From Burkholderiaceae bacterium (GTDB taxonomy: Bacteria > Pseudomonadota > Gammaproteobacteria > Burkholderiales > Burkholderiaceae_E): a DNA stretch of 53,495 bases. The first letter of the stretch is position 1; every line of letters starts with the position of its first letter. Below the pieces are notes generated by a model. That model made no database searches. It was not told where the DNA came from and saw only the letters and a program-made list of their open reading frames with translations. The DNA lies in contig JAHBZV010000017.1 in NCBI GenBank assembly GCA_019635275.1, forward strand, positions 1 through 53,495, in the 5' to 3' direction. Below are positions 1 through 53,495 of the stretch, piece after piece. Both the position numbers and the translations under genes were made by a program.

Positions 1-141
1 GACGGCCGCCCGAAAGTGCACGGCATCTTCGCCGCGATCCCCTACTGCCTCGACCTGATCGGCGCTCCTTACGTCGAAACCCACGAGGCGGTGTGCAAGG
101 CGTTCCGCCCCAAGACGGCGCAGCGACCGCCGGGGCGCTGA
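1..141 (+). CDS. mogA: Molybdopterin adenylyltransferase, 3' end only
   Basis: The window opens inside this gene; 46 codons and a TGA remain. The tail reads with the pattern IPYCLDLIGAPYVET followed by AFRPK, which matches the C-terminus of MogA-type molybdopterin adenylyltransferases, where a PYC...PYVET...FRPKSA tail is typical. MogA adenylylates molybdopterin before molybdenum insertion during cytosolic molybdenum cofactor synthesis. The N-terminal and catalytic parts lie outside the window, so completeness cannot be judged. It converges on relA with about 50 bp between the stops. Confidence 0.75.
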   Translation, partial: DGRPKVHGIFAAIPYCLDLIGAPYVETHEAVCKAFRPKTAQRPPGR

Positions 142-193
142 TCGGGCGGCGACTCGGCGTTTTCGCGCCTGGCCCAGCGTCGCCGCGGCCGGT

Positions 194-2464
194 TCAGCGT
201 CGCCGCGCCTGGATCACTCCGTTGACGTCACGGACCGCCGCCAGCGTGCGCGCGAGCTGGGTCGCGTCGGGCACCTCCACCGTGAAGCGCATGCTCGCCA
301 CCTGCTGCCGCGACAGCGTCTGCACCGCGGTCACGTTGAGCCGGTCGCGCGCGAACACCTCGGTAATGTCGCGCAGGAGCCCCGGCCGGTCCGCCGCCCG
401 CACCTCCACGTCGGCCGGGAAACGCCGCAGCCGGGCGTCACCCCCGCGAAGGGCCTCCTCCCCCCACGCCGTTTCGATCACCCGTTCGGGGGCGCGGTCG
501 GCCATCCGGGCGAACGTCGGGCAGCCGTCGCGGTGCACCGAGACACCGTGGCCCTTGGTCACGAAGCCGACGATGCCGTCGGGCGGCAGCGGCCTGCAGC
601 AGCGGGCGAGCTGGGTCATCAGTGAGTCGATGCCGACCACGAGCACGCCGTCGCCGCGGCCGGTCGCCTCGCGCGCGCGCCTGCGCGGCGCCAGCACGGC
701 CGGCTGGCCGGAGTCCGCGTCCGGCGCGCCCGCTGCGGCCGCGCCCGGCGCCGGGCCGCGGACGGCCTCCTCGAGTTGCCGCGGCCCGATCTCGTCGCGC
801 GCGACCGCGACGAACATCGGCCCCACTGCCTCGAAACCGAGCCGGCGGGCCAGTTCCTCGAACGCCAGCGCGGTGCGCCCCTCGCGCTGCAACACCCGCT
901 CGACCCGCTCGCGCCCGGCCGCGGTGGCGCGCTCGAGTTCCAGCGCGTTGAACCACTGGCGCACCTTGTTGCGCGTCCTGGGGCTGCGAACGTAACAGAG
1001 TTGCGGATTGAGCCAATCGCGCGACGGCCCTTCGTGCCCGGTTTCCTTGGCCGCGACGATCTCCACCGTCTGCCCGCTCTGCAGCGGCGTGTTCAGCGGC
1101 ACCATGTGTCCGTCGACGCGCGCGCCCCGGCAGCGGTGCCCGAGGCTGGTGTGCACGTGATAGGCAAAGTCGATCGGCGTCGCCCCGGCCGGGAGCTCGA
1201 TCACCCGCGCCTGCGGCGTCAGCACGTAGATGCGGTCGTCGAGCGCCGGCTGCGCCGACGGCTGGCCCGCCGCGCCCGCCCCGCCTGCGGCGCCCTCCGC
1301 CTGGGCGCTGCCCAGCGCCTGCCCGACCTCGCGCTGCCACGCCAGCAGCTGGCGCATCCAGGCGATGCGCTCGTCCTGCCCGGCTTCGGCCGCTCGCGCC
1401 CCACGGACCGGCGCGCCCGCGCCGCGCTCCTTGTAGCGCCAGTGCGAGGCCACGCCGTACTCGGCGAAGCGGTGCATCTCGGCGGTGCGGATCTGCACCT
1501 CGAGCGGCCGGCCGTCGTCGGCCAGCACCACCGTGTGCAGCGAGCGATAGCCGTTGGGCTTGGGCCGCGCGATGTAGTCGTCGAACTCCTGCGGCACCTG
1601 CGTCCAGATCGAGTGGACGACGCCGAGCGCCGCATAGCACTGCGCGACCGTGTCGACGATCACCCGCAACGCGCGCAGGTCGCTGATCTCGTCGAGCGCG
1701 CGCCGCTTGCTGCGCATCTTGCTGTAGATGCTGTACAGGTGCTTCGGCCGGCCGCTGACCTCGGCGCGCAGCCCCACCGCGGCGAGTTCGGCGCGTAGCC
1801 GCCGCATCGCCGCTTCCACGAAGGCCTCGCGCTCGGCACGCCGCTCCTCGAGCTGGCGGGCGAGTTCGCGGTAGGTGTCCGGGTCGAGGAACCGGAACGC
1901 CAGGTCCTCGAGCTCCCACTTGAACTGCCACAGCCCGAGCCGGTTGGCCAGCGGCGCGAGCACCTCGAGCGTCTCGCGGGCGATCGCCGCGTCGGGGGGG
2001 CGCCGCTGTGCAGCGTGGTAGCGCAGCGTGTGCAGCCGCGAGGCGAGGCGCAGCAGCACGACCCGGATGTCGGTGGCCATCGCCAGCAGCATCCGGCGCA
2101 GCGTCTCGGCCTGCCCCTGCGCGGCAGCGCCGACCACCGAGTGCAGCTCCCGAAGCCGCTGGATCTGCCGCATGCTGTCGACCAGCCGCTCGACCTCGTC
2201 GCCGAACTCGGCCCCGATCTCGCGCAGCGGCAGCCGGTCGGACGGGGAGATCAGCGCTGCCGCCGCCAGCACCGCCTCGTCGACCCCCAGCTCGCGCAGG
2301 ATCGCGATCGTCGCGCGCGCGTGGTCGAGATGGCGCTCGCCGCTGCGCCCGCGAGCCTCGCCGGCACGGTCGGCCGCCCAGGCCAGCGCCCGCTGCGTCA
2401 GGTCGCCCGGCGGGGTGCTAAGCTCCGCCCCCGACTCGCCGACCGCGACCGGCTGCGTGCCCAT
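194..2464 (-). CDS. relA: RelA-type (p)ppGpp synthetase (stringent response)
   Basis: At 756 residues this has the length of long RelA/SpoT proteins, which make (p)ppGpp from ATP and GTP/GDP on stalled ribosomes. In order it shows a degenerate HD region (about 30-120), a synthetase domain containing RPKHLYSIYSKM and EFDDYIARPKPNGYRSLHT, a TGS domain (about 410-470), a zinc-finger/helical region with CCRPLPPDGIVG and HRDGCP, and a C-terminal ACT domain. The HDxxED hydrolase motif of bifunctional enzymes is absent; ISPSDRL stands in its place. The synthetase carries the acidic EFDD motif typical of RelA rather than SpoT. Both traits suggest a synthetase-only RelA, with another RelA/SpoT homologue likely elsewhere. 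The ATG lies 41 bp downstream of a TATAAT box on the same strand. Confidence 0.95.
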   Translation of the reverse strand: MGTQPVAVGESGAELSTPPGDLTQRALAWAADRAGEARGRSGERHLDHARATIAILRELGVDEAVLAAAALISPSDRLPLREIGAEFGDEVERLVDSMRQIQRLRELHSVVGAAAQGQAETLRRMLLAMATDIRVVLLRLASRLHTLRYHAAQRRPPDAAIARETLEVLAPLANRLGLWQFKWELEDLAFRFLDPDTYRELARQLEERRAEREAFVEAAMRRLRAELAAVGLRAEVSGRPKHLYSIYSKMRSKRRALDEISDLRALRVIVDTVAQCYAALGVVHSIWTQVPQEFDDYIARPKPNGYRSLHTVVLADDGRPLEVQIRTAEMHRFAEYGVASHWRYKERGAGAPVRGARAAEAGQDERIAWMRQLLAWQREVGQALGSAQAEGAAGGAGAAGQPSAQPALDDRIYVLTPQARVIELPAGATPIDFAYHVHTSLGHRCRGARVDGHMVPLNTPLQSGQTVEIVAAKETGHEGPSRDWLNPQLCYVRSPRTRNKVRQWFNALELERATAAGRERVERVLQREGRTALAFEELARRLGFEAVGPMFVAVARDEIGPRQLEEAVRGPAPGAAAAGAPDADSGQPAVLAPRRRAREATGRGDGVLVVGIDSLMTQLARCCRPLPPDGIVGFVTKGHGVSVHRDGCPTFARMADRAPERVIETAWGEEALRGGDARLRRFPADVEVRAADRPGLLRDITEVFARDRLNVTAVQTLSRQQVASMRFTVEVPDATQLARTLAAVRDVNGVIQARRR

Positions 2465-2505
2465 CGTCGTTGCCTCGCGCTTGATCGATCTGCTGTGTGC
2501 GTCCG

Positions 2506-2511
2506 ATTATA
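2506..2511 (-). promoter_or_regulatory. Candidate -10 element of relA
   Basis: Read on the minus strand these six bases are a perfect TATAAT in an otherwise GC-rich 69-bp divergent gap between relA and mtfA. No good -35 sits 16-18 bp upstream. On the plus strand an overlapping GATTAT with TTGATC 18 bp upstream (2481-2486) could serve mtfA, so the two promoters may overlap. Confidence 0.45.
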
Positions 2512-2533
2512 GGCAGGCGCACGTCGCCCTCCG

Positions 2534-3400
2534 ATGCATTCCTGCCCCGACATGCTGCGAAAACTGCTGGGCCTGTCACGAAACGCACCGATCGACGCGG
2601 CGCGCTGGCGACGCATCACCGGCGACCTGCCGTTCCTGCGCCACCTCGACGAGGACGGGCGCAACCTGCTGAAGACCCGCTGCGAGGCGTTCCTCGCCTC
2701 CAAGCAGTTCAGCGGCGCCGCCGGCTTCGAGGTCGACGACGACGTGCGGATCGGCATCGCGGTCCAGGCCTGCCTTCCCGCCTTGCACCTCGGCTTGTCC
2801 GGCTACCGCGATTTCGTCGAAATCGTCGTCTATCCGGACCGCTTCGTGGCGCCAAGACGGCAGGTCGACGAGATCGGCGTCGTGCACGAGTACGACGACG
2901 AACTGGCGGGCGAAGCGATGGAAGGCGGACCGGTCGTCCTGTCCTGGCCCGACGCCGATCCGGCCGCCGGCCACGTCGGCTACAACGTCGTCATCCACGA
3001 GTTCGCCCACAAGCTCGACATGCTCGACGGGGCGCCCGACGGTGCCCCGCCGCTACCCACCGCGATGCGCGCCCGCTGGACGCGGACGATGACCGACGCC
3101 TATGAAGACTTCTGCACGAGGCTCGACCAGGTCGAGGCCGCCATTCCGCGCCACGTCGACCCGGAGTCGCCGGCGGCCGACGCCTGGTACGAGCGGCTGC
3201 CGCTGGACCCGTACGCCGCGACCGACCCGGGCGAGTTCTTCGCAGTCGCCACCGAGATCTTCTTCACCGACCCGGCAGCGCTGCACCGTGCCTACCCGGC
3301 CCTGTATGCACTCTTTCGCGACTACTTCGGTCAGGATCCCTTGACAGCCCACGCTGCGCCGCACCCGGATCCGGCCGATCGCGCGCATCGATCGCGGTAA
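2534..3400 (+). CDS. mtfA: MtfA-type zinc metallopeptidase
   Basis: A 288-residue soluble protein of the MtfA family (zinc aminopeptidase; in E. coli it binds the glucose repressor Mlc). The zinc motif HEFAH is at about 155-159, followed by KLDMLDG, and a downstream DPGEFFAVATEIFF segment supplies the likely third-ligand glutamate. Length is near the family's usual 250-280. There is no signal peptide, so it is probably cytosolic. The start is uncertain: ATG at 2534 is the longest option, while ATG at 2552 (MLRKLLGL) looks more like family N-termini; neither has a clear ribosome binding site. It is divergent from relA and followed by a 174-bp gap before the exopolysaccharide locus. Confidence 0.85.
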   Translation: MHSCPDMLRKLLGLSRNAPIDAARWRRITGDLPFLRHLDEDGRNLLKTRCEAFLASKQFSGAAGFEVDDDVRIGIAVQACLPALHLGLSGYRDFVEIVVYPDRFVAPRRQVDEIGVVHEYDDELAGEAMEGGPVVLSWPDADPAAGHVGYNVVIHEFAHKLDMLDGAPDGAPPLPTAMRARWTRTMTDAYEDFCTRLDQVEAAIPRHVDPESPAADAWYERLPLDPYAATDPGEFFAVATEIFFTDPAALHRAYPALYALFRDYFGQDPLTAHAAPHPDPADRAHRSR

Positions 3401-3491
3401 GCACATTCCGGGGGGTGCACGCAAGGCCGGACTCGCCTATCCTTGCACGTTCCGGCGGGCCGGCGCGGCACTGGCGCAACAGGCGAAGCGC

Positions 3492-3522
3492 ATCGTGAGC
3501 AATGTCATAACACCCTCACGAT
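3492..3522. promoter_or_regulatory. Inverted repeat upstream of the exopolysaccharide locus
   Basis: ATCGTGAG (3492-3499) and CTCACGAT (3515-3522) are perfect inverted copies separated by 15 bp; allowing one bulged base the arms extend by three more pairs. The spacer holds the only AT-rich stretch of the 174-bp gap, including CATAAC (3506-3511), a possible -10. The centre is about 70 bp before the sugar transferase start. This is compatible with an operator around a promoter; no U-tract follows, so a terminator for mtfA is less likely. Confidence 0.4.
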
Positions 3523-3574
3523 CGCCGCAGCAGCATGCAGTGTGCGATAGACCCGACCGGACCCAGGGCAACAC

Positions 3575-4948
3575 ATGATCCGCATCTTCAACCACTACCT
3601 CTCGCTGCGCGTCATGCTGCTGACGCTGCTCGAGACGATGGTGCTGTTCCAGGCGATGGTTCTCGGCTTCGAGATCCGTTTCCTGAACCAGGCCGTGCCG
3701 CTGCCGCTGCTGCAAGCGGGGCTGTTCACCGTCGTCATGCTGCTGATGATGACCGGCCTGGGCCTGTACCAGGCGCAGGCCGAGCCGTTCCGCGTCACGA
3801 TCCAGCGACTCGTCGTCGCCTACGGCCTGTCGCTGATGGTGATGAGCGTCGTGTTCTATCTGTTCCCCGACACCTACGTCGGACGCGGCGTGTTCGCGGT
3901 GACGTCGGTATTCGCCGTGGCCGGCGTGCTGGCAATCCGGGTCATGTTCTTCCGGGTCACCGACATCGGCCTGCCGAAGCGCCGGGTGCTGGTGCTCGGA
4001 AACGGCGGCGAGGCCGAGGAAGCCATCCGCTTCCTCCACGAGGCCGGACGCGGCCGCACGATCCAGTACGCGGGTCTCTACCCGGTCGTGGCCGACCGCG
4101 ATGCTCCCGAAAGCGAGCGCCGCTTCAATCACGAGCAGCTGCTGCGTACCGTCCACGACCTGCGCGTCTCCGAGATCGTGCTCGCGCTGCGCGAGCGCCG
4201 CGGCGGCGTGCTGCCGCTGCGTCATCTGCTCGACTGCAAGCTCAAGGGGGTGAAGGTGATGGACCTCACCTCCTTCTACGAGCGCGAGCTCGGCGTGCTG
4301 AAGGTCGACAACCTGCGCGCCAGCTGGCTGATCTTCAGCCACGGCTTCGACCAGGGGCTGGTGCGCGACATGATCAAGCGCTCGTTCGACGTGCTGGCCA
4401 GCCTGTCGCTGCTCATTCTCGCCCTGCCCGTCCTGGCGCTGGCAATGCTGGCGATCCTGCTCGAGAGCGGCCGCCCGATCTTCTACCGCCAGGAGCGCGT
4501 CGGGCAAGGCGGCGTGCCGTTCATGATCCTGAAGCTGCGCACGATGGTCCAGGACGCCGAGAAGGACGGCCAGCCGCGCTGGGCCGGCCAGAACGACGCC
4601 CGGATCACCCCGGTGGGCCGCTTCCTGCGCCGCACCCGCATCGACGAGCTGCCGCAGCTCATCAACGTGCTGCGAGGCGACATGAGCTTCGTCGGGCCCC
4701 GCCCCGAGCGGCCGTTCTTCGTACGCCACCTGCTCGAGGACATCCCGTACTACGACGTGCGCCACAGCGTGAAGCCCGGCGTGACCGGCTGGTCGCAGGT
4801 GCGCTACCCGTACGGCGCGTCGGTCGAAGACTCGCTCGCCAAGCTGCAGTACGACCTCTACTACGTCAAGAACCATTCCCTGTTCCTCGATCTGCTCATC
4901 CTGATCGACACCGTCCAGGTCGTGCTGCTGGGCAAGGGAGCCCGGTAA
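3575..4948 (+). CDS. EpsB-type initiating sugar transferase (undecaprenyl-phosphate phosphosugar transferase)
   Basis: This 457-residue polyisoprenyl-phosphate hexose-1-phosphate transferase is the enzyme type that loads the first sugar on undecaprenyl phosphate at the inner membrane. The N-terminal half has several hydrophobic segments (about 10-120) and a CoA-binding-like domain starting with RRVLVLGNGGEA. A further membrane segment (about 275-295) leads into the conserved bacterial sugar transferase domain, with KRSFDVLAS, FYRQERVGQGG, the LPQLINVLRGDMSFVGPRPE signature and KPGVTGWSQV. Its position just before prsK-prsR-prsT is the classical start of XrtA/PEP-CTERM exopolysaccharide loci, where this subgroup is called EpsB. 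The transferred sugar cannot be read from sequence. prsK follows after 6 bp. Confidence 0.92.
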   Translation: MIRIFNHYLSLRVMLLTLLETMVLFQAMVLGFEIRFLNQAVPLPLLQAGLFTVVMLLMMTGLGLYQAQAEPFRVTIQRLVVAYGLSLMVMSVVFYLFPDTYVGRGVFAVTSVFAVAGVLAIRVMFFRVTDIGLPKRRVLVLGNGGEAEEAIRFLHEAGRGRTIQYAGLYPVVADRDAPESERRFNHEQLLRTVHDLRVSEIVLALRERRGGVLPLRHLLDCKLKGVKVMDLTSFYERELGVLKVDNLRASWLIFSHGFDQGLVRDMIKRSFDVLASLSLLILALPVLALAMLAILLESGRPIFYRQERVGQGGVPFMILKLRTMVQDAEKDGQPRWAGQNDARITPVGRFLRRTRIDELPQLINVLRGDMSFVGPRPERPFFVRHLLEDIPYYDVRHSVKPGVTGWSQVRYPYGASVEDSLAKLQYDLYYVKNHSLFLDLLILIDTVQVVLLGKGAR

Positions 4949-4954
4949 GCGTCG

Positions 4955-7039
4955 ATGGACGCGCGATCGCTGGGAATCCTCGGATTCGCGGCGGCCGCGC
5001 TCGCGTGGCTGGCGCTCGCCGGCCTGCTCACGGCACGCGGCAGCGCGGGAGACCGCACCGGTCGCCTGTTGCTCGTCGCGGTCGGGGTCCAGGTCGCATG
5101 GGCCGCATCGTTCGCGCTGGCGATGGTGCCGATCCGCCCCGCGATTCTCGCGGCCAGCCTCCTCGAGGAAGTCCGCAGCGTCGCGTGGATCGTCCTGCTG
5201 CTGTGGCTCATTCCCTCGAGCCGCGCCGCCCCCGGCACCGACGACCCGATGGCGCGCGGCCGCAGGACTGCCGCGGTGGTGGTCGCGGCGCTGGCGACGG
5301 CCTCGCTCGCCGTCGACTTCATTCACGTCGATCCGGTCCTGGTCTACACGACGAACACCGTGATGGCGGTGGCCGGCCTGGTGTGCCTCGAACAGGCCTA
5401 CCGGAACACGCCGCACACCCGCCGCTGGGCGCTGAAGTTCATGGCGATCGCGCTCGCCGCGATGTTCGGCTTCGATCTGCTGATGTACAGCGACGCGATG
5501 CTGTACGCGCGGATGAACGCCGCCTGGTGGGTCGCGCGAGGCTTCGGCAACGCGCTGCTGGTGCCGCTGATGGCGATCGCCGCCGCCCGCAACCCGCAGT
5601 GGAAGCTCGACATCGCCGTGTCGCGCCAGGCGGTATTCCACTCCGCCGCGCTGTTCGTCGCCGGCACCTACCTGGTGCTGGTGGCCGCGGGCGGCTACTA
5701 CGTCCGCTACTTCGGCGGCGAATGGGGCGCCGTCGCCCAGGCGGTCATCGTCTTCGTCGCACTGCTCGGCCTGGTCGTGGCGCTGGCCTCTGGGGCGATC
5801 CGCGCGCGGCTGCGCGTGTTCCTCTCCAAGCACTTCTTCTCGTACCGCTTCGACTACCGCGACGAATGGCTGCGGCTCACGCGCACACTGACCGAGGCCG
5901 ACGCGCGCGGCGACGGACCCGACCTGCCTCACCGCGTGATCCGCGCGCTGGCCCAGCCCGTCGAGAGCCCGGGCGGCGCCCTCTGGCTGCGCGAAGGCGA
6001 CGCGTTCGCCTGCGCGGCCGCCGCGAGCTATCGCGGTGCGCGGCCGATGGTCGGCGCGGGCGAGCCGCTGATCGCGTTCCTGAAGGAGCGCGGATGGGTC
6101 ATCGACATCGCCGAGTGGTGGGCGCACCCGGAGCGCTACGACGGCCTCGCGCTGCCCGCCGGCCTGCACGCGCAGGACACGGGCTGGCTGATCGTTCCGC
6201 TGCTGCTGGGCGACGAACTGCTCGGCTTCGTCGTGCTCGATCGCCCGCTGGCGCCGCTGCCGCTCGACTGGGAAGTGCGCGACCTGCTGAAGACCGGAGC
6301 GCGCCAGGCCGCCAGCTACGTCGGCGTGCAGCGCGCCGTCGAGGAGCTCGTGCAGGCGCGACAGTTCGAGTCGTTCAACCGGATGTCGGCCTTCGTCGTG
6401 CACGACCTGAAGAACCTGGTCGCTCAGCTCGGCCTGATGACCCGCAATGCGCAACGCCACCGCGACAACCCGGAGTTCCAGGCCGACATGCTGGCCACGG
6501 TGGAAAACGTCATGGAGCGGATGCAGGGCCTTCTGCTGCAATTGCGGGCCGGCGCACGCCCCGTCGAGCAGCCGGCGCCGGTGCCGGTGGCGGGCGCGCT
6601 GGCCGGAGCCGTCGCGGCCCGGCGCGGCGTGCGCCCCGAGCCCGAGGTGGCGATCGACGAATCGGTCGCTCAGGCGTCGGTGCTCGCGCACCGCGACCGC
6701 CTGGAGCGGGTGATCGGCCACCTGATCCAGAATGCCGCCGAGGCGACCGGCGTATCGGGCATGATCCGGGTTCGGGCGCGTCGCGACGGCGCGCAGGCGC
6801 TGATCGAGGTCGAGGACAACGGAAAGGGAATGAGCGAAGATTTCATGCGCAGCCGGCTGTTCCGGCCTTTCGTGTCGACGAAAGCGCACGGAATGGGCAT
6901 CGGCACTTTCGAGAGTCGCGAGTACGTTCGCGAGCTGGGCGGGTCGCTGGACGTGCGCAGCCGCGAGGGCGCAGGCACGGTGTTCACGATCCGCCTCCCC
7001 CTGATAGGCGGCGACCGGCCGAAGGACTCGGGGGCGTGA
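4955..7039 (+). CDS. prsK: PrsK, PEP-CTERM system sensor histidine kinase
   Basis: A 694-residue membrane histidine kinase. The N-terminal third (about 5-290) has many hydrophobic helices, as in the PrsK family; a GAF-like region follows at about 310-450. The phosphoacceptor box is FVVHDLKN with His483; the ATPase domain shows LIQNAAEA (N box), VEDNGKGM (G1) and GMGIGTFES (G2). PrsK is expected to phosphorylate PrsR, encoded immediately downstream: the TGA abuts the PrsR ATG with no intervening base, so the two are almost certainly co-translated. The signal sensed is unknown. All kinase motifs are intact. Confidence 0.93.
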   Translation: MDARSLGILGFAAAALAWLALAGLLTARGSAGDRTGRLLLVAVGVQVAWAASFALAMVPIRPAILAASLLEEVRSVAWIVLLLWLIPSSRAAPGTDDPMARGRRTAAVVVAALATASLAVDFIHVDPVLVYTTNTVMAVAGLVCLEQAYRNTPHTRRWALKFMAIALAAMFGFDLLMYSDAMLYARMNAAWWVARGFGNALLVPLMAIAAARNPQWKLDIAVSRQAVFHSAALFVAGTYLVLVAAGGYYVRYFGGEWGAVAQAVIVFVALLGLVVALASGAIRARLRVFLSKHFFSYRFDYRDEWLRLTRTLTEADARGDGPDLPHRVIRALAQPVESPGGALWLREGDAFACAAAASYRGARPMVGAGEPLIAFLKERGWVIDIAEWWAHPERYDGLALPAGLHAQDTGWLIVPLLLGDELLGFVVLDRPLAPLPLDWEVRDLLKTGARQAASYVGVQRAVEELVQARQFESFNRMSAFVVHDLKNLVAQLGLMTRNAQRHRDNPEFQADMLATVENVMERMQGLLLQLRAGARPVEQPAPVPVAGALAGAVAARRGVRPEPEVAIDESVAQASVLAHRDRLERVIGHLIQNAAEATGVSGMIRVRARRDGAQALIEVEDNGKGMSEDFMRSRLFRPFVSTKAHGMGIGTFESREYVRELGGSLDVRSREGAGTVFTIRLPLIGGDRPKDSGA

Positions 7040-8395
7040 ATGGCTGACGAGCGGCCCTTGCTGCTGATGGTCGAAGACGACATCGGCCTGCAGAAGCAGA
7101 TGCGCTGGTCGTTCGACCGGTTCAACCTGATGTTCGCAGGCGACCGCGAAACCGCGCTGGCCACGCTGCGGCGCCACGAGCCGGCAGTGGTCACGCTGGA
7201 CCTCGGCCTTCCCCCGGATGCGGATGGCGCCTCCGAGGGCTTCGCGACGCTCCAGGAGATCCTGGCGTTCGCGCCCGCCACCAAGGTCATCGTGCTGACG
7301 GGGCAGAACGACCGCAGCAACGCGTTGAAGGCGGTGGCCATGGGCGCCTACGACTTTTTCGCCAAGCCGTTCGAGGCCGAGATGCTCAACACGGTCATCG
7401 ACCGGGCGTTCCGGCTCGCCGACCTCGAGCGCGAGAACCGCGATTTGCGGGCGCGCCAGACCGGCGAGATGCCGCTCGACGGCCTGCTCACGCGCGACCC
7501 GGGCATGCTCAAGATCTGTCGCCAGGTCGAGCGGCTCGCGCCGACCTCGGCCACGGTGCTGCTGCTCGGCGAGTCGGGCACCGGCAAGGAAGTGTTGGCG
7601 CGCGCCCTCCACCAGCTCTCGCCGCGCAGCGACAAACGCTTCGTCGCGATCAACTGCGCAGCCATTCCGGAGGCCCTGCTCGAATCCGAGCTGTTCGGCC
7701 ACGAGAAAGGCGCATTCACCGGCGCGGTCAAGCAGACCCCCGGCAAGATCGAGGTCGCCGACGGCGGCACGCTGTTCCTCGACGAGATCGGAGACCTGCC
7801 CCTTCCGCTGCAGTCCAAGCTGCTGCGCTTCCTGCAGGAGCGCAAGATCGAGCGCATCGGGGGGCGCAGCGAGATCAGTGTCGACGTTCGCGTGGTCTGT
7901 GCGACGCACCGCAACCTGCGGGAGCTGATCGCCCAGGGAACCTTCCGCGAAGACCTGTTCTACCGACTGAGCGAAATCGTCATCACGATTCCGCCGCTGC
8001 GCGAGCGCGCCGGCGACGCCGCACTGCTCGCGCACTCGTTCGCACAACGCTTCGCCAGGCAGAACGGGCGCGACCGGTTGGTGCTGGGCGAGGACGCGCT
8101 CGACGCGATCTCCCGCCATCGCTGGCCCGGCAACGTGCGCGAGCTCGAGAACTGCATCAAGCGCGCCGTCATCATGGCCGACGGCGCAGCGATCCGGGCC
8201 GAAGACCTGGGGCTCGAGGCCGGCGACCAGCAGCCGATGCTGTTCAACCTCCGCCAGGCGCGCGAAGAAGCCGAGCGCCAGGCAGTGCTCAAGGTCATGG
8301 CCTACGTCGACGGCAACGTCGCGCGCGCCGCCGACCTGCTGGGCATCAGCCGGCCGACGCTGTACGACCTGCTGAACCGCTTCGGGCTGCGCTGA
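7040..8395 (+). CDS. prsR: PrsR, PEP-CTERM-box sigma-54-dependent response regulator
   Basis: A 451-residue NtrC-type activator. The receiver domain (1-125) has the acidic pair in MVEDD and the phosphorylatable Asp54 in VTLDLGLP. The AAA+ domain has Walker A GESGTGK (177-183), the sigma-54 contact loop GAFTGA (224-229) and [13 protein letters not shown] as Walker B. A Fis-type helix-turn-helix at the C-terminus reads [20 protein letters not shown]. It should activate RpoN promoters of exopolysaccharide and PEP-CTERM genes when phosphorylated by PrsK. I found no convincing -24/-12 promoter in the window, so its targets may lie elsewhere. Confidence 0.94.
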
Positions 8396-8428
8396 TCGCG
8401 GCCGCGCCACATCCATGGAGTCGATCCG

Positions 8429-11200
8429 ATGAGAATCACGAAGCCGATCGCCCGAACCGTCGCGGCGACGCTCGTCGTCGCGGCGTTCGGCGCCTGCTCG
8501 GGCACCGAGAAGCCCGAGGCGCTGCTGGCCAAGGCCCAGGCATCGATCGCGGCCTCCGACCCGAAGGCCGCCGAGATCCACCTGAAGAACCTGCTGCAGC
8601 AGGACGAGAAGAACGCCGAAGGGCGATTCCTGCTGGCCGGGCTCTACCTGGCCGCCAACGACCCGCGCTCGGCCGAAAAGGAGTTTCACCGCGCGCGCGA
8701 CCTCGGCTTCGACCGCGACAAGGTGATGCCGCCGCTGCTCGAGGCGCTGTACCGGACGGGACAGTACAAGGAGGTGGTGGCCGAAGCGCGGGGCATCGCG
8801 CTCGGCGACCCGGCCGCGCAGGCCCAGGCGCTCACGACGATGGGCCGCGCGCAGATCCGCCTCGCGCAGACCGCCGACGCAGGCAAGACCTTCGCAGCGG
8901 CGCTGGCCGCGAAGGCCGACTACGCGCCGGCGCTGGTCGGCGCCGCGAGCATCAAGGCCCTGACCGATCGGCCCGGGGCCCGTGCGGCGGTTGACGCCAT
9001 CCTGCAGCGCCAACCCGAGTCGGTCGATGCGCTGCTGCTCAAGGGCGACCTCGAGGCGGCCGACCGCAAGCCCGAGGCGGCGCGCGCGCTGTACGAAAAG
9101 GTCGCCGACCTGTCCCCGTACGACCTCGAAACCCGCGCGAAGATCGTGGCGCTCGCCCTCGAGCTGAACGACCTGCCGCTGGCGCACAAGCGGCTCGACG
9201 AATTGCGCAAGCTGGCGCCGTCGGCGCCGGGCACGCACTACCTGCGTGCCGCGGTCGACACCCGCGAGAACAAGCTCGCGCCGGCGCGCGAAGCGGTCCA
9301 GGAGGCGCTGCGCCTCGCGCCCGACTACCTGCCGGCGATCAGCCTGGCTGCCGGCCTGAACCTGTCGCTGAATGCGCTCGAGCAGGCCGAGCGCTATTCG
9401 CGGACGATGGTCGAGCGCGCGCCGAACAATCCGGTCGGCTATCGCCTGCTCGGTGCCACCTACCTGCGAATGAACGCGCCCGACCGCGCGCTGGAGGCGG
9501 TGCGACCGGCGCTCGATCGCACGCCGCCCGACCCGGTCCTGCTGTCGATCGCCGGCGAAGCGTCGCTGAAGCTCAACGACCCCGCGGCGGCAGGCGGGTA
9601 CTTCGAGCGCGCGTCGAAGATCAACCCCGAGGATGCGCGCTCGAAGACCGGGCTGGCGCTGTCGCACCTGGCGCGCGGAGAAAGCGAACGCGGCATCGGC
9701 GAACTCGAGCAGGCAGTCGAACTCGACTCCAGCAACCTGCAGGCCGACGTCGCGCTGGTGATGGCGCATGTCCGCGCACGCCAGTACGACAAGGCGCTGG
9801 CCGCGGTGACACGCATGGAGCAGAAGGCGCCCAGGAACCCGATGCCCCTGGGCCTGCGCGGCTCGGTGCTGGCGGCCAAGGGCGACGTCAAGGGCGCACG
9901 CGCCGCCTACGAGAAGGCGCTGACGCTCGATCCGACCTGGTTCCCCGCCGCAGCCAACCTGGCGGCCTTCGACCTGCGCGAGAACCGGCCGGGCGACGCG
10001 CGCCAGCGCTACCAGGCAATCCTCGCCAAGGACCCGAAGAACTCGCAGGCCGCGGTGGCCATCGCGACGCTGACCGCGCGCACCGGCGGCCCTCGCGAGC
10101 AGGTGCTCGACGAACTGAAGAAGGCGCGCGAGGCGAACCCCGACGCGGTACTCCCGATCCTCGCCACCGCGCGCTACCTGATCGACACCAACGCGCCGAA
10201 AGACGCGATTCCGATGCTGCAGGAGGCGGCCAACCGCAACCCGGAGAACACGCAGGTGCTGGACCTGCTCGCCACCGCGTTCGTTCGCTCGGACCAGCGC
10301 GCGCAGGCGATCAGCACCTGGGAGAAGCTGTTGCGCATCAATCCGAAGGCCGGTGTCGCGCAGTTCCGCATCGGCGAGACGCAGCTCGCCGGCGGCGACC
10401 GCGACGCCGCGCTCGCGAGCTTCCGCAAGGCGGCGCAGATCTCCCCCGATGCGGCCGAGCCGCAGATCGGCATCGCGATGGTCCTGTACCAGCAGGGCAA
10501 GAAGGACGAGGCGATGCGCATCGCCACCCGGATGAAGGCAGGCGACACGCTGAAGGTGCCCGGAACGATCCTCGAGGGCGACCTGCTCGCGGCCGACGGC
10601 AAGTGGGCCGACGCCAGCGAACGCTACCGCGCGGCGTTCGCGCAGCAGCGCGCGATGCCGACCGGCTTCAAGCTGCACCGCGCGCTGCGCGCCGCCAAGC
10701 GCGACGACGACGCCGACAGGTTCCTGCGCGACTGGATCCGCAGCGAGCCCGCCAACCTGGGGCTGCGGCTCTATGCCGGCGAATCCGAGACCTTGCGCCA
10801 GCACTGGAAGCAGGCCTTCGAGCAGTACGCGGTCGTCCTGGAGAAGGATCCGAAGAACGCGCTCGCGCTGAACAACGCGGCGTGGGCCCTGCACGAGCTG
10901 AAGGATCCGCGTGCGCTCGACCACGCGCGGCGCGCATACGAGTCATCGCCGAGATCGCCGGCGATCCTCGACACCTACGGCGTCATCCTGAACGCGAGCG
11001 GCGACCGCAAGGGGATCGACCTGCTGCGCCAGGCGGTCGAACTGGCGCCGAAGGACCCGCAGATGCGCCTGCACCTGGCCGAGGCGCTGGCCGGCGCCGG
11101 CGACAAGGCCGGCGCGAAGGCGCAGATCGACAAGTTGCTCGAGGCCGCGCCGACCGGCAAGTTCGCCGACGCCGCGCGGGCCCTGCAGGGCAAGCTGTAG
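8429..11200 (+). CDS. prsT: PrsT, PEP-CTERM system TPR-repeat lipoprotein
   Basis: A 923-residue lipoprotein made almost entirely of tetratricopeptide repeats. The signal peptide ends in a lipobox, AAFGAC, with Cys23 as the lipidated residue. About two dozen TPR-like helical hairpins follow. This matches the long PrsT proteins regularly found after prsK-prsR in exosortase A loci, probably a periplasmic or outer-membrane-anchored scaffold for polysaccharide export; its biochemical role is not established. GGAG in the 20 bp before the ATG supports the start. The gene converges on wbpP with a hairpin between the two 3' ends. Confidence 0.9.
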   Translation: MRITKPIARTVAATLVVAAFGACSGTEKPEALLAKAQASIAASDPKAAEIHLKNLLQQDEKNAEGRFLLAGLYLAANDPRSAEKEFHRARDLGFDRDKVMPPLLEALYRTGQYKEVVAEARGIALGDPAAQAQALTTMGRAQIRLAQTADAGKTFAAALAAKADYAPALVGAASIKALTDRPGARAAVDAILQRQPESVDALLLKGDLEAADRKPEAARALYEKVADLSPYDLETRAKIVALALELNDLPLAHKRLDELRKLAPSAPGTHYLRAAVDTRENKLAPAREAVQEALRLAPDYLPAISLAAGLNLSLNALEQAERYSRTMVERAPNNPVGYRLLGATYLRMNAPDRALEAVRPALDRTPPDPVLLSIAGEASLKLNDPAAAGGYFERASKINPEDARSKTGLALSHLARGESERGIGELEQAVELDSSNLQADVALVMAHVRARQYDKALAAVTRMEQKAPRNPMPLGLRGSVLAAKGDVKGARAAYEKALTLDPTWFPAAANLAAFDLRENRPGDARQRYQAILAKDPKNSQAAVAIATLTARTGGPREQVLDELKKAREANPDAVLPILATARYLIDTNAPKDAIPMLQEAANRNPENTQVLDLLATAFVRSDQRAQAISTWEKLLRINPKAGVAQFRIGETQLAGGDRDAALASFRKAAQISPDAAEPQIGIAMVLYQQGKKDEAMRIATRMKAGDTLKVPGTILEGDLLAADGKWADASERYRAAFAQQRAMPTGFKLHRALRAAKRDDDADRFLRDWIRSEPANLGLRLYAGESETLRQHWKQAFEQYAVVLEKDPKNALALNNAAWALHELKDPRALDHARRAYESSPRSPAILDTYGVILNASGDRKGIDLLRQAVELAPKDPQMRLHLAEALAGAGDKAGAKAQIDKLLEAAPTGKFADAARALQGKL

Positions 11201-11208
11201 AGAGTGGC

Positions 11209-11232
11209 GGGAGGCGCTTTTCAGCGCTTCCC
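11209..11232. terminator. Hairpin between convergent prsT and wbpP
   Basis: GGGAGGCGCT (11209-11218) and AGCGCTTCCC (11223-11232) form a 10-bp stem with one G-U pair on the plus-strand transcript and a 4-base TTTC loop. The right arm overlaps the last codons and stop of wbpP. The site is right for a bidirectional terminator, but there is no T-run on either side, so it may instead be an mRNA 3'-end stabiliser. Confidence 0.45.
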
Positions 11233-12306
11233 GACGTAGCCGACGTACCAGCCGATCGAAGCGGCCAGCCCTTCGTCGATCCGGTGCGTCGGCGCGTAGC
11301 CGAGCAGCGCGCGCGCCCGGCCGATGTCGGCCAGCGAGTGCCGCACGTCGCCGGCGCGGAAATCGCGAAACTGCGGAGCGACCCCTGCCAGCCGGTCGGC
11401 CAGCGCCGGATCGCCGGCGATCATCGCCTTGCGGATCGCCTCGAACAGCTCGAGCAGCGTCGTGCGGTCGCCGACCGCGACGTTGAACACCTCGTGCGGC
11501 GCCGGCAGCGACTCGACCAGGCCAGCGCGCAGGTTCGCCTGCACCGCGTTGGCCACGTAGCAGAAGTCGCGGCTGGTGAGCCCGTCGCCGTTGATCCAGA
11601 CGGGCTCGCCCGACAGCAGCGACGCGACCCAGCGCGGCACCACCGCCGCGTAGGCGCCATCCGGGTCCTGCCGCGGTCCGAACACGTTGAAGTAGCGCAG
11701 CCCGACGCAGGTCATGCCGTAGACGCGCGCCCAGGTGTCGGCGAACAACTCGTCGGCGGCCTTCGTCGCCGCGTACGGCGACAGCACCCGGCCGACGCGG
11801 TCCTCGACCTTCGGCAGCGCCTCGTGATCGCCGTAGACCGAGCTCGACGACGCGTAGACGAAGCGCTTGACGCCGGCGCTTCGCGCCGCGTCGATCAGCT
11901 TCACGAAGCCGTCGACGTTGGCTTCGAACGAGCGCAGCGGCTGTTCGATCGAGCGCGGCACCGACCCGAGCGCCGCCTGGTGCAGCACGACGTCGACTCG
12001 CTCGCCGGCCGCTCCTTGCACCGCGTCGCGGCAGGCGGACTCGTCGCAGAGGTCACCCTCGACGAAGCGGAACCGCGCCCAGGCGGCCTCGCCCACCAGC
12101 CGGCGTACCTCGTCGAGGTTGCGGCGGAAGCCGGTGGCGAAGTTGTCCAGCCCGACGACCTGCTGGCCGCCGCGCAGCAGCGTCTCGACCAGGTTCGAGC
12201 CGATGAAGCCCGCTGCGCCGGTCACCAGCCAGCGGCGCGGCGCCCCGCGCAGCAGCTCGAGGTTCGCGTCGGACGAGGGGGTTCCGGCAGGCGCGTTCGC
12301 GGGCAT
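11221..12306 (-). CDS. wbpP: WbpP/TviC-type UDP-N-acetylhexosamine 4-epimerase
   Basis: A 361-residue extended SDR epimerase. The NAD site TGAAGFIGS is at about 29-37 and the catalytic YAATK at 178-182, preceded by the SSSSVYGDH serine region. [16 protein letters not shown] and [12 protein letters not shown] are hallmarks of WbpP/TviC enzymes, which interconvert UDP-GlcNAc and UDP-GalNAc (or the uronic acids). The chosen ATG at 12306 gives a normal family length; the frame stays open further upstream but that part overlaps tviB and is not conserved-looking. It lies 17 bp after tviB in the same direction, so the pair should form one operon yielding a UDP-N-acetyl-hexosaminuronic acid donor. 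Confidence 0.9.
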
Positions 12307-12323
12307 GAGGGTCGTCGGCCCGC

Positions 12324-13604
12324 TCACAGGCGCCAGAGCCGCAGCCCCGTGGCCGTCACGGCCGCCGGATCGAAGGCCGACTTGACGTCGGTGAACACCG
12401 CGCCGCGCTCGCCCTTGGCGGCGATCGCCTGCAACCCCAGTTCGCGGTATTGCGCGTGCGACACCGCCGCGACGATTGCTGCGGCCCTGGGCAGCTCGTC
12501 CCACGCCGTGAGCGACACCCCGTATTCGTGCCGCGCCTCGTCGGCCTCCGCGACCGGATCGTGGATGAAGACCTTCGCGCCATAGCTCTCGAGTTCGCGC
12601 ACCACGTCGATCACCTTCGAGTTGCGAAGGTCGGGCACGTCTTCCTTGAAGGTCAGCCCGAGCACGATCACCGGCGCGTCCTTGACCTGGAACCCCGCGG
12701 AGATCATCTCCTTGACCGTGCGCTGCGCAATGTACGCGCCCATGCCGTCGTTGATGCGTCGGCCGGCGAGGATCACCTGCGGGTGGTAGCCCAGCATCTC
12801 GGCCTTGTGGGTCAGGTAGTACGGGTCGACGCCGATGCAGTGGCCGCCGACCAGCCCCGGGCGGAACGGCAGGAAGTTCCACTTCGTGCCGGCCGCCTTC
12901 AGCACCTCGAGCGTGTCGATGCCGATGCGGTCGAAGATCATCGCCAGCTCGTTGACCAGCGCGATGTTCAGGTCACGCTGCGTGTTCTCGATGACCTTGG
13001 CCGCTTCGGCGACCTTGATGCTGCTGGCCTTGTGCACGCCGGCCTTCACCACCGCGCCGTACAGCGCCGCCACCGCGTCCAGCGTCCCCGCGTCGTCGCC
13101 GGAGACGACCTTCACGATCCGCGGCAGCGTGTGCTCCTTGTCGCCGGGGTTGATCCGCTCGGGCGAATACCCGACGTGGAAGTCCTTCAGCCACTTCATG
13201 CCCGAGTGCTTCTCGAGCACCGGAATGCAGACCTCCTCGGTCGCCCCGGGATAGACGGTCGATTCGTAGACCACGGTCGCGCCGCGCTTCATGTGACGAC
13301 CGCAGGTCTCGCTGGCCGATACCAGAGGGAAAAAGTCGGGATTGTGGCCTGCGTCGACCGGGGTCGGCACCGCGACGATCAGGAAGTCGGCGCGCGCCAG
13401 GTCCTTCGGATCGTGGGTGACGGTGAGTCGCTTCGCGGCCTCGAACTGCTCGCGCGACACTTCTCCGGTGGGGTCTTCGTGGCGGCGGAAATGGTCGATC
13501 TTCGCAGCCGACAGGTCGTAGCCGATCGTCTCGAAGACCTTGCCGAATTCCACGGCCAGCGGGAGGCCGACATAGCCGAGGCCGACAACAGCAACGATGC
13601 TCAT
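12324..13604 (-). CDS. tviB: TviB/WbpO-type UDP-N-acetylhexosamine 6-dehydrogenase
   Basis: A 426-residue nucleotide-sugar dehydrogenase. It has the N-terminal NAD motif VGLGYVG (7-13), the [11 protein letters not shown] segment, the catalytic cysteine Cys256 in [12 protein letters not shown], and the C-terminal domain starting near [19 protein letters not shown]. TviB and WbpO oxidise C6 of UDP-GlcNAc or UDP-GalNAc to the uronic acid in two NAD-dependent steps. Together with wbpP just downstream it predicts an acetylated amino-uronic acid in the exopolysaccharide. The ATG at 13604 gives a family-typical length; a longer in-frame start has no support. It is divergent from the transglycosylase, 131 bp apart. 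Confidence 0.93.
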
Positions 13605-13670
13605 GGTTTGATGCCGAATTCCGGGGTGTGGGAGACCCGCACTGTAGGGTCGCTCGACGCGGGGCACGAG

Positions 13671-13709
13671 GAATTAATTCATCGCGCTTCGAGGCGGCGA
13701 TCTTACAAT
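13671..13709. promoter_or_regulatory. AT-rich segment in the tviB/transglycosylase divergent gap
   Basis: Within a GC-rich 131-bp divergent gap there is a perfect 10-bp palindrome GAATTAATTC (13671-13680) and, on the plus strand, TACAAT (13704-13709), a 5/6 match to a -10 element 27 bp before the transglycosylase ATG. No clear -35 precedes it at 16-18 bp. On the minus strand TACAGT (bases 13640-13645) could be a -10 for tviB. Confidence 0.35.
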
Positions 13710-13735
13710 ACGTCTTTGCAAGTCCAGGACCGCCG

Positions 13736-14839
13736 ATGTACCCCGGCCGCTGCAAGGCGCTACCCCCGTTTTTCCGTCCGACCACGGCTCCGGCGTTCGT
13801 CGCCGCGTGGGTCGCGCTCGGCGCGCTCGGGGGCGCATCTCCAGCCTTCGGCGCCGATGCCGTGGCGCTCGCCGACGCGCTTCCGACGCTCGCTGGCACC
13901 GATGCGCCGCGACCCGACCCGACGTCTTCGCGGGGCCCTGCGCCCGACACCGCCGCCCAGGCGATCGACGAGCGCGCGCGCGAGCTCGTCGAGTCGGCGA
14001 TCCGCTACGAGCACGCCGAAGGCATGACCCGCGACTACGCCAAGGCGCAGGCGCTGTACTGCGCCGCCGCGCGGCTCGACTACCCGGACGCGCTGCTGCG
14101 GATGGGGTGGATGTACGCGAACGGGCGCGGCTTGCCGCGCGACGACTCGATCGCCAACACGCTGTTCCGTCGCGCCGCAGCCGCCGGAAGCGAGATGGGC
14201 GCGCGCCTGGCGCAGCTGATCCACGGCGACGGCGAGAAGCTCCCCGATTGCCTGCGCGCGCCGGTCCAGGTCGCGACCGACGCCGACGCCCGCGCGGACG
14301 CCGGCCCGACGCCGGTGGTCGACCAGCCGGCCGAGTTCCGCGCCGCGCCCGCATCGCTCGACCGACGCAAGCTGGTCCAGACGGTCGTCGCGATGGCGCG
14401 CGAATTCCGGCTCGATCCCCGGCTGGTGTTCGCGGTCATGCGCGCCGAGTCGAACTTCGATCCGCTGGCGCGCTCCCCGAAGAACGCGCAGGGGCTGATG
14501 CAGCTCATCCCGGAGACGGCCGAGCGCTTCGCCGTGCGCGACGTGCTCGACCCGGTCGAAAACCTGCGCGGAGGCATGAGCTACCTGCGCTGGCTGCTGT
14601 CGTACTTTCGCGGCGACGTCGTGCTGGCACTGGCCGGCTACAACGCCGGCGAGGGAGCCGTCGATCGCTACCGGGGCGTTCCGCCCTACGGCGAAACGCT
14701 GGCCTACGTGCAGCGGATCCGCGCGCTCTATCCCCGCGACAGCCACCCCTACGACGCGCGGGTCGTGAGCCCCTCGCCCTGGATGCAGGAGCGGCCCAGG
14801 ACCGCCCTCGCCGGCGAACGCCCGGCTTTCACCAAGTGA
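13736..14839 (+). CDS. Lytic transglycosylase (SLT domain) with Sel1-like repeats
   Basis: A 367-residue exported protein. A signal peptide (about 1-40, ending near SPAFGA) is followed by a Sel1/TPR-like region (about 75-165, with MGWMYANGRGLPRDD) and a C-terminal SLT domain. The catalytic glutamate is Glu238 in RAESNFDPLA, followed by GLMQLIPETA and ALAGYNAGEGAV. Such enzymes cleave peptidoglycan glycan strands, here perhaps to open a path for the envelope-spanning export machine. ATG 13736 is preferred because it begins the signal peptide; the frame is open 36 codons further up. The export lipoprotein gene follows after 127 bp. Confidence 0.85.
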   Translation: MYPGRCKALPPFFRPTTAPAFVAAWVALGALGGASPAFGADAVALADALPTLAGTDAPRPDPTSSRGPAPDTAAQAIDERARELVESAIRYEHAEGMTRDYAKAQALYCAAARLDYPDALLRMGWMYANGRGLPRDDSIANTLFRRAAAAGSEMGARLAQLIHGDGEKLPDCLRAPVQVATDADARADAGPTPVVDQPAEFRAAPASLDRRKLVQTVVAMAREFRLDPRLVFAVMRAESNFDPLARSPKNAQGLMQLIPETAERFAVRDVLDPVENLRGGMSYLRWLLSYFRGDVVLALAGYNAGEGAVDRYRGVPPYGETLAYVQRIRALYPRDSHPYDARVVSPSPWMQERPRTALAGERPAFTK

Positions 14840-14966
14840 AAAATTTCCTCGCGCCGGGCGCCACTGCGTTGCAATCTTGACAAGTCCGACGAACGGCCCG
14901 ACAGGGGGCCGCAAGTCACACTAAGCTGCAATACTCGAACGAAACGGAATGACAGGAGTCCGCCCG

Positions 14967-15563
14967 ATGTTTCGCATCCTCGTCGCGCTGCTGGCCGCCG
15001 TCGTCGTGGCCGGCTGCGCCTCCAGCAACCCGCCGGCGCCCGTCAAGGCCGCCCAGCCCGACTACAAGTACATCATCGGTCCCGGCGACACGCTGAACAT
15101 CGTCGTCTGGCGCAACCCCGAGCTCTCGACCTCGGTGCCGGTGCGACCCGACGGCCGCATCACCACCCCGCTGGTCGAGGACATGGTCGCGCAGGGCAAG
15201 AACCCGAGCGAACTCGCCCGCGAGATCGAGACGGCCCTGAAGAAGTACCTGCAGGACCCGGTCGTCACGGTGGTCGTGCAGAACTTCGGCGGCGGCAACT
15301 CCGAGCAGGTGCGCGTGCTGGGCCAGGCGGTCAAGCCGGCGACCCTGCCCTACCGGCAGAACATGACGCTGCTCGACGTGATGATCTCGGTCGGCGGGCT
15401 CACCGACTTCGCCGCGGGCAACCGGGCCGTGCTGATCCGCGCGGCAGAGAACAACAAGGCGTACAACGTGCGCCTGGCCGACCTGATCAAGCGCGGCGAC
15501 GTCGGGGCCAACGTGCAGGTGCTCCCGGGGGACGTGATCATCATCCCGGAAAGCTGGTTCTGA
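14967..15563 (+). CDS. XrtA-system exopolysaccharide export lipoprotein (Wza-like, EpsE type)
   Basis: A 198-residue outer-membrane polysaccharide export (OPX) protein. The lipobox VVVAGC places the lipidated cysteine at residue 17. A poly-export domain follows ([19 protein letters not shown], then [15 protein letters not shown]), and then an SLBB-type domain ([25 protein letters not shown]). It is much shorter than Wza, as usual for the PEP-CTERM export group. The start is decided by AGGAG at 14954-14958, 8 bp before ATG 14967; an upstream in-frame ATG at 14949 would put this site inside the gene. It heads a run of closely packed genes reaching to 29807. Confidence 0.92.
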
Positions 15564-15585
15564 CTACTCGGCCGGTGCGGTACTC

Positions 15586-17160
15586 ATGCTCGAAACACTT
15601 GCCTACCTGAAGTCGATCGTCCGCGGGATCTGGTTCTACCGCTGGAGCGCGCTGGTCATCGCCTTGGCCGTCGGCGTCGTCGGCGCCTTCGTCGTATGGC
15701 GGATGCCGAACCAGTACCAGGCAACCGCCCGCGTTTTCGTCGACACGCAGACCATCCTGAAACCGCTGCTGAGCGGGCTGGCGGTCGAGCCGAACGTGAA
15801 CGAAGTGCTCGCCATGATGGCGCGGACCGTGGTCAACCGGCCGAATGCCGAGCGCGTCGCGCGAGCCGCCGACCTCGACTTGCGCGCCAGGACCAATGCC
15901 GAGCGCGACGCAGTGGTCGACCGGCTGATGCGCGACATCCGCTTCGGCGCAGTGGGTGGCGCGAACAACCTGTTCACGATCAGCTACGTCAGCGACCAGG
16001 CGGGCACGGCACAGAACGTCGTCCAGTCGCTGCTGAACATCTTCGTCGAGTCGAGCCTGGGCACCAAACGGCGCGATACCGAGCAGGCCCAGAAATTCAT
16101 CGACGAGCAGATCAAGACCTACGAGAAGAGGCTGCTCGACGCCGAGAACGCATTGAAGGACTTCAAGATCCGCAACATGCGCCTCATGCCCGGGCTCGAG
16201 CGCAACTACCTGACCCAGGTCTCCGAGATGGAATCCAAGCTGCGCGAGGCGCGCCTCGAATTGCGGCAGGCCGAGAACTCCCGCGACGAACTGCGCCGCC
16301 AGCTCACCGGCGAAGCGCCGCTGGTGGCCGGTCCGCCCGAGATCGTCGTCGGCGGGCCGACCGGCTACGTTCCGGACGAACCGACCGAGTTCGACGCACG
16401 GATCGAGGCGCAGCGCAAACGCCTCGACGAGCTCGAGTTGCGCTACACCTCGTCCCACCCCGACGTGATCGCGACCAAGCGCGTGCTCGCCGAACTGGAA
16501 GCCCAACGCGACAAGGCACGCAAGCCGAAGGCCGAAGGCGGCACCGGCGGACGCACGACCACCATCGTCAATCCCGTCTTCCGGGAACTGCGTATCGCGC
16601 TGGCCGATGCCGAGGCGCAGGTTGCCGCGCTTCGCACCAAGGTCGCCGAGTTCGAGAACCGCCTGCGCGAGGCTCAACAGCTGGCGCAGGCGGTGCCGCG
16701 CGTCGAAGCCGAGTACACACAGCTGAACCGCGACTACGACGTCAACAAGCAGAACTACGACAAGCTGCTCGCCCGCCGTGAGTCCGCGCAGATGTCGGGC
16801 GAGCTCGACGCGTCGGCAGGCATCGGCGAGTTCCGCGTGGTCGACCCGCCGCGGGTCGATCCCAAGCCGGTCGGTCCGAACCGCCCGATGTTGCTGGCGG
16901 GCGTGCTGCTGGCGTCGCTTGCAGCCGGCATCGGCGTGGCCTTCGCGCGCGATCAATTGCGGCCCACCTACCTCGACCTGCGCAGCCTCGCCCATGGCAC
17001 CGGGCTGCCGCTGCTGGGCGGTGTCTCGTACCTGACCACCGCCGCGGAGCGGGCGCGGCGGCGCGTCGGCCTCCTGGCGTTCTCGGCGTCGACTGCGGGT
17101 TACATTCTCCTGTTCGGCGCAGCGATCGCGTTCTACGCGTTCAGGCCGTTCGTGAAGTAA
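15586..17160 (+). CDS. XrtA-system polysaccharide chain-length determinant (Wzz/PCP family)
   Basis: A 524-residue inner-membrane polysaccharide co-polymerase. TM1 (about 20-42) is followed by the Wzz-typical [19 protein letters not shown] long periplasmic coiled-coil region (about 160-420, rich in Glu, Arg, Leu and Ala) leads to TM2 near [20 protein letters not shown] and a further hydrophobic C-terminal segment. The length and extra C-terminal helix match the PEP-CTERM chain-length subgroup. It lacks a fused kinase domain; the partner tyrosine kinase is the next gene, 8 bp on. Role: controls chain length and couples to the export lipoprotein. Confidence 0.92.
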
Positions 17161-17168
17161 GGGTTGCC

Positions 17169-18188
17169 ATGAGTCTCATCGAACGCGCGGTCGCTCGCCT
17201 CACGCAGACGGAACGGCCTGACACGCACGCTGCGGGTGGCGACGCGCCCCAGGGTGCGGTCAACGGCACCGAGCGAAAGACCACCATCGAAGCACTGGCC
17301 GACCGCCTGGCGGCGGAGGCGGCCTCTGCCGTCGCTGCACCGGCCCCCGCGGTTCCTGCCACGCCCGCGGCCAGGCCCGCAGAATCGGAATCGGAATCCC
17401 GTGGCGTGCCGGTTCGTTCCGCGCCCAACGCCCCGGCCGCCGCGGCACACGGCCCCGAGCCACTGCGCATCCACCTCGAGAGCCTGCGCGCACGTGGGCT
17501 CGTCGTGCCGAGCGGCACGCCGACCCCCACCGCGAACGAGTTCCGCATCATCAAGCGGCCGCTGCTCGCCAACGCATTCGGCCGCGGCCCCCAGCAGGCC
17601 GTGCGCAACGGCAGGCGGATCATGATCACCAGCGCCTTCCCCGGCGAGGGGAAGAGCTTCTGCGCGATCAACCTGGCCATGAGCATCGCCGCTGAACGCG
17701 ACCACGGCGTCATCCTCGTCGACGCCGACGTCGCTCGTCCATCGATTCCGCGCGAGCTGGGCGTCGAAGTCGAGGTCGGCCTGATGGACTGGCTGATCGA
17801 CGGGAAGCCCGACCTGTCCCAGTTGGTGCGAAAGACCAATGTCGATACACTTTCGATTCTGCCCGCGGGGCGGCGCCACGAGCAGGCCACCGAGCTGCTG
17901 GCGAGCGAGGCGATGGGGCGGCTTCTCGAGCAGCTGAGCGAGCGCTACCCGGACAGCATTCTCGTGTTCGACTCGCCACCGCTGCTGGTGACCACGGAAG
18001 CGCGCGTGCTCGCTTCGTACATGGGGCAGATCGTGATGGTGGTCGAAGCCGGCAAGACACCGCGCGAGGCGGTGACCCAGGCCCTGGCCGCCATCGAGTC
18101 GAACGAAGTCATCGGGCTCGTCCTGAACAAGGCGGACAAAATTGAAACCAGCGGCTACTACCAGGGCTACGGCTACGGTTCGGCGTAG
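17169..18188 (+). CDS. XrtA-associated tyrosine autokinase (BY-kinase)
   Basis: A 339-residue cytoplasmic bacterial tyrosine kinase, the partner of the chain-length protein encoded just upstream. After a low-complexity Ala/Pro-rich N-terminus (about 20-100) come Walker A (SAFPGEGKS, Lys162), Walker A' (VILVDADVARPS) and Walker B (ILVFDSPPLL). The autophosphorylation tail is short but Tyr-rich: GYYQGYGYGSA at 329-339, with four tyrosines. The last 47 bp of the gene, which encode this tail, also encode the N-terminus of the next protein in another frame. Confidence 0.92.
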   Translation: MSLIERAVARLTQTERPDTHAAGGDAPQGAVNGTERKTTIEALADRLAAEAASAVAAPAPAVPATPAARPAESESESRGVPVRSAPNAPAAAAHGPEPLRIHLESLRARGLVVPSGTPTPTANEFRIIKRPLLANAFGRGPQQAVRNGRRIMITSAFPGEGKSFCAINLAMSIAAERDHGVILVDADVARPSIPRELGVEVEVGLMDWLIDGKPDLSQLVRKTNVDTLSILPAGRRHEQATELLASEAMGRLLEQLSERYPDSILVFDSPPLLVTTEARVLASYMGQIVMVVEAGKTPREAVTQALAAIESNEVIGLVLNKADKIETSGYYQGYGYGSA

Positions 18189-19758
18189 CAAACGCAGCGC
18201 CGCTTCGCCGCAGGCGCTCAAGGCGCTCGCCTGCGCGGTCGCCGGCGCATGGGTGGGCACTGCCGCGGGCCAGGGTACCGGGCTCTCGATCCCGGTCGAA
18301 CGGCCGATCTTCACGCCCGGCATCCGGGCTGCGGCCACCTACTCCGACAACGTGCTGCTCGCCCCGTCCGGCAAGGAAGACGGCGACATCGTCATCGAGG
18401 CCTCGCCGTACTTCACTGCCGAATCGCTGGCCCCGCGCGCGAAGTACCGCCTGCTCTACCAACTCCGAAACTTCTGGCGCGTGCAGGACGGCGACACGAA
18501 CCTGTTCCGGCATGCGCTCAATGCGACCGGCAGCTTCGCGCTGGTCGAAGACCGCTTCTGGGTCGATCTCGACGGCTACATGGGGACGATCAATGCGTCG
18601 GCCTCAGGCCCGATTGCAGCGGACCCGGCGTCGTCGTTCGTCAATACCACCAACATTCGCCGCTTCAGCATCTCGCCCTGGTATCGCGACCGGCTCGGCA
18701 GTTTCGCGACCTACCAGCTGCGCTACCTGGTCGCGCACACCGCGGGCGGCACCAACAACTTCGCGCTCGCCAAGCTCGACCAGCGCGCCTCGGCGTCGGT
18801 CGACGGCGTCAACGACGGCTCGTCGCCGTGGAACTGGCGCTGGTACGGTGAATTCCAGCAGCGCGAATTCGAATCGAACGTCACGCGCAACCGGCGCACC
18901 TCCGGCGTTGCGTTGTATTACCGGCTCAACCCGCAACTGCGCGTCTTCGGCACCGTCGACTACGAGCAGATCGATGGATTGCGCAACCGCGACGGCGACG
19001 ACTTCGGCTACGGACCCGGCGCGGGCTTCGACTGGACGCCCAACTCGCGCACCAGCGTCAGTGCGTCGGCCTCGCGACGCTATTACGGCACGGTGGGCAA
19101 TGCGCGCGCGGCCTACACCACGAACCGGTCGACACTGGGCGTGCAGTTCTCGCGCTCGGTGTTCACCAGCGCCGACGCTTCGCTGCTCTTCTTCGACCCG
19201 CTTTCGCTCACGTCGGGTGACCTCGGCACGATCAATCCTGTCATGGCCAACCTGCTGGCGGCTGGCATCGTGCTGCCCGTCGGCACGACGCTCACGCAGA
19301 GCCTGGTGACCGACGCGGCCGTCCTCGACCGTCGCATCACCGCGTTCTACGGGCTGTACGGTGCGCGCAACTCGCTGACCTTCTCGCTGTTCGCCTCGAA
19401 CCGCGAATCGACGACCGAGCTCGCGACAAGCACCGCAGTGTCGGGAATCCGCGGCACCGGCACGGCGGGAAGCATCTTCGTCGGCGAGCTGCGAGAGCGT
19501 GGCGGAGCCGTCGTCTATCAGCACCGGCTCGATGCGCGCTCGTCGATCGACGTCACGCTCGACCAGCGGCGCAACTCCTCGCCCAGCGCGGGCTTCGACA
19601 CGCGGGCGACGACGCTTCGCGCCGGCTACACCACGCGGGTCACCGCGGATACCGCCTTCTTCGGCGGTGTCCGGCACACGCGGCAGACCGCCAGCGGAAC
19701 CGGCGCCAAATACGACGAGAACGCGATCTACGGCGGCATCGACGTGCGCTTCCGATAG
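18142..19758 (+). CDS. PEP-CTERM system-associated outer-membrane beta-barrel protein
   Basis: A 538-residue protein of the outer-membrane barrel family always found in exosortase A loci; its function is unproven, but it is presumably part of the export pore or its partner. A signal peptide (hydrophobic core near ALACAVAGAWVGTAAG) precedes alternating beta-strand sequence with many aromatic residues (YSDNVLLAP, RLLYQLRNFWR, YRLNPQLRVFGTVDY) and it ends in a barrel-like strand, GGIDVRFR. The only usable start before the signal peptide is TTG 18142, inside the kinase gene (47-bp overlap); AAGG about 10 bp upstream could serve as ribosome binding site. The start is thus well placed but unusual. 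Confidence 0.85.
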   Translation: MKPAATTRATATVRRSKRSAASPQALKALACAVAGAWVGTAAGQGTGLSIPVERPIFTPGIRAAATYSDNVLLAPSGKEDGDIVIEASPYFTAESLAPRAKYRLLYQLRNFWRVQDGDTNLFRHALNATGSFALVEDRFWVDLDGYMGTINASASGPIAADPASSFVNTTNIRRFSISPWYRDRLGSFATYQLRYLVAHTAGGTNNFALAKLDQRASASVDGVNDGSSPWNWRWYGEFQQREFESNVTRNRRTSGVALYYRLNPQLRVFGTVDYEQIDGLRNRDGDDFGYGPGAGFDWTPNSRTSVSASASRRYYGTVGNARAAYTTNRSTLGVQFSRSVFTSADASLLFFDPLSLTSGDLGTINPVMANLLAAGIVLPVGTTLTQSLVTDAAVLDRRITAFYGLYGARNSLTFSLFASNRESTTELATSTAVSGIRGTGTAGSIFVGELRERGGAVVYQHRLDARSSIDVTLDQRRNSSPSAGFDTRATTLRAGYTTRVTADTAFFGGVRHTRQTASGTGAKYDENAIYGGIDVRFR

Positions 19759-19767
19759 GCCCCAGCG

Positions 19768-20925
19768 ATGTACGAGTCGTTCTACGGACTGACCGCCAAG
19801 CCGTTCCAGCTCAGCCCCGACCCCGAGTTCTTCTTCGGCAGCCGCGGCCATCGCCGGGCGATGGCCTATCTCGAGTACGGCCTGCACCAGGCGGAGGGGT
19901 TCATCGTCGTGACCGGCGAGGTCGGCGCCGGCAAGACCACGCTCGTGCAGCAGCTGCTGCGCCGGCTGCCGGTGAACAACGTGGTGCCGGTGCAGGTCGT
20001 GACGACGCAACTCGAAGCCGAAGACCTGGTTCGCATCGTCGCCAGTTCGTTCGGGCTGCCCGCCGACGCACAAGACAAGTCGACACTGCTGATCCGCCTG
20101 GAGCAGTACCTGCGCCAGCTGCACGCCGAGGGCAAGCGCGCGCTGCTGATCGTCGACGAGGCGCAGAACCTCGGAGCGCGCGCGATCGAAGAGCTGCGCA
20201 TGCTGTCGAACTTCCAGGTCGGCACCAAGGCGATCCTGCAGAGCTTCCTGCTGGGCCAGCCCGAGCTGCGCGACCTGATGCAGCGCCCCGAGATGCGCCA
20301 GCTCAAGCAGCGCATCATCGCGGCCTACCACCTCGGCCCGCTCGATCGCGCCGAGACGCAGCAGTACATCGAGCACCGCCTCGCGCACGTCGGCTGGAAG
20401 AACGACCCGGCGTTCGACACGGCCGCGTTCGACCGCATCTTCGCCGTCACGCACGGCATTCCGCGGCGAATCAACTCGCTGGCCGACCGGCTGCTGCTCA
20501 GCGGCTTCCTCGCCGAGCGCCACCAGCTGGGCGAGCAGGACGTGGCCGAAGTCGCCGACGAACTGCGGCTCGAGCTGGGCCCGCGCCGAGGGTTCCTGCG
20601 CGACACTGCGGCGGCGCCCGCCGAGAGCGAGCGCGCATCCGCCGAAGCGCTCGAGGACTTCGGCGACGAGCTCGACGCGGTCTCCACTTCGGCCGACCTG
20701 AATGGATCGCGCGGCGGCGACGACCGGATCGCGCTACCGGGCAAGGGCGTGAACGGCAGCGGGCGCCGGTCCGAGGCGTCGACGGGCCGCATGGCCGACC
20801 TCGAGCACCGCGTGGAGATGCTCGAGTCGGCCACCGGCATGATCTTCGGCGCGCTGAAGAAGGTGCTTCGGCTGCTGCGCGGTCGCGCCTCGGGCGCCGA
20901 AGCGACGGAGCGCGACTCGCCGTGA
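19768..20925 (+). CDS. XrtA-associated AAA ATPase (ExeA-like)
   Basis: A 385-residue ATPase starting with the family signature MYESFYGLTAKPFQL and FFGSRGHRRA. Walker A is TGEVGAGKTTL (about 49-59) and Walker B ALLIVDEAQNL (about 128-138); an arginine-rich lid follows with GIPRRINSLADRLLL. The last 110 residues are acidic and Ser/Ala-rich and end in a probable coiled coil (LEHRVEMLESATG). ExeA-like ATPases help assemble envelope machines; in XrtA loci this one is a constant partner of the barrel and deacetylase genes. The next gene starts at a GTGA overlap. Confidence 0.9.
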   Translation: MYESFYGLTAKPFQLSPDPEFFFGSRGHRRAMAYLEYGLHQAEGFIVVTGEVGAGKTTLVQQLLRRLPVNNVVPVQVVTTQLEAEDLVRIVASSFGLPADAQDKSTLLIRLEQYLRQLHAEGKRALLIVDEAQNLGARAIEELRMLSNFQVGTKAILQSFLLGQPELRDLMQRPEMRQLKQRIIAAYHLGPLDRAETQQYIEHRLAHVGWKNDPAFDTAAFDRIFAVTHGIPRRINSLADRLLLSGFLAERHQLGEQDVAEVADELRLELGPRRGFLRDTAAAPAESERASAEALEDFGDELDAVSTSADLNGSRGGDDRIALPGKGVNGSGRRSEASTGRMADLEHRVEMLESATGMIFGALKKVLRLLRGRASGAEATERDSP

Positions 20926-21770
20926 GCGCCGGGCAGCCCGTGAACGCGATGTCGATCGACGTCGAGGACTACTTCCAGGTCGCAGCGTTCGCCCCGTACA
21001 TCGAGCGCCATCGCTGGGACGGCATGGAGTGCCGCGTCGAGCGCAATGTCGCACTCATCCTCGACCTGCTCGACCGGCACGCGACGAAGGCCACATTCTT
21101 CACGCTCGGCTGGATCGCCGAACGCTATCCTGCCCTCGTGAAAGAGATCGTCGCCCGCGGACACGAGCTCGCCAGCCACGGCTACGGCCACCTGCGTGCG
21201 AGCGACCAGACACCCGATTCGTTCCGGGAAGACCTGGCCGTCGCCAAGGCGCTCCTCGAGGACATCGGCGGGGTCGCGGTCACCGGCTACCGGGCACCGA
21301 GCTTCTCGATCGGCGAAGGCAACCTCTGGGCGCACGACGTGATCGCCGAGACGGGGCACCGCTACAGCTCCAGCGTCTACCCGATCGCACACGACCACTA
21401 CGGCATGCCGGCGGCACCTCGGTTCGCCTGGCGCACCGACTCGGGCGTGGTCGAGATTCCGCCCAGTTCGCTCAGGGTCCTGGGCCGCAACCTGCCGGCT
21501 TCGGGCGGCGGCTACTTCCGGCTACTGCCGTATCCCGTCTCGCGCTGGAGCATCCAGCGCATCAACCGGCAGGACGGCCAGTCTTGCATCTTCTACTTCC
21601 ACCCGTGGGAAGTCGATCCCCATCAGCCGCGCATCGCGCAAGCCGGCGCGAAGTCGAAATTCCGCCACTACCTGAACCTCGACCGGATGGCCTCCCGACT
21701 CGACCGGCTGCTGGCCGACTTCCGCTGGGACCGGGTCGATCGCGTCTTCGCCGAACACCTCGCCCACTGA
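20922..21770 (+). CDS. XrtA-system polysaccharide deacetylase (DUF3473 type)
   Basis: A 282-residue NodB-fold carbohydrate deacetylase. The metal-binding aspartates are in MSIDVEDYFQV, the second motif is ELASHGYGHL, and GYRAPSFSIGEGN is the next conserved motif. The C-terminal part with GGGYFRLLPYP and FYFHPWEVDPHQPR is the DUF3473 extension of PEP-CTERM deacetylases. It probably removes N-acetyl groups from the exopolysaccharide. GTG 20922 overlaps the ATPase stop by 4 bp (GTGA), implying coupled translation; an internal ATG at 20949 (MSIDVEDYF) is less likely to be the start. No signal peptide is visible. Confidence 0.9.
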   Translation: MSAGQPVNAMSIDVEDYFQVAAFAPYIERHRWDGMECRVERNVALILDLLDRHATKATFFTLGWIAERYPALVKEIVARGHELASHGYGHLRASDQTPDSFREDLAVAKALLEDIGGVAVTGYRAPSFSIGEGNLWAHDVIAETGHRYSSSVYPIAHDHYGMPAAPRFAWRTDSGVVEIPPSSLRVLGRNLPASGGGYFRLLPYPVSRWSIQRINRQDGQSCIFYFHPWEVDPHQPRIAQAGAKSKFRHYLNLDRMASRLDRLLADFRWDRVDRVFAEHLAH

Positions 21771-21783
21771 ACCGCAGCACCCG

Positions 21784-22881
21784 GTGGCTTCCGACATGAA
21801 CGCAGTGACCGAAGCGTGGCCCGTCGAATCCGCACCCCGCGCGGCCGACGCTGAACCCGTCCGGGTCGCCGTCGCCGGCGACGCCGACGCGCGCGACTGG
21901 CAGGCCTGGATCGAGCGCCACCCGCAGGCGACGATCTACCACGACTGGGCTTGGCGCGGCATCCTCGCGAAGGCGTTCGGCCATCGCCCGCACTTCCTGG
22001 TCGCACGGCGCGGCGGTCGCATGGTCGGCGTGCTGCCGCTCGCGCAGGTGAAGACACTGCTGTTCGGCCACTCGCTGGTGAGCCTCCCCTTCTGCCCGTA
22101 CGCGGGCCCGCTGGGCGAAGACCGCGAAACACTCGACGCGCTCGACCGGCACGCCGAGGCGCTGGGCCGCGAACTCGGCGTCGATCACCTCGAGTACCGC
22201 AGCCTGGGCGAGTCGCATCGCGGCTGGCCGTCGCAGGACCTCTACGTGGTGTTCCGCAAGCCGATGAGCGCGGACCATGAAGCGAACATGAACGCGATCC
22301 CGCGCAAGCAGCGCGCGATGGTGCGCAAAGGCATCAAGGCGGGCCTCGCGAGCGAGGTCGGCGACCTCGACACGTTCTTCCGGCTGTTCTCGGACAACGT
22401 GCACCGGCACGGCACGCCGGCGCACAGCCGCCGCTTCTTCGCGCTGATGCTCGAGGCCTTCGGCGAGCGCGCCGACATCCTCATCGTGCGCGACGCGCAG
22501 GGCGTGCCGGTGAGCGGTGTCCTCAGCCTGTATTTCCGCGACGAGGCGCTGCCGATGCACGCGGGCGACGACGTGCGCGCGCGCGAGCTGGCCGCCAACG
22601 ACTTCAAGTACTGGGAGCTGATGCGCCGCTCGGTCGACCGCGGCTACCGGGTGTTCAACTACGGACGCAGCAAGCGCGGCACCGGCCCGTTCGACTTCAA
22701 GAAGAACTGGGGCTTCGAGCCCACGCCGCTCACCTACGAATACCGGCTGTTCAGGCGCGACGCGATTCCGCAGAACAATCCGCTGAACCCGAAGTACCGG
22801 CTGATGATCGAGACCTGGCGCAGGTTGCCGCGCTGGCTGGTCAACGCGATCGGCCCGTACCTGGTACGCGGGCTCGGTTGA
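21784..22881 (+). CDS. FemAB-family XrtA/PEP-CTERM-associated protein
   Basis: A 365-residue protein of the FemAB/GNAT-like superfamily in the PEP-CTERM subgroup. It shows WIERHPQATIYHDWAWRGI near the N-terminus, the paired acyltransferase folds, and a C-terminal segment with YRVFNYGRSKRGTGPFDFK. FemAB proteins add amino acids to peptidoglycan precursors from aminoacyl-tRNA; for this subgroup the acceptor is unknown and may be a sugar of the exopolysaccharide. The start may be GTG 21784 or ATG 21796; neither has a clear ribosome binding site. It lies 13 bp after the deacetylase and directly before xrtA. Confidence 0.88.
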   Translation: MASDMNAVTEAWPVESAPRAADAEPVRVAVAGDADARDWQAWIERHPQATIYHDWAWRGILAKAFGHRPHFLVARRGGRMVGVLPLAQVKTLLFGHSLVSLPFCPYAGPLGEDRETLDALDRHAEALGRELGVDHLEYRSLGESHRGWPSQDLYVVFRKPMSADHEANMNAIPRKQRAMVRKGIKAGLASEVGDLDTFFRLFSDNVHRHGTPAHSRRFFALMLEAFGERADILIVRDAQGVPVSGVLSLYFRDEALPMHAGDDVRARELAANDFKYWELMRRSVDRGYRVFNYGRSKRGTGPFDFKKNWGFEPTPLTYEYRLFRRDAIPQNNPLNPKYRLMIETWRRLPRWLVNAIGPYLVRGLG

Positions 22882-22892
22882 GGGGCGCCGCT

Positions 22893-24527
22893 GTGGCGAG
22901 CCGGTTGCCGCACGACGCGCCCGACGCGGTCTCCGGCCCGATGGCGCAGGCGACGCCGTCGCGGCGCTGGGTGCCGGTGTTCGCCGCATTCGTCTTCGCG
23001 TGCCTGCTGTCGATCGCGGCGTTTCCCGACGCCTGGCTCTCGATGGCCTACGTCTGGTGGACGTCGGACACCTTCGCGCACGGCTTCATCGCGCTGCCCT
23101 GCGCCGCCTGGATGATCTGGCGCCGGCGCGACGACTGGGCGCAGGTCGAGCAGCGCGCGTGGTGGCCGGGGCTGGCGGCAGTGCTCGGCTGCGGCGCGCT
23201 GTGGCTGGCCGGCCGCCTGGGCGGGGTCGCGTCGATCGAGGAACTCGCGGCGGTCGCCGCCATCCCGGCGACGCTGCTGCTGCTGGCCGGCCCGTCGATC
23301 GTCCGCGCGCTGGCCTTCCCGCTCGCGTTCCTGTTCTTCGCAGTGCCGATCGGCGAGTTCCTCACGCCGATCATGATGGACTACACCGCCGACGCCACGG
23401 TGATGGCGCTGCGCTGGTCGGGCGTGCCGGTCTATCGCGAAGGGTTGCACTTCATGGTGCCCACCGGGCGCTGGTCGGTGGTCGAAGCCTGCAGCGGATT
23501 GCGCTACCTGATCGCGTCGCTGGCGCTGGGCGTGCTCTACGCGTACCTGCAGTTCCGCACGCTGCGCTACCGGCTGATGTTCATCGCCATGGCGGTCGCC
23601 GTGCCGATCGTCGCGAACTGGATCCGCGCTTACATGATCGTGATGCTCGGCCACCTGTCGGGCATGCGTATCGCCACCGGCGTCGATCACCTCGTCTACG
23701 GGTGGGTCTTCTTCGGGATCGTGATGGCGGCGATGTTCTGGTTCGGGTCACGCTGGCGCGAGCCGGCGACGGCCGAACCGGCCCCCCCGGCCGAGCCTTC
23801 CGGGGGCGGCACGGGCGCGCCCGGAGTCGCGCCAGCCAGTCTGCCCACCCAGGGTGGGGCGGCCCCGCGCCGTCCGGTCGTCATCGCTGCGCTCGTCGCG
23901 GCGGCCGCCGTGCTGGCCTGGCGCCCCGTCGCCGGTGCGATGCTGGCGGCGACCCACCCGATCCAGGTCGGCCCCGCCCTGCGCGCGGCGCTCGCCGCCT
24001 TCCCCGAGGCGCCCGCCCTGCCCTTCGAGCCCGCCTATTTCGACGCGCGCGAAGCAGTGAGGCTGTCGCGCAGCGTCGACGGGCAACCGGTCGACGTGCA
24101 CGCGTTCTACTACGCGCGCCAGCACGAATCGCAGGAGATGATCCACGCGCGCAACACGCTGGTGAAGCTCGACGACCCCCGGTGGTCGATCCGCTCGAGC
24201 GGCAGCGAGTCGACACCGTTCGGCCAGGCCGCCTCCTATCGTCTTGTCAGCCCTGGTGGCGCGATGCTCCTCGTCTGGCACTGGTATGCGGTGGACGGCT
24301 GGCAGTCGCCAAGCGCCTATCGCGCGAAGGCCGCCACCGCGTGGTCGCTCGCCACAGGCCACGGCGACCATTCGGTGGCGGTGACGCTGGCCACGCCGAT
24401 CGGCGACGAAGGCGGCGCTGCCGCGCTGCAGTCCGCGCGCTCGCGCCTCGCGAAGGCCGCCACGGCGCTCGCTCCGGCGGTCGACGCCGCCTCCCGTGGG
24501 CGCACCGCGACAGCGGGCGCGCAATGA
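22893..24527 (+). CDS. xrtA: Exosortase A (XrtA) fused to an EpsI domain
   Basis: A 544-residue inner-membrane cysteine transpeptidase-like enzyme that recognises and cleaves PEP-CTERM sorting signals. The N-terminal half has about eight transmembrane helices; the catalytic triad is Cys200 (VVEACSGLRY), Arg245 (ANWIRAYMIV) and His266 (GVDHLVYGW), all intact. After a Pro/Gly-rich linker (about 285-320) and another membrane helix comes a soluble EpsI-type domain (about 360-520). GTG 22893 is chosen because GAGGGG lies 7 bp before it; a TTG at 22878 overlapping the femAB stop is the alternative. The next glycosyltransferase gene begins just downstream. Confidence 0.94.
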   Translation: MASRLPHDAPDAVSGPMAQATPSRRWVPVFAAFVFACLLSIAAFPDAWLSMAYVWWTSDTFAHGFIALPCAAWMIWRRRDDWAQVEQRAWWPGLAAVLGCGALWLAGRLGGVASIEELAAVAAIPATLLLLAGPSIVRALAFPLAFLFFAVPIGEFLTPIMMDYTADATVMALRWSGVPVYREGLHFMVPTGRWSVVEACSGLRYLIASLALGVLYAYLQFRTLRYRLMFIAMAVAVPIVANWIRAYMIVMLGHLSGMRIATGVDHLVYGWVFFGIVMAAMFWFGSRWREPATAEPAPPAEPSGGGTGAPGVAPASLPTQGGAAPRRPVVIAALVAAAAVLAWRPVAGAMLAATHPIQVGPALRAALAAFPEAPALPFEPAYFDAREAVRLSRSVDGQPVDVHAFYYARQHESQEMIHARNTLVKLDDPRWSIRSSGSESTPFGQAASYRLVSPGGAMLLVWHWYAVDGWQSPSAYRAKAATAWSLATGHGDHSVAVTLATPIGDEGGAAALQSARSRLAKAATALAPAVDAASRGRTATAGAQ

Positions 24528-24541
24528 GAAAGGACCGCCGC

Positions 24542-25795
24542 ATGGACACGGCCCGCGCCCACATCGTCCACGTCGTGCACCGTCTCGACACCGGCGGGAT
24601 GGAGAACGGGCTTGTCAACCTGGTCAACCGGCTGCCCGCCAGCCGCTTCCGCCACACGATCGTGTCGTTGACCGGCGTCGGCCCGATCGCCGACCGGATC
24701 GCCAATCGCGACGTCGAGGTGGTGCGCCTGGACCGGCGACCCGGTCCGCTGTCGCGCGAACTGCCGCGCCTGTGGCGGCTGTTCCGGTCGCTACGCCCGT
24801 CGCTGGTGCACACCCGGAACGTCGGCACGCTCGAAGCGCAGATCGCTGCGACATTGGCACGCGTGCCTGCACGGGTTCACGGTGAACACGGCTGGGAGGT
24901 GCACGACATCGTCGGCAGCAACCCGTCGCTGTTGCGCACTCGGCGCTGGCTGCGCCGGCTGGTGCACGCGCAAGTCGCCCTGTCCACGCCGACGTTCGAA
25001 TTCCTTCGCGATCGTGTCGGCGTGCCGCCCGACCGCCTGGTGTCGATCTGCAACGGCGTCGATACCGAGCGGTTCCGCCCGCGCGACCCGGTGCACGAGC
25101 CGCCGCGCGACTTCGCCGCACTGGGCGGCCCGGCGTGGCGACCCGACTCGATCGTCGTCGGCTACGTCGGGCGGTTGGCCGACGTCAAGAATCCGCTGCT
25201 GCTGGTGCGCGCGTTCGAAGCTCTGGCAGCCCGATTGCGCGCGAGCGACCCTGTGCTCGCCGCGCGCCTGAAGCTGGCGATGATCGGCCACGGCCCGCTG
25301 GCCGGCGTGCTGCGCGAGCACCTGCAACATACGCCGCTGCGCGACGCGGTCTGGATGGCTGGCGACCGGCAGGACATCCCGGTGCTGATGCGCGCGTTCG
25401 ACCTCTACGCGCTGCCGTCGCTCGCCGAGGGCATCAACAATACGCTGCTCGAAGCGATGGCGAGCGGCCTGCCGGTGATCGCCTCCCGGGTCGGCGGCAA
25501 CGCCGAACTCGTGGTCGACGGCGGCTGCGGTGCGCTGTTCGAATCCGAGGACGCCGCCGGACTCACTGCGGTACTGTCGGCCTACGCGCTCGACCCCGCG
25601 CTGCGCGCGCGCCACGGCGCGCAGGCGCGCCAGCGCGCCGTCGGGCGGTTCGGCCTCGACAGGATGGTCGACGCCTACGAGGATCTCTACACCCGGCTGC
25701 TGGTGCGTCGCGGCGCGATGCCCAAGGGCTGGGGCGATGCGTCGGTCCGGCACGCCGCGGCTGGCGACACGGTCCCCCAATTCCCCACGAGCTGA
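24542..25795 (+). CDS. GT4 glycosyltransferase, XrtA-associated (stp2 type)
   Basis: A 417-residue GT-B glycosyltransferase. The N-terminus MDTARAHIVHVVHRLDTGGMENGLVNLV in the XrtA-associated stp2 group has the acceptor-side signature HRLDTGGMENG. The C-terminal donor site has VGYVGRLADVKNPLLLV and the E(x7)E motif in AEGINNTLLEAMASGLPVI. It transfers a sugar from an NDP donor to the lipid-linked repeat unit in the cytosol; the sugar is unknown. ATG 24542 is chosen for AGGA 7 bp upstream; another ATG at 24524 overlaps the xrtA stop (ATGA) and would add six residues. Confidence 0.92.
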   Translation: MDTARAHIVHVVHRLDTGGMENGLVNLVNRLPASRFRHTIVSLTGVGPIADRIANRDVEVVRLDRRPGPLSRELPRLWRLFRSLRPSLVHTRNVGTLEAQIAATLARVPARVHGEHGWEVHDIVGSNPSLLRTRRWLRRLVHAQVALSTPTFEFLRDRVGVPPDRLVSICNGVDTERFRPRDPVHEPPRDFAALGGPAWRPDSIVVGYVGRLADVKNPLLLVRAFEALAARLRASDPVLAARLKLAMIGHGPLAGVLREHLQHTPLRDAVWMAGDRQDIPVLMRAFDLYALPSLAEGINNTLLEAMASGLPVIASRVGGNAELVVDGGCGALFESEDAAGLTAVLSAYALDPALRARHGAQARQRAVGRFGLDRMVDAYEDLYTRLLVRRGAMPKGWGDASVRHAAAGDTVPQFPTS

Positions 25796-25802
25796 CGCGT
25801 CC

Positions 25803-27749
25803 ATGTGCGGCATCACCGGCATCTTCGATTCGCGCGCGCCGCGCAGCCCCGACGAGGCGCTGCTGCGCCGGATGAACGACATCCAGTTCCACCGCGGCCC
25901 CGACGAGGGCTCGGTGCACGTCGAGCCGCACGTCGGCTTCGGGCACCGGCGCCTGTCGATCATCGACGTCGCCACCGGGCAGCAGCCGCTCTTCAACGAG
26001 GACCACAGCGTCGTCGTCGTCTTCAACGGCGAGATCTACAACTTCCAGGCTCTCGCCGCCGAGCTCGAGGCGGCCGGCCACGTGTTCCGCACGCGAAGCG
26101 ACACCGAGGTGATCGTCCACGGCTGGGAGCAGTGGGGCGAGGCCTGCGTCGAGCGTTTCCGCGGCATGTTCGCGTTCGCGCTGTGGGACCGCAACCGGCA
26201 GACGCTGTTCATGGCGCGCGACCGGCTCGGCGTGAAGCCGCTGCACTATGCGGTGCTGTCGGACGGCCAGCTGCTGTTCGGTTCGGAGCTGAAGACGATC
26301 GTCGCGCACCCGGCCTTCGGACGCGAGCTCGACGACCGGGCGATCGAAGACTACTTTGCGTTCGGCTACATCCCCGATCCGCGGACGATCTACCGCGGCG
26401 CGGCCAAGCTCTCGCCGGCGCACACGCTCACTTGGCGCGTCGGCGAACGGGCGCCGCGCGTGCGCCGCTACTGGGACGTGAACTTCGAACCCGACGCAGG
26501 CATCACGCTGGACGACGCCTGCGCACAGCTGCGCGAGAAGCTCACCGAATCCGTGAAGCTGCGGATGATCTCGGAAGTGCCGCTCGGCGCGTTCCTGTCC
26601 GGCGGCGTCGATTCGAGCGCGGTGGTGGCGGCGATGGCAGGCCTGTCCGACTCTCCAGTCAAGACCTGCTCGATCGGCTTCGACGTCGCCTCGTTCAACG
26701 AGTCCGAGTTCGCGCAGCGGGTCGCCGAGCGTTACCACACCGACCACTATACCGAGACGGTGCGCAGCGACGATTTCGGCCTGATCGACCGGCTCGCGAG
26801 CCTCTACGACGAGCCGTACGCCGACAGCTCGGCCATTCCCACCTACCGCGTCTGCGAGCTCGCGCGCAAGCGCGTCACCGTCGCGCTGTCGGGCGACGGC
26901 GGCGACGAGACCTTCGGCGGCTACCGGCGCTACAAGTTCCACGTGCGCGAGCAGGCGCTGCGCGACCGGCTGCCCGCCGGACTGCGCCAGATGCTGTTCG
27001 GCACCCTGGGCCGGGTATACCCGAAGTTCGACTCGATGCCGCGGATGTTCCGCGCCCGCGCGACCTTCCAGGCGCTGGCCCGCGACGCCGTCGAGGCCTA
27101 TTGCCATTCGGTGTCGATCGTCCGAGACGACGACCGGGCGACGCTGTTCTCCCCCGAATTCCGGCGCCGGCTCGGCGGCTACCGCGCGCGCGACGTCTTC
27201 GCTGCGCACGCGCTGCGCGCACCCGCCGACGACCCGCTATCGCTGATCCAGTACCTGGACTACCAGACGTATCTTCCGGGCGACATCAACACCAAGGTCG
27301 ACCGGGCCAGCATGGCACACTCGCTCGAGGTGCGCGAGCCGCTGATGGACCACGAGCTGGTCGAGTGGGCCGCTCGCCTGCCGTCGTCGCTGAAGCTCTC
27401 GGGCGGCGAAGGCAAGCTGGTGCTGAAGAAGGCGATGGAGCCGCTCTTGCCGCACGACGTGCTGTACCGGCCCAAGATGGGGTTCGCGGTGCCGCTCGTC
27501 GACTGGTTCCGCGGGCCGCTGCGCGGCGAGGTGCAGCGGGTGCTGAAGGGCGAGGCACTGGCCGCCACGGGGATCTTCGATCCGCGGGCGCTCTCGCGCA
27601 TCGCCGACGAGCACCTGTCGGGACAGCGCGACCGCAGCGCGATGATCTGGAGCCTGCTGATGTTCGAACGGTTCACGACCGGCATGGGCGGCGTCGACGG
27701 CCGATACGCCGCGCGCTCCGCCGGCGTCGAGGAATCCGTCGATGCGTGA
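25803..27749 (+). CDS. XrtA-associated class II amidotransferase (asparagine-synthase family)
   Basis: A 648-residue AsnB-like enzyme. The start MCGITGIFD exposes Cys2, the glutaminase nucleophile, after Met removal; the glutaminase domain continues with RGPDEGSVHV and VVFNGEIYNF. The synthetase domain has the ATP pyrophosphatase loop SGGVDSS (about 266-272) and LSGDGGDETFGGYRRY. In XrtA loci this family is called amidotransferase 1; it probably amidates a uronic-acid carboxyl or a similar group of the polysaccharide, which would fit the tviB product. Only 7 bp separate it from the glycosyltransferase, and it overlaps the O-ligase gene by 8 bp. Confidence 0.93.
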   Translation: MCGITGIFDSRAPRSPDEALLRRMNDIQFHRGPDEGSVHVEPHVGFGHRRLSIIDVATGQQPLFNEDHSVVVVFNGEIYNFQALAAELEAAGHVFRTRSDTEVIVHGWEQWGEACVERFRGMFAFALWDRNRQTLFMARDRLGVKPLHYAVLSDGQLLFGSELKTIVAHPAFGRELDDRAIEDYFAFGYIPDPRTIYRGAAKLSPAHTLTWRVGERAPRVRRYWDVNFEPDAGITLDDACAQLREKLTESVKLRMISEVPLGAFLSGGVDSSAVVAAMAGLSDSPVKTCSIGFDVASFNESEFAQRVAERYHTDHYTETVRSDDFGLIDRLASLYDEPYADSSAIPTYRVCELARKRVTVALSGDGGDETFGGYRRYKFHVREQALRDRLPAGLRQMLFGTLGRVYPKFDSMPRMFRARATFQALARDAVEAYCHSVSIVRDDDRATLFSPEFRRRLGGYRARDVFAAHALRAPADDPLSLIQYLDYQTYLPGDINTKVDRASMAHSLEVREPLMDHELVEWAARLPSSLKLSGGEGKLVLKKAMEPLLPHDVLYRPKMGFAVPLVDWFRGPLRGEVQRVLKGEALAATGIFDPRALSRIADEHLSGQRDRSAMIWSLLMFERFTTGMGGVDGRYAARSAGVEESVDA

Positions 27750-29055
27750 CATCCTCCTCACGCTGATCCTGGCCGGCCTGCTGCCGGTGTCGCTGCGTCG
27801 CCCGTTCATCGGCGCGCTGGTCTTCGCCGTGGTCTCGCTGGCCAATCCGCACCGCCTCACCTGGGGGTTCGCGTATGGCCAGCCGTGGGCGCAGATGTAC
27901 GCACTGGCGACACTGGCCGGTATTCTCTTCACGCGCGAGCGCATCGTCGGCGACAGCATCCGGCGATACCTGCCCGTACTCGTCTACCTGGCCTGGATGG
28001 GCGTGACGACCGCCTACGCGTTCGACCACCCGTCGGCGATGTTCCGCTGGCAGCAGAACATCAAGACGCAGCTGATGTGCCTCGTCACGCTGATGCTGCT
28101 CACCGACTGGGAGCGCGTCAAGCAGCTGGTCTGGGTCGCGGTCTGTTCGATCGGCTTCTACGGCCTGAAAGGCGGCATCTTCACGATCACGACCGGCGGC
28201 GAAGATCGCGTCTGGGGACCGCCCGACAGTGCTATTCAGGACAACAACCACCTCGCGGTCGGCCTGGTGATGATGCTGCCGCTGATGTACTGGCTGTTCA
28301 CGCAGACGCAGAAGAAGTGGCTGCGCGCGCTGATCGTGTTCTCGGCGCTGATGACGGCGACCGCCATTTTCGGCTCGCACTCGCGCAGCGCATTCCTGGG
28401 CATCGGCGCGATCTCGATCTTCCTGCTGCTGAAGAGCCACCACAAGTTCTCGGTCGGCCTCGTCGCGATCATCGCCGGCGCGATGCTCGCGTCGTTCATG
28501 CCCGAGGATTACTGGGAGCGCATGGAGACGATCCGCACCTACCAGGAGGATGCGTCGGCGATGGGCCGCATCAACGTCTGGCACACGGCCGTTGCGATCG
28601 CCAACGACCGGATCACCGGCGGCGGATTCGAGTACTACAGCCCCGAGGTCTTCGCCCGCTACGCGCCGAACCCCGAGGACGTCCACGCATCGCACAGCAT
28701 CTACTTCCAGGCGCTCGGGGAGCACGGCTGGATCGGCTTCGCGATCTTCATGTTCATCTGGGCCTATACGTGGAGCCGATGCAGGCGCATCATTCGCCTG
28801 GCCGACGACTCCGACGATGGCCGCGCCCAGGCGTCTCTCGCGCGGATGATCCAGGTGAGCATGGTCGGGTTCGCGGTCGGCGGCGCGTTCGTCAACATCG
28901 GCAACTGGGACATGGACTACTACCTGATGATCTCCGCGCTCGCCACGGCGCGCATCGTCGAGCGCCAGGCCGCAGATCGCAAGGCGCTCGCGGCGCGTGA
29001 ACGTGCGGCCGCGCGGCCCGCAGCGTTCGGGCGCCCGGCGTCGCGCGTGGGCTAG
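27742..29055 (+). CDS. XrtA-associated O-ligase/Wzy-like polymerase
   Basis: A 437-residue polytopic membrane protein with about ten to twelve hydrophobic helices and a large periplasmic loop (about 255-335, including GGGFEYYSPEVFARYAP and HASHSIYFQALGEHGWIG), as in the WaaL/Wzy superfamily. The start MRDILLTLILAGLLPVSLRR and the SLANPHRLTWGFA segment are typical of the 'putative O-glycosylation ligase, exosortase A-associated' family. It either polymerises the repeat unit or ligates glycan to exosortase substrates; sequence alone does not tell. The reading frame overlaps the amidotransferase by 8 bp. Confidence 0.9.
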   Translation: MRDILLTLILAGLLPVSLRRPFIGALVFAVVSLANPHRLTWGFAYGQPWAQMYALATLAGILFTRERIVGDSIRRYLPVLVYLAWMGVTTAYAFDHPSAMFRWQQNIKTQLMCLVTLMLLTDWERVKQLVWVAVCSIGFYGLKGGIFTITTGGEDRVWGPPDSAIQDNNHLAVGLVMMLPLMYWLFTQTQKKWLRALIVFSALMTATAIFGSHSRSAFLGIGAISIFLLLKSHHKFSVGLVAIIAGAMLASFMPEDYWERMETIRTYQEDASAMGRINVWHTAVAIANDRITGGGFEYYSPEVFARYAPNPEDVHASHSIYFQALGEHGWIGFAIFMFIWAYTWSRCRRIIRLADDSDDGRAQASLARMIQVSMVGFAVGGAFVNIGNWDMDYYLMISALATARIVERQAADRKALAARERAAARPAAFGRPASRVG

Positions 29056-29060
29056 CGGGC

Positions 29061-29807
29061 GTGCTCGCGCCCCACAGGGCGATCGACGAAGGCTCCCGGA
29101 TCGACAGCCTGCTCAGGCTGATCCCGCCCGGAGGCAGCCTGCTCGAGATCGGCGCGCGCAACGGCTACATGACGCGCAGCCTCGCGAGGGGCCGTGACGA
29201 ACTCGTCGCGCTCGACCTGAGGCGCCCGAGCATCGACCTGCCCGGCGTCACCTGCGTCGCCGGCGACGCCCGGGCGCTGGCGTTCGAAGCCGGCCGCTTC
29301 GACGTGGTCCTGGCGGCCGAAGTCCTCGAACACATCCCGCCCGCCGACCTCGCGCGCGCATGCCGCGAGCTGGTGCGTGTCGCGCGCCGACACGTGGTGA
29401 TCGGCGTGCCTTACGCGCAGGACCTGCGGGTGGCGCGCACCCGCTGCGCACACTGCGGGGCGATCAATCCCGCGTATGGGCACGTGAACCGGTTCGTGCT
29501 CGAAGACCTCGAGCGCCTGTTCCATCCGCTGCGCCCCGCGGACGTCGAGCACGTCGGGCGCACCCGCGAGCGCACCAACCCGTTGTCGGACGCGTTGATG
29601 CGGCTGGCCGGGTACCCGTGGGGCAGCTACGGCCAGGACGAACCCTGCATCGCCTGTGGCGAGCCGGTCGGCCCCGCGCCGCGGCAGTCGGTCGGATCGC
29701 GAATCCTGACGGGGCTGGCCCACCGCCTCGATCTTGCACTGCAGCGACAGGCCCCCCCTCGGCCGAAATGGCTGCACGTCTGTTTCGACAAGCCCGAGCA
29801 CGATTGA
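29061..29807 (+). CDS. Class I SAM-dependent methyltransferase with two CxxC pairs
   Basis: A 248-residue protein with a SAM-binding motif LLEIGARNGYMT (about 27-38), the following acidic residue in VALDLRRPS, and VVLAAEVLEHIPP as the motif-III region. After the Rossmann core there is a pair CAHCG (about 132-136) and later CIACG (about 195-199), which could hold a zinc ion; this is not part of the basic methyltransferase fold. The GTG start at 29061 lies 5 bp after the O-ligase stop. It may methylate a sugar or a lipid-linked intermediate; the substrate cannot be inferred. It ends the long plus-strand run. Confidence 0.8.
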   Translation: MLAPHRAIDEGSRIDSLLRLIPPGGSLLEIGARNGYMTRSLARGRDELVALDLRRPSIDLPGVTCVAGDARALAFEAGRFDVVLAAEVLEHIPPADLARACRELVRVARRHVVIGVPYAQDLRVARTRCAHCGAINPAYGHVNRFVLEDLERLFHPLRPADVEHVGRTRERTNPLSDALMRLAGYPWGSYGQDEPCIACGEPVGPAPRQSVGSRILTGLAHRLDLALQRQAPPRPKWLHVCFDKPEHD

Positions 29808-29868
29808 GCGTCGCCGCCTTCGTCCCGCCGGCCCGCCCGATGCGACCGATGGCGATCCGGGAGCCCGG

Positions 29869-29891
29869 CTCGCGTGGATAATGCACGCGAG
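29869..29891. promoter_or_regulatory. Hairpin with embedded GATAAT in the 190-bp gap before the GT2 gene
   Basis: CTCGCGT (29869-29875) and ACGCGAG (29885-29891) form a 7-bp stem around the loop GGATAATGC. The loop holds GATAAT (29877-29882), a 5/6 match to a plus-strand -10, without a clear -35. No T-run follows, so it is either a weak terminator for the upstream operon or a promoter region for the GT2 operon. Another -10-like TAGGAT occurs at about 29942-29947. Confidence 0.3.
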
Positions 29892-29997
29892 CAGTGCTGC
29901 GTCGGGGTGACGTCGATCACTCCGGAGATCGCCGCCTGCGGCTAGGATTCAGGCAGAGGGAGATTCCTTCCTCACTGAGCCGGACGACATCGCCGAC

Positions 29998-30933
29998 ATG
30001 GGCCCGCGAATCAGTATCGGAATGCCCTGCTACAACTCCGAGCGCTGGATTTCCCCGGCGATCGAGTCGCTGCTCGCGCAAAGCTTCGAAGACTTCGAGC
30101 TGATCGTCAGCGACAACGCGTCGTCCGACGGCACCTGGGACATCGTGCAGCGCTACGCGGCGGGCGATGACCGGATCAGGGCGTATCGCAACCCGGAGAA
30201 CCTCGGCGCCTCGGCCAACTTCAACCGCGTCTTCGAACTTGCCCGCGCCCCGTACTTCAAGTGGGCCTCCAGCAACGACTGGTGCGCGCCCGGCCTGCTC
30301 GACGCCTGCCGCAACGCGCTCGACGCCGACCCCGGCGCGGTGCTCGCCTGCCCTCGCGCCGGGATGTTCACGGCCGTCCCCGGCGACGGGCCAGACTACC
30401 CGTTCGGCCTCGACCTTCGCCAGGGCGAGCCGGCCGAGCGCTTTGTCGGCTCGCTGGCCATCCGGCGCAACATCCCGATGAATGGACTCATCCGCTCGAC
30501 CGCCTTGCGGCGAACCGAGCTGATCCGCCCGTACTACGGGTCGGACCTGGTGATGATCTCGGCGCTTGCACTCCAGGGCAAGCTGCTCGAGTTGCCGCAG
30601 ACGCTGCTGTTCATGCGCGACACCTCCGAGACGTCCACGGCGCGGATGGGGGCGGATGCGGTGCGTCGCCACTACGCGCCGAAGTCCGCGCGCCGGATGA
30701 CGAACCAGAGCCTGCGCAACTGGCTCGGCTACTGGCGTGCCGTCCGGGACGCCGACCTGCCGGTGCGGCAGCGGTTGAGGCTGATCGGCCATCTCGCGAA
30801 AATGGCGCGGTGGCGCAGCCATGACGTGTTCGCCGAGGCGATCGACTCGATGCGTGGCGCGTGGTCCGGGGACGCGGTACCCGACAGCGCGCAAGGTGGC
30901 GGCAGCGGCGGCCCCGGCCGGCTCGACCGATGA
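29998..30933 (+). CDS. GT2 family glycosyltransferase
   Basis: A 311-residue GT-A fold transferase. It begins PRISIGMPCYNSERWISPAI, continues with ELIVSDNASSDGT, the usual nucleotide-binding part, and has the motif ASSNDWCAPG where the metal-binding DxD is normally found; here it reads SND. The C-terminal 70 residues are basic and end with a Gly-rich tail. It should add a sugar to the lipid-linked repeat on the cytosolic face. The stop overlaps the next ATG (ATGA), starting a four-gene coupled set. The sugar is unknown. Confidence 0.88.
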   Translation: MGPRISIGMPCYNSERWISPAIESLLAQSFEDFELIVSDNASSDGTWDIVQRYAAGDDRIRAYRNPENLGASANFNRVFELARAPYFKWASSNDWCAPGLLDACRNALDADPGAVLACPRAGMFTAVPGDGPDYPFGLDLRQGEPAERFVGSLAIRRNIPMNGLIRSTALRRTELIRPYYGSDLVMISALALQGKLLELPQTLLFMRDTSETSTARMGADAVRRHYAPKSARRMTNQSLRNWLGYWRAVRDADLPVRQRLRLIGHLAKMARWRSHDVFAEAIDSMRGAWSGDAVPDSAQGGGSGGPGRLDR

Positions 30934-32303
30934 CCACCGCGACAGGCCTGCCCCGCCCGACACCCCTTCCGGATCGGAGCGACGCGCCGCCGCGCGAGCG
31001 AACCGACTGGATGCTCGCACTCATGCGCGAGCTGTTTCCCATGTTCCGGACAATCGCCGGCGAGGGGCTACGATCGACGCTGCGCCGCCTCGCGCGCGAC
31101 CTCCCGCTGCAGATCCGCGAGGTCGCCAGCGGCACGCAGGTGCTCGACTGGACGATTCCGAACGAATGGTCGATCCGCGCCGCGCACGTGTCCGACTCCA
31201 CCGGCCGCCGCGTCGTCGACCTCGCGGACTCGAACCTGCACGTGGTCAGCTACAGCCGGCCGGTCGATGAGACAATGAGTCTCGCCGAGCTGCAGCCGCA
31301 CCTGCACTCGCTGCCCGAGCATCCCGACTGGATTCCGTACCGCACCAGCTTCTTCGCCGAAAACTGGGGTTTCTGCCTGTCGCATCGACAGCGCTCCGCC
31401 CTCACCGAGCAGCGCTACCGCGTCGTCATCGACGCCGAGCTGCGCCCCGGTTCGCTCAGCTACGGAGAGGCGTTCCTCCCCGGCGATTCGCCCGAAGAGA
31501 TCCTGGTGTTCACCCATTGCTGCCACCCGTCGCTGGCCAATGACAACCTCTCGGGAATCGCGGTCGCGGCCGCGGCAGCGCGCGAGCTCTCGACCCGACC
31601 ACGCCGGCTCGGCTACCGGTTCGTCTTCGCGCCGACCACGATCGGCTCGATCGCCTGGCTGGCCACCAACGAGGCCATCCTGCCGCGCATCCGCGGCGGC
31701 CTCGTGCTCGCCAACCTGGGCGACGCGGGCGCGCTGCGCTACAAGCGCTCGCGCAGCCCGAGCCTGACCGACGCGGCCGCCGCGCGCGTGCTGGCGCACT
31801 GCGGCGAGGCGCACGAGCTGATCGACTTCATTCCCTGGGGCTACGACGAACGGCAGTTCTGCTCGCCGGGCTTCGACCTGCCGATGGGGCGCCTCACCCG
31901 CAGCCCCGAGGGTGGTTACCCCCAGTACCACACCTCCGCGGACGACTTGTCCCTCATCGATCCGGCCAGCCTCTCGCGAAGCGTGGACGTGGTGCTGCAC
32001 ATCCTCGGCGCGATCGAGCGCGAGCGCCGGCTCGTCAACCTGTCGCCGCGCGGCGAGCCGCAACTCGGCAAGCGCGGACTCTATCGCGCCGGTCAGCGCG
32101 CAGGACAGGCCGCCGACAGCCACCTGGCCCTGCTGTGGGTGCTCAACCAGTCCGACGGCTCGCGCGGCCTGCTCGAGATTGCGCAACGCGCGGGCCTGCC
32201 GTTCGAGGCGATCGACGAGGCTGCGGCGGCGCTCGAGCAGGCGGGGCTCGTCCGTGAGGCGCCGCACGACGGCGAATCCGATTCCTGGAGATCGAGACGA
32301 TGA
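30930..32303 (+). CDS. DUF4910 aminopeptidase-like protein with C-terminal winged helix
   Basis: A 457-residue soluble protein of the DUF4910 (M28-like aminopeptidase) family. After an N-terminal helical segment it has a swapped-in domain (about 75-190, VLDWTIPNEW) and then the metal site THCCHPSLANDNLSG (195-209: His196, His199 and Asp205 are probable ligands). Further ligands are likely in the FIPWGYDERQFCSPGFD and YPQYHTSADD segments. The last 70 residues look like a winged helix (ALLWVLNQSDGSRGLLEIAQ). Such proteins sit in polysaccharide and natural-product clusters, but their reaction is not established. The start is ATG 30930, overlapping the GT2 stop; rfbF begins in its own stop codon. 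Confidence 0.82.
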   Translation: MTTATGLPRPTPLPDRSDAPPRERTDWMLALMRELFPMFRTIAGEGLRSTLRRLARDLPLQIREVASGTQVLDWTIPNEWSIRAAHVSDSTGRRVVDLADSNLHVVSYSRPVDETMSLAELQPHLHSLPEHPDWIPYRTSFFAENWGFCLSHRQRSALTEQRYRVVIDAELRPGSLSYGEAFLPGDSPEEILVFTHCCHPSLANDNLSGIAVAAAAARELSTRPRRLGYRFVFAPTTIGSIAWLATNEAILPRIRGGLVLANLGDAGALRYKRSRSPSLTDAAAARVLAHCGEAHELIDFIPWGYDERQFCSPGFDLPMGRLTRSPEGGYPQYHTSADDLSLIDPASLSRSVDVVLHILGAIERERRLVNLSPRGEPQLGKRGLYRAGQRAGQAADSHLALLWVLNQSDGSRGLLEIAQRAGLPFEAIDEAAAALEQAGLVREAPHDGESDSWRSRR

Positions 32304-33088
32304 AGGTGGTGTTGTTCTGCGGCGGCCTGGGCACGCGCCTGCGAGAATTCTCCGAGACGATTCCGAAGCCGATGGTGGACATCGGCCCGCGGCCGATCAT
32401 CTGGCACCTGATGAAGTACTACGCGCACGCCGGGCATCGCGACTTCGTCCTGTGCCTCGGTTATCGCGGTACCGCGATCAAGGACTACTTCCTGCACTAC
32501 AACGAGTGCCTGTCGAACGACTTCACCTTGCGCAACGGCGGCAAGCAGGTCGACCTGGTCAGCCGCGACATCGAAGACTGGACGATCCACTTCGCCGACA
32601 CCGGCCTGAAGTCGAACATCGGCCAGCGGCTGGGTGCGGTGCGGCACCTGGTCGAGCACGAGGAGATGTTCCTGGCCAACTATGCGGACGGTCTGTCGGA
32701 CCTTCCGCTGGAACCCTACATCGAGGAGTTCCGGCGCAGCAACGCCGTGGCCGCGTTCGTCGCGGTGCGGCCGTCGCTGTCGCTGTCGGGCGTGAGCTTC
32801 GAGAGCGACGGCACGGTGACCGGCATCACGTACCTGAACGACTCGAACGTCTGGATCAACGGCGGCTTCTTCGTGCTGCGGCCGGAGATCTTCGAGTTCA
32901 TGCGGCCGGGCGAGGAACTGGTCGAGGAGCCCTTCGGGCGACTCATCGAGGCGCGGCGCCTCAAGGCGTATCGCTACGAGGGGTTCTGGAGCGCGATGGA
33001 CACGTTCAAGGACAAGAAGAGCTTCGACGACATGATCGAGCGCGGATACACGCCGTGGCGTGTCTGGGACAAGGCCGGCAGGAGCTGA
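32300..33088 (+). CDS. rfbF: Glucose-1-phosphate cytidylyltransferase (RfbF type)
   Basis: A 262-residue nucleotidyltransferase that makes CDP-glucose from CTP and glucose-1-phosphate. It has the N-terminal signature LFCGGLGTRLREFSE, then IPKPMVDIGPRPIIWHLMKYY, the RfbF-typical YFLHYNECLSNDFT and NVWINGGFFVL, and the C-terminal EGFWSAMDTFKDKK. Length is normal. The usual next enzymes, CDP-glucose 4,6-dehydratase (RfbG) and RfbH, are not in the window. The gene overlaps the DUF4910 stop by 4 bp (ATGA), and the PIG-L gene follows 4 bp downstream. Confidence 0.92.
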   Translation: MKVVLFCGGLGTRLREFSETIPKPMVDIGPRPIIWHLMKYYAHAGHRDFVLCLGYRGTAIKDYFLHYNECLSNDFTLRNGGKQVDLVSRDIEDWTIHFADTGLKSNIGQRLGAVRHLVEHEEMFLANYADGLSDLPLEPYIEEFRRSNAVAAFVAVRPSLSLSGVSFESDGTVTGITYLNDSNVWINGGFFVLRPEIFEFMRPGEELVEEPFGRLIEARRLKAYRYEGFWSAMDTFKDKKSFDDMIERGYTPWRVWDKAGRS

Positions 33089-33092
33089 CGCA

Positions 33093-33743
33093 GTGCTGGG
33101 ACTGACACTCGCCTCGGGCGGCCGCGATCCGTCCATCCTCTGCCTGGGCGCCCACTGCGACGACATCGAGATCGGTTGCGGTGCGACCCTGCGCGTGCTG
33201 AGGCAGCGCTACCCGGGCGCGCCGGTGTACTGGGTGGTGCTGTCGTCGACGCCCGAGCGCGAAGCCGAGGCGCGCCGCAGCGCGTTGCGCTGGCTGCCCG
33301 GGCCCGCCCCCGAGGTGAGCGTCTTCGGCTTTCGCGACGGCTACCTGCCGTACCAGGCAATGCCGGTGAAGGAGGCCTTCGCCTCGCTCGCGGCCACGGT
33401 TTCCCCGGATCTCGTGCTGACGCACGCCGGGCACGACCGGCATCAGGACCATCGATTCGTCAGCGAACTCACCTGGAATCACTTCCGCGCGCAACTCGTG
33501 CTCGAGTACGAGATCCCGAAGTACGACGGCGACCTGGGGCAGCCGAATTTCTTCGTTCCCGTGACGCGCGAGGACTGCGAGCGCAAGGCGTCCGACATCC
33601 TCGACGCGTTCGCCTCGCAGCGCTCGAAGGACTGGCTCAGCACCGACACCGTGCTCGCGCTGGCCAGGCTGCGCGGCGTCGAGTGCCGCTCGCCGACCGG
33701 TTACGCCGAAGCGTTCTTCGTACGCAAGGCGGTGCTCGAATAG
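33093..33743 (+). CDS. PIG-L family deacetylase
   Basis: A 216-residue LmbE/PIG-L zinc deacetylase. The metal motif GAHCDDIEIGCG (His21, Asp23, Asp24) is followed later by HAGHDRHQDHR, which supplies the third ligand and catalytic region. The family removes N-acetyl groups from small GlcNAc-type substrates. GTG 33093 is chosen because AGGAG lies 8 bp upstream (33080-33084); an earlier GTG at 33060 would overlap rfbF by 29 bp. It is the last of the four-gene set and converges with the Cys-rich gene after 16 bp. Confidence 0.88.
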   Translation: MLGLTLASGGRDPSILCLGAHCDDIEIGCGATLRVLRQRYPGAPVYWVVLSSTPEREAEARRSALRWLPGPAPEVSVFGFRDGYLPYQAMPVKEAFASLAATVSPDLVLTHAGHDRHQDHRFVSELTWNHFRAQLVLEYEIPKYDGDLGQPNFFVPVTREDCERKASDILDAFASQRSKDWLSTDTVLALARLRGVECRSPTGYAEAFFVRKAVLE

Positions 33744-33749
33744 CGCTGC

Positions 33750-33761
33750 GAGCGATCGCTC
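33750..33761. repeat. 12-bp perfect palindrome between convergent genes
   Basis: GAGCGATCGCTC lies 6 bp after the PIG-L stop and overlaps the stop codon of the Cys-rich gene on the other strand. It may simply be chance in GC-rich DNA. A hairpin could form but there is no T-run and the loop would be minimal. Confidence 0.3.
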
Positions 33762-34779
33762 AGACGCGCTCGAGCCAGATCTCCCGCCAATAGGTGTTGA
33801 CGGCGCGCGGGCAGCCGCGGCGACCCGGCGTGCACTCGGCACGGCAGTAGACGTCTTCGAGCAGGATGCACGGGTTGCTCATGTGCATCATCTTGCCCGT
33901 CTTCTCGTTGATGATCTTCGTGACCCGGGACTGGACCTTGTACTCGGCGTCGCAGTACTTGACCATCTCGACGTCGAAGCGCATGCCGCGATTGAAGCCC
34001 TGTGCGTTGATCGTCTGCTCGATCTCCCGGATCGGCCTCACCCGCACGCGATCACCCGGCTTCAGGTCGAGCACCGCAGTCGGCGTCGGCGCACCGGGCG
34101 CCACGCGTCCGGTGACGCTGGGCCACGGCTTGCCGCCGCGCAACCTCTGCCAGGCGTCGTACAGCCCGACCCAGATCCGATAGCCCACGCCGACGTTGAC
34201 CAGCCGCTCGTAGCCGGCCAGCATCAGCAGCCGCAGCACGTCGAACACGCCGTGGTTGCCCGTGGTGACGTCGCGGACATACTGGCCGACCTCGGTCGGG
34301 CGCAACGGCTCGGACGCCTTGAGCAGGTCGGTGGTCTGGCAGCGCCAGGTCGGATCGTCCGGGACCGAGCCCTCGCGCGTGCAGGCGCGCTGCAACACGT
34401 CGAAGCTGCCCGCAGCGGGCGCGATCGCAGGACGCGCCGCCTGCGAGTCGCGCCGCAGCCACGCCTCCTTCCAGAACAGCGTGCATCCGGCCTCGCAACC
34501 GCCGTGCGCACTTCCGTCGCAGCGCAGGTCGTCGAGGTGAACCGTGTCGTGCATCCGCCGCCCGCCCGTCGCCTCGATCGTGTCGCAGGTCTTGTGCGCG
34601 ACCGCGCGCACCCGGTAGCGCTTGCCGCAGTGAGCCAGCATCTCCGGCATGAAGGGAAGCCTGTCCAGGCAGCCGTCCTCGTCCAGCGTCGACAGGATCT
34701 CGGCAGCGTCGCGGACGACGACCCAGTCGCCGGCCTTCAGTCGCAGGGAACGCGGAATTTCGCTTTCGGTCGGGTTCAT
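33760..34779 (-). CDS. Uncharacterised protein with two copies of a Cys-rich domain
   Basis: A 339-residue protein of no function known to me. It contains an internal duplication: repeat 1 (about 12-110) and repeat 2 (about 237-338) share the pattern LKxGDxVxVR, an EI..T segment, an EM(x3)C segment, M(x7-8)LxD(x2)C, and a C-terminal GC(x7)WxExWLxR. Cysteines at 51, 87 and 95 align with 276, 312 and 323; 65, 99, 304 and 316 are additional. The GDxVxVR start suggests an SH3-like barrel and the cysteines suggest a metal or Fe-S site. The middle (111-236) has two more cysteines and a helical region. No signal peptide or membrane helix. It lies 31 bp downstream of the flippase gene on the same strand. 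ATG 34779 is chosen because repeat 1 starts shortly after it. Confidence 0.75.
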   Translation of the reverse strand: MNPTESEIPRSLRLKAGDWVVVRDAAEILSTLDEDGCLDRLPFMPEMLAHCGKRYRVRAVAHKTCDTIEATGGRRMHDTVHLDDLRCDGSAHGGCEAGCTLFWKEAWLRRDSQAARPAIAPAAGSFDVLQRACTREGSVPDDPTWRCQTTDLLKASEPLRPTEVGQYVRDVTTGNHGVFDVLRLLMLAGYERLVNVGVGYRIWVGLYDAWQRLRGGKPWPSVTGRVAPGAPTPTAVLDLKPGDRVRVRPIREIEQTINAQGFNRGMRFDVEMVKYCDAEYKVQSRVTKIINEKTGKMMHMSNPCILLEDVYCRAECTPGRRGCPRAVNTYWREIWLERV

Positions 34780-34810
34780 TGGAATGATCCGGTTTCTCGA
34801 GACACCAGCA

Positions 34811-36316
34811 TCAGGGTTGGGTCGCCGCCTTCGCACCGAAGCGCCGCCTCAACTCCTGCGCGACGCGGTCGATCACGAGCCGCTCCGCGCTTGCGGGCCG
34901 CCCGGCGATGCTCCACATCGACACCACCGCCGCGACGTACACGACGAATCCGAGCGCGACGCCGCCCAGCAGCCAGGCGGTCGCCGCAAAGGCGTGCAGC
35001 GCAGTGCCGTCGGCCGGCAGGACCAGCCACAGCATCCCGCACATTGCCGCCGATGCGAGCACCGGGCGAACCAGCGCATCAAGGAAGAGGCGCACGGGCA
35101 GCGCGAGTCTGGAACGCAACACCGCCAGGTAGATCGGCGTCGAGACGACGGCCGTGATCAGGCAGGCCATCGCCGCCCCCTCGACGCCGTACGATGGCGC
35201 GAGCGCGAGCATCGCGGCGAGCAGGATGACCACGAACGCCGCGTTGCAGCCGGTGACCTCCTTGGCGCGTCCGGTTCCGATCATGAGCGCCGCGATCGAC
35301 GAGTGCAGCATCAGCAGCGCGCCATTGAACGCGAGGATCTGGAGCACCGGGATCGCCGCCATCCATTTCGCACCGAGCGCAACCGGAACGATCAGGTGCG
35401 CGAGCGCGAAGATGCCGGCGGCCGCCGGCACCGCGAGCAGCGCCAGCACCGACATCGACGAGCCGTAGATGCGGCGCAACTCCTCGGGGTCTTCGCTGAG
35501 CCGCGCGAATCCCGGGAGCAGCGCGCGATTGATCGGCGCACTCAACTCGGTCGTCGGCAGGTTGGCGAGCTCGTAGCTGACGTTGTACAGGCCCAGGCCC
35601 GCCGGGCCGTTCAACCGCCCGATGACGAAGTCCGACGAGCGGTTCTTCAGGTAGCCGACGATGTTGTTGAACAGCAGCCACTTCGAGAAGCCCATCAGCG
35701 AATCGCGCTCGCTCAGAGTGAGCTTGGGCCGGAACGGATGCGCCCAATAGCTCACGACAGTGCTGAACAGCTGCGTGGCGAGCGTACCCGCGATCAGCGC
35801 CCAATAGCTGCGATACCAGAACGCGAGCGCAATCGTGATCACGAAGCCGACCAGCTTGCGACTGACCTGGAAGTAGAATTCGTAACGGAACCGGAGGTCC
35901 TTGCGGAAGGCCACGATGCCGATGTTCTGGAACCCCGTGATCAGCGGGCCCAGCGCCAGCGCATACATGACCCACTCTACGCCCGGCTCGCGGTAGTAGG
36001 CGGCGACGTGCGGCGCCGCCAGCACGATCACCACGGTGACTGCGGCGCCGAACAGCACGCCGAAGGTCCACGCTGTGTGATAGTGCGCCGGGGTCGCGTT
36101 CTGGTCCTGGATCAGCGCCGTGTCGAAGCCGAAGGCGGTGAGCAGTTCGGCCATCGCGATCACCGAGATCGCCATCGCCACGACGCCGAAGTCGGCCGGG
36201 CTGAGAAGGCGCACCAGGATGAGCGTGCTCACGAGGCCGAGGCTGCGCTCGACGAACTTGAACAGCACCATCCAGATCGCGCCGGTGGCGACCCTCGCGT
36301 GAATCGTCGGAGGCAT
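34811..36316 (-). CDS. Wzx-type polysaccharide flippase (MOP superfamily)
   Basis: A 501-residue membrane protein with 12-14 hydrophobic helices, starting with the family-typical VATGAIWMVLFKFVERSLGL and ILVRLLSPADFGVVAMA. It continues with helical hairpins and GLYNVSYELANLPTTELSAPINRALLPGF-type text, including the conserved ALLPGFARLSED. Members flip undecaprenyl-linked repeat units across the inner membrane, matching the EpsB-type initiator and the Wzy-like protein in the locus. ATG 36316 is chosen for the family N-terminus; the frame is open a further 63 codons but that part overlaps the start of the FG-GAP gene. The Cys-rich gene follows in the same operon. Confidence 0.9.
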   Translation of the reverse strand: MPPTIHARVATGAIWMVLFKFVERSLGLVSTLILVRLLSPADFGVVAMAISVIAMAELLTAFGFDTALIQDQNATPAHYHTAWTFGVLFGAAVTVVIVLAAPHVAAYYREPGVEWVMYALALGPLITGFQNIGIVAFRKDLRFRYEFYFQVSRKLVGFVITIALAFWYRSYWALIAGTLATQLFSTVVSYWAHPFRPKLTLSERDSLMGFSKWLLFNNIVGYLKNRSSDFVIGRLNGPAGLGLYNVSYELANLPTTELSAPINRALLPGFARLSEDPEELRRIYGSSMSVLALLAVPAAAGIFALAHLIVPVALGAKWMAAIPVLQILAFNGALLMLHSSIAALMIGTGRAKEVTGCNAAFVVILLAAMLALAPSYGVEGAAMACLITAVVSTPIYLAVLRSRLALPVRLFLDALVRPVLASAAMCGMLWLVLPADGTALHAFAATAWLLGGVALGFVVYVAAVVSMWSIAGRPASAERLVIDRVAQELRRRFGAKAATQP

Positions 36317-36432
36317 TCCGGTTCCGTGACTTCGGAAACTGCAAGGATAATGCGTCCCGTGCAACCGAGTTGTGCAGAACTTCCTCCGCTCGTCGGGCAA
36401 CAGACGGACATGACACGACAGGAGCCACAGGC

Positions 36433-38685
36433 ATGAGCACCCGACTGCGCGTCGGCGTAGCGCTCGCGGCCGCGGCGCTTCTCGCGTCGATCGGGCTGCT
36501 CGCACAGCGAGCGTTGCTCGACGAAGCTCACCAGGGGCCGTTCAGCTACGTCGTGCTCGATGACCGGGGTCCGCGCGATCCCTGGGGCAAGGGCGTCGGC
36601 GACATCGACGGCGACGGGCTCCCCGACCTCGTCGCGGGCGGACACGCCGGCGGCGGGCTCGCCTGGTACCGCAGCGGCGAGCCTGGCCGCCGCGTCATCG
36701 CCTCGTCCGGCTCGTTCGGCACCGACATCGAAGTCGCCGACCTCGACGGCGACGGCCGGGCCGACGTCGTCGCGGTCATGGCCGATCGCCTCGCGTGGTT
36801 CCGCCAGACGCCCGACGGCGGCTGGCAGGAGCACCCGGTCACCACGGCGAAGCTGCACGACGTCGAAGTCGGCGACCTGGACGGCGACGGCGTCCCTGAC
36901 CTGGTGGCCCGCAACCAGTCGGCCTTCGGCGGCGACGGCGGTCGCGTCCGGCTGTTCTTCGGCAGCCGAAACGGCGAATGGACGCCGCAGGCGTTCGACG
37001 TCCCTGCCGGTGAGGGCCTGAGGCTCGCCGACGTCGATTCCGACGGTCGCCCCGACGTCGTCGTCAACGCCTGGTGGTACCGCAATCCGGGCGCGCGAGA
37101 CGGCCGGTGGGTCGGCTACCGCTACGCGGACCGCTGGGAATGGCCGCACGTGGTCGTCGAGGTGGCCGACGTCGACGGCGACGGCCGGCCCGACATCGTG
37201 CTGTCGCCGGCAGAACCGGCCGGCCAGCGCTACCGGATCGCCTGGTTCAGGGCGCCGGAAGACCGCACCCGCCCATGGAACGAGGAAGTGATCGACGCCG
37301 ACGTCGAGGCCGTCCAGCACGCACTGGTGGCAGCGGATTTCGACCTCGACGGCCGCGTGGACGTCGTGACGGCGGCGATGCACCAGGGGCAGGCGCCGCG
37401 CGAGATCCGCCTGCATCGACGCCGCGCCGACGGGAGCTGGACCGCGACTTCCCTCGGCGAAGGCGGGTCGCACAACCTTCGCGTGGCCGACATCGACGGG
37501 GATGGCGACGCGGACCTGTTCGGAGCGAACTGGTCGGGCGAGCGACAGCCGCTGGAACTGTGGGTCAACCGGCGCTGCGAACCGCGGCCGCGCTCCGACG
37601 GCTGGCCGCGGCACGTGATCGATCCGAACCGCCCGGGCCAGGCCGCTTTCGTGGGGGCGGCTGACCTCGACGGCGACGGCCGACTCGACCTCGTCTCGGG
37701 CGGGCGCTGGTACCGCAACCCGGGCCGATCGACCGGCGGATGGCCAGCGCAGGACTTCGGCCGCGCGCTGGGCGACTACTCGGCGCTCGCCGACATCGAT
37801 GGCGACGGCGACCTCGACGTCGTGGGCCTGGGAGCGATCGGCTCGAAGGACCAGGCACGCTTCGCGTGGGCCGAGAACGACGGGCGGGGGCAGTTTCGCG
37901 TGCACGCCGACGCCGCCCTCGGCAGCGGCGACTTCCTTCAGGGCGCGGCGGTGGCGCGCTTCGCCGGAGGCGACGTCGTCGGGGCGTCAGCAACCCAGGC
38001 GCCGCAATTGGCCGTGTCCTGGCACCGCGCCGATGCGGGCGTGCAACTGTTGACGGCCCCCGGGGCCGGCGCCGGCCAACCGTGGCGGCTGGAGACGATC
38101 TCGACCTTCTCGCAGGACGAAGCACTGTCGGCGGGCGACATCGATCGGGACGGCCGCACCGACCTGCTGCTCGGCACCTGGTGGCTGCGCAACGAGCCAT
38201 CGGGCTTCACGCGACACCGGATTTCCGACGACGTCGCAGCGCCCGACCGCAATCGCCTCGCCGACCTCGACGGCGACGGCCGGCTCGATGCGGTGGTGGG
38301 ATTCGAAGCGATCAGCAAGCCGGGCGACGTGGTCTGGTTCCGACAAGGCGCCGACCCGCTCTCGCCGTGGGAACGCCATCACATCGGCACGGTCGTCGGC
38401 CCGATGAGCCTGGACGTCGCCGACTTCGATGGCGACGGCGACCTCGACGTGGTCGTCGGCGAGCACAACCTGGCCGACCCCGCCAGCGCCCGGCTGCTGC
38501 TCTTCCTGAACGACGACGGACGCGGCGGACGCTGGACGATGAAGGTGCTCGCCACCGGCGACGAACACCACGACGGGGCGCTCGCCGTCGACATCGACGG
38601 CGACGGCGACATCGACGTGGTGTCGATCGGCTGGGGTCACCCGAGGGTGACCTGGTACGAGAACCCCGCGAAGGGTTGCCGCTAG
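36433..38685 (+). CDS. Large FG-GAP/VCBS repeat protein with N-terminal membrane anchor
   Basis: A 750-residue protein with an N-terminal hydrophobic segment (about 8-28, signal peptide or anchor) followed by about thirteen calcium-binding loops of the type DxDGDGxxD, for example DIDGDGLPDLVAG, DLDGDGRADVVAV and DFDGDGDLDVVVG. These recur every 45-60 residues and should form one or two seven-bladed beta-propellers. Between blades there are RYRIAWFRAPED and WYRNPG elements, the latter repeated. One blade near the middle (about 510-530) has lost the Asp loop. It is probably periplasmic or surface-exposed. ATG 36433 has AGGAG 8 bp upstream. The stop is 1 bp from that of the convergent SDR gene. 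Binding of polysaccharide is a guess from context. Confidence 0.85.
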   Translation: MSTRLRVGVALAAAALLASIGLLAQRALLDEAHQGPFSYVVLDDRGPRDPWGKGVGDIDGDGLPDLVAGGHAGGGLAWYRSGEPGRRVIASSGSFGTDIEVADLDGDGRADVVAVMADRLAWFRQTPDGGWQEHPVTTAKLHDVEVGDLDGDGVPDLVARNQSAFGGDGGRVRLFFGSRNGEWTPQAFDVPAGEGLRLADVDSDGRPDVVVNAWWYRNPGARDGRWVGYRYADRWEWPHVVVEVADVDGDGRPDIVLSPAEPAGQRYRIAWFRAPEDRTRPWNEEVIDADVEAVQHALVAADFDLDGRVDVVTAAMHQGQAPREIRLHRRRADGSWTATSLGEGGSHNLRVADIDGDGDADLFGANWSGERQPLELWVNRRCEPRPRSDGWPRHVIDPNRPGQAAFVGAADLDGDGRLDLVSGGRWYRNPGRSTGGWPAQDFGRALGDYSALADIDGDGDLDVVGLGAIGSKDQARFAWAENDGRGQFRVHADAALGSGDFLQGAAVARFAGGDVVGASATQAPQLAVSWHRADAGVQLLTAPGAGAGQPWRLETISTFSQDEALSAGDIDRDGRTDLLLGTWWLRNEPSGFTRHRISDDVAAPDRNRLADLDGDGRLDAVVGFEAISKPGDVVWFRQGADPLSPWERHHIGTVVGPMSLDVADFDGDGDLDVVVGEHNLADPASARLLLFLNDDGRGGRWTMKVLATGDEHHDGALAVDIDGDGDIDVVSIGWGHPRVTWYENPAKGCR

Positions 38686-38686
38686 C

Positions 38687-39721
38687 TCAGCCCTTCCAGA
38701 AGAACGCGTCGTCGATCTGCCCGGTTCGGATCAGGTGCTCGAGTTGCTTGAGCCGCGTGAAGGCGCGGAACCCGAACATCTCGGCCGACATCGCGATCCG
38801 CTCGAAGATCTCGTGAAGCTGGGCAGCGCCGCGCTTCGCGGTCCACTCGGCCCGGAATCCGGGCAGTTGGGAACTGATCTTCGCGAAGCTCACCCGGTAG
38901 CTGCGGTTGTCGCCGCCGCTCGGGCCGGTCGAGAGCTCGCAGCCGGCGAACTCGTCGGCCACCACCTGCGCAATCTCGCGGACCCGATAGTTCTCGCTAT
39001 CGGCTCCGACGTTGAAGATCTGTCCGTGGATCGCCGCCTTCGGCGCCTCGACCGCGCACTCGATCGCGCGGCAGATGTCCTGCACGTGCACCAGCGGTCG
39101 CCACGGCGAGCCGTCGCTGGTCATCGCGATGCGCTTCGTGGTCCAGGCCAGGCCACTGAGGTTGTTCAGCACGATGTCGAAGCGCATCCGCGGCGACGCC
39201 CCGTACGCCGTCGCATTGCGCAGGAACACTGGCGAGAATGCGTCGTCGGCCATCGCGCCCACGTCGCGCTCGACCAGGATCTTGCACTCGGCGTAGGCGG
39301 TCTGCGGGTTGACCGCGTCGGTCTCGGTCAGGAATTGCCCGTCGCCCACCCCGTACACGCTGCACGACGACGCATAGACGAAGCGCGGGACGCCCGCCGC
39401 CCTGGCCGCCTTCGCCAGGTTCACCGACCCGAGGTGGTTGATCGCGAAGGTGTTCGCCCGGTTGTGCTGTCCGAGCGGGTCGTTGGAGAGTTCCGCCAGG
39501 TGCACGACCGCATCGAAACCTTCGAGGTCCCGGGCCGTCGCGTTGCGCAGGTCGATGTTCAGCGTCCGCGGCATCCACCGTGCGCCGTCGTGCGGGTTGT
39601 AGAGCAGGCCGTCGCGGTAGAAGCCGTTGTCGAGCCCCACCACCTCGTGGCCCGCGTCGATGAGCCGCGGTGCGAGCACCGAGCCGATGTAGCCGTCCGT
39701 ACCGGTAACCAGGATCTTCAT
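38687..39721 (-). CDS. NAD-dependent epimerase/dehydratase (SDR)
   Basis: A 344-residue extended SDR acting on nucleotide sugars. It has the NAD motif TGTDGYIGS (6-14), VVHLAELSNDP, the serine region YASSCSVYG and the catalytic YAECK (143-147). DGSPWRPLVHVQDICRAIE is the substrate-side motif. It does not carry the N-terminal signature of CDP-glucose 4,6-dehydratase. It is the last gene of a long minus-strand operon, 15 bp after the C-methyltransferase, and with it probably modifies a keto-sugar intermediate. Epimerase or ketoreductase activity cannot be distinguished here. Confidence 0.85.
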   Translation of the reverse strand: MKILVTGTDGYIGSVLAPRLIDAGHEVVGLDNGFYRDGLLYNPHDGARWMPRTLNIDLRNATARDLEGFDAVVHLAELSNDPLGQHNRANTFAINHLGSVNLAKAARAAGVPRFVYASSCSVYGVGDGQFLTETDAVNPQTAYAECKILVERDVGAMADDAFSPVFLRNATAYGASPRMRFDIVLNNLSGLAWTTKRIAMTSDGSPWRPLVHVQDICRAIECAVEAPKAAIHGQIFNVGADSENYRVREIAQVVADEFAGCELSTGPSGGDNRSYRVSFAKISSQLPGFRAEWTAKRGAAQLHEIFERIAMSAEMFGFRAFTRLKQLEHLIRTGQIDDAFFWKG

Positions 39722-39736
39722 GAACTGCCTTGCCTT

Positions 39737-41053
39737 TCAGACGATTTCGATGCGTGGAATCGGAAACACGAACTTGCCGCCCCATTCGCGGATGTACGCG
39801 CACTGCTCCATGATCTCCTGGCGCAGGTTCCACGGCAGCACGAACAGGTAGTCGGGCTTCGCCTCGCGGATCGCTGCCGGGTCCAGGATCGGCAAGCGCG
39901 CGCCGGGCGTGTACTTGCCGGCCTTGTGCGGGTTGCGATCGACGGTGAAGTCGATGAAATCCGTCCGGATGCCGCAGTAGTTCAGGAGCGTGTTGCCCTT
40001 GCCGGGCGCGCCGTAGCCGACGACCCGCTTGCCGGCACGCTTGGCCTCGATCAGGAACGAGAGGATCGCACGCTTGGTCTCGCGCACCTGCTCGTTGAAG
40101 GCGTCGTAGGTCTCGACACGCTCGAGGCCCAGCGCCCGCTCCTCGGCGCGCAGCGCCACCACGCGCTCGCCGACCGGGTGCGTCGCGTCGCCCGTGTGGC
40201 AGCCATAGATGCGCAGCGAGCCGCCGTGCGTGGGGATCTGCTCGACGTCGAACAGCGTCAGCCCGTGGGCGGCGAACACGCGCTCGACGGTGAGGAACGA
40301 GAAATACGAGAAGTGCTCGTGGTAGATCGTGTCGAACTGGTTCTCGGCCATCAGGCGAACCAGGTGCGGGAACTCCATCGTGATCACCCCGCCCTGCTTC
40401 AGCAGCGTCTTCATGCCCGCGACGAAGTCGTTCAGGTCGGGCACGTGGGCGAGCACGTTGTTGCCCAGCAGGAGATCGGGCTGGCCGTGGCTTGCCGCGA
40501 GTTCGCCGGCGGCCTGCGTGCCGAAGAACCTGACCACCGTCGGAATGCCCTTCGCCACCGCCGCCTCGGCGACGTTCGCGGCCGGCTCGATCCCCAGGCA
40601 GGGAACCCCCTGGCGCACGAAGTGCTGCAGCAGATAGCCATCGTTGCTGGCGATCTCCATCACCAGGCTTTCGCGGCCGAGCCCGAAGCGCGAGACCATC
40701 AGGTCGACGTAGCGTCCGGCGTGCGCGACCCAGCTGTCCGAGTACGACGAGAAGTAGGCGTAATCGCCGAAGATGTCCTGGGGCGCGACGAACTCGTCGA
40801 GCTGCACCAGGAAGCACTTCTCGCAGACCCGCGCGTGCAGCGGATAGAACGGCTCGGGAAGGTTCAACTGCTCGGGCGCGACGTGGGTCTGGCACAGCGG
40901 CGACAGGCCGAGGTCGGCAAAGCTGCGCCGGACCGGCGCGCCGCAGAAGCGGCACGCCCGACCCGTAGTGGAGTGCGAGGCGGTGGCGGTAACGGGCGCG
41001 ACAGGCGTAGACATGTCCATGTACTCGGGTCCGGGGGTGTTACGCAATTGCAT
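39737..41053 (-). CDS. Nucleotide-sugar C-methyltransferase-like protein
   Basis: A 438-residue protein with the three-part architecture of sugar C-methyltransferases such as TylC3: an N-terminal zinc-binding domain (CRFCG near residue 35 and CEKCFLVQL near 80), a SAM-binding core (VMEIASNDGYLLQHF, LGIEPAANVAEAA, and YHEHFSYFSF as the active-site region), and a C-terminal domain with VGYGAPGKGNTLLNYCGI. Such enzymes methylate a carbon of a 4-keto-6-deoxy nucleotide sugar. This suggests a branched-chain methyl sugar. Starts at 41053, 41020 and 41014 are all possible; none has a good ribosome binding site. It lies 54 bp after the deacetylase gene. Confidence 0.85.
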   Translation of the reverse strand: MQLRNTPGPEYMDMSTPVAPVTATASHSTTGRACRFCGAPVRRSFADLGLSPLCQTHVAPEQLNLPEPFYPLHARVCEKCFLVQLDEFVAPQDIFGDYAYFSSYSDSWVAHAGRYVDLMVSRFGLGRESLVMEIASNDGYLLQHFVRQGVPCLGIEPAANVAEAAVAKGIPTVVRFFGTQAAGELAASHGQPDLLLGNNVLAHVPDLNDFVAGMKTLLKQGGVITMEFPHLVRLMAENQFDTIYHEHFSYFSFLTVERVFAAHGLTLFDVEQIPTHGGSLRIYGCHTGDATHPVGERVVALRAEERALGLERVETYDAFNEQVRETKRAILSFLIEAKRAGKRVVGYGAPGKGNTLLNYCGIRTDFIDFTVDRNPHKAGKYTPGARLPILDPAAIREAKPDYLFVLPWNLRQEIMEQCAYIREWGGKFVFPIPRIEIV

Positions 41054-41107
41054 CAGTATGGAGCCGCGTGGCGGGGTTGCGCTGTGCGGAATTCGACGCT
41101 CGTGGCC

Positions 41108-42067
41108 TCAGCGGTCAACCGCCAGGTTGCGCCACGCCCGCAACCCGAACTTCGTGCGCTGTCGATCCCAGGGCGTGAAGCGCGGCAACTCGTAGCGGCG
41201 CGAGGCGCGGCTCGCCGCGCCAGGCTGCGTCGTGAAAGCATAGTGGCAGCCCGCACGCTCGACCATCGAGACGTGGCGCGCGTCGAAATCGCTGCCGGGC
41301 TTGCCGTTCGGATAGGCAAAGAGCAGCGGCCGTTCGCCGGTCATCGCGGCCAGGTCGTCGAGCCCGCCACCGATCTCGCGCTCGGCCGCGGCATCGTCGA
41401 GCGCCAGGAGAATCGGGTGCGTGCGCGTGTGGCCGCCCACCCGCATCCCGGTTCGATGCAGCGCCGCCACCTGCCCAGGATCCATCATCAATCCGCGCGC
41501 CGGCGTCGCGCCGGCCGCGCGCTCGAGTTCGAGCACGCGCTCGTCGCGCTGCGCCGGCGGAAGGTGCTTGATCGCCGCCAGGATCAGGTCGATCGCCACC
41601 CGGCGCTCGGCCAGATCCCGCACCGGAACGCTGCGGCGCACCTCGCCGTCCGGGCCCGGCAGCGGCAGCGACTGGGCCGTGCAGCCGCGCACTGCCTCGA
41701 TCACCCGGTCGTTGAACATCATCGAGCCATCGAGGAACGCGGTGGAGACGAAGAACGCCGCCTGCATCCGATGCTGCTGCAGGATCGGCAGCGCGACCGT
41801 GAAATTGTCGCGGTACCCGTCGTCGAACGTCACCAGCGCCGGCCGCGACGGCAAGGTGCCGGCGAACAGCCGCTCGCAAGCGTCCAGCGGATCGAGCACC
41901 CGGAACTGCGAGCCGATCCACCCGAGCATCCGGTCGAACGTCGCGGCGTCGGGCTCGCTGGGCAGCAGTGGGTCGGGGCGCGCCAGCGCGCGATGAAAGT
42001 AGAACACCGACAGGCGGCTGCGTTCGCCGGCGGGCGCGGACAGCGCCGTCAATGCACGCAGGATCAC
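41108..42067 (-). CDS. Polysaccharide deacetylase family protein
   Basis: A 319-residue NodB-fold protein. The metal aspartates lie in LVTFDDGYRDNF, and the histidine motif is GGHTRTHPIL; FAYPNGKPGSDFD corresponds to the later catalytic motif. A helical insertion between about 130 and 185 separates the motifs. It has no obvious signal peptide. GTG 42067 is chosen because it overlaps the stop of the upstream glycosyltransferase by 4 bp (GTGA), as for other pairs in this operon, and leads straight into the conserved SVFYFHRAL start of the fold. Expected role: removal of acetyl groups from a sugar of the polysaccharide. Confidence 0.87.
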   Translation of the reverse strand: MILRALTALSAPAGERSRLSVFYFHRALARPDPLLPSEPDAATFDRMLGWIGSQFRVLDPLDACERLFAGTLPSRPALVTFDDGYRDNFTVALPILQQHRMQAAFFVSTAFLDGSMMFNDRVIEAVRGCTAQSLPLPGPDGEVRRSVPVRDLAERRVAIDLILAAIKHLPPAQRDERVLELERAAGATPARGLMMDPGQVAALHRTGMRVGGHTRTHPILLALDDAAAEREIGGGLDDLAAMTGERPLLFAYPNGKPGSDFDARHVSMVERAGCHYAFTTQPGAASRASRRYELPRFTPWDRQRTKFGLRAWRNLAVDR

Positions 42068-43281
42068 GCCCGCTCCCTGCGCCCGACCAGGCTCGAATAG
42101 ATTGCCTCGTAGCGATCGACGCTGCGCGCCCAGGTGCGCTCGCTCTCGACGAACCGGCGTCCGGCGGTGGCCATGCGATCGCGCAGCGCCGCGTCGCCCA
42201 GCAATCGCAGCGCGGCCCTGGCGAGCGCCGACACGTCGCCCGCCTCGAACAGCAGACCGGTGCGGCCGTTCTCGATCAGCTCTCGATGGCCGCCGACGTC
42301 GGACGCGATCAGCACCCTGCCCTGCGCCATCGCCTCGAGCGGCTTCAACGGGGTGACCAGCTCGGTGAGGCGCATCGAGCGACGGGGAAAGGCGAGCATC
42401 GACGCAAGGCTGTAGTAGCGGTCGATCTCGTCGTTGGGCACGCGCCCGGTGAACACCACGCGATCGGCCACGCCGCGGGCGCGCGCCTGTTCGCGCAGCG
42501 CAGCGTCCTGCGGACCGCCTCCGACCAGCAGGAGCTTCACCCGGGGACGCGACGCGACGATCTGCGGCAGCGCGTCGATCAGAAGATCCAGCCCTTCGTA
42601 CGCATAGAACGAACCGCAAAAGCCGATGACTTCCCATCCGTCGAGCCCGAGCGAGCGCGCGAGCCCGGCGTCGGCGCCGTCGAGCACCCTGAACTTCTCG
42701 ATGTCGACCGCGTTCGGAATCACCGTCACCTTGTCGGCGCCGATGCCTCGCCGCAGGATGTCGCGGCGCATCCCGTCGCAGATCGTCGTGATCGCGTCGA
42801 CCCGGCGCAGCGCGTGCGTCTCGAGCGCGCGCGACGCGCGGTAGCGCAAGCTGTGCTCGGTGGTCGTGCCGTGGTCGACCGCAGCGTCCTCCCACAGCGC
42901 ACGCACCTCGTAGACGACCGGCAGGCCGAGCGCACGGCCGACGCGGATCGCCGGCAGCACGTCGAGCACGGGCGAGTGCGCGTGCAACACGTCGGGCTCG
43001 ACCTCTCGCGCGAACCCGAGCAGGCGCGCCTCCGTGGCCCGCATCTCGTCGAACGGCCACAACGCCGGCACCTTGGCGAGCCAGCCGGGCCTGTAGGGGG
43101 TGCGCACGAACTCGAAGCCTTCGGCGGTCTCGCGCTCGACGTCTCCGGCGTTCTGCTTCGGGCTGGTCAGCTGGAACGTCTGCCAGCCGTGGCGCCGCTG
43201 TTCGCGAAGGATGGAGAGCGTACGAAAGGCATAACCGCTGTGCAGCGGCGCCGAGTGGTCCAGGATGTGCAGGATGCGCAT
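42064..43281 (-). CDS. GT4 glycosyltransferase, exosortase A-associated (stp3/Daro_2409 type)
   Basis: A 405-residue GT-B enzyme. It begins MRILHILDHSAPLHSGYAF, as in the exosortase A-associated Daro_2409 group. It shows EVRALWEDAAVDHGT and the C-terminal donor motifs GFCGSFYAYEGLDLLI and PLKPLEAMAQGRVLIASDVGG. It should add a sugar to the lipid-linked repeat. The start is firm: ATG shares its A with the TGA of the preceding gene (TGATG). It is one of five coupled genes, so its product is needed together with the ligase, decarboxylase and asparagine-synthase-like enzyme. Confidence 0.9.
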   Translation of the reverse strand: MRILHILDHSAPLHSGYAFRTLSILREQRRHGWQTFQLTSPKQNAGDVERETAEGFEFVRTPYRPGWLAKVPALWPFDEMRATEARLLGFAREVEPDVLHAHSPVLDVLPAIRVGRALGLPVVYEVRALWEDAAVDHGTTTEHSLRYRASRALETHALRRVDAITTICDGMRRDILRRGIGADKVTVIPNAVDIEKFRVLDGADAGLARSLGLDGWEVIGFCGSFYAYEGLDLLIDALPQIVASRPRVKLLLVGGGPQDAALREQARARGVADRVVFTGRVPNDEIDRYYSLASMLAFPRRSMRLTELVTPLKPLEAMAQGRVLIASDVGGHRELIENGRTGLLFEAGDVSALARAALRLLGDAALRDRMATAGRRFVESERTWARSVDRYEAIYSSLVGRRERA

Positions 43282-45119
43282 CAGCGGCTCTCCAGCCTCG
43301 CGTCGGCCAGCGGCGAACCGCGCAGCCACAGTTCGAAGATCATCAGCACCCAGACCATGGTGCCGAAGTAGCCGGCATGCCCCGAGGCCAGCTGCGCCAG
43401 CAACTGTTTCAGGAATCCCTCGCGGATCACGCCTCGCGCCGCCAGCGAGCGCAGCGCGTCGTCGGCCATCGCGCGCAGCCTGTCGTGCGTGAGCAGCCAG
43501 TCGCCGAACGGCATGCCGAAACCGTGCTTCTGCTTGGCGATGATCTCGTCGGGCAGGAAGCCACGCAACGATTCCTTGAAGAAGTAACGCAGCTTGCGCC
43601 CCTTGAGCTTCTCGTCGGGGCGCAGCTTCAGCGAATGCTCGACCAGGGCGTGCGCAATCATCGGGAACGCCACCTGCACGCCTGCCGCATGGCACATGCG
43701 CGTGACCTTCGGCAGGTCGCTGTCGGCCAGCGTGAACTTGAAGTCCCAGGCAAGCAGCCGGTTGATCTGCGACATCGCCTGGCCGGCCGCACCGCTGCGC
43801 AGCCGCGCGCGCGTCCACACCTCGCGCTCGAGTGCCAGCGGCTGGCCCAGCGAGACGCGCGCGAGGACCGCGTCGGTGAAGACCTCTTGCGCACCGAGCC
43901 GATTGAGCAGGTTGTAGCGGCTCTGCAAGCGGTCGGGGAGCGGCTCGCGCGCCTGCTCGATGTAACTGCGCCCCTTCGCAAGCAGGCGCGCGTCGACGCC
44001 CGCGAGCGGCCCGAACAGAAGCGGCTCGAGCACGCCGTTGCGCAGCCACCGCGGCACGCGCTCGTACATCGCGAAGGTAGCCTGCTTGGCGTAGCGTTCG
44101 TTGCCGCCGTACAGTTCGTCGCCGCCGTCGCCACCCAGCATCCGCACGACACCGGCCTCCCGGGCGATCCGGGCGCAGAAATAGGTGGGCACCGCCGACG
44201 AGTTGCCGAACGGCTGCTCGTACTGGGTCGCCACGGCCTGCACGCCGGCGAGCACGTCGTCGGGCGTCAGGAAGTACTCGGTGTGCTCGGTGCCGAAGTG
44301 CTTCGCCGCCAGCCGCGAATACATCGTCTCGTCGTAGCCGCCGACGTCGAAGCCGATCGAGAAGGTGCGCGCCGGCGCGTCGTACTGGCGCGTGACCAGC
44401 CCGGCGATGGTCGAGCTGTCGGTGCCCCCCGAGAGAAAGCAGCCGACCTGGTCACGCGACAGTCCGGCGGTGCACTCGGCGACGCCCTCGCGCAGCGCGC
44501 CGAGGAACGCCTCGCGCTCGACGGCGAAATCGAACGGCTGGCCTTCGTCGAACACCGGCGTCCAGTAGCGAACCACGTCCGCGCGGCCGTCGGCGATGCG
44601 CAGCGCCTCGCCGAGGTCGAGGCGGCGCACGCCGTCGAAGATGCTCAGCGGCGCCGGCACCATGTGGAAGTAGGCATAGGCAAGCGCCGCCTGCCAGTCG
44701 AGCGCCGCCGACAGGCCCGCCAGCGAGGCGGCCTGCGCGGGCCGCGCCGAGAACGCGAGCGCGCCGCCGTGACGCGCCCAGAAGAGCGGATAGGTGGAGA
44801 AGCGGTCGACCGCGACCAGCCCGCGGCGGCGCTCGTCGTCCCACAGGGCGACCAAAAATTCGCCGGCGAGCTCGTCGAGCACCGAATCGCCGTGCGCGAG
44901 CCAGCGATCGAGCAGCGAGGCCGCCGCATCGGCGGGAACTTGCCCCGGCGCTTCGTCGATGAAGCGAAGCCGACCGAAGACGAGCGCCGATGCGCCGCCG
45001 TGCCGGGCCCGCTGCAACCCGGGCACGTCCGCGTCGGGCCACAGCGGCGCCGACGGCGACCCGTCCTGGTTCAGCGCGACGCGCCCGTGAAACGGAATCG
45101 GCAACAGCGAACGCGTCAA
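43281..45119 (-). CDS. Asparagine-synthase-like enzyme lacking the glutaminase cysteine
   Basis: A 612-residue member of the AsnB family. The synthetase half is intact: the pyrophosphatase loop CFLSGGTDSSTIAG (about 225-238), FSIGFDVGGYDETMYS and LGGDGGDELYGGNERY, and GKRKLRYFF-like KLKGRKLRYFFKESLRG near the C-terminus. The N-terminal half keeps the glutaminase-like fold but starts MTRSLLPIPFHGRV, so it has no Cys at position 2 and no MCG anywhere upstream in frame. Without it glutamine cannot be used in the usual way; the enzyme may use ammonia, another amine, or form an intramolecular amide as beta-lactam synthetase does. The start TTG 45119 overlaps the decarboxylase stop (TTGA). Contrast with the intact paralogue at 25803-27749. 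Confidence 0.85.
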   Translation of the reverse strand: MTRSLLPIPFHGRVALNQDGSPSAPLWPDADVPGLQRARHGGASALVFGRLRFIDEAPGQVPADAAASLLDRWLAHGDSVLDELAGEFLVALWDDERRRGLVAVDRFSTYPLFWARHGGALAFSARPAQAASLAGLSAALDWQAALAYAYFHMVPAPLSIFDGVRRLDLGEALRIADGRADVVRYWTPVFDEGQPFDFAVEREAFLGALREGVAECTAGLSRDQVGCFLSGGTDSSTIAGLVTRQYDAPARTFSIGFDVGGYDETMYSRLAAKHFGTEHTEYFLTPDDVLAGVQAVATQYEQPFGNSSAVPTYFCARIAREAGVVRMLGGDGGDELYGGNERYAKQATFAMYERVPRWLRNGVLEPLLFGPLAGVDARLLAKGRSYIEQAREPLPDRLQSRYNLLNRLGAQEVFTDAVLARVSLGQPLALEREVWTRARLRSGAAGQAMSQINRLLAWDFKFTLADSDLPKVTRMCHAAGVQVAFPMIAHALVEHSLKLRPDEKLKGRKLRYFFKESLRGFLPDEIIAKQKHGFGMPFGDWLLTHDRLRAMADDALRSLAARGVIREGFLKQLLAQLASGHAGYFGTMVWVLMIFELWLRGSPLADARLESR

Positions 45120-46366
45120 ACCAGAACCTCCGCCGGAGCGGGGTGGCTCAGGAACGCCGTCGGACTGGCGGTCAGCCCATAGGCGCCCGACTGGAACACG
45201 GCGACCAGGTCGCCGGGCTCCGCGTGCGCAAGCGGCATCCGTTCGGCCAGCACGTCGAGCGGCGTGCACAACGGACCCACCACGGTCTGCACCTCGTCGG
45301 CAGGCGCGTCGATCCGGTTGGCCACCGCCACCGGGTAGTTCTTGCGCAGCACCTGCCCGAAGTTGCCCGAGGCGGCCAGGTGGTGGTGCAGACCTCCATC
45401 GGTGACGAGGAACACCTGCCCGCACGATTCCTTCCGGTCGAGCACGCGGCACACGTACAGACCCGCATGCGCAACGAGATAGCGGCCGAGCTCGATCACC
45501 AGCGGCGCGCCGAGGTCGGCGCCGGCGCGTTCGGACAGACGATGCAGGTTCTCGGCAATCGGCGAGAGATCCAGTTCCGCCTCGCCGGGGAAGTAGGGCA
45601 CGCCCAGCCCTCCCCCCAGGTTGAGCCAGTCGACGGGGCCTCCCCATTGGCGCAACAGCGAAAGCCCCAACTCGTAGGTCTTGCGCTGCGCATCGACGAT
45701 CGCGTCGGCACGCAGGTTCTGCGAGCCCCCGAAAATGTGCAGGCCGCTCAGGTGAACGCCACTCTCGCGCACCCGATCGAGCACCTCGGGCACCCGCGCC
45801 TCGTCGATGCCGAACGGCTTGGGGCCGCCCCCCATCTTCATGCCGGACGACTTCAGCTCGAACGCCGGGTTGACGCGCACGGCCACGCGCGGCAACACGC
45901 CGAGCGCCGCGCCCGCCTGGACCGCCTGCTCCAGTTGCAGCGCCGATTCCACCGTGACGGTGATTCCGGCCGCCACCGCCCTGCGGATCTCGGCCGCCGA
46001 CTTGCCCGGCCCGGCGAAGCTCACCCGCTCCGGTGCAACCCCGGCATCGAGCGCCACCGCCATCTCCTGCGCCGACGCCACGTCCAGGCCGTCGGTCAGG
46101 CCCGCGAGGTGCTGGACCACGGCCGGCATCGGATTGGCCTTGATCGCGTAATGCAGGTGCATCGCCCGCGGCAGCGCGGCGCGAAGCGACGCCACGCGCG
46201 CGCCGATCGCCTGGCGGTCATAGACATAGAACGGCGTGCGACCGACCCGCTCGGCGAGCCGGCTCACCGGGATGCCGCCGGGCGCGATCTCGCCGCCGAC
46301 GACCGCGAAGAACGCGTTCGGCGCATGCTGGGCAAAGCGGATCTCCGCCGTCTTGCGTGCGCTCAT
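45116..46366 (-). CDS. PLP-dependent decarboxylase, exosortase A-associated (fold III, BtrK-like)
   Basis: A 416-residue fold-type III enzyme related to diaminopimelate and ornithine decarboxylases. The PLP lysine is Lys76 in HYAIKANPMP, the phosphate-binding glycines are in WLNLGGGLGVPY, and the cysteine donated across the dimer is Cys367 in GPLCTPLD. This is the decarboxylase family linked to exosortase A systems; the closest characterised functional relative I know is BtrK, which decarboxylates glutamate bound to an acyl carrier protein. An ACP gene lies 1.7 kb away. The ATG overlaps the ligase stop (ATGA). The substrate amino acid cannot be read from sequence. Confidence 0.9.
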   Translation of the reverse strand: MSARKTAEIRFAQHAPNAFFAVVGGEIAPGGIPVSRLAERVGRTPFYVYDRQAIGARVASLRAALPRAMHLHYAIKANPMPAVVQHLAGLTDGLDVASAQEMAVALDAGVAPERVSFAGPGKSAAEIRRAVAAGITVTVESALQLEQAVQAGAALGVLPRVAVRVNPAFELKSSGMKMGGGPKPFGIDEARVPEVLDRVRESGVHLSGLHIFGGSQNLRADAIVDAQRKTYELGLSLLRQWGGPVDWLNLGGGLGVPYFPGEAELDLSPIAENLHRLSERAGADLGAPLVIELGRYLVAHAGLYVCRVLDRKESCGQVFLVTDGGLHHHLAASGNFGQVLRKNYPVAVANRIDAPADEVQTVVGPLCTPLDVLAERMPLAHAEPGDLVAVFQSGAYGLTASPTAFLSHPAPAEVLV

Positions 46367-47949
46367 TGCGCCCCCGAAAACAGCCCGGCTCGCTCGCCGG
46401 CCAGCGTCTTGCGATCGATCTTGCCGTTGGCGTTGCGCGGCAGCGCGCCCGCAAGCCAATCGACGTGCTGCGGCAGCATGAATGCGGGCAGCTGCGCCTT
46501 GCAGGCGTCGAGCAAGGCCTTCGTGTCGGCCGCTCGGCCCTCGGCCGGCTGCGCGACCAGCACGATCGCCTGTCCGAGCGCGGGGTGCTCGACGCCGAAC
46601 GCGGCCACCTCGGCCACCAGCCCCGAGCGGTAGATCACCTCCTCGATCTCGGTCGGGCTTACCCGATACCCCGACGTCTTGATCATCTCGTCGCGGCGGC
46701 TCACGAAGTAGAGGAACCCCTCCTCGTCGCGCTTGACGGTATCGCCCGACCACACGGCCAGTTCGGTCAGCACCAGCTCCTTCGGCTGCCCCGGCAGCGG
46801 CTTGAAGCGCTCGGCGGTTTTCTCTGGGTCGTTCCAGTAGCCCATCGAGACCAGCGCCCCGCGATGCACCAGCTCGCCGGGCTCGCCCGGTGCACACTCG
46901 CTGCCGTCCTCGCGCACGACGAGGATCTCGGCATTCGGAATCGCCTTGCCCATCGACGTCGGCCGGCGATCGACCTCTTCGGGCGGCAGGTAGGTGGAGC
47001 GAAAGGCCTCCGTGAGCCCGTACATCAGGTACGGCCTGGCGCGCGGCACGCGCCGGCGCAGCTCGGCCAGGGTGGCCGTGGGCATCGCGCCGCCCGAATT
47101 GGTGAAGTAGCGCAGGTGCTCGCCGATCGACGCGGGCCAATCGAGCGCCGCCAGCTGGATCCACAGCGGCGGAACGGCCGCCAGACCGGTGATGCGCTCG
47201 CGCACGAGCGCGCGAATCACATCCTGCGGCAGCAGGTAGTTGTGCAGCACCGCCGTCGCCCCGACCAGGAACGCGGTGGTGAGCTGCGACAGGCCATAGT
47301 CGAACGACAGCGGCAGCACCGCGAGGATGCGGTCGTCCGGGGTGTTCTCGAGGTAGGTCGAGACGCTGCGCGCGCCCTCGACGATGTTGCGATGCGACAA
47401 CACCACGCCCTTCGGCTTGCCGGTGCTGCCGGAGGTGTACAGGATGCCCGCCATGTCGACGTCGATCACCCGGTGGGGGCGCGCCGAACGGTCGGCCGCG
47501 GCCATCAGCGCCTCCCAGCCGAGCACCTGGGTGGCACCGGTCGGCGCACCGGCCGTCTCGCCACCGCCCACGACGACGATGTGACGCAGGTCGGGGCACT
47601 GCGCGAGCAGCGGGGCGAAGCCGGCCACGCGCGGTGCGTTGGTGACCAGCACCTCGACGTTGCAGTCGCGCGCGATGTACGCTGCCTGCTCGGGCTTGAG
47701 CAGCGGATTGATCGGCACGAACACGCAGCCGGCGCGAGCCGTGCCGAAGATCGCGACGACCGTCTCGATGCGCTTCTCGATCCAGATGCCGACCCGGGCC
47801 GCGCGCGGCAGGCGTAGCGCCGCCAGGGCGGCGGCGAAGGTCTCGATGGCGGCGGCGAGTTGATCGTAGGTCTCGGCCTGATCCTGCAAACGCAGCGCAA
47901 CGCCGGCCGGACGTTGGCGCGCCGAATGTATGATTAAATCAGCGAGCAC
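46363..47949 (-). CDS. AMP-forming acyl-CoA/ACP ligase, exosortase A-associated
   Basis: A 528-residue ANL-family adenylating enzyme. The ATP-binding P-loop is YTSGSTGKPKG (171-181), YGLTEAF is the A5-type motif, KTSGYRVSP the A8 hinge, and NANGKIDRKTL near the end carries the catalytic lysine. It activates a carboxylic acid as an adenylate and passes it to a thiol, probably the phosphopantetheine of the ACP encoded divergently 134 bp away. The start is GTG 47949 with GAGGGG 5 bp upstream. It is the first gene of the long minus-strand operon ending at 38687. Confidence 0.9.
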   Translation of the reverse strand: MLADLIIHSARQRPAGVALRLQDQAETYDQLAAAIETFAAALAALRLPRAARVGIWIEKRIETVVAIFGTARAGCVFVPINPLLKPEQAAYIARDCNVEVLVTNAPRVAGFAPLLAQCPDLRHIVVVGGGETAGAPTGATQVLGWEALMAAADRSARPHRVIDVDMAGILYTSGSTGKPKGVVLSHRNIVEGARSVSTYLENTPDDRILAVLPLSFDYGLSQLTTAFLVGATAVLHNYLLPQDVIRALVRERITGLAAVPPLWIQLAALDWPASIGEHLRYFTNSGGAMPTATLAELRRRVPRARPYLMYGLTEAFRSTYLPPEEVDRRPTSMGKAIPNAEILVVREDGSECAPGEPGELVHRGALVSMGYWNDPEKTAERFKPLPGQPKELVLTELAVWSGDTVKRDEEGFLYFVSRRDEMIKTSGYRVSPTEIEEVIYRSGLVAEVAAFGVEHPALGQAIVLVAQPAEGRAADTKALLDACKAQLPAFMLPQHVDWLAGALPRNANGKIDRKTLAGERAGLFSGAQ

Positions 47950-48047
47950 ACGGACCCCTCGAGGAACCTCCTGATGACCGACGAGGATACCGTGAACGAG
48001 ACGCCTGGAACGTTAGTTTTCGCACCATCCGACGAGGGGACGACCGC

Positions 48048-48053
48048 TAGAAT
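48048..48053 (+). promoter_or_regulatory. Candidate -10 element before the ACP gene
   Basis: TAGAAT is a 5/6 match to TATAAT, 30 bp before the ACP ATG in the 134-bp divergent gap. It is embedded in GCTAGAATC, a string that occurs again at 51459-51467 in front of another gene start. No convincing -35 is present at 16-18 bp. A TGGAACG (about 48006-48012) resembles a sigma-54 -24 element, but the GC of a -12 element is misplaced. Confidence 0.35.
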
Positions 48054-48083
48054 CGAGCGGCATTCAAACGGCGACTTGACGCA

Positions 48084-48335
48084 ATGAACCACGCAGATGC
48101 CCTGAGGAAAATCCTCTCGTCACAACTCGGAAGCGCCTATCCGCCAACGTACTTCAGGGACGAGACTGAATTGCTCGGCCACGTGCCTGAACTCGACTCG
48201 ATGGCGGTGGTCGGCGTCTTGACTGCCATCGAGGACGAAATGGGCATCATCATCGGCGACGACGAGATCAGCGCGGATGCCTTCGCGACCTTTGGCAGCC
48301 TGCTGGAGTTCGTCCAGGCGAAAGTGCCAGGCTAG
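48084..48335 (+). CDS. Acyl carrier protein
   Basis: An 83-residue acidic four-helix carrier protein. The phosphopantetheine site is Ser39 in PELDSMAVVGVLTAIE, with the conserved D-S pair, and the C-terminal half has ISADAFATFGSLLEFVQ as expected of helix IV. It is distinct from the fatty-acid AcpP in sequence and by its position next to an AMP ligase, a decarboxylase and a GNAT transferase; it probably carries an amino-acid-derived acyl group. It is divergent from the ligase and is followed by the TPR protein after 9 bp. Confidence 0.9.
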   Translation: MNHADALRKILSSQLGSAYPPTYFRDETELLGHVPELDSMAVVGVLTAIEDEMGIIIGDDEISADAFATFGSLLEFVQAKVPG

Positions 48336-48344
48336 AGCTGTACC

Positions 48345-49007
48345 ATGCGAACGCGTCTTTCGCGCTGGTCGCCCCTCATCGCAGCTGGCCTTGTGTATGC
48401 ATCGGCCAGTTCTCTAGCAGCGGCGCAAACGATCGTACCCGACAGCGCCGGCGGCCTCGGACTCTGCGGACCGCTGGAGAACAGCTTTGGCCCGTTCGAC
48501 TATCGGACGGCGACCAAAGAGCAGAAGTCGATCGTTGAACGCTACCACTTCACGCCTGCCGTCGAGACACTGCGCTCAGGATCCACCGGATCGATCGGCT
48601 CGGACCTCGACTACACGTTGCGCGCGTTTCCCAACCACCTCAGGGCGCTGTCCGCCCTCAGCCGGTACTCGCAACGCGTGGGCCAGACCCGGATTGCGGG
48701 CGCCCATTACCCGGTCGAGTGCTACTTCGACCGTGCAATCCGCTTCACGCCGGATGACCCGCAGGTTCGGGTCCTCTACGGCTTCTACCTGATGAAGCAG
48801 AAACGCGTGAAGGAGGCCCGGACGCAGTTGAGCGCGGCCGAGGGTGCGGGTCACGACGACCCTCAGGTCGCCTACAACCTCGGCCTCGCATATCTCGAAC
48901 TCGGCGACTACGACCGGTCCGTGATCTTTGCGAAGAAGGCCTACGCCGGCGGAATTTCGTTTCCAGGCCTGCGCAACAGGCTGACCGCCGCCGGCAAGTG
49001 GAAGTGA
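48345..49007 (+). CDS. Secreted TPR-repeat protein of unknown function
   Basis: A 220-residue exported protein. The signal peptide (about 1-28, ending ASSLAAAQ) is followed by a distinctive segment with GLGLCGPLENSFGPFDYR (about 37-54), and the C-terminal half has two to three TPR-like helical pairs (AIRFTPDDPQVRVLYGFYL, AYNLGLAYLELGDYDRSV). Two cysteines (Cys in LCGP and in VECYFD) could form a disulfide in the periplasm. Its gene lies 9 bp after the ACP gene and 31 bp before a GNAT gene, so it is probably co-transcribed with them. I do not know a function for it. Confidence 0.8.
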   Translation: MRTRLSRWSPLIAAGLVYASASSLAAAQTIVPDSAGGLGLCGPLENSFGPFDYRTATKEQKSIVERYHFTPAVETLRSGSTGSIGSDLDYTLRAFPNHLRALSALSRYSQRVGQTRIAGAHYPVECYFDRAIRFTPDDPQVRVLYGFYLMKQKRVKEARTQLSAAEGAGHDDPQVAYNLGLAYLELGDYDRSVIFAKKAYAGGISFPGLRNRLTAAGKWK

Positions 49008-49038
49008 GCCGGCGACACACCGGGCCCTCTCGCTGATC

Positions 49039-49719
49039 ATGCCGCAGTTCGTCGGCGATTTGCGCCGGATGGGGTTCGTCAACTGGTTCGCCTATGCAGC
49101 GGACCGGGCGCTGGAGAAGGCCTCCGGCGGGTGGATCAGAGCCAGGGCGCTTTGGTTCTATGCGCAGCCTGTCGACCTCATCCCGCAGACAACGACGCGG
49201 CCGGGCGACCGCATCAGCACGACGGTGGTTTCGCGCGCGGAGTTGCCGGAAGGCGCATTCGGCCGTCCGCACGGCGCCTTCGCCAAGCGCTTCGATCAGG
49301 GATCGATCTGCATTGCAGCGCGCAGAGACTCGGAACTGATCGGATTCATGTGGCTTCAATTCGACGAACTGCGCGAACAACTCTTCCGCTGCGACTTCAT
49401 CCCCTGCCCACACGGCCGCGCGGCATGGGATTTCGACCTGTACGTCGCGCCGGAGCTTCGATTGAGCAAAGCCTTCGCTCGCCTTTGGAGCCATGCACGA
49501 AGCTACTTGTGCGAGCGAGGCATCGAGACGACCATCAGCTGGATCGCGTTCGACAACGACGCCTCCCAGCGGGCCCATCGCCGAATGGGCGCCAAACGAG
49601 TGGGATGGGCGATCGTATTGACGGCCGGATCAGCGCGGGTCGTGCTGTCCACTGCACGACCGTACCTCAGCGCCGGACTGAAGGATTCGAGAACGCGGCT
49701 GTTCGTCGATTCGTCCTGA
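49039..49719 (+). CDS. GNAT-family N-acyltransferase
   Basis: A 226-residue cytosolic protein with a GNAT-like core: a strand-turn SELIGFMWLQFDELRE, the region DFDLYVAPELRLSKAFARLW where acyl-CoA or acyl-ACP would bind, and the terminal ISWIAFDNDASQRAHRRMGAKRVGW, which is the typical Asn/Arg-rich end of the fold. Acceptor and donor are unknown. Its place directly after the ACP gene makes transfer of the ACP-bound acyl group to an amino sugar an attractive hypothesis. The N-terminal 60 residues are basic and not part of the core. It converges on the lipoprotein gene with 32 bp between. Confidence 0.75.
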   Translation: MPQFVGDLRRMGFVNWFAYAADRALEKASGGWIRARALWFYAQPVDLIPQTTTRPGDRISTTVVSRAELPEGAFGRPHGAFAKRFDQGSICIAARRDSELIGFMWLQFDELREQLFRCDFIPCPHGRAAWDFDLYVAPELRLSKAFARLWSHARSYLCERGIETTISWIAFDNDASQRAHRRMGAKRVGWAIVLTAGSARVVLSTARPYLSAGLKDSRTRLFVDSS

Positions 49720-49751
49720 CGCTCGGGTACGATGCCAGGCGTACGCGGCCG

Positions 49752-51146
49752 CTATTCCACCGCCAGGAACCAGATCCCCGAGCCTGATCGCGGATAGTAG
49801 GCGTAGCCGCCGAGATTCGGGAGCCGCTGCCAACGCGACTGCACGCCATTCGCCGCGTCCGGCACCGATGCGCCGCCAGTCGTGCTGACCTGAGTCACCG
49901 CGTAGGTATCGGGATCGATCGAGTACACCTTGTCCGACGAGGCCGTCTTCAGCAGGAATCGCCCGATCTTCGCCTCGTACCACGCATAGTGATAGTTCTG
50001 AGCCGTGATGTCGCCCGCGGCACCCGAGAACGAGATCCTCGACATCGCGTTTGAAGCGACGTCGTAGACGAGCCCGCCCGCAGGCACGCGATAGGCGTCA
50101 CCGAAGAACACCACCCTGTTACGCACTGGATCGACCGCGCAGGCCCGTGCATACACGGCGGTCGAATTCTCCGGCCACGCGGCAACCGACGTGTAGGCGC
50201 CCGAAGACGGATCGAATCGCTTCAGGCCAGCGGGCGTCGCGACGTAGACCTCCTCGGTGTTCGGGTTCTTGCAGACAGGCGCACCCGTCGCCCCCCCACG
50301 CGGTGCCGCGTCCGGCCAGGTGCCAGCCGCATGCCAATCTCCGCTCGCTATCGAGAACGCGTCGGTCTTCCAGTTGCTCTCGTTTCCGGTGCCCCAGAGC
50401 GAGCCCGCGCCGAACTTGAAGATAGCGTTCCTGCTCGCGATGAACTGCAGCGCGTAATAGGTATGCGTCGAAGCGGGCCGCCCGTCCAGGTAGTAATCGT
50501 AGAAGGCGCCCTTCGTGTAATCCGACGCCGCGATGCTCGCCGCCGCCGTCGGCGCGCGCAGCATGCGCCACGCCGCCGTCTCTCCGGAGAGGTCGAGTTC
50601 GACCACTTCGTTGCCCGAATAGTCGGCGTGGCCGCCGTTGGCCGCCGAGTAGAGGCGGTTGGTTCGGGTGTCGGCCGCGAGTCCGTTCCAGGCGTCGATT
50701 CGGGCCGACAGCGCGCCCGGCACGGCAGGGCTCGGCACCACGGTCGACAAATCGGTGCCCGGAATCTGCTTCCATTGCCAACGGCTCAGCGCCTTGCGCC
50801 ACGCCGGCCACGTGGCACTGGCCGAGGGTTCGCCGCCGATCACGGGCAGCGCGCTGGGATCGTAGGGGGCCACCGTCGTCGGCAGGCTCGGCGTCGTGCC
50901 GGTCGTGGTGCCTCCGGTCGAGGTGCTGGTCGGCGTCTTCGTCGGAAGCACGCCGGTTTCCGTGGTCGTCCCGGTCGTCGGCGTCGTGCCGCTGGTGCTG
51001 TCCATCGGCTTCGTGGTCGCTTCCGAGGCCAGCCTGAGGTCGCTGGTACCAGTCGCGGTCGGATCGGTGCCGCTGCCATCCGATCCGCAACCGGCCAACA
51101 CGAGAGCCAGGCAGCCAACGACGAATCCGAGTTTGCGATCAAGCAT
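49752..51146 (-). CDS. Kelch-like beta-propeller lipoprotein with Thr/Gly-rich linker
   Basis: A 464-residue lipoprotein. The lipobox is LVLAGC with the lipidated cysteine at residue 20. A linker of about 80 residues (about 25-105) consists largely of Thr, Gly, Ser and Pro with TTTGTTP-like units. The rest looks like a kelch or galactose-oxidase-type propeller: NGLAADTRTNRLYSAANGGHAD-type text including NGGHADYSGNEVVELDL, VVFFGDAYRVPAGGLVYD and a final FLAVE. It is probably on the cell surface or in the periplasm; no catalytic residues were recognised. ATG 51146 is chosen for the lipoprotein signal; AGGTG precedes it. No partner gene is on the same strand nearby. Confidence 0.82.
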   Translation of the reverse strand: MLDRKLGFVVGCLALVLAGCGSDGSGTDPTATGTSDLRLASEATTKPMDSTSGTTPTTGTTTETGVLPTKTPTSTSTGGTTTGTTPSLPTTVAPYDPSALPVIGGEPSASATWPAWRKALSRWQWKQIPGTDLSTVVPSPAVPGALSARIDAWNGLAADTRTNRLYSAANGGHADYSGNEVVELDLSGETAAWRMLRAPTAAASIAASDYTKGAFYDYYLDGRPASTHTYYALQFIASRNAIFKFGAGSLWGTGNESNWKTDAFSIASGDWHAAGTWPDAAPRGGATGAPVCKNPNTEEVYVATPAGLKRFDPSSGAYTSVAAWPENSTAVYARACAVDPVRNRVVFFGDAYRVPAGGLVYDVASNAMSRISFSGAAGDITAQNYHYAWYEAKIGRFLLKTASSDKVYSIDPDTYAVTQVSTTGGASVPDAANGVQSRWQRLPNLGGYAYYPRSGSGIWFLAVE

Positions 51147-51475
51147 GAGGCACCTGCTTTGCGAAGATGGCGACGTACCCGGGACGGGGATGCTCGCGAA
51201 TCGAGGCACGGACCCCGCCCGGAGGGCATTGGAGCGCGGAAAAAGTCACAGTCGCAGGCTGATTCAGCCACGCGGCGTCGCCGGCGCGACGAATGGTACG
51301 CTCGACTACCGCGACTCCCATGACTTCCCGATCGCTCCTCGCGTGAGCCCGGCCGCAATGCTACCGGGTTGCGGGGCGGATGATTGCACCGCAGCCTCGG
51401 GAATCCCCTTGGATATTCTGACGATCTTGTCAAGCCATTCTGGCCGAGGGCCCGGACGCTAGAATCCGACCCATC
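51147..51475. other. 329-bp divergent intergenic region
   Basis: No gene is seen between the propeller lipoprotein and the next glycosyltransferase. It contains a 6-bp stem (51276-51291), TAGAAT (51460-51465) inside GCTAGAATC just 10 bp before the glycosyltransferase GTG, and a GG-N10-GC arrangement ending in TTGCA (51374-51388) that could be a weak sigma-54 site. None is certain. Confidence 0.4.
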
Positions 51476-52714
51476 GTGCACCCCGTCCTGCTCATCGCCT
51501 ACCACTTCCCGCCCCTGTCCGGCAGCAGCGGCCTGCAACGCACACTGCGTTTTGCCCAGTACTTGCCCGAGTTCGGCTGGGGGCCGATCGTCCTGACGGT
51601 GCGCCCGGACGCCTATGAGCAGACCGACGAGCGCTCGCTGGCTCAGGTGCCTGCCGGCTGCGAGGTGGTGCGCACGCGCTGCCTGGACGCCGGGCGTCAC
51701 CTGTCGATCATGGGTCGCTACCCGGCCTTCGCTGCGCTGCCCGATCGCTGGGCGAGCTGGCACCTGTGGGCCGTGCGTGCCGGCCAGCGCCTGGCGCGCG
51801 AAAGAGGGGTACGGGCGATCTGGAGCACGTACCCGATCGCTACGGCACACAAGATCGGCGCCACGCTGGCTCGACGCACCGGCCTGCCGTGGATCGCGGA
51901 CTTCCGCGATCCGATGGCGCAGGAGGGATACCCTGCGGACCCGCGGCGCTGGCAGGCCTTCAAGCGGATCGAGGAGGCGGCAGCCGCGCAGGCTTCGCGC
52001 CTGGTGTTCGTCTCGCCGTCGGCGCTCGAGCTCTATCGCGATCGTTATCCCGGCACGCCGCCCGAGCACATGGTGCTCATCGAGAACGGCTACGACGAGT
52101 CGTCGTTCGATGGGCTGCCCGCAGTCGCGGCAAGGGGGCAGCACGAACCGCCGGTGCTGCTGCACAGCGGCATCGTCTATCCGTCCGAGCGAGACCCGCG
52201 CGCACTTTTCGAAGCCTTGGCCCGCCTCGCGAAAGACCATCGGATCGAGCCGGGCGACTTCGTCATTCGTTTCCGCGCGTCGGTGCACGAGGCCCTGCTG
52301 CGGACGCTGGCCGACCAGCATGGCGTCTCGGCCTACGTGGATATCCAGCCCGCGATCGCCTACCGCGAGGCCTTGAGCGAGATGCTCGGCGCCGACGCGC
52401 TGCTGGTCATGCAGGGCGCCAACTGCAACGAGCAGATCCCGGCCAAGCTCTACGAGTACCTGCGCGCCGGCCGCCCGATCTTCGGCCTGGCCGAGCCGGC
52501 CGGAGACACGGGGCGCACGCTGACCGACCTCGGATATCCGTTCGTGACGCCTCTGGAGTCGGCCGAGGCGATCGAGCGCGGGCTGCCGGCCTTCCTGCAG
52601 GCGCTCCGCGCGGGAGCGCTGCCGGTCGCCCGGCGCGACGTCGTCGACCGCTACTCTCGGCGCGCACTCACCGGACGCTTCGCCGCGCTGCTCGACCAGG
52701 TGACCGCGGCGTGA
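51476..52714 (+). CDS. GT4-like glycosyltransferase
   Basis: A 412-residue GT-B transferase. It starts HPVLLIAYHFPPLSGSSG, with the typical FPP(x)GG-like turn, followed by GLPWIADFRDPM and a donor half with VLLHSGIVYPSERDPRALF and QIPAKLYEYLRAGRPIFGL. The P-x-KLYEYLRAG motif is the usual E-containing signature of this group. The start is GTG 51476 without a strong ribosome binding site; no alternative lies close by. It may belong to a second operon of the same locus. The sugar is unknown. Confidence 0.87.
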   Translation: MHPVLLIAYHFPPLSGSSGLQRTLRFAQYLPEFGWGPIVLTVRPDAYEQTDERSLAQVPAGCEVVRTRCLDAGRHLSIMGRYPAFAALPDRWASWHLWAVRAGQRLARERGVRAIWSTYPIATAHKIGATLARRTGLPWIADFRDPMAQEGYPADPRRWQAFKRIEEAAAAQASRLVFVSPSALELYRDRYPGTPPEHMVLIENGYDESSFDGLPAVAARGQHEPPVLLHSGIVYPSERDPRALFEALARLAKDHRIEPGDFVIRFRASVHEALLRTLADQHGVSAYVDIQPAIAYREALSEMLGADALLVMQGANCNEQIPAKLYEYLRAGRPIFGLAEPAGDTGRTLTDLGYPFVTPLESAEAIERGLPAFLQALRAGALPVARRDVVDRYSRRALTGRFAALLDQVTAA

Positions 52715-52986
52715 AGCCATCGCCGCCCGACTGGTTGGCGGCCCGATGACGACTTCGTCAGATTCTGTGCCGGGGGGGCCTGCGACGGCCTCTGTATATT
52801 CCCGGCCAACGATCTGACCGCTAACACACCGGCCGCCCGACGACCGTGACCTTCTTCCCCCGCCCCGCGCCTTCGCCGCCACTCATCGACCGCCGCTGGC
52901 CTTCCGTCCAGCCCGCCACTGACCGCATCGCGGCGCCCCCGGAGAATCGGCCGGGCGCTTTCTCCCATCTCTTCACCGAGCCGCAC
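52715..52986 (+). promoter_or_regulatory. 272-bp gap with a candidate promoter for the following lipoprotein
   Basis: No gene is seen. The best plus-strand promoter element is TATATT at 52795-52800, preceded by TG, the only AT-rich run in the gap; a -35 is not visible (a run of seven G's lies at the expected place). This would leave a leader of about 180 bp before the next ATG. Confidence 0.3.
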
Positions 52987-53495
52987 ATGAAAGCAATCCG
53001 TCCTGCGCGCATCCGATTTGCCTCGCTCCTTGCCATGACCGCCGTGACTGCGGCATTGGGCCTCGCCGGATGCGGCGCAAGCGGCGGCGACGGCTCGCTG
53101 GCCAGCATCGATGCGCTGGCCAAGGACGGGACGGCCTCGGGCGGAACCTCTGGCGGAACCTCGGGCGGGGCGACATCCGGAGGAAGCGGCACGTCCGGCA
53201 GCAGCGGCGCGACCACCACCGTGCCTTCGGGCAACTCCGGAAGCAGCGTGACCAGCCTGCCGCCGCCCTCGCCCGTGGCCGGCTCGTCGACGCTGCGCGT
53301 GACCAGCAGCTCGACCGGAACCGGCCTGCCGTTTTCTGCAGGGTATGCGTTCCGACAGGGCGACATCCCGGCCGGCAAGCACATCACCGCCAGCAATGCC
53401 AGCCTGCGAGGCTTCCAGGCCGCGGTGAAGAACCGCTGGCGCGACGGGTCGGTGAAGTTCGCCGTGCTGTCGGGGTTGGTCGACCTGTCGGCCAA
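52987..53495 (+). CDS. Lipoprotein with Gly/Ser/Thr-rich linker, 3' part cut by the window
   Basis: 169 complete codons are visible. The signal peptide MKAIRPARIRFASLLAMTAV continues to the lipobox LGLAGC with the lipidated cysteine at residue 29. A low-complexity linker (about 50-95) made of SGGT units and PPPSP follows, and then a folded segment with TGLPFSAGYAFRQGDIPAG and VKNRWRDGSVKFAVLSG. That last pattern resembles the N-terminal barrel of some carbohydrate-active proteins (YetA/rhamnogalacturonan-lyase-like), but I hold this with low confidence. The signal-linker-domain plan is the same as in the lipoprotein at 49752-51146. The end lies beyond the window. Confidence 0.7.
   Translation, partial: MKAIRPARIRFASLLAMTAVTAALGLAGCGASGGDGSLASIDALAKDGTASGGTSGGTSGGATSGGSGTSGSSGATTTVPSGNSGSSVTSLPPPSPVAGSSTLRVTSSSTGTGLPFSAGYAFRQGDIPAGKHITASNASLRGFQAAVKNRWRDGSVKFAVLSGLVDLSA
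53137..53172 (+). repeat. Short 12-bp tandem repeat in the lipoprotein linker
   Basis: Three 12-bp units encoding SGGT, SGGT and SGGA lie in tandem (53137-53148, 53149-53160, 53161-53172). The first two differ at one base, the third at three more. This makes the linker length potentially variable between strains. Confidence 0.6.

Follow-up and report, generated by a model that had tools for sequence, protein, structure and literature searches.

In butirosin biosynthesis the ligase, BtrJ, belongs to the ATP-grasp class, and the acyl product goes to an aminoglycoside. Systems of the VinN/VinL/VinO type, described for vicenistatin, have a stand-alone ACP and a PLP decarboxylase that acts on the ACP-bound amino acid, giving a beta-aminoacyl-ACP, according to the cited sections of PMC11253843 and PMC11284099. 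In VinN, Asp230, Ser299 and Arg331 are the proposed binders of the alpha-amino and alpha-carboxyl groups. The same three residues are given for the VinN-like ligase BolO of Burkholderia gladioli, which works with a free ACP and a BtrK-like decarboxylase in bolagladin synthesis, and deletion of bolN abolishes the product (PMC7756342, sections cited here). In the Wbp/Vim linking-sugar pathway of type IX secretion (VimA, VimE, WbpS), an amino-uronic sugar serves as substrate for a deacetylase, an aminoacyl transferase and an amidotransferase of the asparagine-synthase-like kind, as described in the cited part of PMC7468200.

Exosortase A loci have named families of their own: NCBIfam lists TIGR03098, TIGR03099, TIGR03100 and TIGR03101 as the exosortase A-associated ligase, decarboxylase, hydrolase 1 and hydrolase 2. 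The ligase and decarboxylase families are classed as hypoth_equivalogs, and no pathway was found for the ligase, decarboxylase and hydrolase families of these loci.

Organization of the locus and proposed pathway

The window, the whole stretch analyzed here, comprises 53,495 nt of a Burkholderiaceae bacterium (GCA_019635275.1, contig JAHBZV010000017.1, positions 1-53,495, forward strand). On the minus strand it encodes a TIGR03098 ligase of 528 aa, a VinN-type adenylating enzyme with a GTG start (46363..47949), a BtrK-like TIGR03099 PLP decarboxylase of 416 aa with a CTPLD motif (45116..46366), and an asparagine-synthase-like protein with a TTG start (43281..45119). Each of the two junctions shares 4 bp, ATGA between ligase and decarboxylase and TTGA between decarboxylase and asparagine-synthase-like gene. 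The latter overlaps by one base the gene for a TIGR04063 PEP-CTERM/XrtA glycosyltransferase (42064..43281, minus strand, in-frame ATG at 43281), which in turn shares GTGA with that for a PF01522 polysaccharide deacetylase (41108..42067, minus strand, GTG at 42067). Divergent from the ligase, with 134 bp between the two starts, lies the gene for an ACP of 83 aa with the phosphopantetheine site PELDSMAV (48084..48335, plus strand), followed after 9 bp by a TPR-repeat protein (48345..49007, plus strand) and after a further 31 bp by a GNAT-fold protein (49039..49719, plus strand). The original prediction, that ligase, decarboxylase, asparagine-synthase-like enzyme, ACP and GNAT are encoded together here, the first three translationally coupled and the ACP divergent by 134 bp, agreed exactly in every coordinate, as did the positions of all six genes. 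Further genes on the plus strand encode a TIGR03006 XrtA polysaccharide deacetylase (20922..21770), a TIGR03019 FemAB/VimA-related transferase (21784..22881), exosortase A itself (XrtA, TIGR03109) with an EpsI domain (22878..24527), and a TIGR03108 glutamine amidotransferase with an intact MCG start (25803..27749), a paralogue of the asparagine-synthase-like protein. Enzymes resembling TviB and TviC are also encoded in the window.

The pathway that we propose is based on gene linkage, co-occurrence and residue conservation. In it, the triad of ligase, decarboxylase and ACP probably loads an acidic amino acid on the ACP and trims it to a short amine-bearing group, which perhaps decorates the slime polysaccharide that promotes clumping of sludge bacteria. 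The ligase would first adenylate an aspartate-like amino acid at its side-chain carboxyl, with Asp217 holding the alpha-amino group and Ser285 and Arg317 the alpha-carboxylate, and would transfer it to the phosphopantetheine that the dedicated ACP carries on its serine. The BtrK-like PLP enzyme would then strip the free alpha-carboxyl from the ACP-bound group, leaving beta-alanyl-ACP or, with a longer substrate, a homologue such as GABA-ACP. Judging from the residues, we consider loading and decarboxylation on the ACP likely. More tentatively, and with chances that appear evenly poised, a polysaccharide deacetylase would free an amino sugar, to which a transferase would pass the amine-ended acyl group. 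For this third step hydrolase 1 (alpha/beta-hydrolase fold, Cys nucleophile), perhaps acting with hydrolase 2, is the general candidate; finishing reactions particular to certain lineages would fall to the GNAT protein and to the asparagine-synthase-like protein that lacks the cysteine. Taken as a whole, a beta-aminoacyl-thioester factory of three proteins attached to a polysaccharide/exosortase A locus is the reading that we hold to be fairly probable.

Distribution of the triad and its partners

Co-occurrence was surveyed in 398 genomes of the phylum. TIGR03099 was found above cut-off in 30 of them, and an identical set of 30 carried the ACP family (at least 89 bits each; next best genome, 37.4 bits), as scored by a model built from decarboxylase-adjacent ACPs, with 29 of the 30 positives inside the model and the 368 negatives outside it. 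TIGR03098 exceeded its cut-off in 29 of these genomes and nowhere else among the 398; the ligase of the sole remaining triad genome (G126) falls 44 bits short. The surveyed genomes are related, so Fisher p-values for co-occurrence overstate the evidence. The ACP lies inside a 20-kb stretch at 28 of 29 other TIGR03099 loci, which, together with the identical genome sets (30 and 30), places its link with the decarboxylase beyond chance. Among 80 named loci, many with truncated stretches, the ACP was present within the stretch in 45; sixteen lacked it despite about 10 kb on each side, and 10 of these 16 genomes were searched whole. Whole-genome searches where the stretch had no ACP recovered it in 15 of 15 cases (17/17 in all). 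The core of the locus is the ligase-decarboxylase-ACP triad, and the prediction that ligase, ACP and BtrK-like decarboxylase form one unit was borne out over the 398 genomes.

The other partners are distributed differently. The GNAT protein (Acetyltransf_1 PF00583, 29.5 bits) had been put forward as the transferase but cannot serve generally, since its family occurs in only 3 of 30 triad genomes. The asparagine-synthase-like protein (Asn_synthase PF00733, 255 bits), for which the original prediction had suggested a putative role in amidation or cyclisation, is also sporadic, and both are accessories; it retains the PP-loop SGGTDSS and lacks the N-terminal MCG cysteine (Cys2). Membership of TIGR03108 was rejected for this protein (239.3 bits against a cut-off of 816.9, no MCG start). 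The two hydrolases were rightly said to be absent from the window; they are not missing from the genome, however, as both are encoded on another contig (C107) of the same assembly, hydrolase 1 passing the curated cut-off and hydrolase 2 reaching 174.7 bits, below its cut-off of 202.75. Hydrolase 1 was present in 27/27 genomes with triad and XrtA and in 0/11 others, and its 55-row alignment conserves a Cys nucleophile (52 rows), Asp (49) and His (49); in hydrolase 2 an arginine takes the place of the nucleophile. The Cys nucleophile and the exact tracking of triad plus XrtA make hydrolase 1 the better candidate for a general transferase. Transfer to an amino sugar, which we infer from the operon partners, becomes more likely because the deacetylase and glycosyltransferase genes overlap the operon. 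The PF01522 deacetylase, a relative of which is in the stretch at 19 of 119 loci, is a candidate for exposing the acceptor amine.

The product of the triad might instead be a small amino-acyl metabolite, either secreted or linked to a lipid, the position of the genes in a polysaccharide locus reflecting co-regulation only. The same architecture produces the vicenistatin and bolagladin starter units, in the published sections cited above, and in two genomes (G396 and G155) the triad is present although FemAB, hydrolase 1 and an XrtA above cut-off are all absent, the surroundings in G396 resembling housekeeping genes as read from gene starts alone. We regard this alternative as unlikely, given that the window operon overlaps glycosyltransferase and deacetylase genes, that XrtA accompanies the triad in 27 of 30 genomes, that in G107 the triad sits within a glycan locus without XrtA, and that, the ligase aside, no PKS/NRPS model led among the scanned proteins of the window or of L043.

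More doubtful still is that exosortase A uses this amine as the acceptor when it attaches PEP-CTERM proteins, as with the seryl/glycyl linking sugar of type IX secretion, so that the triad would supply beta-alanyl-ACP and hydrolase 1 would pass the group to a deacetylated amino sugar. The association with XrtA and the restriction of hydrolase 1 to genomes having both triad and XrtA are consistent with it, and Veith et al. are cited in its support; against it, 8 of 35 XrtA genomes lack the triad and three triad genomes lack XrtA above cut-off, whereas FemAB (TIGR03019) was present in each of the 35 XrtA genomes searched, 33 times above cut-off. If true, exosortase A systems would build a dedicated amine handle and, in floc-forming bacteria, tie proteins to the exopolysaccharide.

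Under the preferred reading, a three-protein factory serving the polysaccharide, the named families would be tied to a dedicated ACP and beta-aminoacyl chemistry, with a handle on what exosortase joins its proteins to. The loci come from genera including Zoogloea, Thauera, Accumulibacter and Nitrosomonas, which matter for wastewater treatment, and the triad is a candidate source of exopolysaccharide modification there.

Carrier protein, decarboxylase and ligase

The ACP scored 17.6 bits against PP-binding PF00550, under the gathering score of 20.8, and the NCBIfam scan gave it no model above cut-off. Asp38 and Ser39 are invariant in 29 aligned family members including that of the window; this conserved DS serine site and the ACP family match mark it as a carrier protein. 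Its nearest solved structure is 2lki (58 bits; next, 19 bits), which carries the name 'putative uncharacterized protein'.

The decarboxylase is a TIGR03099 member (575 bits; cut-off, 478.45). Among 50 matched solved sequences BtrK is the closest (269 bits, 40% identity over 378 columns), against 154 bits for the best diaminopimelate decarboxylase structure; a rough tree pairs BtrK with L076 at a support of only 0.16, the branching order being uncertain. In diaminopimelate decarboxylases the Glu of CExxD binds the distal amine. That Glu is replaced here: CTxxD was found in 40 of 40 sequences including the window, and CE occupies the position in 2p3e and in the LysA of the same genome. Closeness to BtrK and the shared CTxxD upheld the predicted BtrK likeness. 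Ordinary decarboxylation of a free amino acid (diaminopimelate or ornithine type) beside an unrelated acyl-CoA ligase is very improbable: TIGR01048 lysA comes second among NCBIfam models, at 238 bits, below its 298 cut-off, but a LysA-like protein is encoded separately in the genome, the CTxxD motif is of BtrK type, and a dedicated ACP accompanies the enzyme in 30/30 genomes.

The ligase is a PF00501 AMP-binding enzyme and a TIGR03098 member (807.2 bits; cut-off, 592.35). Two-domain LgrA (250 bits, a sum) scores above single-domain VinN (182 bits). Asp217, Ser285 and Arg317 align with Asp230, Ser299 and Arg331 of VinN, and in 29 ligases including that of the window the Asp and Arg are invariant (29/29 each), the third position being Ser in 22 and Thr in 7; Lys330 and Phe231 of VinN are replaced by Phe316 and Tyr218, so that the two pockets differ in part. 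Because the Asp, Ser and Arg substrate residues are kept, the expected substrate is an aspartate-like amino acid, activated by the ligase at its side-chain carboxyl, in line with the predicted role of amino-acid loader. That it activates a fatty or aryl acid, the ACP carrying a lipid chain, is hardly credible: among general models, that of a subfamily of long-chain fatty acyl-CoA ligases (313 bits) outscores amino-acid adenylation (267), both below cut-off, and 4-chlorobenzoate and succinylbenzoate ligases score about 31 bits over the pocket region, but VinN is best over that region in the PDB search (45 bits), the amino- and carboxyl-binding Asp and Arg never vary, and the partner is an amino-acid decarboxylase.

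Comparison with known systems

A butirosin-type module was rejected, the window ligase being PF00501 AMP-binding and not BtrJ-like ATP-grasp. The original prediction, which drew on the butirosin analogy, largely holds. BtrK is the nearest solved relative of the decarboxylase, and CTxxD is common to both. At the level of genes, with a deacetylase, an aminoacyl transferase and an amidotransferase type each represented in the window, a likeness to the Wbp/Vim pathway may lie in TIGR03006, TIGR03019, TIGR03108 and the TviB/TviC-like enzymes; that pathway is without the triad, as the words 'decarboxylase' and 'acyl carrier' do not occur in PMC7468200, and 'ligase' occurs there in a reference title only. 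In contrast to the vicenistatin system, no PKS was found among the scanned window proteins and the genes overlap those for a glycosyltransferase and a deacetylase; Phe replaces Lys330 of VinN, and the likeness to VinO is by description. BolO/BolC/BolN feeds an NRPS and is likened to TIGR03098/TIGR03099 likewise by description. VinN/VinL/VinO and its relatives (FlvN, fluvirucin) share with the window a free-standing adenylating enzyme that bears the Asp, Ser and Arg residues. Given this VinN-type ligase, the vicenistatin or bolagladin system is a closer template than butirosin, one that predicts activation of a side-chain carboxyl and a beta-aminoacyl product.

Gene organization around the carrier protein

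The ligase and the acyl carrier protein (ACP) are divergently encoded, with 134 bp separating their starts. On the minus strand, the ligase (TIGR03098, 46363-47949) and the decarboxylase (TIGR03099, 45116-46366) each exceed the curated cut-off of their family. They overlap by 4 bp, and the decarboxylase overlaps the asparagine-synthase-like gene by another 4 bp. The overlaps continue into a TIGR04063 glycosyltransferase (1 base) and then a polysaccharide deacetylase (4 bp), which makes the chain a unit of five genes. On the plus strand, the ACP (48084-48335) is followed by a TPR gene and a GNAT gene, after gaps of 9 bp and 31 bp. Every gene named in the original prediction was checked, and all positions were exact.

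The window also encodes exosortase A (XrtA, TIGR03109), a TIGR03006 deacetylase, a TIGR03019 FemAB protein, TIGR03097 and a true member of the TIGR03108 amidotransferases with its MCG start. A TviB-like UDP-GlcNAc dehydrogenase and a TviC-like epimerase (11221-13667, minus strand) score 485 and 390 bits, both below cut-off; on this basis an amino-uronic acid of the GalNAcA type is a possible component of the polysaccharide. A 485-aa protein (49752-51209, minus strand) has no Pfam match and, by eye, a lipoprotein-like start; similar genes occur near the same block in L083 and L084, the two loci most closely related to the window.

Distribution of the triad and its relation to exosortase A

Ligase, decarboxylase and ACP behave as a unit. 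In a phylum sample of 398 genomes, TIGR03099 was above cut-off in 30. An ACP model, built from the ACPs adjoining the decarboxylase in 28 loci and the window, scored at least 89 bits in 30 genomes, the best of the other 368 reaching 37.4 bits, and the two sets of genomes are identical. TIGR03098 was above cut-off in 29 of the 30 and in none of the remaining genomes; the thirtieth, G126, has a ligase at 549 against a cut-off of 592. Of the 30 ACP-positive genomes, 29 (all except G318) had contributed to the ACP model, and none of the negatives had. An independent check came from whole-genome searches of G318 and 16 genomes reached through a further 80 loci from named organisms. The ACP was present in 17/17 (E <=2.5e-26). 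Fifteen of these (G318 and 14 others, mostly Nitrosomonas and relatives) had no ACP in the fetched stretch beforehand, four of them with source stretches from the 80-locus set shorter than 20.4 kb; L099 and L160 had one already. Within the 80-locus set, the ACP lies in the stretch in 45 loci, and in 32 of the 48 whose flanks extend about 10 kb on each side; the whole-genome search covered ten of the 16 such loci lacking it, the others being L091, L115, L117, L118, L133 and L156. Ligase and ACP are divergent in 24 of 27 stretches holding both in the 29-locus set (the other TIGR03099 loci of the survey) and in 39 of 45 in the 80-locus set. Second matches were seen in some stretches: a decarboxylase-like one in L112 (near 5800), which may be LysA, and ligase-like ones in L088 (near 703) and L089 (near 6911).

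XrtA was above cut-off in 35 of the 398 genomes, 27 with the triad and 8 without, and three genomes (G107, G396 and G155) carry the triad without XrtA above cut-off. At E <=1e-20, every one of the 35 XrtA genomes has FemAB (33 pass the cut-off), and the three genomes just named have none. Hydrolase 1 (TIGR03100) is present in exactly the 27 genomes with both triad and XrtA, above cut-off in 26 (G126 scores 166 against 168.45). For hydrolase 2 (TIGR03101), 12 of the 38 genomes with triad or XrtA have a match at E 1e-20 or better. These distributions indicate that the triad is a separate unit plugging into XrtA loci, and hydrolase 1 is the predicted mark of the connection between the two.

Two of the triad loci come from genomes lacking XrtA above cut-off, FemAB and hydrolase 1. 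In L043 (G107:C87:46001-66000) the triad lies in a glycan locus, beside a GT4 and a WsaF-like glycosyltransferase, an NDP-sugar 3-dehydrogenase-like protein, a DegT aminotransferase and a NeuD-like acetyltransferase; an early suspicion that this was a bolagladin cluster was dropped once annotation gave a glycan locus. In L049 (G155:C2:329001-349000) the neighbours of the triad are a TIGR03006 deacetylase and, with a score below cut-off, a TIGR03015-like ATPase; this is possibly a decaying exosortase locus.

Predicted chemistry of the ligase, decarboxylase and accessory proteins

Residues were counted over the 29 or 30 members above cut-off. Ten loci with decarboxylases below cut-off (L067-L076) stood outside these counts and were included in the 119-locus survey, the 40-sequence decarboxylase comparison and the search pool for asparagine-synthase-like proteins and hydrolases. 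Ligase alignment A1 holds the window and 28 others, without L046, whose ligase sits elsewhere in G102; GNAT alignment A4 holds the window and nine of ten locus GNATs, without L084, whose match runs on into its neighbour; and alignment A5 holds the window and 25 of 36 listed stretches.

The decarboxylase matches BtrK, an L-glutamyl-[BtrI ACP] decarboxylase of solved structure, with 269 bits; a diaminopimelate decarboxylase comes second among the solved relatives, at 154 bits. The CTxxD motif of BtrK is kept in 30/30 family members and in the 10/10 relatives below cut-off; this position reads CESGD or CETGD in 2p3e and in LysA of the window's genome. A rough tree places the family, its relatives and BtrK apart from LysA and 2p3e, the place of BtrK inside the group having low support.

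For the ligase, VinN is the best single-domain solved relative (182 bits), LgrA outscoring it as the sum of two domains, and VinN ranks first in the pocket region (45 against 31 bits). Ligase residues Asp217, Ser285 and Arg317 align with Asp230, Ser299 and Arg331 of VinN, the first of which is also treated in the consulted part of PMC11253843. Asp and Arg are kept in 29/29 ligases, and the position of Ser285 is Ser in 22 and Thr in 7. Two other pocket positions differ from VinN: Phe replaces Lys330 and Tyr replaces Phe231. Among general models, a fatty acyl-CoA ligase subfamily (313 bits) ranks above amino-acid adenylation (267 bits), both below cut-off, and this ranking stands against reading the ligase as loading an amino acid.

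Loading of the VinN type leaves the alpha-amino and alpha-carboxyl groups free, which is exactly what a PLP-type decarboxylase requires. VinO works after substrate loading, according to the section of PMC11284099 consulted. The simplest product of ligase and decarboxylase would be beta-alanyl-ACP, made from aspartate, which in view of the two pocket differences is a candidate substrate.

The accessories are less constant. In the original prediction the GNAT could transfer the aminoacyl group, but its family is found in 3 of the 30 triad genomes, which rules it out as the general transferase; apart from the window, 10 of 109 loci (2/29 and 8/80) carry a family member no more than 1.8 kb from the ACP. 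A fold search returned generic GNATs (best query TM ~0.5), so no function can be assigned to it.

The asparagine-synthase-like family occurs in the stretch of 3/29 and 33/80 loci. A role as ammonia-using amidotransferase was considered and set aside, the cysteine being absent in the window, L083, L084 and L117. By hand count, 14 of 38 rows (such as L150, L131 and L094) begin with (M/L/V)xxxCGW, their N-termini being putative. In these the Cys is near position 5, not 2, as if a short propeptide needed removal or a glutaminase activity were decaying. In comparisons with its structural model (pLDDT 91.5), the hydroxyamidotransferase TsnB9 ranks first (TM ~0.7), and beta-lactam synthetase, carbapenam synthetase and AsnB come not much lower; this predicted-fold ranking does not choose among amidation, condensation and cyclisation.

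Proposed transfer step and acceptor, and comparison with known systems

Hydrolase 1 has a complete alpha/beta-hydrolase triad in which the nucleophile is a cysteine: of 55 aligned rows, 52 have Cys at position 114, 49 have Asp at 228 and 49 have His at 259, numbered from the putative start. A nucleophile of this kind suggests that the protein transfers acyl groups and does not hydrolyse them. Hydrolase 2 has Arg at the nucleophile position in 40/41 rows. In the window's assembly both are encoded on another contig, C107, hydrolase 1 above and hydrolase 2 below cut-off. The pair lies near 13312-14951 of L037 (C107:4001-24000), among frames that by eye resemble glycosyltransferases; the same stretch holds a weaker second pair (about 6108-8029, minus strand; hydrolase-1-like 50 bits, hydrolase-2-like 111 bits) and, by eye, another putative asparagine-synthase-like protein (11456-13276).

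As acceptor of the aminoacyl group we favour an amino sugar, given the gene overlaps with the deacetylase and glycosyltransferase and the G107 triad inside a glycan locus of a genome without XrtA above cut-off, FemAB or hydrolase 1. Veith et al. 2020 (PMC7468200, in the part consulted) showed that type IX secretion has a seryl- or glycyl-bearing amino-uronic sugar as its linking sugar, and speculated that something comparable is made where a genome encodes both an exosortase and relatives of VimA. The words "decarboxylase" and "acyl carrier" are absent from that paper, and a literature search on polysaccharides containing beta-alanine gave nothing useful.

In the open-access literature, searched by titles and abstract openings, we found no account of an exosortase with ligase, decarboxylase and ACP, and no paper under the TIGR names of these families. 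PMC8776678 combines these terms and, as far as its consulted part goes, is unrelated to the module; the portions consulted of PMC9850573, PMC2907700, PMC4784049, PMC11631085, PMC9012009, PMC3684757 and PMC7293339 hold nothing bearing on the triad. Haft 2006 (PMC1569441) lacks the words acyl carrier, decarboxylase, ligase, hydrolase, asparagine and amidotransferase. Existing database annotation gives the module genes family names only. To these names our analysis adds a dedicated ACP, the residue logic of VinN and BtrK, the cysteine that hydrolase 1 has as nucleophile, and the separability of triad and XrtA, none of which turned up in the literature searches. The module is a predicted beta-aminoacyl-ACP starter module, a known kind of system, from which the version in the window differs by its polysaccharide/exosortase setting.
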